64,000 bases of DNA, taken from positions 5,223,001 to 5,287,000 of the forward strand of contig OX031058.1 of assembly GCA_943736015.1 (NCBI GenBank), in the 5' to 3' direction. The position numbers were made by a program, and so were the translations under genes. Below, piece by piece: positions 1 to 64,000 of the stretch. How positions within the stretch are numbered: the first letter of the stretch is position 1; each line of letters opens with the position of its first letter. The notes below the pieces were generated by a model. It was given only the letters and a program-made list of their open reading frames with translations, was not told the DNA's origin and made no database searches. The stretch comes from Tridacna crocea (lineage: Eukaryota > Mollusca > Bivalvia > Cardiida > Cardiidae).

Positions 1-153
1 AATGTGCAAAACAAAAACATTCCTTTTTCACTCCGTTTAATCCTTTCTCTTGTTAAACTTTATGAACACATGGTGCTTCACCTCACTCAAACCTTTTCGA
101 AACAACACAATTCATTGACCCGTCCATATTGAAAGCACTTGCATAACACAACT

Positions 154-361
154 TTACCTATTACCAAACGACAATATTTTAGGCTTATCAAAATCGAAGT
201 ATCAATATTTCGCAGACAACAAAATAAAAGGGACTGAAAATTTGGAATTCGTTTTGTGAAGAGTAGAAAACATGGCGGCATTTTCTCCTTTTCCCACACT
301 GTTTTCTAAAGGCTTCTTTCTCAGGGTCGTCAAAAGGAGGGATTGTGTGGTAATGGTTTAA
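154..361 (+). mobile_element. PCM-A copy, centre deleted
   Basis: Both arms and terminal CCATTACC-type ends are present, but most of the left half of the palindrome is lost. Like the copies below it is a non-autonomous repeat with no coding capacity. Confidence 0.75.
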
Positions 362-599
362 AAACAGAGCACCCTAATGGGATTTATGTAGCATCCTTTC
401 ATCATGTAGATTCTGATAAGACTAGGGTAATCTGTAATCGATGCAGGAAACCAGCATCTATCGGCCAACCGATTATGGATTACCTGCGTCTTATCAGAAT
501 CTGTACTTTTTTTCTGGCAATGTAAGGCACTGTGACAGGAATTCAAATTGGGGTGTCCTGTCCTTAGATAAATCTATAATGGTGAAATTGTCTTTCACA

Positions 600-759
600 G
601 GATAGAAAACATTGTGTGAAAAGAAGAAAATGCTGATTACCAGCATTTTCTTCTTTTTCCACAATGTTTAACCAAGTTTTTTTTTTAATTTCCACAATCT
701 TTACAAAAGCCTTCCTTCGCAGGTTGTCACCATCACAGAAGTACTTGGTAAAGGGTTAA
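600..759 (+). mobile_element. PCM-A copy, 5' part missing
   Basis: Palindrome and right arm, ending GGTAAAGGGTTAA. Confidence 0.7.
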
Positions 760-954
760 CCCTTATCTCTACTGGTTCAAATTTGACTATTCCACAAGGA
801 ACACAGAATATCTGGTGAAAAAAGACAGACAGACACACAATTGTTATAATTACCCTTTGAATGCCTAATTTATGAGATGGACATGTAAATCTGCAAAAAG
901 ATTCATACATATAATTATATTTCAATTTCAATGCTGATTTTGGCTACACTTTTG

Positions 955-1182
955 TTAACCCATTACTACAGAATCGCTAATTTTGATGACCCTGAGAAAG
1001 AAGCCTTTAAAAAACATTGTGGGAAAAGGAGAAAATGCTGGTAACCAGCATTTTCTCCTTTTCCCACAATGTTTTCTAGCATTCACAAAACAAATTTCAA
1101 ATTTTCACTCACTTTTATGTTTTTGTCTGCAAATGCTTTGGATTTGGACAAGCCTAAATTTTGTCCTTTGGTAATGAGTTAA
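955..1182 (-). mobile_element. PCM-A full copy
   Basis: TTAA to TTAA, intact palindrome around 1010-1075. Confidence 0.88.
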
Positions 1183-1340
1183 GACTTGACCAAATTGAAA
1201 TCATTAGCAGACGACAAAGAAAATGTAGCTCAAATGATGGAATTTTTAGTAAAACTGCCCGAAAAGGAAAAAAGTTTTTCTATTTCCAGCCTGGTTTCAA
1301 ATGGTTTTTCTCTCAGGATCATTAACATTCGGAATCATGT
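1178..1340 (+). mobile_element. PCM degenerate copy
   Basis: Shares the TTAA of the preceding copy; long arm with TAGCAGACGACAAAG recognisable, centre eroded. Confidence 0.6.
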
Positions 1341-1779
1341 GACAAAGACTTACAAAGCTTGGAACATACAACATCTGCATCTTCAGCACTGACTGAGAAT
1401 GTACTTTTCATCTACTTTAAGCTGTACAAAGGTTAAAACATATATATTCAAATAAAATGGAAAAAAACAATGAAACAAGTACATATTTACCTTTTCCAAA
1501 TAATTCAACAATAACTGAGGGATGCAAATTCCCTCTATTTCTATATTCCCTTACCAGACAACAAAATTTTATATTTATCCATGTTAAGATTATCAATTTT
1601 GTTAAGCTAAAACAATGGATTTTGTTTTGAAAAGTGTAGAAAAAGAGCTTTTCTTTGGCTTTGCTAAAAGACTGGTTTCTTCCGTAAAAGGTTACAATAA
1701 TTGAAATTGAACTTCAAAATTAAATGCCATCTATGTAAATTACATGTAAGATAAGTGTGTAATCCCACTTACCTATGAC

Positions 1780-2004
1780 TTAAATCTCTACCACACAATG
1801 ACGACTTCTGACAACCATGAGGTAGAAGCCTTTTGAAAACATTCTGGGAAAAGGAGAAAATGCTGGTAACCAGCATTTTCTCCTTTTCCCACAATGTTTT
1901 CTACCCTTTCCATAGCAAATTTGAACTTTTCAGTCACATTTATTCTGTTGTCTGCAAATGCTTTCAATTTCATTTTAAAAATTTGTTGTTTGGTAAAGAC
2001 TTAA
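1780..2004 (-). mobile_element. PCM-A full copy
   Basis: TTAA at both ends, palindrome intact near 1838-1902. Confidence 0.87.
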
Positions 2005-2200
2005 CCTTTACCAAACTATCCTGTGTTTTAATGACTTTGGGAAAGAAGGCTTTTGAACACACAATGGGAAAAGGGAGAAAATGCTGGAGACCAGCATTTG
2101 TGTCCCCAGCGTTTTCTGTCCTTTGCAAAAATGTATCTACTGTTTCAAGGACACAATCAATTACTTTAGCAGCAACATTATATGGTCTGTAACATGCTAA
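2001..2200 (-). mobile_element. PCM copy, long arm eroded
   Basis: Begins at the TTAA that ends the previous copy; palindrome degraded and right end unclear. Confidence 0.6.
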
Positions 2201-2444
2201 AAAGGGGCATTCGGACATTTGCGTAAAGTGTCGTCTTGAATCAACCTGTGTAGTCCACGCAGGCTAATCCGAGATGGCACCTTACGACTACATAAGATTT
2301 CATTCTACAGTAGGCTTGCGCAGAACAGACAGTTGCATAAAAACGAAAAGTGTCTTCTCGGGATAGCCTGCACAGACTGCTCAGGCTGATATGGCATATT
2401 ATGAAAATGTCCGAAAGGCCCCTTTTCGCGTGTTACGAGCCATA
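2181..2444. mobile_element. TATGGC inverted-repeat element, copy 1
   Basis: Ends TATGGTCTGTAACATGC and GTGTTACGAGCCATA; inner GCATTCGGACATTTGCGTAA. Confidence 0.72.
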
Positions 2445-2723
2445 CAGGTCATCCTGAAATACTTTAAAAAAATAGACAAGTCTATAACTCTGTGCAACAG
2501 TAAACTGTTTAGGGGTTTAAAACTTAACTTAAAATCAAATACAATATAAGATATTTGAGCCATTCTCTGTCTAAACAGATTTTACCCCATCTGCAAAAAG
2601 TAATGACCAAGGCTACATCCATGCAGGCTGATCTGTGTCAAAATTTTTGCATTTAAAAAATTTTCTGCTAGTCTAAATACATACCTACCACTGTGTACAG
2701 TTGGCAGTAGGACAAAATGGACA

Positions 2724-2975
2724 TTAACCCTTTCCCAAACGACAAATTTTTGCTTTCCCAAACGACAAATTTTTGGACTAAACCAAATTAAAAGCATTTG
2801 CAGACGGCAATTCAACTCTTTCTGAAAGGATGATTTCTGTCTCTGATAGCGTAGAAAACATTGTGGGAAAAAGAGAAAATGCTGGTTACCAGCATTTTCT
2901 CCTTTTCCCACAATGTTTTCAAAAGGCTCTTATTTCAGACCCGTAAAAACCAGGAACTGTTTGGGAAAGGGTTAA
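2724..2975 (+). mobile_element. PCM-A2 full copy
   Basis: Ends are CCCTTTCCCAAAC and GTTTGGGAAAGGG, a matched variant of both termini. About 23 bp of the left end is duplicated. Confidence 0.88.
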
Positions 2976-3052
2976 GGATCAAGACTATACTGTTGATGAC
3001 ATGCTTGGTATAACAAGATGACATAAGCCCCCTTGTGCTCGACATGGCTCAA

Positions 3053-3322
3053 TATGGCCTGCAATATGGGAAAAGGTCCATTTGGAAATAAGCGTAAAGT
3101 TTCGTCTCCGATCAGCCTGCGCCATCCAAACAGGCTAATCTGAAATGACACCCTCTGTTTTACTAAATTTTTCTGTTTTGTACAAGTTTTCTGAAGGACA
3201 AAAGCTAATGTAGTTGTAAAAGTGCCATCTCACATTAGCAGACTGCGCAGGCTAATCTGAGACGATTCTTTATGCAAAATTTCCATGACTGAATGCCCCT
3301 TTTCTCGTTTTGCAAGCCATAT
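3053..3322. mobile_element. TATGGC inverted-repeat element, copy 2
   Basis: TATGGCCTGCAATATGG to TTTGCAAGCCATATA, with a paired CAGGCTAATCTGA core. Confidence 0.72.
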
Positions 3323-3585
3323 AAATGCAATACTAGAATGCTTTTCTGACTACACGCATCAATGACTTAGTTTTAGATAAATACTAGAGACCCATGCACA
3401 AATAAAACTATTCACTATGAATAACACAATCAAGACATATAAAAACAGCAATCAGAGACTCTCTTTCTCACATTTAAAATCACCATTTAAGTTTCCTGAA
3501 AATCCAACAAAATTTTCTCATACTTTCATGAATGGGTTTAAATAATAAATGAAGATGTAAGCTTCTTCGAAGCATACAATAATAC

Positions 3586-3791
3586 TTAACTTTTCACTAA
3601 GCAACAAAATTTTGGAAAAGTCCAAATTCAAAGCATTTCAGACAACAATTTATTGTCGCCAAATTAATGGAATTGTTTTATGAAGGGTAGCAAACGATAG
3701 ATAAAGGAGAAAATGCTGGTTACCATCAATTTCTCCTTTTTCCACTATGTTTACAAAAGCCTTCTTTCAAAATGGTTTGGTATAGTGTTAA
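3586..3791 (+). mobile_element. PCM-A copy
   Basis: TTAA-bounded, palindrome imperfect; shares its right TTAA with the next copy. Confidence 0.8.
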
Positions 3792-3949
3792 CACTTTTCC
3801 AAACAACAAAATTCTAGCCTTTGGCAAATATGCTAGAAAACATTGTAGGAAAAGGACGAAATGTGGATTACCAGGAATTTATCCTTTTCCCACAATGTTT
3901 TCAAAAGCTCAGGGTTGTCAAAAGCTGAGAATGCATGGTAAAGGCTTAA
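3788..3949 (+). mobile_element. PCM copy with internal deletion
   Basis: TTAA at each end; most of the long arm is missing. Confidence 0.78.
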
Positions 3950-4173
3950 CCCATTACCACACAATCCCTACTTTTGACGCCCCTGAGAAAGAAGCCTTTT
4001 GAAAACACTGTAGGAAAAGGAGAAAATGCTGGTAACCAGCATTTTCTCCTTTTCCCACAGTGTTTTCTACTCTTCCCAGAACAAATTTCAAATTTTCAGT
4101 CACCTTTATTTGTCGTCTGCAAATGCTTTCAATTTGAACCAGTCTAAATTTTTGTCGTGTGGTAAAGAGTTAA
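3946..4173 (-). mobile_element. PCM-A full copy
   Basis: Shares TTAA at both sides with neighbours; GAAAACACTGT left and ACAGTGTTTTC right co-vary. Confidence 0.88.
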
Positions 4174-4547
4174 ATGTTGCTGAAAACATGAAAACACATC
4201 TGTCAAAGAGTGGAAAACAATGTGAGAATAGGAGAAAACATGGTATTTTCTCCTTTTCTGACTATGTTTTCAAAAGATGCCTTCAACACAGTTGTTAATA
4301 GTCACAAGTTTGGTAAATTATTAACATGTGATACGTGTACTTACATATAGTTACACCAGTTAGATTTCAAAAATTTATATAACATACATTTGCCATAACT
4401 TCACATTACATAAATTGCACAATTTGTATCACATGATTGTTTTTCTACATGTCACATGATTAATTCAACATGTCACATTACTGTCATGTGAGATCACAGA
4501 AACTGAACTAGAATATCAATCCTAACTTCCACTATGTTTCTTTTCTC
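4100..4547 (-). other. Probable 3' UTR and candidate polyA signal
   Basis: After the stop the minus strand is AT-rich with several CACATG/CATGTG motifs at 4326-4490. The first AATAAA on the minus strand lies at 4105-4110 inside a PCM long arm, so the element may supply the polyA signal. Inference only. Confidence 0.3.
4170..4324 (+). mobile_element. PCM degenerate copy
   Basis: Fourth member of the chain; short hairpin GGAGAAAACATGGTATTTTC remains. Confidence 0.55.
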
Positions 4548-4627
4548 TCATACTTGACTTTGGTGTCTTTGAGTTGGGCCCCGATCTCGATTGCCTGGAG
4601 GTTGGGGGCGGGGGTAATGGGGCGGAC
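4548..4627 (-). CDS. MIA3: E28: C-terminal exon with stop
   Basis: 80 bp from phase 1 to a TGA stop, acceptor ctttttcag. Encodes PPHYPRPQPPGNRDRGPTQR then HQSQV-stop. The proline/arginine-rich, basic tail is typical of the family. The 3' UTR runs left of 4548. Confidence 0.85.
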
Positions 4628-7600
4628 CTGAAAAAGAAATTATTTCATTAAACTATAAACCTTCAAAAAAAACCCAGAAAGTTCCTGCCAATAGCCAAAG
4701 ACTAAACATTACTGCTTTCGATGATTATGATATCAGACAGTCTAGATCTAAAATCAGACTGCACATTCTATGCAGCAATAGTCTGATTTTGATCTACACA
4801 GCAGTAGAACAACAAATCATCCCTAAAGCTGTGGTCACGCCATACAAAGTTGACTGTCATGGTTAACTACGATCATTTTGTGATCCTACCGTGACAGTAT
4901 TTTGAGCATTGTTGACTGTAGTGTACTGTAATTGACCTTACTTAATCGTAGTATCTTTAATACGTTCAACTACGGCCAACAACGGTGATTCCCCATTTTG
5001 GTTAATTATGTTAAGATGTGACAGTGGTTAAAATAAAATAAATGCAGCTTTACCATACTGAGCAGGCATACTTACAACATTTTACCATAGTTTTATGCAG
5101 CTGACCTTCATTTACCATAGTTGTGCATACTTAGGATGTAGTTTATATGTAGTTTAATGTAGTCAATCATAAATTTACATGGTAATATCCTAGTTAACCC
5201 AAGCCACTTTGCATACAGTTAAATGTACTCATCCTTACTTAGACGTAGTTCAACCTACTTTGACTATCTTTATTGCCAAGTTTGAACCTACTTTGAGCAT
5301 ACGGCAACGTAGATGACTGTAACCAGAGTTTGCTTCTTTTCCTACTATGTTTTCTACTCTATCAAAGACAGAAAGAATCACTTGAGCAACATCTAAATTG
5401 CAACTGTTTTCAATTTGAACCACACTACAATTTAGTGGGTTGGTAGAGTTCACTCTTCACCAAAACAAAACTTTGGACTAGTCCAAATTGAAAGCATTTG
5501 AAGATGACAGATTGAATGTGAGGAAAATTGTTGAATTTGTGTTTGAACAACATAAATTGCCTTTTCTCCAAAGTAATTTTCAAAAGTCATCTGCTGACAG
5601 GTAAACGGGACATGGTCTGAGAGACTAGTCGCCACATGCGAAACATTTGTATTATTGACCGGACATAATTATTTGTTTGACCCACATTTTAACCCTTTAC
5701 TCCACAGATACTCATTTTGATGTATCAATAACAGACAGCTTTTGAAAACACTGTGGCAAAAGAAGAAATTGCTCTTAACGAGCAATTTCTCCTTTTCCCA
5801 CAATGTTTTCCACTTAATCAGGTATTTGTATCCTCATTTGTCCATATTTTTGACATCATATCTTTATTTGCTGCTGAAATGGAAGAGCCTCAAAATGACA
5901 TATCAGGTAAAGGGTTAACCCTTAGAGTGCCAAATATACACAGCATTTACAGTCAAAAACTGTAACCAAATGACTGCAATTTCAGATCTGCTTTAGTCTA
6001 TTAAAAATTTAGCAAAGTGGATTGTGTAGATCAATAATCAGACTGCACATTTTGAGCAGTCTGATCTTGACCTACACTGGCCACAAATCCACTTAATTTG
6101 TAAAAGGCAATCAACTCTTTACATCACAAGAAAATTCTAGACCACTCCAAATTGAAAGCATCTGCAGACAACAAAATAAATGCGATTGAAAAATTGAAAT
6201 TGTATTTTTTTGGAAGGGTAGAAAACATTGTGGGAAAAGGAGAAAATACTGGTTACCAGCATTTTCTCCTTTTTCTACAATGTTTTCAAAAGACATCCCT
6301 CTCAAGGCCGTTAAAAGTCAGAAATGTGTGGTAAAGCGTTAAGTTTAATGCTTATCAAAACCAGAGATGCTTCTGCAGACAGAGATCAAGTTCAGACTGA
6401 TCCATTTTGTGCAGTCTAATCACAGGTCTATGTTAATTGTTTGATACTTTCAAATTCTGACAAGCCAATGAAACATTTCTTTTCCAATTCAGAAACAGAA
6501 AAAAGAAAAAAAAAACGTCTTAAATTTGAGTTTTACATGTACACAATTTAAATTCTTCAATGTTTGTAATTTCATTCACTGACATATTTTGATGAATATC
6601 AAAGCTGACAAAACCAAATCATTTCCAGTATACCCCAAAAAATCTACAAAGCCAAAAATAAAGGAAGTCAACTGAACAAAGCAAATAAACAGAACTAGAA
6701 CCAAAACAAGCAAACTACAATTCAATAAATGGTACCTAACCTGTTTCTACACAATCCAGTGCTTTAATGCCCCAATGAAAAGGCTTCTAAAATCATTTAG
6801 GAAAAAGGATAAAATGCTGATATGATAGTAATGTTCTGTTCCCTAATTTCACCATATATATGTACACTATTGTAGATCTAGACTTAGACTGCACATACTG
6901 TGTAGTCTGATCCTGGGTCTACTTTGTCCATAAATTACATACAATAAGGCTTTGCACCCAGCAGTATCAACATATATCTAAAACATGGCCATATTTTCTG
7001 TAGTGTGCAATTAAGTCTTTATCCAACAACTAAATTAAAGGCTGATCCAACTTGAAAGCATTTGCAGACAACGAAATAATTGTGACCAAAGAATTGAAAT
7101 TTGGTATTGGAGGAGTAGAAAACATTGTAGTAAAAGAGTAGAAAACATAGTGATAAAAGGAGAAAATGCTGGTTACCAGCATTTTCTCCTTTTCCCACAA
7201 TGTTTTCTAAAGGTTTCTTTCTCAGGGGCATCAAAAGTAGGGATTGTGTGGTAATGGGTTAATTGATTGTATGGTAATTAATACCATTTTCAACATCATT
7301 TCACTTATATCTAGGTGGCCAGTGCACATATCCACACTTTCAAGGAGTTTTTTTTTCATGTACTCCACACAATTTTCTTTCTTTTTATACCAGTACTCCA
7401 CACAATTTTCTTTCCAAGCCAACTGCTGTTTTCCCTCATGGCCATTGCCAAAACAATAGTCAGTGGTGGGAGAGGAACAAATTCTGTCAGCACACTGACT
7501 ATCATCAATCCTCTGAAAGATATTGGTCGAGAAAGGGATCAAACTCTTGACCTCCTGTTGTCAAGTCCTGCACGCTACTGACTGAGCTACCGTGGCTCAG

Positions 7601-10600
7601 CTTGGAAAAGCTAGAATTAATTCTTGCAGCCCCCAATATTTAAGATAGGGGCTTAATTTAAGATCAGTAATGATATTGTGCCATCATATTTTAACCTGTA
7701 GATTAACATTAACAAAAAAATACGAATAACTCAAATATTATAACTCACTACCAAATAAAAAATTTCAGACTCTTCCATATCAAAACCTTTTGCAGATGAC
7801 AAAGTTAAAGTGGCTTAAGTGATTGGATTTTTCTTTTAACTCATTACCACACAATCACTACTTTTGACACCCCTGATAAAGAAGCCTTTTGAAAATACTG
7901 TGGGAAAAGGAGAAAATGCTGGTAACCAGCATTTTCTCCTTTTCCCACAGTGTTTTCTACCCTTCCCAGAACAAATTTCAATTTTTCAGTCACCTTTATT
8001 TCGTCATCTGCAAATGCTTTCAATTTGGACCAGTCTAAAATTTTCTCGTGTGGTAAAAGAGTTAAAGGGTAAAAATAAATGACAGGGTATAAAAAAATGT
8101 GGAGAAAGGAGAAAAGCTGTTAACCAGCATTTTCTCCTTTCCTTCAATATTTTGAAAAGCCTCCTTTCTAGAGGTCATTAAAACTTCAGGATAGTGTAGA
8201 AAAGGGTTAAAAACTTCCAAACATATTTTTTGGTAAAGACTTAAAACATAATCACTGAACTTTTACCTTCATTCGAGGTAATCCTCTAAATCTACACAAA
8301 ATTCAGATATTGCACCATAAAATGTATTCGCTGACTAGCAACGGGTTTCTGGTAACTCTGTCCCACTTACAAAGACATATTATAACCCATTTTTGGACAA
8401 TGAATTGAAAACAAGGAACAAACGGAGAAATTAGACAGACTACTGTAGTATAAGCATAACATTATTGGTTGTTCACGAGAATTTCATTAAACATCTGCTT
8501 ATTATAATTTGAAAGAGTTTATATACAGTATAACCTGTACACAGGAAATATCCAGAGGCAATCAGAAATGCGTATCACAAAGCAGGAGATTTTTCACTCT
8601 CAAAATTGTCTAAATTGAAAACATTTCGTAGCCCACAGATTGAATGAGACCCAAATGTCAAAAACTGTCTTGTAAACAGTAGAAAGCATGAAAAAGACAA
8701 AAAAGCTGTTAACCTTTCCCAAACAAGCCCTTGTTTTTACGTGTCTGCAGTACAAGTCTTTTGAAAACACTGTGGGAAAAGGAGAAATTGCTCGTAACGA
8801 GCAATTTCTCCTTTTCCCACAGTGTTTTCTACCCATTTGGAGAACTTTCTGCCATTTTTATGAAATTTGAAATTGTCGTCTGCAAACTCTTTGAGTTTGG
8901 AAGAGTCTAAAATTTGTCGTTTGGGAAAGGATTAACCAGCCATTTCTCCTATTTTTATTAAATTTCAATTTTTGAGTAACGTTTATTTTGTTGTCTGCAA
9001 GTGCTTTCAATTTGGACCAGTCTAAAATTCTGTCATCTGGAAAAGGGTTAAAGTAAATTTAGGAAAGGATGCAGAATGAAAACTTTGGTATCTTACTGCT
9101 TTGTTCATGACATCTTTGACAAAATTTCTAGAATTGTTCATTTTGAAAAAAGACAATAATAAAATGTGGTTCATATGACTGAGCTTGTCTTTGAAAGGGT
9201 AGAAACATTGCAGGAAAAGGATAAACTGTTGAATGACTACATTTTCTGCTTTTCAAATAGTTTTTCAAAAGTGTAGGATTTAAGTTTGTACATTTGGTAA
9301 GTACCAAACCAGTAACACATTCTCAATACCCAGAAATCAAATACTTGCATGCATAACTCAAAAAACACTCCCAAAGTTCCAGTTTCATGAAAAGATCTAG
9401 GCCTTTAACTTTGCTCAAAACCACTAACACACTGATTTTTAGGCTAAACCCATTACCACACAATCCCTACTTTGACGACCCTGAGAAAGAAGCCTTCAGA
9501 AAACATTGTGGGAAAAGGAGAAAATGCTGGTAACCACCATTTTCTCCTTTTCCCACAATGTTTTCTACTCTTCACAAAACAAATTTCAAATTTTTAGTCA
9601 CTTTTATTTTGTTGTCTGCAAATGCTTTTGAATTGGACAAGCCTAAAATATTTTCGTTTGGTAATGAGTTAAGTTGATTTCTTCATTTGAAACTCATTCC
9701 ATCCAAAAGAAAAGACAAGGTAACATTTTAAAATTCTGAGTTAATACAACCTTTCAGACTCAACCTAGCAAAAAAAAGTTTGTTTGTTTTTTTTGCCTAT
9801 GCAGATTGCGAAGGCTGGCATGGGTTTATACTTTTTGCAGATGTGGTAAAAGTTCTTGTCAGACTCAAACCAGCAAAATAATGGCTTTTGCTGAGGTTGT
9901 GGTAACTCAGGATTTGTGAATGTTAATGAAACCTGTTAATGTTAAATGCACGTAACAAACTCAAGGTAGAAAATGAGTCTGTTAGCAGATTTCAGTAAAA
10001 TATGAGACTAAACTTTTTATTTGAAACTGGGCCAAGAAGCTGTATTTACCAACCTGTCTACATGGCTTTCTAATTCTCAAGAAGAATTTCTAAATATCTG
10101 ACATACCCACCCTCTGATTGGCTACACCACAAAGATAAACCAATCAGAAATTGCCTAACGTTTTAGATTTAGAAATAGACTTCAGACAGGTTGGTCAATG
10201 AAGACAAATGGGTCAGTCTCACTAATTATTTGAAAGACACTGATCTAAATCTGAATTTAACTCTTTACCAAACAACAAAATTTTGGACTAGTCCAAACTC
10301 AAAGCATTTGCAGACGACAAAATAAATGTGAATCAAAAATTGAATTTTGATTTGGAAAGGTTAGAAAATATTGTGGGAAAAGGAAAAAATGCTGATTCCC
10401 AGCATTTTCTCCTTTTCCCACAATGTTTTCAAAGGCTTTCTTACTCAAGGTCGTTAAAGGCTGGGATAGTATGGCAAAGAGTTAAAAACTAGCTGACTGG
10501 CCAAGATATTCTATCTTATAAAGTAAGATAACCAGTCTTGCTTGGACTCTGTATTTGTGCCAAGCTCTGTGAAAAGGGATCTCAATGCATTTGCAAAAAG

Positions 10601-13600
10601 TATCAACCCAGTTCAGCCTGCGCATGCTGACCTGGGTTGAAACTTAATGATTTTAGATAAGACTTGCCTAATATAATGCATCACAAAGATCCATTAGTTG
10701 GTTGGTTGTATTGGGGTTTAATGCCACTTAACAGCTAAGGTCATATCATGGCGGTCGGTGACGCACCTGTGTTTCCTGGCTTTCTCAGACAGGTACTTAC
10801 ACTGCTTTCTTTCCAAAGCCACCGACTACTTTTCTCACATGCTTCAGCAGAGGTGAGAGGTGAAAATATGTCGGAAAGAAAGTTAACCGCAATTGGGTAT
10901 CAAACTCACAACCACCAGGTCACAAGTCCGACACGTTCACCACTGAGCCACACGGGTGGGCCAAAGATCCATTGGGCTGCCTTTCAGAGAATGGCTCAAA
11001 TTACAACTATGTCGAGAATAATCAGCGAACATGACCCCAGAAATGAAAAGAAAACCAGAAGCACCCTTACCAGTTGAACTATCATCAAAATCAGAAGGAG
11101 ACCCTATCCTTGGGGGACTATGTAAATGGGGTGGGGGAGGGCGAGGGTAAGGTGGGCGTGGCCCTCTGGGTGGGGGAAATCTGTCAAAATGAGGGGGTGA
11201 CCTTCCAGGGGGGAATGGTGGTCTGATGGCATAGGGTGGTGGTGATCTGGGGTCCATGGGTGGTGGTGGGCGTGGCCCTGGCGGTAGTCGTCTGTCCATG
11301 GGTGGCCCAACAGGTGAGGCTCTATAATCATCTTCCCTGTAAATAGGACAATGGTAAAGTTTCATTAACTCTTCACTAGATAACAAAGATTTATCACATA
11401 TTAAAAACATTTGCACGTAACAAATGAGGCTTGAAAATTTGGATATTTAGCTCTTTACCAAACAATTATATTTTGGAAAGGACCAAATTCAAAGCATCTG
11501 CAGACAACAAATTAAAACTTGTTAATATGATGATTTCTGACTTTGATAGGGTAGAAAATATTGCGGGAGAAGGAGAAAATGCTGGTTACCAACATTTTTT
11601 CCTTTTCCCACAATGTTTTCTATAGGCTTCTTTCTTTGGGTCCTTAAAAGTCGGGATTGTGTGGTAAAGAGTTAAAAAGAAATTAAACACATTTGAAAAA
11701 TTGTATGAAAAGGAGAAAATGCCAGCTTGATTGATTAGCAAATGATTAATAAGCATGATCCACGCTCTGCCAAAAAAGAGTTAAATTTTTCTCTTTGATG
11801 CAAGTTACCACTTAGCTATGGATTCATAAAAAACACTTTATCTAACAATCCACTGAATCATGAGGTAGAATGGTCCTTTGACACTCAGATAATTTACAAG
11901 TTACAGAAAGTTTTGATCTTTGTCAACCTGCATAGCCTGTATAGGTCGACATGGATTTATATTTTATGCGGATGCATTAACCCTTTACCAAACAAACCCT
12001 GGTTTTTACGACCCTGAAATTGGAGCCTTCTGAAAACATTGTGGGAAAAGAAGAAAATGCTGGTAACCAGCATTTTCTCCTTTTCCCACAATGTTTTCTA
12101 CCCTGCTGGAAACAATTTTCAATTTTTGAGTTAGGTTTTATTTTGTCGTCTGCAAGTACTTTCAATTTGAACTAGTCCAAAATTTTGTTGTTTGGTAAAC
12201 CTCATTTTGCTATTCCGCGTATGTATTGTTGTTTACTGCATACCTCAGAAAGTGCATTCACACACAGCAAAGGTTCAATTCTTATAGCAAAACAGCAATT
12301 TACAAATGGTAGAAATGACAGAATAAACATTGAAGTTCTCAGACTGCTTTTGTCTTAATATTTGACTAAATCAGCATTTAGCTGAGGTCCAGTATGATCC
12401 TGATCTTCATTGAAAGCAAAACAACTGATCTTCTGATCAGATCTATAAATGTTGAGCATAAATTATGATGCCATTGAATCATACATTTTTTGAAAAAAAG
12501 TTTTACAAAGATAAAGTTGTCTCTACATCAAACTGTATAAAAATTTTCTAAAAATAAAATCAGAACATAGTCAATTCAACTCTTTACCATACGACAAAAT
12601 TTAAGAGTGATCCAAATTGAAAGCATTTGCAGACGACAAACTAAATGTGAACCAAAAATTGAAGTTCGATTTTGGAAGGGTAGAAAACATTGTGGGAAAA
12701 GGAGAAAATGCTGGTCACCAGCATTTTCTCCTTTTTCCACAATGTTTTCAAAAGGCATCTTTCTTAGGGTAGTTAAAAGTCGGGATTGTGTGGTAAAGAT
12801 TTAAGTAACTGGTAGAGAAGATATCTAACCCTGTATCAAACAAACCCAAGTTTTAACAACTCTGGGAATGAAGCCTTCTGAAAACATGGTGGGAAAAGGA
12901 GAAAATGCACGTAACAAGCAATTTCCCCTTTTTCTATGATGTTTTCCACTCAGTCAAATATTTGTATCCTCATTTGTCCATATTTTTGACATCATATCTT
13001 TATTTGCTGTTGAAATGGAAGAGCCTCAAATTGGCATATCAGGTAAAGGGTTAAAATATACGACGGTTGATCAATAAATTCATGGACAAACTTGACCCAT
13101 CCAAGACACCAACCATCTATTCTCTATATAACAAGTAGCTGCAAACAGTATTCTAAAAACCCTATTCCTTGCAGGCCTCATGCAATAAAGAATGGAATTT
13201 GTACTAGACTGGCTTAACCCTTTACCACACAATGACGACTTTTAACGACCCTGAGGAATAAGCCTTTTGAAAACCTTGTGGATAAAGGAGAACATTCTGG
13301 TAACTAGTATTCTCTCCTTTTCCCACAAAGTATTCTACCCTATCAAAGAAACATTTAGTCATTTTAGCCACTATGAAATTGATGCCTGCAAAATGTTTTC
13401 AATCTGGATAGGTCTAAAATTTTGCTGTGAGGTAAAGGGTTAATTCATGTGAGCAGAAATACATGTTAACCCTTTACTAAATAGTCCCAGGTTTTCATGA
13501 CCATGAGAAAGAAGCCTTTTGGGTACATTGTGCAAAAAGGAGTAGATGCTGGTAACCAGCTTTTTCCTCGAAATTGTAAAAACTTGGGAATGTGTGGTAA

Positions 13601-16600
13601 AGGGTTAAAACATTTCAGAACTGTGGGTGAAACTAACTCTTTACCAAAAGACATTATTTTAGATTAGTCCAAATTGGAAGAATTTGCAGACAACAAAGTT
13701 AATGCCACTCAAAAACTGAAATTTGTATTTGGAATGGTAGGAAAGACTGTGGGAAAAGGAGAACCAGCATTTTCTTGTTTTCCCACAATGTTTTCAGAAG
13801 GCTTCTTTCTCAGGGTCGTGAAAACCCAGGATTGTTTCTCCATCACATGGCCTGATAATATACAGATTAATAATATACAGCACACCTGCTATACTGTATG
13901 AATATATAGCTATGCTTACTACAAAAACATCATGGTTATATCATTTTTATACTTAGGTTATTGTTATTACAACTGTGTATAAAATATACTGGTAAATACA
14001 TATAAGCCATGCTCTGGCAAAGGGGGGCTTAATGCATCTCCATGATGCATGCTACCAGGCAAGTCAATACAGGTTTATACATCCCTGAAAATCTGATACT
14101 TATTGTATCATGAGGTACACTAGTCCTTTGACATACAGAAAATTGACCGATAGCATAAAGTTTCCGCCAAGGTCGGCCTGCGCAGACTGTTTAGCCTGAC
14201 CTTAATCGATATTTGTCACAATTTCATTAAGCCGCCTTTTCAGAGCATATATCATGGTAATGTTACAGGTGGTGAAAAATATATCACGGTTCAACCGGGA
14301 TTTGAACCCAGGGTCTCAGGAATACCGTTCCTGCTTTTTTACCAACTGAGCTACTGAATCACATGTCGATACAGCCACATGATATATCACCAAATACCTG
14401 TACCCGGCTATAGTAAAAACAGCTTGATACATAACAAATTAGGACATGAACTACCTTACATGTATACATACATAATATAGCTTTTTGTGATTTCATCTTA
14501 TACTAATGTAAACATTATTATGAGAAAACTTGATTGGGGGTTAAAAACTAAAGCTTATTTCAATACTTTACCCTGGAAGTTTCTAATCTACAAATATCCA
14601 CTTTATGATATCGCGTTCACTGGAAAATACCTGCAATTCCCTTCTAGCAAACAAAATGTTTTCAATCCATCAAAATAAATTACCAAAAAATCATGCTGTC
14701 AGAATGATGTACATTAAGTAGAAAAAAAAAGAAAAACCAGTGTATTGGCACACAGTAAAATTCTGCTGGTTCTGTTTAGTTGCAAAACAAACTGTCTGAG
14801 AGGTTAACTCATTACCAAACAACAAAATTTTAGATTTGTCCAAACCGAAACCATTTGCAGACAAGAAAATAAAAGTGACTGAAAATTTGGAATTTGTTTT
14901 GTGAAGGGTAGAAAACACTGTGGGAAAAGGAGAAAATGCTGGTAACCAGCATTTTCTCCTTTTCCCACAATGTTTTATTTCCAGAAGCTTCTTTCTCAGT
15001 GTCGTCAAAAGTAGGGATTGTGTGGTAATGGGTTAAAATGCCATGAAGATGGTTGGTTTATCCAACTGTAACTGCACACAAACAAAGGGAAAACTTTTGT
15101 TAATATTGTGATGAGTCAACACTTCACACATTCCATTGGATGGCCTTCCAGGCCTAATTTGGGCATATCTATTTTGTTCTATGGAACATTGTTCTATGAA
15201 ACACAATTGCTTTTTCTTTTTGATAGATAAACTGCAGAAGTTTGGAACTCATCCAGACTTGAAGTAAAAAAGTACTGTGATCAGTTGTTATGTTTTAACT
15301 CTTTACCAGACAACACAATTTTTGACTAGTCTGAGTTGAAAGCATTTCCATGATACTAGCATCTCCTTTTTCCACAATGATTTCAAAAACCTTCTTCCTC
15401 AGGATAGTTAAAACATGGTATTTTTTGGTAAGGAGTTGAAGAATTGAAAGAGATAAATTTATTGATTTTCCTGTTTGGTGTTTTTAAGCAAACATAAACA
15501 AAATTTAGAAATGTTCAGCTGTGTGACATGAATAAATCCTGAATGACTTTGACAAAGCAATGAAAGGATTTGTCTAGGCTAGTGATATGAAAATCAAACC
15601 ATTAGTTATTAGGTCTTCATCTTCTCTCATATCATGGCATTAACAATACTGTCAAAAATATTCAGAAGTTTGCTCCATCAAGTCTTCATTTACTGGAGTT
15701 TTTTTTTTTTTCAAAAAGTTACAAATACGAATGTAAAAAAAATATATCCAAAAGGGTGAGTATGTTAGTAAGCTAGCATAGCCAACCTAAGCCTTGGGGT
15801 TACATGTCCTGGCACTGACCCTCGGGATCCTGGTCTCTCTGGAGGTCCTGGGGGACCTGGTGGGGGAGGGGGTCCATTCAGCATACCTGAAGAAAAAAAA
15901 AATATTCTTCAAACACCAATGATGAAACAGCGCCCTATTTTTTACAATTTACGCTGACAAATATTCTTACAGTATTTCTTTCTTTCTCAACAGAGAAAGG
16001 TCTAAGAAATGAGTTTCAAAAACATAAAAAAGTGAATTTGACAAAAGCTTACTAGGTTAGATATTCACCTGATTCAGAAACGTTCAATAACAGGAAAAAT
16101 TATTCATAAACACTGCAGCAAAATTAATGTTCTGCATACTTGATTGCACAATAAGCTGTTGAATAGATATGTACATTCAGAAATGCTGTAGAAAATCTCA
16201 AATTTCATTTTTGTTTACCACATACCAACAATGCCATGTTTAAAGGTGGCCCTTCAGAATTTGGGACGAAAATTTTACAAAAATATCATCCTTATACTCC
16301 CAAAGCCTTATAATCGTCATTCATAAAACCCCTGTAGTCGAAAACCATCTGACAACATGTGTTAGAGATTTACTACGGCTAAGGTTGACATCAACGGGAA
16401 ACATGTTCTATTTTTATATGAAGAACTGCTCATTTACATACTGGAAATACACAGACAAAGCTTCAAACATAGCGTCCGAAAAAGATATTATGAAAAATAA
16501 TTACATGTTTGTTATGTAATGGAATTTAAGCCTCATTATTCACGTGACTGTCACTTAACATTCCCACAATGCATTTTTTTTATTTTTGACGTGAAATCTA

Positions 16601-19600
16601 AAAATAGCTTAAGAGGCTACGTAGCCTTTTAAGGGAATACCATCAAAAAAATCTTTTTTGGTAATTTTTTGATTCTTCATTATTGATGATTTGTATTATT
16701 TTTTCATATAAATTTCAGTGATATATATATTTTTTGATTTGGTGTGATGTGAAAATTCTAAGTACCCACCTTTAAAAGGAAAGTTTTATAATAAATAGCG
16801 TGGGAACCAGCATTCCCTTTTCTTATAAAGTTCTTTTCCCTGACAACAATAAGTCCCTTTATCTATATCTGGGCATGTCTAAAAATTCTTTGTTACGTAA
16901 ACATTTAAAAAAGAAAAAAAAATCTCCATCTTCCACAATTATCTCACACAGTTACTCATACGAAGAAATGTGGCGAAATCTATAAATCTAACCTGGAGGG
17001 GGCATTCCTCTATGGGTTATAGGCCTAATAACTCCTGGTGGTATTAGTTTTCTCTCTAACTCTGTCAGTCTGAAAGTAGAAGTATTAATATTTGAATCTT
17101 TCCCACAATATCTCACATTATAGTGATCCACGTGGTTACCAGCATTACCTCCTTTTCCACCAATGTTGTCAAATCTTTTACAGACAATAAATTATTGCCA
17201 TTGTTTTACCAACTCTATGTCATCTGCTACTGCTTTTAATTGGGACTTCCCTAAATTCTGGTAATTTGCAAAGAGTAAATTTCCAATCACAATCTCATGT
17301 TTTGGTAACTTTACAAGGCTGTCGGAAGCGGTCCAGCTGGTCCAGCTATGGCCGGACCAAACTTTTGGCCGAAAATGAAAAATGGCCAGCCCAATTTTCG
17401 AAAAAAAAAATGCGTAATATAAACCTCAAAAAATGCACCATAATGCACCAGAGAGCGCCTTATTTTCAAAATTTTTCCGGGGAAGCATCCCGGAGCTCAA
17501 CATACTGGCCGGACCAAATGAAATTTCCTTCCGACGGGCCTGCTTTAAGAATAAATTGAAATCTAAAAACATTGTGCATTTTCTCCTTATTCAACGATAA
17601 TTTCCATCTAACTGAAGACAATTTCTACCATGTTAGCCACACTTTATTCGTCTGAAAATGGTACACAGTAAAATTAATCTGATGTTTTGTCTTCTGGTAC
17701 CACAAAGCTTTCAAAAGTACTTCAAGAAAAGGAGTGATATTCTCCTACTTCCATCATGTCTCAGGGTCGTAAAAACCAGGGTTGTTTGGTAAACGGTTAA
17801 TGACCCTGATGTGCATGGCTTTTGAAAACATTGTAGCATGATAAAGAAAAATTGAAGGTAAACCAGCATTTTCTCCTTGTATAACACTGTTTTCTACCCT
17901 ATAATAGACAAACCTTACGGTGTTAGCCAATTTCGTTTATCATCAGCAAGCACTTTCAAGCAGACATGTCTAGAATTTCTTCACCCCTGAAACTGAATGT
18001 CTTAACCTTTTCCCAAACAATCCCTGGTGTTCATGACCCTCAAATAAGAAGCCTTCTGAAAACCTTGCGGGAAAAGGACAAAATGCTGGTCACCAGCATT
18101 TTCTCCTTTTCCCACAATGATTTCTTCCCTTCCCAGAAATTATGTTACAATGATCTTATAATGTTTTCTACAGCTATCTCATGCAGGCCCATGGAAAGTA
18201 ATATCTGTACAGTAATGGATTAATTTTGTGAAAAAAGAACACACTTACTTCTGCCTGAGCATTCCACATTCATGTCTGGATTCCTTTAGCTCACGTTCTG
18301 CTGCTCTTGTGGCAAGCTGAAGTAATAGGACAGGAGAGATTTTAACTCTTTCCAAAACAAGCCCTGGTTTTTACATGTCTGCAGTACAAGTCTTTGGAAA
18401 ATACTGTGGGAAAACGGAGAAATTGCACTTAACAAGCAATTTCTCCTTTTCCCACAGTGTTTTCTAGCCTATCAGAAAACTTTCTGCCATTTTCATCAAA
18501 TTCAAAATTGTCATCTGCAAACACTTTGAGTTTGGGACAGTCTAAAATTTGTCATTTGCGAAAGGGTTAACACTTACAGAACTGGGTAAATAAACAGGAG
18601 CATGGCAAACCGTTGGCTACAGTTGCTAGATTTTCAGTAAAATTTCCAGGTCAAAAAAGGGGCACAATTGGCAAAAATCTTAGATGGTTTCCTCATTTGT
18701 TGCATGGGTTCCCCTTTTGAAAGTCAACAACTTGTCTGAGGTGAGATATTTCATAATTAAAAACTGTGTAAGTTTTGCACAATGAAGCAGACAAGGTCAA
18801 TGTAGACACCAACAATCAAGCCAGTTTTACGGCAATACCTCAACATTTTTTTGGGAAAAAAGCATTGCTAAAATGAACATTAACAATCAAACAAGAGGGC
18901 CAAGATGGCCCTGGATTGCTCACCTGAATTTTTCAGATGATCATAGCCTTTTTTTTTTTTTTGAGGTATTGAAACACTGGAACCAAAATTACCAAATGAA
19001 TTTTAATGACCCTGAGGAAGAAGCCTTTTGAAAACATTATGGGAAGAGGAGAAAATGCTGGTAATCAGCATTTTCTCATTTTCATCCAAAGTTTTCTACC
19101 CTATCAATGAAAACTTGCATCATATGAGCCACAATGAAGTTGTCGTCTGCAAATGCTTTTAATTTGGATAGGTAAAAAATTTGGCTGTGTGATACAGGGC
19201 TAAACTCAACAAAACAAAGTCTACAGCAAAGAAAACACTTACCCAGTTCTCATGAGCCTTCTTTTCATTTGCAGCAATCTGAAATAATGACAGTTACTAA
19301 CTAAACAGGTAAACCCTTCACTATGTTTTCAGAGAAAACTAGAGCTATCAACAAAGGTGATTATACCCCCTCCCAGCTCCTTGTCACAAAATCAGGTCTT
19401 TGGCACAGAATGCAGAATGGTTTAGTACAAAAGTAAGAGTTGAAAAAAGTTCCAGGGGAGATAATTCCACAAGAAATCGCAGCAGGATCATAAAAATTGC
19501 ACATGTACAACTTCATATATACAGGAACACTGTGTGTCAATTTGAGTTTTGTATCTTACAATACTGTCTGAGAATTTTGTCGGACAAATTTGTGTCTGCA

Positions 19601-22600
19601 GACAGACAGATGGATGGGTAGACGGAGAGACAACCATGGTGATTCCAGTATACCCCCCTCCAATTCTTTGTGGGGAGTATAATTTTTTTTTCTTAACCCT
19701 TTTACAACACAATCCCAACTTCCCATAAATGAAGCTTTTAGAAAACATTGTGGGAAAAGGAGAAAATGCTTGTAACCAGTGACCAGAATTTTCTTCTTTT
19801 CCAACAATGTTTTTTACCCTTTCACTATAGCTCTAGTTGAACAAGCTTCGTTCCAAACATCAGAGGTCCTGGTACTTCTTGATCTTAAATTGGGCGTATG
19901 TGTATCAGAAAGAATTTAGGATTAACTGCCCTATAAGTATAGATTCCAACCTTATTAGTTAACCATTTAGCAAACAACAAAAGTTGCAGCTCGACCAAAT
20001 TAAATATAACTCAACAAATGACTACCAGCATTTTCTCCTTTTACCCACAATTTTTTCAAAAGCTAGGGTCGGTATTCACCAACCATTCTTGGTCTTATTC
20101 TTCAGAATTTAGTCAATGTGAAACTAACAGAACTTCTGATTGGCTAAACTGAATGGTTTAGCCAATCAGAAGTTTTGTTACTTTCACAGTCAGACAATCT
20201 TGAAGAGTAATGCAAAGAATGCTCTTAAGAGTGGTTGGTGAATACGGACCCAGTTTGATAAGTGCTATGAAAACTGAGAATTATGTAGTATGAGTTTACC
20301 CTTTACTACACAATCCTGACTTTTACTACTTTGAGAAAGAAGCCTTCTGAAACAATGTGGGAAAAAAGGAGAAAATGCTAGTAACCAGCATTTTCTTCTT
20401 TTCCCACAATGTTTTCTACCCTTCCCAAAACGAATTTTAAATTTTTAGTCACTTTTATATTGTCATCTGCAAAAGCTTTTAATTTGGACCATTCTAAAAT
20501 TTTGTCGTTTGGTAAAGATTTTACTAGCCTGAGTTTGAAATAAGCATCTTTAGCGGTGAGAGGAATACATGTTTATGTGTTTACACAACAATAATTGCAC
20601 TCATGGTGTAAAATCGTTTTTTGATAGGTCAGAATCGGGTCATGTGATGAAAAAACCTGCATGTTATTTTTCTATGAACGCACTAGCACTACTTTCGGTT
20701 TTTCCAAATTGTTGTTGGTATCTAATTCTAGATTTCATGCAAACTGTTTATGGGCTATATTCCATCGCTTCATCAGTCAAATACAAAAAGATCGATTTCT
20801 TTTTATTTAAAAACTTGCAAAAAGGAAACTAACGAATAAACATTGACAAAACGATGCATGTTTAACTTTATTTGCACCCTAAAAATAAAAAAATACACTA
20901 TGCCAACAGTGAATAGAAAGTCTGGATGATCGACGTCATCAGTTACATCATTCAATACGTCAGCAATCGATTTCTATGAAGCCAAGGTCACTGAGTTAAA
21001 TTTAGTACACTGTGTAAATGGAAAAATCACTCTTGCATAAATGAACTTGATTTCTTGTTTCATGATGGAGTTGTTTATGACTTTTTTATTGCAGGGATTA
21101 GGTTAAAAAATGCTATTGACCAGAAAAAAAGTGGATTTGATGGAATGTATTTAGTGAAAGAACTGTTGGAGAAAGGATCGAAAGAAGTGAATACACTGTG
21201 TTAAGAATTTTTGAAATGTTGGTGTGATAGGAACGATATTAGAAACAAGTTTAGAACTTGGAAACCAAAATTACATATTGAAAAATTAGTAGCTGCGACA
21301 CCGTTTTTTATGTTCTAATAAGTGGGTCACAAAATGTTGGTGTCATTTGATTCATATCTTACAAGAAACAAAGGATAGACCAGGTCTTATATCGGCAACA
21401 GATAGATACTCGTCGAGGACAGATCTGCCGACGGTACGTACGCATATTCTTTACACATTATCTATGAAAAGGTCACTAGAAAGAACACATCGTCCGCTTA
21501 GCCTCAAGTTTAGATAGTTGATTGTATTGTTCATATAGATCTACATAATTGTTTTATTCTTTATTCTGTTAAATTTTGTTCAATGAATCATCGAAAGTAT
21601 GATTTCAAAGCCAGCAAAATGGCCGCCTTCGACCAAACAGAAATGTTGAAAAGCTAAAAATAGATTGTGTATTCATGTTCTATCTGCGAAGGAAATTAAC
21701 TTGTATTTACTGTTGTATTTGTCCGTGATTTTTTTCTCTCTATCATTTTCAAAAAGTGATTTAAGTGAACAGCGAGTGCAATTATAAGGGTTGAGTGCCG
21801 ATTTTTGTGTTTTCATCGAGATATAAAATGCAATTGCCTTATTACATGGCTTAACATCGGGCATTATGTTAAGCCATGTAATAAGGCAATTGCATTTTAT
21901 ATCTCGATGAAAACACAAAAATCTGCACTCAACCCTATAACAATGCAAACAATGGAGCTAAGACTATACTTTGTCAATTTTGTCAAAAATACTGAAATTA
22001 TAAAAACAAATCTAACATGATTATTTTTACCTGTGATCTAAAGTCTCTTTCTGCTTTTGAAATTTCACTTTTGAGGTCTTCTACTTGGTTTCTAAAAATG
22101 AAAAGAAATTAATAACTTTTACAAGTTTGATCAATCTTAACCTCTTCTGGAAGCAATTGCAGTCAACAGATTTATTCTTGTTTATCCTTTACTAGACAAT
22201 CCAAGGTTTTTATGTAAACCATGACAGAAGCCTTTTAAAAATATTGTAGGAAAAGGAGAAAATGCTGGTAACCAGCATTTTCTCCTTTTCCCACAATGTT
22301 TTCTTCTATGTTAAGCACAATTTCAATCATTTCAGCCACATGTAAATTGTAGTCTGAAAATGCTTTCAACTTGGACAAGTGTACAATGTCTGTCACATGG
22401 TAAAGGGTTAAATCTAACACGGCAATTTGGTCTGAAGGGTATAACATATTAATTGGAAAAGAGAAAGTACAATTTGCACAATGTTTTCAGCTCATTCAAA
22501 GACAAATCAAATCACTTGACTTAACCCATTACCACACGAGAAAAATTTAGACTGGTCCAAATTGAAAGCGTTTGCAGACGACAAAATAAAAGTGACTGAA

Positions 22601-25600
22601 AAATTGAAATTTGTTCTGGGAAGGGTAGAAAACACTGTGGGAAAAGGAGAAAATGCTGGTTACCAGCATTTTCTCCTTTTCCCACAGGGTTTTCAAAAGG
22701 CTTCTTTCTCAGGGGCGTCAAAAGTAGGGATTGAGTGGTAATGGGTTAATTGAAAATTATTGTCTTCAAATGCTTACAATTAGGTCTTGACCAAATTTTG
22801 TCATCTGGTAAAGACAGAACCAAGTTTGTAAAAGTTATGTGAAAGTGCTTAGATCAACTTACTTGTAGACTTCATTTTCCTTCAATAGGTCTTGTGTATA
22901 ACTGTCTGAAGTTTTCAACTTGGAAATATTCTGATTCTTTAGCACCTCTTGCTCTCCTAGTTGTCTGTAAAGATTGAAAAGAAAGTTTGACAAAAAAAAA
23001 TTCATGATTTGTCCAATCCAAATGAGTAGATACATTAAGATTAATTGACTTTCACAGAAGAGTTGTTAAAAATAGAACTGTGGCAGAGTGAGCAATTACA
23101 TCCCCGCCAGCACCTTGTCACTGAAGCAGCACAATATGTAAAAGGAAAGTTTAACTCATTACCAAATGACAATACTTTAGGCTTGTCCAAATCAAAAGCA
23201 TTTGCAGACAACAAAATAAAAGTGACTGAAAATTTGAGATTTGTTTTATGAAGGGTATAAAACATTGTGGGAAAAGGAGAAAATGCTGGTCACCAGCATT
23301 TTCTCCTTTTCCCACAATGTTTTCAAAAGGCTTCTTTCTCAGGGTCATAAAAACCAGGGACTGTGTGGTAATGGGTTAATGATTTTAAAAACATATATCA
23401 TCTGTGACCTTGACCTTTGACCCATGTGACTTAACAGGCCACTCTTTGGATCATAGGAAACACTTGCATAAAGTTTCATGGTTCTAGGTCAAACAGGCAC
23501 TGAATTAGAGCACAGAAAAGATTATCAAAAAATCCCCAGTGACCTTGACCTTTGAACCATCTGATCGAAAAACCATTGGGTACCTCATCTGGTAATACAC
23601 AACATTTGTTTAAAGTTTCAGGGTCCTTGTTGAAATGGCTATTGAGTTAGAACATGAAATGATTTTCACAAAGCTCACCTGTGACCTTGACCTTTTTGAC
23701 CTAAAAATGATAAGGCAATTCCTTGGGTCATAAGTAATAATTGTGTAAAGTTCAAAAGGCCTTTGAGTTAGAACATTGAAGGAAAAAGTCTATGGATGGA
23801 CAGATTGACGGGTAAAGGGATGGATGGACAAACCAAGAGACATTTAGGCAAGAAAAAAAAACCAACATACTCCCCTCTTCTTCATAGGGAGAGGGCATTA
23901 TACTAGTATAACACAGATTTCAATCAGTATGACAAGACACAAAAAATGTGTAATTAATGCTCTGTTAGGCCCAAGAAAGCTTTGGCATTGCTTTTGATAA
24001 ATTTTCTGCAAGTCTAAGGATAAGTTAAGAGTTGCTCTACAACATTAATTTCATTGAATTATGTCAGACTTGCTTGGTATAATGAACTGCAGAAATGCAT
24101 TAAATTCCCACTTGTCAGAGCGAGGTTCATACATCTCTGAGCGTTCTGATCTTAATCTTCCTTGTATTCAAAAGCTAGGAAAATTATTCCTAGGCTTCTA
24201 AAATACTTCTGAGCTTTTTACTACTTCTGAAAACATTGTCATAAAGGAGCCATTGCCAGTAACAAGTAAATTCTCCCTTTCCAACAGTTACTGCTTTGCT
24301 ATTGAAAAATGTTTTATAACTTTTCTTCCAAATATTTTTCCTCTGTCTGATTCGTAGAACTAAATTTTTGTAAATAAAATAACAGCCTAAAATATGCCTC
24401 TAATTTGGTCTACGCTTCTTGGCCCAAATAGCTCAGGTAGTAGAGTGTGAGACTTGTACACATTAAGTCTTGGGCCTCATGAGGTTACGGATTTGAGCTT
24501 CATGGCTGGGCATTTAAAAGTATTTTGGGTGAGACTTTAAACTCATGTGACAGTGCTATACACTGAGCACATTAAAGAACCAGGGATATAGGATGGGTTT
24601 CATCCTAAATCTTGCATTATCCTCTGTAACATAACTAACAGTCTTCAGGGGGATACGGCCATTTGGGAAACCAAAGGCAATGATAAATAAATGCAAAATC
24701 AATCAATCAACAAGCTTCAAGACTCTCTCTCTCTGCCTTCATTTTATCAGTCTGGCAGGTGGCAATTAAATTACTAATACACAAAGGATTAAGGTATGAT
24801 ACATTGCTTCTGTTAAACTATTTTACCTGGTTAATTCTGCTTCTTTCTCCTTGAAATACTTAGACAACACTTCTAGTTTGGTTTGAGCTTCTTGACCCTG
24901 TCTCTCTGCCTTCATTTTATCTGTCTGGTTTGTCTCCATCTTCCTCTTTAACTGCTGGATATTGTCTGGAAAAAATCATCAACCTTGTGACTCATAAACC
25001 CTTTCCTAAACGACAAATTTTTGGACTAGACCAAATTTAAAGCATCTGCAGATGACAATTCAACTCTTGCTGAAAAGATGATTTCTGTCTATGATAGGGT
25101 AGAAAACATTGTGGGAAAAGGAGAAAATGCTGGTTACCAGCATTTTCTCCTTTTCCCAAAATGTTTTCAAAAGGCTACTATTCTAGACCCGTAAAAACCA
25201 GGGATTGTTTGGGAAAGGGTTAACTCTTTACAAAACAATGAAATTTTACCCTTGTCCTAAACTCTAAGCATTGGCAGATGATAAAACAAATGTTGTATGG
25301 GTTCTATATTTAACCCTTTACCTGATATGCCAATTTGAGGCTCTTCTATTTCAGCAGCAAATAAAGATATGATGTCAAAAATATGGATAAATGTGGATAC
25401 AAATATCTGACTAAGTGGAAAACATTGTGGAAAAAGGAGAAATTGCTCGTTTTGAGCAATTTCTCCTTTTCCCAAATGTTTTCAAAAGCTGTCTGTTGTT
25501 GATAAGTCAAAATGAGTATCTGTGGAGTAAAGGGTTAATAGCCGAGAACTAGTCCGAGTTTGAAATATATATCATCAGTGATGACAGGGACATTATAAAG

Positions 25601-28600
25601 TTTTTCCATGACCACAACAACGATGACGTACACGACAACAATGCAGACGATACTATGACAATATGTAAATGTTCTTTTGAAAACAGCCAAGCTAAATATA
25701 GTCTCAGGTGAGCAATAAAGGACATAAAAGCCTCAGCTAGGAAGTTTTTCTGGAAACCTAAGGTATGCTCATATTTCCTATTAGACGCATCTGTATTGCA
25801 TAGCCTCGGTGCTCCTGTAGTTACTATTATATCTTACCTTCCATCTCTTTCCGGGAGTCAACTTCTATCTGTAGTCTATTCTGTAGAATGTCCCGTTCTT
25901 CTTCTACTGCTTTTAATGCTGCGTTCATCTGAAACATGCAAAAATCTTAAAGATTATCTTTCAGCCTTTTACTATCACAGCCTCTTCAAACTTACTTCTA
26001 ATACTATTAACCCTTTACTCCATAGATACTTGTTTCTATGCATTGCTTGTAGGAGTCTTTGGAAAACATTGTGGAACAAGAGCGGCAAATTGTCGCAATA
26101 TACGCCCGTCTCATCCCAAATTGTAAAGCTGGGGCATGCACCAGACTAAATTCAAGTATGAAAAACGACAAAGGGCAGTAACTCAAAAATTAAGCCAGCA
26201 AGAGTTATGATTCCTGAGCACTGCACTCCCCCTTGATGAGATCTATCCACCCATGAAATTTCATAACCCTAGCTACTATAGTTTTGGAGATTTTCATAGG
26301 ACAAAAATCAAGTACGAAAAATGATAAAGGGCAATAACTCAAAAATTAAGCAAGCAAGAGTTATGATTCTTGTGCACTGCACTCCCCCTTGATGAGATCT
26401 ATCCACCCATGAAATTTCATAACTCTAGCTAGTTTAGTTTTGGAGATATGCTCCGGACAAAATTCAAGTATGAAAAAAACAAGGGCAATAAGTCAAAAAT
26501 TAAGCAAGCAAGAGTTGTGGTTCCTAAGCACTGCACTCCCCCTTGCTGAGATCTATCCACCCATGAAATTTCATAACCCTAGCTACAATATTGTTGGGGA
26601 TATATGCTCCGGACAAAATTCAAGTATGAAAAACGACAAAGGGCAATAACTCAAAAATTAAGCAAGCAAGAGTTATGGTTCCTGTGCACTGCACTCCCCC
26701 TTGGTGAGATCTATCCACCCATTAAATTTCATAACCCTAGCTAGTATAGTTTTGGAGATATGCTCCAGACAAAATTCAAGTATGAAAAACAACAAAGGGC
26801 AATAACTCAAAAATTAAGCAAGCAAGAGTTATAGTTCCTATGCACTGCACTCCCCCTTGATGAGATCTATCCACCCATGAAATTTCATAACCCTGGCTAG
26901 TATAGTTTTGGAGATATGCACCGGACAAAATTCAAGTATGAAAAACGACAAAGGGCAATAACTAAAAAATTAAGCAAGCAAGAGTTATGATTCCTGTGCA
27001 CTGCACTCCCCCTTGATGAGATCTATCCACCCATGAAATTTCATAACCCTAGCTAGTATACTTTTGGAGATATGCACCGGACAAAATTCAAGTATGAAAA
27101 ACAACAAAGGGCAATAACTCAAAAATTAAGCAAGCAAGAGTTGTGGTTCCTAAGCACTGCACTCCCCCTTGCTGAGATCTATCCACCCATGAAATTTCAT
27201 AACCCTGGCTAGTATTATTTTGGAGATATGCTCCGGACAAAATTCAAGTATGAAAAACAACAAAGGGCAATAACTCAAAAATTAAGCAAGCAAGAGTTGT
27301 GGTTCCTAAGCACTGCACTCCCCCTTGCTGAGATCTATCCACCCATGAAATTTCATAACCCTGGCTAGTATTATTTTGGAGATATGCTCCGGACAAAATT
27401 CAAGTATGAAAAACAACAAAGGGCAATAACTCAAAAATTAAGCAAGCAAGAGTTATGGTTCCTGTGCACTGCACTCCCCCTTGGTGAGATCTATCCACCC
27501 ATGAAATTTCATAACCCTGGCTAGTATAGTTTTGGAGATATGCTCCGGACAAAATTCAAGTATGAAAAACAACAAAGGGCAATAACTCAAAAATTAAGCA
27601 AGCAAGAGTTATGGTTCCTGTGCACTGCACTCCCCCTTGGTGAGATCTATCCACCCATGAAATTTCATAACCCTGGCTAGTATAGTTTTGGAGATATGCT
27701 CCGGACAAAATTCAAGTATGAAAAACGACAAAGGGCAATAACTCAAAAATTAAGCGAGCAAGAGTTATGGTTCTTGTGCACTGCACTCCCCCTTGATGAG
27801 ATCTATCCACCCATGAAATTTCATAACCCTAGCTAGAATAGTTTTTGAGATATGCTCCGGACAAAGAACTGGACGCCGCCCGCCCACCCGCCCGCCCTGC
27901 CGCCACCCCACCCGCCCGCCCTGCCGCCACGGTTGATCCCATAATACGTCCCGTCTTCGACGGGCGTATAAAAAGGTGAAATTGCTTGTGACGAGCACTT
28001 TCACCTTTTGTCACAATGTTTTCTATGCTATCAAAAGGCGTCCCATACACATGAAAAATGGCTTCATCCTTGCTGTTATTTAGGGTCAATTAGAGGTATC
28101 ATAGAAATGCCTCATGGGGTTATGGGTTAACTCTATACCAAACAATTAAATGTTAGACTGGAAACTTTTGCAGACAACATATTGAATGTAATCCATATGA
28201 GGGGATATTTCTATGAAAAGGTGGGAAATACTGTTGTGACATGTATTGCCTCTTTTTCTCACATTGTTTTCAAAAGCCTTCTTCCTAAGGGGCATTAACT
28301 CTTTACCAGACAATCCCGACTTTTAATGACCCTGAGAAAGATGCCTTCTGAAAACATTGTGGGAAAAGGAGAATTTGCTAATAAGCAGCATTTTCTCCTT
28401 TTCCCACAATGTTTTCTACCCTTTTCAAATCAAATTTCAATTTTTGATTCAAATTTCTTTAGTGGTCAGCAAATGCTTTTAATTTGGACTAGTCTAAAAT
28501 TTTGTCGTTTGGTTAAGAGCTTAAATACCATTTTCCTTTCCTATAACCACAATCACACCTTTTGCATACGGCTTCACCAACAAAACTTTACATGTCCAGT

Positions 28601-31600
28601 ATGGAAACATAAGCAGACAACAAATTCCACAAGTCTCAAATGATTCCAAATTTCCAGATGAAAGGAAAGAAAACATTGTAGGAAAAAAAGAATATGCTAG
28701 TTACCAGCATTTTCTCCTTTTCCCACAGGGTTTTCAAGAGATTATTGTCTTCAGCCTTCAGGGCTATTAGAACATGAACTTGTGTGGTAAAAGTTCCATC
28801 AACATAAATAGAATATTAAGATAATCTAATACATGTACTTACTCTGGACACATCCATCATGGATTTCAGTTTCTCTTGGATATCAGGATGTTCCTCTATA
28901 AAGATCAGAAAAACATGCAATTACAAAAGGCCTAATACATGTGTCTATAGAATAAAATTTACAGATGAGAAACTCTATGAAGAATATATAGAATAGATGT
29001 ATAGTACCTTGGACAGGAAAAGAGTATTTGGGAAGGTATAGGAATTTCAACCTGTGAGCCAATAGCAAATCGGATACAATACCAAAGCCATGCCAGATAA
29101 ACTTTCCCAGTCCAAGATGCCAAACACCTATTTCATTTATCTTGTTTTTTTGTTTATAATCTATATTAGTCTAAACTGAATTTTTTGCTTGTGAATAATG
29201 CACATATTGTTCTCTTTTTTTAGTGTTCCCTTTTTCTTTGGTAAAAAGGAGGAATTGCGTAAAGTATTATTTTTCCTGAATATGCAGCTGCAATGAGGAA
29301 GTCATTAATGACTTAAATTACATGATAAACATGTTGTTTACCTGTGGAAAAAATTTGTTTCAAGAACACTGCTTTCTCCCTCTCTTTCTCTCTCTCGGTT
29401 TTGTATTTCATCATGACACATAAAAAGCATTTCAATATCTTGATACTACTATGAGATATTTAAGATTCAAAGAGTGTTTTTCCCTACAATGCTTTTATTC
29501 ACTTCATGATATGCTTTTTTTAATTAGTTCCAGTTGGCAAGTGTAGACTTCTACAATCACATGACCAACTAACGCATCACATGAAAAATATGAGGCACCT
29601 TGCTTTTGGGTCAAAATTACCGCAAGTGACATGTAGGAAACTAGAAGGCCCTGAAGGGCCTGAATATGCTCTACTGGCAGAGAGTTTGCTTTTAAATAAA
29701 GCATACATAGGAATTCATTACGCAAAAAGACAAAAAAGTTGACATTTTCATCTCAAAATGGCTACTTTTCCATTACTGTTTGTTGAATTTTTTCAAACTC
29801 AAAAGGGTTAGAAAGCTATTGATGGGATAAACAAGCTGAAAAATTCATAAAAATCTGACCACAAATAAATACTTTATCATGTAAACAGGCAATGAAATTG
29901 TTCAATTTGAAATGGCTACTTTTCCCATACTGTTTGTCGGATTTTTTTCAAAATCAATAGGCTTAAAGCTATTGATGAGATAAACAAACTGTGTAAGTTT
30001 TAAAGAAAACTGACCAAAAATGAAGACTTTATCGCGTAAACAAGAAATGAAAATTTTCAACTTGAAATGGCTACTTTTCCCATACTGTTTGTTGGATTCT
30101 TTTCAAAATCAATAGGGTTAAAGCTATTGATAAGATAAACAAACTCTGCAAGTTTCATGGAAATCTGACCAAAAATACAGACTTAATCGCGTAAACAAGA
30201 AATGAAAATTTTAAACTAGAAATGGCTACTTTTCCCATACTGTTTGTCGGATTTTTTTCAAAATCAATAGGGTTAAAGCTATCGATGAGATTAACAAAGT
30301 GTGTAAGTTTCACTAAAATCTGACCAAAAATGAAGACTTAATCACGTAAACAAGAAATGAAAATTTTCAACTTGAAATGGCTACTTTTCCCATACTGTTT
30401 GTTGGATTTTTTTCAAAATCAATAGGGTTGAAGCTACTGATAAGATAAACAAACTCTGCAAGTTTCATGGAAATCTGACCAAAAATACAGACTTAATCGC
30501 GTAAACAAGAAATGGAAATTTTAAACTAGAAATGGCTACTTTTCCCATACTGTTTGTCGGATTTTTTTCAAAATCAATAGGGTTAAAGCTATCGATGAGA
30601 GAAACAAACTGTGTAAGTTTCATGAAAATCTGACCAGAAATGAAGACTTTATCGCGTAAACAAGAAAAAGACTAACAGACGGACGGACGGACAGACGGAA
30701 GGACGGACGGACAGACGGACGGACGACGGAAACCACGCCATGACATAAGCTCTGCTGGCTGAAAGCCAGTAGAGCTAAAAAATAGATGATTATTATTTCA
30801 TGACAATTATTTCCATACAATAACAATTTGAAAATTGAAAATTTGGTACAAAGCTGAAAATCAAAAGCTGTAATGTTAGTTCTATGATGCATAAGTATAA
30901 CCCTTTGCAAACAATCCTGCAGGCTTTTTCTCCTTTTCTCATGTTTTGTTCCCTTTTAAATACAAATCCCATCATTAGAGTCACATTTGTCTTCTTGAAT
31001 AAAATATTTTCAACTTTGATGTTTAACATTTTGTTGTCTGGTAAAACAGTTACGCTACTAGATCTTTTTTAGAAAGAGACATGGAATGGACATGAAATTG
31101 CTGATGAAGGGACAGATGGATGGATAACCTAGCATAACACAACACATCCCTTACTGTGAAGAGTCAATATGACATATACCTGTTTCCTGGTTCTCCTCAT
31201 CCTCCCCTTGAAATGCTTTCACTTGTAAGAAACAATCTCGAAGTACCTGTAACAAGATAGACACAGAAACAAGTTAAACAAAAATTTTGCTAATAAATAC
31301 TTTCAAAAATGTGATGCAAGATTTTTTTGCTTTATGAAAATTAAAATAGACAGTTGATACGGAAATTACAAAAAAATATCAGATCCAATCCATTCCAGGA
31401 CAAACTAGAGCTATCACTCAACGTGATCATACCCCCCACCAGCTCCTTACCACCAAACAGGTCTTTGTCACAGAATACAGAATGGTTGAGTACAAAAGTA
31501 AGAGTTGAACAAGAGCGGCAAATTGTCGCAATATACGCCCGTCTTACCCCAAGTTGTTAAGCTGGGGCATGCACCGGACAAAATTCAAGTATGAAAAACA

Positions 31601-34600
31601 ACAAAGGGCAATAACTCAAAAATTAAGCAAGCAAGAGTTATGATTCCTGTGCACTGCACTCCCCCTTGATGAGATCTATCCATCCATGAAATTTCATAAC
31701 CCTAGTAGTATATTTTGGAGATACGCTCCAGACCAAATTCAAGTATGAAAAACAACAAAGGGCAATAACTCAAAAATTAAGGGAGCAGGAGTTATGATTC
31801 CTGTGCACTGCACTCCCCCTTGATAAGATCTATCCACCCATGAAATTTCATAACCCTAGCTAGTATAGTTTTGGAGATATTCACCAGACCAAATTCAAGT
31901 ATTAAAAACCACAAAGGGCAATAACTCAAAAATTAAGAGAGCAAGAGTTATTATTCCTGTGCACTGCACTCGCCCTTGGTGAGATCTATCCACCCATGAA
32001 ATTTCATAACCCTAGCTAGTATAGTTTTGGAGATATGCTCCGGACAAAATTCAAGTATGAAAAACAACAAAGGGCAATAACCCAAAAATTAAGTGAGCAA
32101 GAGTTATGATTCCTGTGCACTGCACTCCCCTTCGATGAGATCTATCCACCCATGAAATTTCATAACCCTAGCTAGTATAGTTTTGGAGATATGCTCCGGA
32201 CAAAATTCAAGTATGAAAAAGAAATTTGTCCATAATCATCAAAGGGCCATAACTCCATGAAACCTAAATAAACAATAACCAAAATAGGATATGTACATCT
32301 CTGCTTGATACTGAGAGTTTGAACCAAATCTGTCCAATAGTTGATGAGAAAAAGAGCGGACAAGAAATTTCATGAAAGGGCCATAACTCAGTGAAAAATC
32401 AATGAATCATAACCAACATTTCATATGCACATCTCTGCTTGATACTGAGTTTACCTGTGAAGTTTGAATAAAATTCGTCCAGTAGTTCATGAGAAATAGA
32501 GTGGACAAAAAGCTACAGACCGACCGACGGACGGACGGACCGACCGACAAGCTGACATCTATATACCCCCCAAACAGAGTTTTGGGCTGTATAAAAAAAC
32601 AAGAGGACCATGATGGTCCTATATCGCTCACCTGAGTATATTTGTAACTTATATGGTTTATCAAGGGCAGGCTATTAATTCTTTTCAAATAAGGCATATA
32701 TCCTTGGGTTTGTCGCAAGATGTTTACAGATTTTCTTCTTTGTCTTTGGCCAGTGGAGCTAAAAACTGCTGCTTATCATCAATTTTTCTCTTCACAGTGT
32801 CTTGTTCCCTTTTTGACTTGTAGTTTAACCCACTACCAGACAACAGAATTTTTGACTAGTCCAAATTGAAACAAGTTGCAGACGACATTTTAAAGTGTAT
32901 TTAAAATGAACAAGAAAAAGACTAAGGACGGACAGACGGACGGACGACGGAAACCCCGCCATGACATAAGCTCTGCTGATTTTCAGCCAGTAGAGCTAAA
33001 AATAAGTGATCTATATGGTAGAAAAGATTGTGAGAAAGGAGCAATTGCTTGCTGCAAACAATTTCTCCTTTTTAGATGGAAATGATTTTAAAAGATTTCC
33101 TTCTATGATTTTATGTGAAATAGTGTGCACCTGGGCACAGAGCCAGAGTATGACCCCAAGGGGATAATCTTAATTATTTTTATAAAGGGTCACTAGATGA
33201 TGCTACATGCAAAATATGAATGCTCTAGCCCTTTTGGTTTGTCACAAGTAGATTTTAAAAGATTTCCTTCTTTGTTTCTATGTAAAATAGGGTGCACCCG
33301 GGCAGAGCCTAAATATGACTGTAGATGGATAATTCTAGCAATTTTGGTAGAAGATTATCAGATTATGCTACATACCAAATATGAATGCTCTAGCCATTAC
33401 GGTTTGTCAGAAAAAGATTTATTAAAGGTTTCCACCTTTGTTTCTATCTATGTAAAATAGGGTGTGCCAGGGCAAAGCCCAAATATGACCCAAGGGGAAT
33501 AATTTTAACAATTTTGGTAAGGGGTCACCAAATGATGCTTCAAACAAAAGATGAATGCTCTTGGCATTATGGTTTGTCACAAGAAGATTTTTAAAGATTT
33601 TAAAATAGGGTGCACCCGGGCAGAGCCCAAATATGACAGGAGAAGAATAATTTTAACAACTTTGGTAGAGGATCATCAGATAATGCTACATACTAAATAG
33701 GAATGCTCTAGCCATTATGACTTGTCAGAAGAAGATTTTTTAAAGATTTCCTTCTTTGTTTCTATGTAAAATAGGGTGCGCCCAGGCAAAGCCCAAATAT
33801 GACCCCAGGAGAATAATTTTAACAATTTTAGTAAAGGGTCACCCAATGATGCTTCAAACAAAATATGAATGCCCTCCGCCTTATAGTTTGTCACAAGATT
33901 TTTAAAGATTCTAAAATAGGATGCGCCCGGGCAGAGCCCAAATATGACCGCAGAAGGATAATGTTAATAGTTTTGGTAGAAGATCATCAGATAATGCTAC
34001 ATACTAAATAGGAATGTTCTAGCCATTATGGTTTGTTATCAGAAGAAGTTTTAAAGATTTCCTTCTTTGTTTCTATGTAAAATAGGGTGCGCCCGGGCAA
34101 AGCCCAAATATGACCCTATGGGAATGATTTAAACAATTTTGGTAAGGGGTCACCAAATGATGTTGCAAACAAACTATGAATGCTCCCGGCCTTATGTTTT
34201 GTCACAAGAAGATTTTTAAAGATTTTAAAATAGGGTGCACCCAGGCAGAGCCCAAATATGAACACAAAGGAATAATTTTCACAATTTTGGTAGAGGATCA
34301 TCAGATAATGCTACTTACCAAATATGAATGCTCTAGCCATTATGGTTTGTCAGAGGAAGATTTTTTAAAGATTTCCTTCTTTGTTTCTATGTAAAATAGG
34401 GTGCGCCCAGGCAAAGCCCAAACATGACCCCAGGAGAATAATTTTAACAATTTTGGTAAAGGGTCACCCAATGATGCTTCATACAAAATATGAATGCTCT
34501 GGGCCTTATGGTTTGTCACAAGAAGATTTTTAAAGATTTTTTCCATTTTCAGCCATTTTGTTGCCATGGCAACCAGAGTTTTTGATGGAATTAAATTCTT

Positions 34601-37600
34601 TTAACAATTTTTGTAGAGCTTCACCCAAGGAACATTCCTGCCAAGTGTTATCAAGATTGACCATCTGGTTTTGGAGGAGAAGATTTTTAAAGAAATTGTT
34701 AACGGACGGACGGACAGATGGACGGACGGACGGACGCCTGACGATCACAATAGCTCCCCTTGAGCACATTGTGCTCAGGTGAGCTAAAAAAACACTACTG
34801 CATTCTAGTGCCAACATTTAGTTGCAAATGCTTGAATTTCAATGAAAATTCTAAGTTGAAAAGGAACATAACTGTTCATAATATTTTGAAAGTTACCCAA
34901 CCAAGTTGTACGAGTTCCCCTTCTAATAGTTAACAACATGTCAAGTTTGAAGTAAACATTTTCGGAAACAATAGAGATACTGCAAAAGTCAAAACTTTTG
35001 CATGATAACAACCCATAGGACCACAATGCCAGGATTATGTAAATTATGTCATTTTCCTAGAAAACGCCCAAGTTAAAAATTACCTTTTTACAAAACTACA
35101 CAATTTACAGTTGTCCCTATTGAAAGACTTTGTAGATAACAAACAGGTTGTTGTTCAAAAAATTGGTTTTGCCTATGGTGGGGTAGGAAAAATTGTGGAA
35201 AAGGAAGAAAATACTGTTTTCAAACAATGTGCTCAAAGATTTTCCCTCTTATTGTAATTAAAATACAGCGCTGTTAGGTCAAGGGTTCATAAACCCTCTA
35301 CCACATGGCAAAATTTTAGACCTATCAAAAATGAAGGCATTTGCAGACAATTTAAGAGTGGCTCAAATTGCGCTAGTTTTCCTTTGATAAGGTAAAAAAC
35401 TTTGTGGGAAAAGGAGAAAATGCTGGTTACCAGCATTTTCTCCTTTTCCCACAATGTTTTCAAAAAGGCCTCTTCTTAGGGGTCGTTAAAAGTTGTCATT
35501 GTGTGGTAAAGGGTTAATTAGCTAAACTAACTTACATCTAGTTCATTTTCTTTATAAGCTAAATCTTCTTGCATTCTTCGACTGTCTGTGGAATACTGTT
35601 CTATTTGTTCATTTAGTTCTTTTACTCTGAAATGATATGGTATGAGAATATTATCCAACATGGCGAATACATCTTGCAGATCTACAATATGGTGGATGTT
35701 GTTTCTTTTTTCCTGTAATTGTGAGTCAAACATCCATTTCAAAATTTTTTTCTAAAAGGATTTGAATCATATTCTTTGTGTTTGAAACTGTTTTCATGAG
35801 TATAAAGTGTGACAAGGAAGGTAATTCAAGCATAACTGCAATTTCTGTGACATCTTCACAGGCAGCAAGTGAGACAAGCTTGAAAACAACATACTTTGGA
35901 CACAGTTACCCCTTTTTCTTAATGTAGAATTTTCTCTGAAAAAAAAAAAATAAACAGCAGTAGCAAAGCCTTGGCACCCATAAGGAGATGCTGCATTTTT
36001 TTTTTTCTTTTTTTTTTGGGGGGGGGGGGGCAGTTACCTGTGTTTCTGGTATGGGTTCTCCTTTAAAATGCAACAACTAGCCAAACTTTGAAGAAGTAAG
36101 TATCTTCCATAATGTAAGAAGTGTCTTTACCCTGGGTTCATTTAAACACTCATTTGATAAGATATCAACTTTTTACAACACAGTTCTGAGGTTTAATGAC
36201 CTTGATGAAGATGCCTTTGAAAACATTGTGGGAATAGGAGAAAATGCTGGCAACCAGCATTTTCTCCTATTCCCACAATGTTTTCTAACCTGCTGGACAC
36301 AAATTTTTGAGTAACATATATTTTGTTATATGCAAGTGCTTTCAATTTGGACCAGTCTAATATTTTGTCGATTGGTAAAGAGTTAAGAAGCTTTTAACAT
36401 AAATGTACATACTTTTCTGACCACGATACTGCCTCTTCATCAAGCTGAAAAAAAAGATAAGAAAGATCTTTACAGTTTATTGGAAAAAAAAGTTTTTAGA
36501 CTCATCCATCTTGAAGACAAGGCAGATAGAAAAAAAGCTTTGTTTTTGTTGAGTAAATACATCATAGAATGAGAGCATGGCAGGCAGGTGTTTAGATTTT
36601 TTTAATTGAAAAACGTTTAGAGATTACAAATTAAATCGATGTTGCTTTATTGGCGAAATTTGCCTTTGAAAGGATAGAAAAGATCATGGGAAAAGAAAAT
36701 GCTGGTTACAAGGGTTTTCTACTTTTCCCATAATCTTTTCAAAAGGTTTCTTTCTCGGGGCTGTTAAATCTAGAGATTGTATAGTAAAAGGCTAAGCAAA
36801 CAGGAGAACAAATACCTGATTTTTCCTTGTGTCTAATAGTTCTATTTGCTGTGTAAGACTCTCTATTTGTACCTGAGATCTTCTTAATTCATCTTCTTTC
36901 TCTGTGTAACTCTTGTTTCTCTGAAAGATGATCAAATATAACTATAATTATGTAGAAAGGAGGGGTAGTTGATTTTATTTAAAGTCACTCAGTCAATCTC
37001 TATTCAAAATGTGTTGGCAGCTGCCACCACCAGCAACAGCAATGCCATCACCAACAAAAATCCTCTAGCCTCATGAATTTTCATTTTTCATATAAAAAAT
37101 ATGAGGTTATTCCACATGCTAGAGCACACTACTGAATTCTATTTGATGATTATACTGAGGGACCAGTCTATGTTTAGGACAAGGTGACAGCAGAATATTT
37201 CCTTTCCGCGGTACGCAGTATAGCGGAAAAGCTTTGTCTTCTTGATACGCACCTGCAACAAAGTTGTTATGACACGTTTACGAAGGACTGACCAATCAGA
37301 TGAGAACACAAAAAAAGTACGGGTAGATAGATCGAGAAGGTGTCAGTTCTAGCGAGTACGCCTAGACGATAGGCACACTTTGTAGCTATGGATTCTTCAG
37401 AGCCGACATTCAGCCAGCCACGTGGCAGCAACACTGGGCAGTCTAACCAGCTGTTGTGTCAGATTGACGAGCTTATTACTACCAAGCTTCGGTCTTTTCA
37501 AGACAGCTTGTCTAACTCTCAGAAAGAAGTAGCAGAAGACATTTTACACAGTTCTGGATATTCATTTAAGCGCAAAAGTTGTGAGGACCAATTCAAATTC

Positions 37601-40600
37601 AACTTGCAAGTTAATTCTAAATTGGTTCATGCCGAGTCAGCATTGAAAAACAACAGAGAAGATACAGCATAGAGAAGATTTCAGAAGGTATGGCTCTTAT
37701 TCATGACAGGCAAAAAATCATTAAATTAGCAGATTCGTCAGAATTGGGCTGGTCTGTGGCCAAAGAATACCAAGCCAACCTTTAAGCTTCAGATTCCGAG
37801 GATGAGAAGAAAATGTTGAGAGCCGAGTCCAGAGCTATCAGGAAGCAGAAACACAACCGATGTTACCGACCGTACTACAGTCAGAACTCGACGCCTTCAT
37901 CACAGTTGCTGGCACAAGGACAAACTTTACCAAGTCTTGCTGGTCGGGGCTGAAAACCCGGTTTATGCTTTGAATGCGGTAAACCAGGGCATTGGAAGTC
38001 TGAGTGCAGACAGGCAGATAGAGAGAAGAGTTCTGATAAGATAAGTGTACATTGTTTTTATTTACATGGCGGAGATCACGCCCATTTAGGTAGTTCACAA
38101 GTAGCTAAAAATAGTAACAAAGTCGACTTGGGTTTTTCCAATCAGAATGATTGTGATGCATTTACGTCCGTCGGTAGATTGAAAGCAAGTTCTAGCATTC
38201 GCGTCTCGCTATCTGCAAAAGAATCTGAGTCTTTTGCTTTTTTTATTTATGGTGAAATATGTGAGTGAGTAAAGAGAAGACTCTAAAATTATGACTGGTT
38301 CTGCAGCGTATGAATCCATTTAACTCTTTACCACATGAGAAAATTTTAGAACAGTCCAAATTGAAAGCTTTTGCAGACGACAAAATAAGTGTGACTGAAA
38401 AATTCAAAATTGGTTTGGGAAGGGTAGAAAAGATTGTGGGAAAAGGAGAAAATGCTGGTTACCAGCATTTTCACCTTTGCCCACAACGATTTCAATTCAA
38501 AAGGCTTCTTTGTCAGGGTCATTAAAAGTCGGGATTGTGTGGTAAAGAGTTAAATTGTATTGGCAATTTTACTGGTAACCAGCGTTTTCTCTTTTCCACA
38601 AAATTTTCAAAAGCCTTCTCTTTCTCAGGTTAAAAATTCAGGACTGTTTAATACATAGTTAGCTTTATTTAAAGGAATTTTACCTTAGCTATTTCTTCCT
38701 GTAACTCATATATCCTCACTTGTAAACCTTCTTTGTCTTTTTCCTGATTGGTAACAGCTTGTTCAAGTTTTTTAATGGTGTCTGTCCTAGATTTAATGTC
38801 CGTATTCAGTTCCCCAACTTCATGTTTGTAATCCGACACCTCTTGATGTAGAAGGGACATCTGTTTCTTTAAGGTATCAATCTGGGTCTGAAAATGAACA
38901 AGACAGAATGATTTGTAACAGTTTCTCTTCGTTTTGAAAACCTTATATCACAAAATCTTAAGCTTGAACAGTCCTGGGAAAGATGTCTTTCGAAAACATT
39001 GTGGGAAAATGAGGAAATGCTGGTAACCAGTGTTTTCAACCCTTTCAGAGTCAGATTTCATCAATTGAGAAACAAGTAATTTGATAAATGTATATTGGGC
39101 ACTTTTGAATTTGGAAAAGTGTAAAATTTTGTCATTTGGTAAAGAGTTATTAGTTTCTGTTCCAGTTTAACCCATTACCACACAATCCCTACTTTTGATG
39201 ACTTGGAGAAAGAAGCCTTCAGAAAATATTGTGGGAATAGGAGAAAATGCTGGTAACCACCCACAAAGTTTTCTTCTCTTCACAAAACAAATTTCAAATT
39301 TTCATTCACTTTTGTTTGGTCGTCTGCAAATGCTTTGATTTGGACGAACCTAAAATTCTGTCAATGAGTTAAAAGGCTGTATACAGTTTGACTCATGTTT
39401 GTAATCCAGTATCTTTTGTAGTTAAAATGGCATTTGTTGCTTTGTCAATCTGAAAATCAACATTTTCTCCATTTTACACAATGTTTTCTACCCTTTTGGA
39501 AAAAAAAATCAAAATATAGGCAACATTTACTTTGTGGTCTGGAGATGCTCTCAACTTAGACCTGTTTAAAATTTTGTCGTCTGGTATAGATATCCTCTTT
39601 ATCATGCTATAAAAATTTTACACATGTTAAAACTGAAATGAATGTAACTCAAAAATTGAAATTTATTTTTGGAAGGTTGAAAACACTGTGAGGTCAAGAA
39701 AAATGCTGGTTTCCATCATTTTCTCTTTTTTCCCACAGTGTTTTCAAAAGTCTTTGTCTCAGGATTGTTTGGTAAAGGGTCAAACAAAGAGTAAACTTAA
39801 AATCTAGACATATGATAGGTTTGTTTGTTTGCCATTTACCCATAATACAATTTTAAACAGTATTTCAGTAATTGCTTCGCTTTGAAATACAAACCACCCT
39901 AGCTGAGATTTGAACCTGTACGATGAAGAACCTCTTTTTTTGAGGAGTAAAAAACCAATGCACAACCCACTGGGCTATAGAACATTCTCCCTAACCTAGT
40001 TGCTAGGTAATGATTTTGTAACATTCTCCCTAACCTAGTAGCTAGGTATTGATTTTGTAACATTCTCCCTAACCTAGTAGCTAGGTATGGATTCTATATG
40101 GGAAGAAGCTATGTTGTAAGGAAGGGACATATTTTCATAACAGTTGATAGCACTGTAATTCACCCTAAAATCTTTACCAGACAATCACAACTTTTAACAC
40201 TCCTGTATAAGAAGCTTTTTGAAATCATTGTGGGAAAAGGAGAAAATGCTGGTAACCAGCATTTTCTCCTTTTCCCACAATGTCTCCTTTCCCATCCAAA
40301 ATAAAAATCATTATTTCAGTTACATTTAATTTGTCATCTGCAAATCCTTTCAATTTGGACCAGTCTAAAATTTTGTCGTTTGGTAAAGAGTTAACCAAAC
40401 AATCTCAAGTTTTCAAAGCCCAAAAAGAGAAGGCTTTTGAAAACATTGAGAGAAAAGAGGTCTGTAAATATTTTAAATTCAGACATGTACCAAGTTTTGA
40501 TGTCTAGTAGAGTTTGTTCTAAGCAACCAGGGCTGGGAGGTTGTCTGAATGAGGAGACCGTAAGACAGAGCTAAGTAAAATTAAATATACACGTTATCTT

Positions 40601-43600
40601 TTTGGTGAGAAACATCGAGATATGACTTACCAGTTTATCTCTGAATGAACTGATATCCGACTCCAAATTTCCTGTAGTAGCTTGTTGATTATACAGGTCT
40701 GATTCTAGTTCCTCAATCTGAAGAATATAGTGAAGACAGCTATACTATTCTTAGCCTAACAGCCCCCCCCCCCTCTTTTTTTTTAACAAATGACTTCATC
40801 ATAAGGCAGATTTATCCTTGGACATTCAAAAAGTTGAACATTAGCGAAAAGTTTCGACCCAGGCCAGCCTTCGTGTACTGTGCAGGCTGACCTGAGTCGA
40901 AACCTTTAGTACATGCATTAACCCATTACCACACAATCCCTACTTTTGACGCCCCTGAGAAAGAAGCTTTTTGTTTAATACAGATGGCTGCTTAGTACAA
41001 TTTAACACAGGTAACCATTAGACGGTATGTGGTAAGCCTTGATATGAATATCTTGATATGAAAATTGCACAGACGAGACACAGTTTATGCACCTTTTTTT
41101 TTTTTTAATAACCTGTTCACTAACTTGGATTTTTAATCTTATCTAGATTATCAAGGTCTAGTGTCATTCTTCAAATTTCTAATTTCAAAGAACATAACTC
41201 CTGATTGGTCAAACCATTTGGTCTAGCCAATTAGAAATAGTCTTACTTTTTAAATCTAGAATTCAATTCAAAATGGTTGGTGAATAATAGACCAGTTCCA
41301 TACCTTTTTATCCTTGACCTGCATCTCATCTTCTAAATTTTCTTTTTCTTTGGTGGCAATAAATAGTTGTTCTTCTAATCCTCGAATGATTCCTGTCATA
41401 GACACAAATTATATCCTTATTTCACAGCAAATAACAGTTCCCTATCTCTATATATAAACCATTCCTATTCTTTAAGAAAAAAAATCCATAACAAAGAAAT
41501 AAATGTACACATGCATAACAGAAATACAGGGACCGGACAAGATTTGAATCTGGAATGCCTGGATAAAAGGCCAACACCATAACCACTTAGGTACAGAGAA
41601 TTCTCCCTAATGCAAGTTGTTAGATATTGTATGTAAACCGGAAAGAAGCCATGTATGAAGAAGTGGTTTCCTATAACATACCCTCTCTTAACCCTTTACC
41701 CTATAAGGCATTTCTATGGTATCTCTAATTGACGGTAAACAACAGCAAGGATGAAGCTGTTTCTTATGTGTATATGACACGTTTTGATAACATAGAAAAT
41801 ATTGTGGCAAAAGGTGAAATTGCTCATGACGAGCAATTTCACCTTTTGCCACAATGTTTTCCAAAGGCTTCTACAAGCAATGCGTAGAAATGAGTATCTA
41901 TGGAGTAAAGGGTTAAAGTCATTATTTTATCAATAACCCAAAGCCTTATTAGGCAGAAAGTCTATCTTTGGACAACAAATGGGATGAATGACTCAATGGC
42001 CAATCCAGGATGAGCCCACATCTTACGAACAAAGTCTGTAACAAAGAAATGAATTATCAAATGCATAATAGCAGAATTAAAGGGAATGGGAAGGATTTGA
42101 ACCAAAATTGCCTTGACAAAAGTCCAACACCATGACCACAGAGCTAAAGAGAATTCTTCCCTAACACAGATGTTTGGTATTGTATTTTAAATAGGAAGAA
42201 GCCATGCATGAAGGAGAGGTTTCCCGTAACACTATGATGGTAATTCATCAATTCAAATACAGTGGTAGTGTAAGTAGGAAAAACATCACACAGTATCTGA
42301 AGGATTTACAGTGATCCATAGTATACAGCTAATAAAAACTAGTTAATGTCCTCTACTTATCAAGTGAATCCTAAAAGTTTTCAAATGACTGTAGATACCT
42401 GTTATAGGTAATGAAAGTTCTAGTAAAAAGGGTTTCCACACATCCCTGTAATGCATTACTCCTTTCCCACATGACAAGATTTTGGCCTTGTCTGAACTGA
42501 AAGCATCTGCAGACAACATTTTCAATGTGGCTCAAATCATGCAATTTTTCTTTGATAGGGAAGAAAACATTGTGGGAAAAGGTGAAAATGCATTTTCTCC
42601 TTTTCCTACAAGGTTTTCAAAAGGCTTCTTTCCTAGGGGTGTCAAAAGTCGGCATTAATTGTGTAGTACAGAGTTATAACAAGCAAGTCATCACAATGAT
42701 TGTAGATCAAAACCATAGGTCAGACATAATACAGCAATAAACCCCTCTCACAGACTACAAAATTTCACACTTTTCCATATCAAAAAAAAATTACAGACCA
42801 AAATAATTGAATGTGGCTAAAAATAATAAGACTGGTCTTGAAAGGTTGGAAAACTTTGTAGGAAAAGGTGAAAATGCTAGCCACCAGTATTTTCTCCTTT
42901 TCCCACCACATTTTCAGCTGGACTCTTTTTCAGGGTTATTTAAACTCAAAATAGTTTGATAAATTCTTTAAACAACTCATACCTAGAGCTTCTTGTTGTC
43001 CTGACTTCTTCTTCTCACCCTGAAATGTTGATATACAAACTCATTGACCTTTATCCCTTTGCTACCTGATTCCGAGTTTTAATGACCTTGACAGAGGTGG
43101 CTTTTGAAAATAACGTGGGAAAAGGAGAAAATGCTGTTAAACAGCATTTTCTCCTTTTTCCACAATATTTTCTATGCTATGACTCAAAAATTTCTTGTTT
43201 TAAATGACATTCATTTTGTCCTCTGCAAATAGTTACAATTTGGCCAAACCTCAACTTTTGTCAAGTAGTAGAAAATTAACCCATTAAAGTCATGCAGATG
43301 ACACTTTATTTGATAATTTCTTGCAGTGGACCAGTTATGAGATCATTTTTGCACAATAAGAAGCTACTCATAATCAGGAATTTCTCTCTTAGCTGACGAG
43401 CCAAGACCCGGTAGCTTAGTCGGCAGCATACAACTTTGTTTGAGATCAGGGAGACCAGCACTGTTTTATTGGATATTGCAAAGTTTATTAAAGCTTTGAT
43501 AGCAGGCAATACAACAAATCCGTTGTTAAGATTACAGAAACAAGCACTGTTATATAGGGTAAAATTCCAAGCTTACTTACCCTACAAGAGCAGGCAATAC

Positions 43601-46600
43601 AGGAAACCAGCAATACAACTGTCGTCGATAAAACAGAAACCAGCACTGTTATAGTGGGTGACATACCAAGAGGCTCCTGTTCAAGCACTGATTGAAGGGA
43701 TGGTGGTAACTGTAAAACCCAAGACCAACCCATTGAGAATTATAAACATCTTTTATTGTGTTTGTAGATCAAGATCAGATTGTCCATACTGCCAGTGCAG
43801 ATATAGATCACAATGTACAAAATATGCAGTTAAACCATATTTCATAATTTTTCATAACTCTTTTCCACACAACAAAATTTTAGACTGGTTCAAATGGAAA
43901 GCATTTGCAGAAGACAAAACAAATGTGACTAAAGAATTGAAATTTGTTTTAGGAAGGGAAGAAAACATGGTAGAAAATAGAGAAAATGCTGGTTACCAGC
44001 ATTTTCTCCTTTTCCCATAATGTTTTCAAAAGGCTTCTTCCCCATGGTCTTTAAAGTCATCATTGTGTGGTAAAGGGTTAAAGGCCAAATAGTAGCAAAA
44101 GGTGCACAAAGTGGGTGGTAAAATGCAACTGAATTAAATCATACCATCTGAAAATGTGGAAATCATTGTGATGACAATCTTTAATTTTACAATTGATCAC
44201 TTGCACCATCGATCACTTGTTGGTCACTTGCATGAAAATTAATCTAATACTAGGTCAAAAGCTTCCAGGTCCCTGTATCTTTTGTTTACTTTTCTTACCT
44301 TTAAGATTTCATTTGCCTACAAGCAAACTCACAACTACACCAACCATGCAAGAACAGATTTTATCACATAACCCCCCTTGTTTTCAGTGTAATATACCCA
44401 TTACAGATTTTCTTACCTTAGACACATTTTATATCATATCTGTGTGAAGTCATTTTTCATGTCATTTTGTACGTATTTCGAAGAAGTAAATGGGTTTTAT
44501 GGATATTATCATGGTTGAACTTATGAATGTTTTTGCATCATCTGATCTATATTTTGTGAAATGTAGTTATGTGATAAAAAGAATTTGACATTCATGGATT
44601 GAGATAAAATTTTAGTAAATATGTCAAGGAAAAATGTCATTAAGCTCGCCAAAGGATCCATAATAACATTTCCCTTGACTCGTTAGATAAAATCTTATCT
44701 CAAAAGCCTACTCATGTCAGATCCTATATATCATCTCAATATTTTTACATTGTATGATTTAAATTTAGATGAATTTTTAACACCTCAATGTTTACTTTTG
44801 GCCAACACTGGGAATCTAATTCAAATTAGGTTGGTTCAGCCTGGTATTTACTTAACAAGATATGGAACTAGGAAAGTCTATTAAAAAAAAAAGTTAAGAA
44901 ACACTTTAGGGAGGAAATAACCAAATTGAACTAAATTTGATTTGAATGGTGTTTTACGCCACTTTGAACATTATTTCATTCATATCACGGTATCAGCTCA
45001 TATATTCATGTTTCCTGGGTTTCACCAGTACTAGGCTGGGATCTGAAGTGTCTTGCCCAAGGACACTCTTGTGAAAAAAAACCACTGGAGCTAGTGAGGA
45101 TCAAACTTGGGACCTCCAGGTCACGAGTCCTGCATGTCACCACTGAGCCACACAGAACCCCAAATTGAACTTCTACTATTTAGTAAACATTTGGGTGAAA
45201 GAAGCTACTCCTTGCAACCAGTAGTTGCTCCTTTATCTGAAATGTTTGTGTAAGCTGTGCACTACAGACAATCAAAATGTTGTGTTCAAATTAAGATTTA
45301 ACCATTCCTGAAACAACCCCAGGGAAAGAAGGCTTTCTGACAAATTATCAGATAAGAAGAAAATGCTGGTAACCACCATTTTTTGTTTTATCCATGTTTT
45401 CCATCTCATCAGTGAGCTTAAGCTCATTTTGGGCCAATTGTGACCTTGTCATCATCTGCAGCGGCTTTTAACATGAAAGTGTTAAAATTTGTTATTAATT
45501 TTGGGAAAGAGTTGAGCATTATTCAAACAAAGGAAAAATATACTCACCATGTCAATAAGAGCCTTGATTTTGGGCTCATAGTACTGTAAAGACAAAAACC
45601 CTGCTTTAGACACAACCTCCTCATCTAGGCCAGGGTCTGGCACCTTTCTAGAATTAAGAGCATCTATAGCATAATCACTTGGTATTGAGTCTTCATTGGC
45701 ATTCAAAGGCTGTTTTGCATGATCTGATATAGGAATGGCTGTGGACCCTTCTGTTGGGATGCCTGTAACAGCCTGTTGTTGTTGTTGCTGCTGTTGCTGT
45801 TGTTGTTCAGTTTGTTGATGGTCGTGCTGGTGATGGTCTTCAACATGTTGATGGTTTTGTTGTTCCTCCATCTTCCTGTGTTCTTGATTGGATTCTCTGT
45901 GTCTGATTTCATTTTCTCTCCTATTTCTTTCTGCCTCTATTTCCTCCTGACTTTGTGTATTTATACTATCAATATGACCTTGTCCTTCAAGGGGGTGACC
46001 TTCCTCATTGGGTATTTCTGCACTTGCACCAGTAAGAAAACTTGAGCCAGAAGACAGTGGTTTCCTGGACATGAAACCACCACCTTGGTATTGATTTTGA
46101 TCTAGAGAAGGTTGAACTTGTTCCTGTACATTATCACTAGCGACACTGACATTTTCAGCAAGGTTTCCTGATTCATTGTCTATACCAGAGCTAACAGACT
46201 CTACTGTATGTGTGCTTGCAGTGTCTTCATGTGGATTTACATAATTGAAGGATGTGCCAAGAATCTGCACTTTATTTGTCTCTTGTGTCTCTCCCACTGG
46301 CTGTTGATCAAGAACTGAAGTAGGTTCTAAGTGTACTCTGTTGTCAACTTTATCTCTGAGTATTTGACCATTCACATCCTGGCTACCTTCATTAAGTGGT
46401 TTATAGTCTTCTCCTACTTCAGGGGTAAATGTGGTTTGTGTCTGCTGATTATTTATTTCTCCTAAGTTTGCTGTGTAAGCATGGACATCTTCTGTAGCAG
46501 TGGCCTGGATATTGTCATTCTCTTGACTTGTTGGTGTCACATCATCAAAATAATCTGAAGGAAAAACAGTCCCATCTATTGTAACATGTGCATCTGAGTT

Positions 46601-49600
46601 CAACACAGAATCAGCTGTTTCTGTTTGTTCAGTAGCTGAAGATTCAGAAATCTCATCTAAACCTGGAGTTTGATATGTATCTGTGGTTTGATCAAGATTT
46701 GGAGTATCAGTGGCATCAGTCAGATCAGGTGTTGAGACAATTGGTAAAGTTTCTCCTAAACTGGATACAGCTGTGCTTTCAAAGCTTGATTGAACTGTTT
46801 CATGAATGTTTTTATACAGTGGAGTTTCATCAATTACATTTGTAGCCCTTATATCTTGCTGAGTGGATAATTCACAATTTTCTAAAGGAACAGTAGTACC
46901 AGCTATCACAGTCTGGCATGGTTCATCAGCTGACTGTGCCATCTCCTCTTTTGGAATTGGCTGTTGTTCAGTGTTTATAGTCTCTGAAGGAAAAGAGGTG
47001 CTTAATTCAATAGATGTAGTGTCAAATTGTTTTGGCACCTCAGAATGGTCTACCCTGTCGGACACAGACTTTTCATCTTTTGTTTCCTTGGTCTCGATAT
47101 TTTCTTTGTGAGTTTCTCTAATCTGAACATCAGAATCTTTATCTACATGAATTGTACTGTCTGACTGTTTATCCGGAAGAAAATCACCTTGTTTTTCTGT
47201 TCCTTTATCTACTGATGGTGGTGAATATTTTGCCATTTCTTCTACTTCTCCTGTAGGGTGTCCTTTACTGCTATCAAAATCAGACTTTCCTTGAACTTCA
47301 CCACTTTCATCCACAAATCTTAAAGCATCATCATCCAGGGTTCCATGTTTCTCCGTTTTTTCTTCAACAGCATAATCTTGGCCATCAGCTTCTTGCCCTG
47401 CTAGTTCATCTCTATCATTTTGTCCAATCTCAGTATCATCCTTAACACCAAGATCTGTTTCATCAGTCTCTCTCTTAATCTTTACACTATTTTCTGTTTC
47501 TCTTTGTTTTTCCTCCACAGTGTTTTCATCAGTTCCTGTCAATGGCTCTTGAGTCGTGTCCTCTGTTTTTCCAAATGGACTGATAAAAGCTGGAATGAAA
47601 CAAAATTTGCTATAACTCATTACCAAACAACAATATTTTAGACTTATCCAAACTGAAAGCGTTTGCAGACGGCAAAATAAAAGTGACTGAAAATTTGAAA
47701 TTTGTTTCGTGAAGGTTAGAAAACATTGTGGGAAAAGGAGAAAATGCTGGTTATCAACATTTTCTCCTTTTCCCACAATGTTTTCTAAAGGATTCTTTCT
47801 CAGGGCTGTAGGGACTACCGGTATGTGGTTATGGGTTTACTTTTTATCAAATGATAAATTCTTAGACTTGAAAGTGTTGGCAGAAATAAAAATATAATGT
47901 GGCTCAAATGCTGGAATTTGAGCTTCCAACAGCAGGGAAAATTGTGGGAGGCCAAGAAAATGCTAGTTACCAATCAGGAAAGCCACAAAAAAACAGTTTC
48001 AATACCTTTTTTTCAAAGTATACCTTAAAAAAACTCACAGTGTACATTCAAGGTCAGACGGTGCAGAGTAATAAAACAAATTAGTGTCTGAAAAAGACTG
48101 AATTGAAAGGACTGTGAGAAAAACAAAAAAGTTGGCAATGAACTTTCTCTTTTTGCAAAAACATTTTCTATGCATTCAAAAATCAAATTTCAGCATATGA
48201 GCTAATTTGATGACAACAAAATGCTTTCAATATGAAATTAGTGATGATTAATTCCTAGCACAAAACAATATGGTTCACAAAACTTCAAAATATGGGTATA
48301 TCGAATCTGTACATTAACCCTTTACCACACAATGCCGACTTTTAACGCTCCCTGAAAAGAATCCTTAGGAAAACATTGTGGGAAAAGAAGAAAATGCTGG
48401 TAACTATCATTTTCTCCTTTTCCCACAATGTTTTCTTTCCTATCAAAAAAACATTACACATTTGAGCCACAATAAAATCGTCGTCTGCAAATGCTTTCAA
48501 TCTGGACAAGGCCTGAATTTTGTTGTCTGATAAAGGGTTAAGTGTTTCCTCTAGTTAATGGCTACCAGAATATTTTTTCTGTCCTTAAGATTAAAAAATT
48601 ATGCATGCATTTGCTTTTACACACACACACCACACCTTTAAACCTTTTTGCAAAAATCCCAATTTCTAATGACTCTGGGGAGAAAGGCTTTTGAAAATTT
48701 TTTGGATAAAGGAGAAAAATGCTTTTAACCAGCATTTTCTCTTTTTCCCACAATGTTTTCTGCTCAAAGAAATACTTCATCATTGGAGTCATATCCATGT
48801 TGTTGTCTTCAACTGATTTCAATTTGGATTGTTCTAAAACTGCATAGCTTGGTGAAGAGTTAAACATTGACCCTTGAAAGAGTGGAAAGTGTGGTAGCAG
48901 TATTTTCTCCTTTTCCCACAATGCTTTCAAAAGCTTTCCTTCTTGGGATCCTTGAAACTCTTCATGAGACTGTTAGGTACTTGTTAGTAGTTTATCTATA
49001 CTGTACTACAACGTACAATTACTACAGACAAAACAACATACTCTAGCTACTGTGCATAGATTCAGTACAGTGGTTTAGAAAAAGCGTGAGTCTTTCATAG
49101 AAATCTAATAACTAATCAAACTATTTTTAAGCCCCTTCAGGAAATTGAAATGGCATTTGAAAAGTATGCATTTTTCACAAAAATCCTGAACTTATATTGA
49201 TGAAAAAATGAAAACAAGTGAATTTTGTTAAAGAAAAAAATACAGGACAAATAATGAAACACAATGGCTGAGCCCAGTAGCACAGCCATTAACTTACATT
49301 ATTTCATGCTTTCCGATAGTTTATTGAGAAATACTGATGAAATATTTTTCAATATTTCATTGTTACAACCACTGAAAATACTGATTTTCATGTTCTTTCA
49401 TAACCCTTCATTTGAAGCCAGAAACAGTTGTTCCCACACACTAGTTACTTAGGTAACATGCCAGTGCCTCACAACCAGATGGAAAAATGAAGTAATTTAC
49501 CATACTTTTCTCACACTTGATGTAATATTGTAGTGCTTTGCTATGCCAAGGGGTACGCCACAGGGTATGACCCTGGGAAAGAAACCTTATGAAAACATCG

Positions 49601-52600
49601 TGAGAAAAGGAGAAAATGTTGGAAACGACATTTTCATTTTTTTTTGCAATGTTTTGTACACTATCAAAGAAATATTTTGCCATTTGAACCAGAATGAAAT
49701 TGCCGTCTGCAAATGCATTCAATTTGAACAAGGCTGAAATTTTGTTGTTAGGTAAAGGCTCACAAAGAGAATGTGAAGATGAAAATTTAAATAACAAACT
49801 ATAATACTGCACAAGTTAAGCTTTAACCCTTTACCACACAATGATACTTTTAACAACCCTGAGGAAGAAGCCTTTTGAAAACATTGTGGGAAAAGGAGAA
49901 AATGCTGGTAACCAGCATTTTCTCCTTTTCCAACAAAGTTTTCTACCCTATCAGAGAAAAATTGTGTCATGCGAGACACTTTGAAAATGTTGAATGAAAC
50001 TGATTTCAATTTGGTTAGGTCTAAAATTTTACAGTGTTGTAAAAGGTTAACCCTTTTCCAGACAACAAAATTGTAGACTGGTCCAAAGTGAAATCATTTG
50101 CAGGTGACATATCAGTTTGGATCAAATGATGAGATTTCTCTTTAAAAAGTCTAACAAAAAAAGTCTGTAACAAAGAGACAAATAAATAAATGCATGGCAG
50201 AAATAAGGGACCAGGCGGGATTCAAACCCCATATCTCCCGGACGAAAGGCCAATACCTTAACCACTGAGACAAAGAGATATCTCTCTGACACAGAAGTCT
50301 GGTATTGTATTTAAATTGGGAGGAAGCCATGCATGAAAGAGTGGTCTCCAATAACACACACCCTCTAAAAGTCATTATTTATTGATGACTCAAAACCTTA
50401 TTAGGCAAAAAGTCCGTTTTTTGGACAACAAATGGGATTAAAGGCTCAATGGCCAATCCCAGATGAGCCCCCATCTTACAAAGTCTGTAACAAAGAACAA
50501 ATAAATGCAAATCTCAAATACAAGCTGCATCTGTTGGGATTCGAACCCTTGTAGGGACAATAACTTCGTTTTCCTAGAATTAAAAGACCAATACCATAAC
50601 CACTGAGCCAACGAGATATCTCTCTGATGCAGTTGTCAGGTATTAAATTTAAATTGGGATGAAGCTATGCATGAAGGAGTGATCTCCCATAACAAAAGGT
50701 TAGAAAAACATTGTGGGAAAAGGAGAAAAAGATTTTTAGCAGAATTTCCTACCAGGATCAGTAAGTCTTTTCAAAAGCTGTTCTTTTTTCTAAAGGTCTA
50801 TAAAACTTGGGATTGCATGGTGAAAGTTAACTCTTTACCAAACGAAAGAATTTTTGACTGGTCCAAATTGAAAGCATTTGCAGACGACAAAAATAAGTGC
50901 GACTCAAAAATTGAAATTTGTTCTAAGATGGGTGGAAAACATTGTGGGAAAAGGAGAAAATGCTTGTCACCAGCATTTTCTCTTTTTCCCCACATTGTTT
51001 TCAAAATATTCTTTTTCAGGGCCATGAAAACCAAGGATTGTTTGGTAAAGGATTAAGTAATCAAATCCATAATTCAACCTTCTGCTGCTTATCATGACTC
51101 AGGGGTACTTTTGTGAACAGGGTGGATCAAGATCACATTGCACAAAACATTCAGTGTGATCTTAGATCTTCACAATCTGATACTGCTACCTAGAATAATA
51201 GAGTGTTTAACAGAGTATATCTAAGATCCAACTACAAATTTTGTGCTATCTGATCTTAATGTGAGTAATTACTAGAATGGTAATTTTTGTTTTTAAGCAC
51301 ACACACTGTAATGATTAAGTAATAATGTAAATATCAATGGTTAACAGTATTTTAGTGTTGTTAGTCAGTGTATTAATTCAGGCTAACAAGTACTTTACCT
51401 TCATCTTCGTCTGAAAAATATCATGCAAAAATAAATAAAACTATACCAAAGTTAAAATTTCACAGAAAAAGAAGAGGTTGAAAAATACCAACAGAGAAAA
51501 GATCTATGATAACATTTTTAGTCTTATTATTTCAAAGTTTGGGGTCACCTAAAGACTTTTTTTTTTTAATCTCAAATTTTCTCTTCTTTCTTATAAATAG
51601 AAGAGCATGCATATCAATGTTATACAACTCATTTCCTCTATTAACCCAATACCACACAATCCCTACTTTTGACGCTCCTGAGAAAGAAGCCTTTAGAAAA
51701 CATTGTGAGCAAAGGAGAAAATGCTGGTAACCAGTATTTTCTCTTTTTTCCACAATGTTTTCTATCCTTCACAAAAGAAATTTCAAATTTTCAGTCACTT
51801 TTATTTTGTCGTCTGCAAATGCTTTCAAATTGGGCAAGCCTAAAATATTGTTGTGTAGTAATGAGTTAAACATGATGGTGCTATCTTCAACCTCAGACAA
51901 ACTTGGCACAATATCACAGAGAACAATACCAAATGGTTAAATTCAAAGTAACACCACTGTACCACAAGACAATGTCTTTACAGAGACAAAATATCACAAT
52001 ACATTTCTCTGGGATTAGAAATAAAGTCAGAATTTATCCAATACCTCAAAATAATGCTAAAGGTTACTTGAAAACAAAGCAAAATAAAATAAAGACAGTA
52101 AAACCATTACAACACAATCCCTACTTTTGGCGACCCTGAGAAAGAAGCCTTTAGAAAACATTTTGGGAAAAGAAGAAAATGCTGGTAACCAGCATTTTCT
52201 CTTTTTCCCACAATATTTTCTTCGCTTCACAAAACAAGTTTCAAATTTTCAGTCACTTTTATTTTGTCGTCTGCAAATGCTTTCGATTTGGACAAGCCTA
52301 AAATTTTGTTGTTTTGTACAGAGTTAAAGACAAAGACAAACCCAATCATTTGAACCACAGACTGTGTGTCATCTACAAGTGATTTGGACAAACCTAAAAT
52401 TTTGTCATTTGCTATAGAGTGAAACTTACCATTAAACATACTTCCAAACAATGATCCTTCCTCTTCCTTACTCTCATCAGCAAGTTCAGTTTCATCAGCC
52501 ACAGCCTCATCATCTATCCCTGCATCATCTGTCTCTTTATCAACTAATCCTTCATCATATGTGTGCTCATCAGGTGACCCTTTATCATTTGCCCCTTTCT

Positions 52601-55600
52601 CATCTGTCCCTATGTCATTTGCCCCTTTCTCATCTGTCCCTTTATCATTTGCCCCTTTCTCATCTGTCCCTTTATCATTTGCCCCTTTCTCATCTGTCCC
52701 TATATCATTTGCCCCTTTCTCATCTGTCCCTTTATCATTTGCCCCTTTGTCATCTGTCTCTTTATTGTCTGACCAATTGTCATCTGTCCCTTTATCACTT
52801 TTGCCTGCATCATCTTTTGCCTTTCCATCTGTTTCTGTATCATGTGCCTCTTTATCATTTGTTTGTTTATCATCAAACCCCTTATCATCTATGTCTCCAT
52901 CATCTACCACATGATCATCTATTCCTGCACCAACTGCTTGTTTATCATCTTCAACACCATCTTCAACTTCAGTTTCGTCTTTCCAAAGGTCATTTCTTTC
53001 AACAGCATCTGCTTTGCTCTTATCTTCCTTTGATTCAGTTTCCCAAGCCTCTGCTTGATCTTCTGGCTGAGCCTCTGCTTGATCTTCTGGCTGAATATCT
53101 TGTTTTACATCTGTTCCTTCATTTTCAGTGTGTTGTACCTGGTCAGCAAGATCTGCATCTACCTTTAATGTTGTTTCTTTTTCTTTCTTATCCTCACCAT
53201 CAAGAGTAAAATCTTCCTCTTTTTCTTTTGGTACATTATCATCAGCATCTTCTACATCATCATCATCCAAAAAATCATCCTCAAGATCTGTTTCATCTGT
53301 AATCCAAACAATTATTTGCCTGTGCAACTTTTGGGAAATCACACAATAATAATCATTTGCAATGACATTTTGAAAAAAGTAAAGCTCTAGGAATATTGTT
53401 CAGTTCTTAACCTTTGACTCTTTACCCCATTAGGCATTTCTTTGGTATCTCTAATTGACCCTAAATAACAACAAGGATGAAGCCATTTCTTGTGTGTATA
53501 TGGCACCTTTTGATAGTGTAGAAAACATTGTGACATCGTCACGAGCAATTTCACCTTTTGCCACAATGTTTTCCAAAGACTCCCACAAGCAATGCATAGA
53601 AATGAGTATCTATAGAGTAAAGGGTCAATACATTGAATTTATAAGACAGACAACTATAATGCATGTGCAAATGTTGCCATTTCACTACTGTTTGGCAATA
53701 ACAGGAATCAAAGTTTCAGTTTGTATCTAAGATCAGATAGCATGTTCTGTGCTGTCTGATTTTGATCTACATTGTCTGCAAAATTGGCTTTAGTTGGTTC
53801 CAGCAATCAAAGGATATAAAATAAATTTTCTACCACCATTATGCTTAAAAGTGATTCATACCATACCATATACAAAAGCAGTATTTGTTTTTTAAGAACA
53901 TTTACTACCACCATTACAAGAAGAAAAAGGTTTAAATAAAAAATTAGAAACAAACTTTTGAAATAAAGCATTTTGAGATTTTGTGTTGCAATGTGGAAAA
54001 TTCAACAAGTATCTATTGTTGTAAGATGAACAATATTGATCACCTTGAGAAGGAATAACAACTTGATGAAGATGAAAGCTATAAATAAAAGCTGATGAAT
54101 AAATTACCGTTACCAGCATTTTCTCCTTTTCTCACAATGTTTTCAAAGGCTTTCTTTTTCAGGGTTGTTAAAGGTTGGGATAGTGTGGTAATGAGCTAAC
54201 CCTTAACCACATAATCCCCAATTAATGACCCTAATGGAGAAAACCTTTAAAATAAAACTTTGGAAAAAGGAAAAAAAGTGCTGGTCAACAGGATTTTCTC
54301 TTTTTTCTCCAACAGGATGGTCAACAAGATTTTCTCCTTTTTTTTTCACACTGTTTTCTTCCCTAACAAAATATAGATTGTACTTCCACTTATGAGTTTT
54401 TTCCCAAGCTAAAACATATTTCAATTTTTGAGTCACATCTTTTTTGTCAACTGCAATACTTTTAATTTGGACAAATCCTCAAATTTTGTTATCTAAAAGT
54501 AAAAATGCTTTTTAAACCATACAATCCTGACTTTTAGCAACACTGAGAAAGAAGTTTTTGATAAACATTGTGAGAAGAGGAGAAAATGCTGGTAACCAGC
54601 ATTTTCTCCTTTTCCAACAATGTTTTCTACCCTCCCCAGAACAAATTTCAGATTTCCAGTCACTTTTATTTTGAAGTCTGCAAATGCTTTCAATTTGGAA
54701 CAGTCTAAAATTTTGTTCCTTGGTAAAGAGTTTTAAAAAAGCTATGTAAACCATGGAGGACTGAAACCACATTTTCAGATTATTGGGTCAATAAAATGAG
54801 GGAACAAAGATTGTAGTAACTGCTGAGGACTTAAACTCTCATATTTAACTATACCTTCTTCATCTGTTTCATCATCAAGATCAGTGTCATCAACTACTTT
54901 TTTGTCATATTTAGTATCAGTTGTCTTCTCCTGCTCTTCCACCTTCATATCTTCATGACCATCTCTTGGATTTCCATCTTTCTGTTCATCAGACTGAGTT
55001 TCAGCATTGTCACCTCTGTTGATTGGCACATCTTTATCACCTGTGTCAGTTGGCACATCTGTTTGACTTTCTATTAACTTCTCATCTGTTTGCTTATCGG
55101 ACTGTTCAGCAGGAGCACCTGTGTCAGTTGGCAATTCTGAATCTGTTGGATCATCGGAGACTTCAGTATCATCTATTTCTGTTTCATCTTCTTCAGGTCT
55201 TTTATTAACAGTTTCCTCTTTTTGTTCAGGCTGAATCTGTTTTCATTAGAACAAAATATAGGCTATTTCCACTCATAGAACTACTATTATAAGAAGGCAA
55301 TGTACAAACTAACTTGTTTAGAATTACAATGCAGTGAAAAAGGAAACTGCTCAACATGTAACAAATTATTGCTATTTTTCCCACAATGTTTCCTATATCA
55401 TTAAAAGAACAGTTTCTTTTGAATATTTGTATTTTCTGAAACATGCCACTATTATCTGCATCATCATAAACTGTCCTGTTACAATTGAGCCAAGCTCTGG
55501 GAAAAAGGGGTTTAACTATTTACTACACAATCCTGAGTTTTCACGACCCTGAAAGAAAAGGCTATTGAAAACCTTTTCCCACAATGTTTTCTACCTTATC

Positions 55601-58600
55601 ATAGACTTCAATTATCATTTGGGTTATGTTCGATTTGTCGTCTGCAAATGCTTTCATTTTGAATCTATCCAAAATTATGTTGTATAGCAAAGTGTTAAGT
55701 GTTTACCAAATGGCATAATTTCTGACTAGTCCGAATTGGATGCATTTACTGACGACAAAATTTAAGTGATTCAAAAATTGAAATTTGCTTTAGGAAGGGT
55801 AAAAAATATGAGCATGATTTAAAATTTTAAATAGAAATACATTTTGTCTTATTACAGTGATGAATTGAAGGATGGTGCGGTTTCTATCACTTGGTCTCAA
55901 ATAAATAAATAAATAAATGAATAAATAAATAAAATGATAATTAATTAATAGAAGAAATATACTTTTAAGTTTTTTTCTATGGTAAAACTAAAATTCAGAC
56001 TCTTTCAAATTGAAAGCATTTACAGGCAACAAATTATATATGGCTATATAAGTCAATCAACACCATAGAAAGGTTTTGTAAATAGGCTGTGTTGCATTTT
56101 CTACCTCTGGTGTTTCAACGGTTTCTTTTCCTGGATCATCTAAGTCTGTTTCATCTGCTAATTCAGTCTCATCTCCATCTTGCACATCATTTGGCACTTG
56201 CTACAAAATTTTCGAAATTAAAGATTCATACGTTTGGTTTTGCCTTGGCTATTTCCTGCACATTTCATTAGAATAAAACTTTGACAAATTAAACAGAAAT
56301 GGGTGCAAGACAGAGAGTCAACATTTCATATTCTGGACATCTGAATAAATTACTTTGTCTAAAATAAATTTCATATTTGAAGAGGTTTGAGGACAAAAAT
56401 TACCCTATGGCTCAAATTATCCAACAGCTCAAATAATTTGTCTATGGAAGGATAGAAATCATCATGGGTAAAGGAGAAAATAATAACTATAAGTCATTTC
56501 TTCCATGAATACCCTGTTTTACCTCTATTCCACACAAAATAATTTGTCTTTTGTCCAAACTGAAAGCATTTTCAGACAACGAAATTAATGTGACTGAAAA
56601 ATTGAATTTCATTTTGGGATGGCTGCAAAATATTGTTGAAAAGGGAGAAAACGCTGTTACCTACACACATTCTCCTTTTCCCACAATTTTGTTCAATAGT
56701 TTCATTTCCCTTGGAGTCGTTAGAACATGGGAATTATGTGGTAATGGGCTCACCCTTTGCCAAGCAACTCCCGTTTTCATGGCCCAGAAAAAGAAGACTT
56801 TTGAAAACATTGTGGGAAAAGGAGCAAATGCTGGTACACATCATTTTCTCCATTTCCCACTATGTTTTCTACTCTTCTTATACCAAGTTTGCATTTTTGA
56901 GTCATGCCTATTTTGTGTCTGCAAATGCTTTCAATTGGGACAAGTCTGGTATTTTGCCATTGGGTAAAAAGTTAAAAAGCCTCCTCTAGAAGGGTCATTT
57001 GGATGTTACAATGTGTGGTTAAGGGTTACGGTTCAACAGTCAAAACTTTTTCATGAGGACTTGCATAAATTTCCCAAAAAATAAAATTGAAGAGCAGTGA
57101 CTTTCACACGATTAGCCTTGTTTATTGCCACTGAGCTTCAGGAGCACTGGTTTAACCCTTTCCCAAACAATCCCTGGTTTTCATGACCCTGACAAAGAGG
57201 CCTTTTAAAATCATTACGGGAAAAGGAGAAATGCTGGTAACCACTTCCCCACTACTCTTCCCCACATATATTTCGATTTTTGAGTCAAATTAATTTTGTC
57301 GTCTGCTAATGCTTTCAATTTGGACCGGTCTAAAATTTTGTCGTCTGGTAAAGAAGTCAAGCCCAGTGGCACAGTTGTCAGAATACAGACTTTGAAACCA
57401 GGGGAGTTGTTGGTTCAAATCCCCAACTCTATGAATTTCTTTTAGGGGACTTAGGACTTACGATACTTTTTGCAACAAAATTCATTTTTCTCTCACTGTT
57501 GATCAGTATTTCAAGACTGATCATGTCCGAAGGCAGCCATTGGCTTGAACATTGTGAAAAGTATTGGAAAATGAAACACAAGGAAACAATGAATAGGTGC
57601 AATAGCCAACCTAATATAACTGAAATAATATGGCCTGCAACATGCAAAAAGGAGCATTCGGGCATTTGCGTAAAGTATCGTCTCGGATTAGCCCATGCCG
57701 ACCGTGCACACTGATCCGAGACAGCAACTTTGTCATTGTCTGTTTTGCGCAGGTCTACTGTAACACAAAATCTAATGTAGTCGTAAAGTACCGTCTCGGA
57801 TGAGCCTGCGCACTCCACGCAGGCTCATCCGAGACGACACTTTACGCAAATGTCCGAATGCCCCTTTTCCCGTATTGCAAGCCATATTGAAAAGTGTGCT
57901 ACAAATCCATACAAATTAACCAAGTCTAGAAATAACCTATGTGGCTTTGGGATATATTCCAGCTTTACCCTTACTTACAATATCATCAGAGTTAGGTTGA
58001 TCACTTGCTTGCTGTGTTTGTTGGTTTGGTTCCCCAGGCTGATGCTTGTGTTCTGATTGTATATTGTCCTGTGCAGGTGCAGAGCTATGCAGAGGTTCAT
58101 TGTGTTGTGGCTGTGTATTTTCCTGTGCAGAGCTAGACGGAGGATCATTGTGCTGTGGCTGAATATTTTCCTGTGCAGGTGGGGAGGTAGGAGGTGAAGG
58201 AGACTCAGCAACAGGTTCTGGAGGTGGGGTAGGAGGTACTTTTCCCCTTCCCATGATTCTGTCTTCTAATGGAATATGGTGCTGAAATTTGATGAGTAAG
58301 TTACAGTGAAATCTGAGTCTATAAATACCAACCATAGTATATACATGTATTCGTGTAATTCTATGACATGACATCTGACTGGCGGCAAAAGTGTGTAACA
58401 GCCAGTAAGAATGCAAAATCTTGAAATTTATTGATTGAATTTACAATGGTTTTTCAAAAATAGGTTGAATATCATAGTCAAACATGGATAATGAGTATGA
58501 CTTAAATTTTTTACATGAATCTGCATGAAAAAATTGAACTAAAGGAGAAATTACCCTTTAAAATTCCCCTTCTCTTTTAACAAAATAACAAAATTTTAGA

Positions 58601-61105: not shown

Positions 61106-61369
61106 CTATTGAAAAATAAAATTTATAATTAAATTTTGTAGTTGAAGACCATTAAGATAAAGTTCAGACTTTCTTTTGTTGATAATGTAGACCAAGATCA
61201 TACTACACAGAGCAAACAGACTGATCTTTGATCTATAATGTATGCAAATTTGTAAATTGTATGTTCTTTAAAAATTGTAATGCTTTCGTTTGTTTTCCTG
61301 TTTGCCAATGTCTGTTTTATTCACTTACTGTGTTAAACCAAACAGTTCTATCTCCCAACCACAAAGGAG

Positions 61370-61560
61370 AAGACAGACTCTTCAATAGATTATGGGAAAA
61401 GGAGAAATGCTGGTAACCAGAGATTTTCTCCTTTTCCAATAAGTTTTCTTAGATCTTGAAGATAAATTTCATCAGTGGTGTCACATTCAATTTATATTCT
61501 GCAAAACAATTTGCATTTATTTTGGCCAATAAAAAAAGTTCAGCTGTTGGCAAATAGATA
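61370..61560 (-). mobile_element. PCM degenerate copy
   Basis: TTATGGGAAAAGGAGAAATG centre, eroded arms. Confidence 0.62.
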
Positions 61561-61675
61561 ACTTTTATCGAATTTGTAAATCAACACCATAATTAGTAAA
61601 GTCATTAATTCTGAAAATAAACTCTGGATGAGACTAAATTGAAAGGAAGGGCAGATGACCAAATGAATGTAGGAT

Positions 61676-61862
61676 CACTTTTTACCACACAATCCTCACT
61701 GTTACGACCCTGAGATAGAGGCCTTTTGGAAACATTGTAGGAAAAGGAGATATTGCTGGTAAGCAGCGTTTTCTCCTTTTCCTCCAATGTTTTCTTCCCT
61801 TCCGCAAACAAATTTGAACAACATTTATTTTTTCTACAATTTTGTTGTTTGGTAAACAGTTG
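61676..61862 (-). mobile_element. PCM-A copy, long arm shortened
   Basis: Hairpin with GGTAAGCAGCG; ends GTTTGGTAAACAG. Confidence 0.78.
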
Positions 61863-62003
61863 AGAGTTGATTTCTGCTTTTAGTAGGATAGAAAATAATG
61901 TGAGGAAGAGAGAAAATGCTAGTATTTAAACCGGAAACTTCTCTTTTCCCCATAATGTTTTTCTTCAGGGACTTTAACTCTTGGGATTATGTGGTAAATG
62001 GTT
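61862..62003 (+). mobile_element. PCM degenerate copy
   Basis: Follows directly; right end GTGGTAAATGGTTAG. Confidence 0.62.
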
Positions 62004-62051
62004 AGTTCATGACTATCTGCAGACAACTCATTTTGCAACCAGGGCTAAGTA

Positions 62052-63558
62052 GGGTCTCCCTAAAAAGCGTCTACAAGCGTCTACAAGTGTCTACAAGCGT
62101 CTACAAGTGTCTACAAGCGTCTACAAACCTCTAGAATGTTTTTCAAACCAAATTTTCATTAAAAGTATAAAAATACATGACTTTAATCAGTTTCTGTCCA
62201 CTTCCAAATTATAAATTTACATTTAAATGGGCATTGTTCGTAAGATTATTGGCCGGTGTGCGTACGTTTTACTAAGAAGCAAAAACTACAAGCGTCTACC
62301 AGCGTCTACAAACGCTTGAATGCCTCTAGTACATTTCCAAATGTGCATTCAAAAATATAAAAATACAAAATTTTTAAAAAATCTTAATTTTAACTCAGCC
62401 CACTTCCACATTAAACTTCGACACTTAAATGTCGCCATAATTCATAGGAATATTGGCTGGTGTGCGTACGTTTTACTATAAAGCAAAAATCACGAGCGTC
62501 TACAAATACTTGCAAGGGTTACAAGTCTACAAAGCTGATTTTTTTTTTAGTACATGTACCTGGGAATTTCGAATACTGCCTTCCCACCCATATTAACCCA
62601 TTACCACACAATCCCTACTTTCGACGAAAGTAACCAGCATCTTCTCCTTTTCCCACAATGTTTTCTACCCTTCACTGGACAAATTCCAAATTTTCAGTCA
62701 CTTTTATTTTGTCGTGTACAAATGCTTTAAACTTGGACCAGTCTAAAATATTGTCGTTTGGTAATGGGTTAATAACGAAATTGGCCTGCAGCGATTTATC
62801 TTACAGGAGACAGGATTTGAAATAACTCACTCGATCGTATCTTCCAAAGTACATATAGGCTTACTTCAAGAAATTTGTACACCTGTAGACGCTTGCAGGT
62901 ATTTGTAGACGCTGGAAGACATTGGTATTTTTGCTTCATTGACAAACGTACACACACCGGCCAATATTGCTACTATAAATGCTAATTTAAGTGTCGAAAT
63001 ATACGGAGAAGGAGGGCAAAATTTGATTTCGGTCATGCACTTTTGTATCTTTATGTACATTTGGCTTAGAAAACTATAGGCTTTGTAGACGTTGTGCACG
63101 TTGGTAGACGCTCGTAGTTTTTGCTTCATAGTAAAACGTACGCACACCGGCCAATATCGTTATGAATTATTACTATTTAAGTGTCAAAATATACAGTGGA
63201 AGTGGACAGAATTTAATAAAAGTTTTTTTAATTTTTATACTTTTTATGAGAATTTGTTTTAAAAACCTACTAGATGCTTGTGGAAGCTTGTAGACAGTTA
63301 TAGACACTTGTAGACGCTCGTAGTTTTTGCTTCATAGTAAAACGAACGCACAGCGGCCAGTAATCTTACGGACAATGCCAATTTAAATGTAAAATTATAA
63401 TTCGGAAGTGGACAGAAACTGATTAAAGTCATGTATTTTTATATATTTAATGAATATTTGGTTTAAAAAAAACATTTTAGAGGCTTGTAGACACTTGTAG
63501 ACGCTTGTAGACACTTGTAGACGCTTGTAGACACTTGTAGACGCTTTTTAGGGAGACC
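62052..63558. mobile_element. Mutator-like fold-back element
   Basis: Starts GGGTCTCCCTAAAAAGCG and ends CGCTTTTTAGGGAGACC. Both ends carry alternating GTCTACAAGC/GTCTACAAGT decamers in opposite sense. GGGCTAAGTA flanks it on both sides (62042-62051 and 63559-63568). Each arm has inverted units with GTGTGCGTACGTTTTACT. No transposase seen. Confidence 0.8.
62593..62772 (-). mobile_element. PCM-A copy inside the fold-back element
   Basis: TTAA ends; left hairpin arm deleted. Younger than its host element. Confidence 0.85.
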
Positions 63559-63843
63559 GGGCTAAGTACATTTCTAAATGTAAACAGGGTCTTTTTGTAA
63601 ATACATAGTAAATGCTTAACAAACATAAAAATTGTTTGAACAAATCTGAATCACATGACACATCAAATGATAAAAGTCTGCCTGTGCTTCCCCAATAGCC
63701 TCGAAAAGAGCTACCAGGTCCGCATGCATGTGGAATGAAACAACAACAAAAAAATCTGTTTTCTGATGCATGTTTTTTATTCTCATGGGTTTTCGAAATG
63801 TTAAGATGTGGAGGCAGTTTTTATGTTGCATTTATTAAACTTA

Positions 63844-64000
63844 AGTTTTACCAAACAATCTCATAATTTGATTTTGACAATCCTTACAAAGGCTAAAACA
63901 TAGTGTGAACAGGTGAATATGCTTGTATTCTAACTTTTCCAGCAACATTCTATGTGTCTTCTGCAAACACTTTTGATTTGGAAAAGTATAAAATTTTGAC
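63844..64000 (-). mobile_element. PCM copy cut by window end
   Basis: Short arm, eroded hairpin and TCTTCTGCAAACAC long arm. Confidence 0.65.

Follow-up and report, generated by a model that had tools for sequence, protein, structure and literature searches.

A palindrome of 67 nt at 8763..8829 of the window, by which we mean the whole 64,000-nt stretch analysed here (C3:5223001-5287000, from an assembly of 1,048,827,098 bases in 31 contigs), raises the question of how two arms stay complementary while their sequence differs between related repeats, and what such a symmetry is for. The initial annotation had proposed that the arms change together between subfamilies of a repeat, and had explained this either by selection for a hairpin or by the copying of one arm from the other.

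The palindrome and the element that carries it

The palindrome begins with GAAAAC and ends with GTTTTC, and around the centre base A at 8796 all 33 of its pairs match, just as had been claimed. Folded in silico it forms a single 32-pair stem capped by a 3-nt loop (-54.9 kcal/mol as RNA), and none of 200 shuffles folded equally well. It lies inside an element bounded by TTAA at 8709-8712 and 8932-8935, with the following parts:

8709..8935, plus strand: full element of subfamily B2, TTAA to TTAA, 227 nt (from the sequence; B2 profile match at 8706-8935)
8709..8727, plus strand: left end of the element, TTAACCTTTCCCAAACAAG (from the sequence; the B2 consensus ends agree at 18/20 positions)
8763..8795, plus strand: left arm of the palindrome (33/33 pairs)
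8796..8796, plus strand: unpaired centre base of the palindrome (off-consensus in 22% of A-like copies)
8797..8829, plus strand: right arm of the palindrome (33/33 pairs)
8916..8935, plus strand: right end of the element, the minus strand of which reads TTAATCCTTTCCCAAACGAC (from the sequence; subfamily consensus)

Directly 3' of this copy lies a right-half copy of the element (8925-9051), perhaps a partial tandem duplication.

Judged by its sequence, the element is a piggyBac-like MITE of 227-230 nt with TTAA/CCCTTT ends, a length that leaves no room for a transposase gene. Four subfamilies (A, B1, B2 and C) share a common layout of 55 + 67 + 106-108 nt, and TTAA is present at both ends in 35 of 45 B1, 27 of 45 B2 and 40 of 49 C copies. 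Two copies are nested in others, and there the host model positions repeated at the junctions number 3 and 5, close to the 4 predicted by a TTAA duplication. Ends and duplications of this type mark the piggyBac group. On both sides the B1, B2 and C consensuses read TTAA-CCCTTT(A/C)C; the A consensus has CCCTTT on the left and CTCTTT on the right, the right end departing from the CCC/CCY start at its second base. Over the first 20 nt the terminal inverted repeat is matched at 15 positions in B1, 18 in B2, 16 in C, and 16 in A when the ends are compared by eye and in register (a computed value of 8 used a consensus without its last base).

Three other classifications were rejected. 1) Foldback elements have long terminal inverted repeats that form most of the element; here the ends match over a short stretch only, and the palindrome sits inside the element, starting 55 nt in from its left end. 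2) Helitrons are without terminal inverted repeats and have a hairpin adjoining the 3' end; this element has terminal repeats and a TTAA duplication, and its palindrome lies more than 100 nt from the right end. 3) A 67-nt element independently inserted into unrelated hosts does not fit with a palindrome that begins 55 nt from the left end in 4/4 subfamily consensuses. An Rfam search of the window returned a tRNA as its sole match; a pattern of the palindrome core had 0 matches in viral contigs and 0 in genome contigs, from which records of this very genome were possibly excluded; and in a literature search we recognised no description of the MITE family.

Abundance of the family and piggyBac genes of the same genome

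To find copies we built a profile from 17 of them and rebuilt it from the matches it returned. These include palindromes found on both strands, and a single oriented match per place went into consensuses and counts. At E up to 0.1 the window holds 132 non-overlapping matches (122 with at least 20 bits; 64 vs 68 by strand), which cover 20,504 of its 64,000 bases (32%) and 82 of which span the palindrome, and at E up to 1e-4 there are 122 matches with 31.2% coverage. A sample of the genome, namely 18 stretches of 1 kb at base 20,000,001 of contigs 1 to 18, contained 16 matches in 11 stretches, amounting to 3,263 of 18,000 bases (18.1%, SE 4.4%). Extrapolated, the family would comprise on the order of 190 Mb in several hundred thousand to a million pieces. 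In twenty 10-kb stretches chosen around B2 copies it makes up 25.6% of 198,020 bases.

The same genome has 118 matches to the piggyBac transposase domain (PF13843), the best of which are without inner stops. We read the DNA at 13 transposase loci (at seven, no more than about 1 kb of upstream sequence) and found neither the full end of the family nor its palindrome there. At the three loci where both ends are visible these are TTAACCCTTTATATAC (L128), TTAACCCATTTATGCC (L132) and TTAACCCTTTCAG (L133), with 7 to 11 terminal nt in common with the MITE family. Among the inverted repeats of one autonomous piggyBac none resembled the palindrome. The L132 piggyBac (G000:C7:38461700-38465000; about 2.9 kb) carries one 18-20-nt palindrome, GCGTCCCC-TTTT-GGGGACGC, in both of its end regions, at unequal distances of 134 and 19 nt from the ends.

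The repeat landscape of the window and the size of the assembly, 1.05 Gb in 31 contigs, led us to reject a bacterial or phage origin, and the repeat types seem reminiscent of molluscs. The window has several further features. Tandem arrays of one 156-bp unit occupy 26136-27865 (11.1 copies, followed by short GC-rich repeats) and 31569-32220 (4.2 copies), and seem reminiscent of the core arrays of bivalve Helentron-type elements. Two more arrays, at 29744-30667 and 33084-34540, have units of about 155 bp and 148-166 bp, respectively, each with a short tetranucleotide repeat a little way behind it. A minus-strand stop-free stretch of 784 codons (45482-47836), partly acidic and Gln-rich, has no Pfam match at E 0.01; its first part crosses the MITE copy 47613-47837, which may sit at an exon edge. 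A 15-nt/30-nt tandem repeat (52465-52944) lies inside an Asp/Glu/Lys-rich open stretch on the minus strand (52227-53399). Of six window frames two have Pfam matches: coiled-coil-like ones, and a CCHC zinc knuckle (PF00098) in the frame at 37954-38268, perhaps the remnant of a retroelement gag.

Changes on both arms between subfamilies

When 226 near-full copies, drawn from the window and from the stretches retrieved elsewhere in the genome, were grouped by their flanks (average linkage, cut at 24% flank difference), 91 clusters resulted. Each of the seven clusters with at least six copies (51, 45, 8, 7, 7, 6 and 6; 130 of the 226 copies) has a consensus palindrome that is paired at 33/33 positions. 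Relative to the overall consensus both arms are changed at pairs 3, 8 and 26 in B2, at pairs 3 and 8 in B1, and at pairs 3, 8, 13 and 20 in C, while the other four of these clusters have the overall consensus palindrome. Counted together with an A group changed at pair 26 there are six lineage-level changes, all of them two-sided, and four of these are transversion swaps (the comparison is unrooted and we claim no direction). Consensuses from the subfamilies' own alignments, with 45 copies of B2 (of 49 profile matches, score >210), 45 of B1 and 49 of C (of 51, score limit 200), are likewise 33/33 paired; the copies from beyond the window are mainly the best 40 matches to one window copy each, and are biased to similar copies. 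Flank differences of distant subfamilies are rough where these were aligned to the A profile (pair scoring, window pair distances and the 290-copy set).

Among the clusters of three copies, whose consensuses are noisy, cluster 37 is paired throughout, and clusters 24, 49 and 48 have one, two and five mismatches, respectively. The mismatch of cluster 24, made up of three window copies, is A/A at pair 27 and looks inherited. All other clusters, 80 in number, consist of one or two copies, so that 96 of the 226 copies are in clusters too small to judge well. Representatives of the paired states in the window are:

5690..5917, plus strand: B1 copy, both arms changed at pairs 3 and 8 (alignment)
18342..18569, plus strand: second B2 copy in the window (B2 profile)
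22522..22749, minus strand: A copy with a matched change at pair 26 (alignment)
36167..36385, plus strand: A-like copy with a matched change at pair 17, GGGAATAGG / CCTATTCCC (alignment)
41689..41916, minus strand: C copy with pairs 3, 8, 13 and 20 changed in both arms (alignment)

The paired variants named by the initial annotation are thus present at pairs 3/8 (A vs B and C), 13/20 (41689-41916), 17 (36167-36385) and 26 (8763 and three A copies), and those of B2, B1 and C prove to be states of the subfamily consensus in the alignments of 45, 45 and 49 copies from the whole genome. The three A copies with the pair-26 change (22522-22749, 3946-4172 and 7837-8063) form a close group with flank distances of 0.056-0.075. 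The matched change at pair 17 is found in one of 290 copies; the copy at 39167-39371 has the same left arm and a deletion in the right one, and of the 39 further scored copies closest to 36167 none exceeds 89% identity.

Matched changes are what is directly predicted if the fold itself is selected, as a DNA cruciform or hairpin, or as an RNA hairpin serving as a source of small RNAs or a decoy, that amplifying copies need or profit from: any base pair would suffice, single changes would be purged and matched ones would pass. The very stable fold in silico agrees with this, as does the precedent of Made1, a human palindromic MITE that yields hairpin miRNAs (PMC1784062). A G-U-tolerant RNA stem should leave a strand bias, and in 244 A-like copies we observed none (C>T 263, G>A 250; A>G 156, T>C 164). 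There is thus no hint of a strand-specific RNA stem, although the majority of these changes are likely to have arisen after insertion. Further, four of the six lineage-level changes, admittedly a small number, are G-C to C-G or A-T to T-A swaps, which cannot be passed through a G-U intermediate. We regard selection on the fold as possible, though rather unlikely.

Constraint between lineages and decay in resident copies

Between the four subfamily consensuses the palindrome is 0.87-0.97 identical, the left flank 0.62-0.76 and the right flank 0.53-0.75; 11 of the 12 flank comparisons lie above the best of 100 shuffles, the exception being the right flank of B2 vs C. Among pairs of window copies the ratio of palindrome to flank difference is 0.59 at less than 15% flank difference and 0.35-0.41 above 30%. 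In 44 A copies the frequency of shared variants per site-copy is 0.046 for the palindrome, compared with 0.187 and 0.184 for the two flanks and 0.115 and 0.136 for the two ends, so that on this count even the element ends are less well conserved than the palindrome. Non-CpG variants seen at least three times in B1, B2 and C tell the same story, with 10 at 186 palindrome sites vs 70 at 476 flank sites (odds ratio 0.35, p 0.0009). Within the palindrome the inner halves, near the dyad, have fewer shared variants than the outer ones (0.033 vs 0.061 in the 44 A copies), and two of the repeated variants are inner and eight outer.

Private changes behave differently. In the 44 A copies there are 0.0191 singletons per palindrome site-copy compared with 0.0161-0.0166 per flank site-copy, and non-CpG singletons of B1, B2 and C number 88 in 8,585 palindrome site-copies vs 317 in 22,031 flank site-copies (odds ratio 0.71, p 0.004). 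Hence, the decay of resident palindromes is between 0.7 and 1.2 times as fast as that of the flanks, and the stronger filter is on what multiplies. The initial annotation had named an equal mismatch rate in palindrome and arms as the observation that would speak against its proposal, and for private changes the rates come near to equal, the B and C singletons being somewhat rarer in the palindrome.

A palindrome exchanged between subfamilies by ectopic conversion would also stay alike while the flanks diverge. The flanks of B2 are closest to A (0.73 and 0.75) and its palindrome is closest to that of B1 (0.97), and pair 26 is changed both in B2 and in a group of A copies. However, an ancestral B state with two changes at pair 26 would give the same pattern, and such exchange does not by itself produce two-sided changes; we consider it very unlikely.

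Matched double changes within single copies

If arms were converted by one another in resident copies, the second option of the initial annotation, single copies should have gained matched double changes. We compared their number with that expected from permuting the right-arm letters of each column among similarly diverged copies, restricted to copies in which 27 or more pairs could be scored (211 of 244 A-like, 45 B1, 45 B2 and 47 of 49 C). In the young subfamilies matched doubles are at chance, with 5 observed vs 4.3 expected among 137 copies and 211 changes (B1 2 vs 1.1, B2 3 vs 2.0, C 0 vs 1.2); two of the three in B2 are at the CpG-bearing pair 2. A C copy with a matched change at pair 21 (L021), which would favor conversion, had too few scorable pairs and was excluded; this pair is changed in seven C copies and matched in one, and its carriers, which belong to the more diverged copies, may represent an old lineage.

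The older and mixed A-like set gives an excess, 73 matched doubles vs 50.0 expected with pair 26 masked (SD 6.1, p 0.0005; 211 copies), of which 22 are of the transversion type vs 13.3 expected (p 0.0065). Other cuts agree: 254 copies with the five diagnostic pairs masked have 65 vs 45.5 (in separate runs for few, middling and many changes, 17 vs 11.0, 31 vs 19.1 and 17 vs 18.2), the 65 window copies have 25 vs 17.4 (p 0.024), and 48 little-changed window copies have 9 vs 4.3 (p 0.016). Co-changes number 79 at the true pairs and 25 to 46 at shifted pairs. All this would be in favor of conversion in resident copies, but the A-like set mixes many minor subfamilies, and the simplest source of its excess is matched changes inherited from them. 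The arm-copying claim thus has the older A-like copies on its side and the young subfamilies against it; with the latter at chance, conversion in resident copies is unsupported as the main cause, and we think it highly improbable. The chance level in 137 young copies means that no arm-to-arm copying is visible in resident copies, and that the symmetry is kept in amplifying lineages.

Copying could instead be coupled to amplification, if repair after excision switched template at the hairpin and reset the arms, such that new insertions are symmetric despite mismatches in their parents. This covers both the symmetry of lineages and its absence in young resident copies, explains well the exact symmetry over all 33 bp, and has precedents in recorded template switching that homogenises the arms of inverted repeats (PMC8604942, PMC3820800). 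The A-like excess of matched doubles likewise fits. Ten non-CpG palindrome variants, nearly all in a single arm, recur in at least three B1, B2 or C copies, and their carriers are not significantly closer in their flanks than random sets (lowest p 0.085; carrier distances were compared for palindrome variants only, and recurrent flank variants, 13, 36 and 18, were counted alone). Thus, most of the ten look like repeated changes rather than marks of sub-lineages, again as such copying would allow. The centre base of the C subfamily (49 copies, e.g. window 41689-41916) is G in 37, C in 10 and A in 2, a possible mark of inversion of the palindrome. However, G>C is also common at the flank G sites of C (32 vs 35 G>A, partly linked variants), and in the 290-copy set the centre base counts are T 27, G 27 and C 8 compared with 1150, 1147 and 686 at flank A sites, so that inversion of the palindrome is only a hint. 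Separately, we observe that the C state of the centre base sits on different flank backgrounds, as it might if whole palindromes had been inverted. Against copying at amplification, it cannot alone slow sequence change, and the palindrome changes far more slowly than the flanks, so that an extra constraint is needed; moreover, the mismatch of cluster 24 looks inherited. We rate it as unlikely.

What the symmetry may be for

Taken together, the comparisons suggest that selection on the symmetric sequence acts in amplifying lineages and not in resident copies. That part of the hairpin proposal of the initial annotation stands; the hairpin as such does not follow, since a symmetric protein-binding site looks identical. 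Our tentative first choice, to which we give somewhat less than even odds, is that the palindrome is a symmetric DNA site needed for amplification, probably the docking site of a piggyBac-type transposase multimer. Identical subunits of a transposase dimer or multimer would contact both half-sites, copies with an intact symmetric core would transpose more often, and lineages losing symmetry would be out-amplified. Adaptation of a lineage to a different transposase variant would be expected to alter the two half-sites together. Counting against a docking site are the length and interior position of the palindrome compared with those of piggyBac and MER85, the lack of an autonomous element with these ends or this palindrome among the 13 loci read, consensuses with single-arm mismatches among the three-copy clusters (24, 49 and 48), C pair 21 with its one matched change in seven copies, and the somewhat rarer singletons in the B and C palindromes; binding to one protein, moreover, by itself leaves the matched changes unexplained. 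We rank it first in view of the piggyBac-family palindromes that are read by transposase, in Trichoplusia ni piggyBac and MER85, and of the conserved interior of the coral CMITEs. The piggyBac transposase genes of this genome and the palindrome shared by both end regions of L132 also speak for it.

A bolder and quite doubtful idea unites binding with copying: the palindrome would be a self-correcting module, in which each amplification copies arm onto arm and so repairs the transposase-binding core at every jump, and this would have helped the family to fill about one fifth of the genome. Whichever reading is preferred, the hundreds of copies are a natural experiment in which a DNA transposon keeps its symmetry between amplifying lineages but scarcely within resident copies. 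Hence, the question of why some MITEs amplify so far becomes testable through changes of one arm, both arms or neither.

Comparison with known systems

The coral CMITEs of Acropora, which we compare by description, share with this family the TTAA target and, in most of their families, CCCTTT-type ends; they also have an internal region of 75 nt that is more conserved between families than the ends, for which a part in transposition was suggested (PMC2872659). They differ in being about 100 nt long and in having an estimated 1,600 copies or so in A. millepora, and the main text of that paper does not contain the word stem 'palindrom' (PMC2872659). Made1, the mariner MITE that is the source of hsa-mir-548, resembles the present family in its long, near-perfect palindrome able to form an RNA hairpin, but there the whole element is the palindrome, made of two 37-bp terminal repeats, whereas here it occupies the interior and bears no relation to the ends (PMC1784062).

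The closest parallels to a docking site come from piggyBac itself. A dimer of cysteine-rich domains binds the 19-bp palindromic internal repeat of T. ni piggyBac, i.e. subterminal palindromic DNA is read by a protein dimer, as would be the case for the putative docking here; that palindrome is much shorter and lies at bp 17-33 of the left end (PMC7351741). MER85 is, like the present family, a TTAA-bounded piggyBac MITE, and its palindrome is the binding site of a transposase fusion protein: in the reported binding data, elements without the 16-bp 5' palindrome never bound CSB-PGBD3 (PMC3459987). With 889 copies and an imperfect palindrome near the 5' end, MER85 differs from the family described here, which has far more copies and a perfect, interior palindrome (PMC3459987). 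Thus, where the palindromes of piggyBac and MER85 measure 16-19 bp and lie near an end, the one described here spans 67 nt and is centred about 89 nt from the left end.
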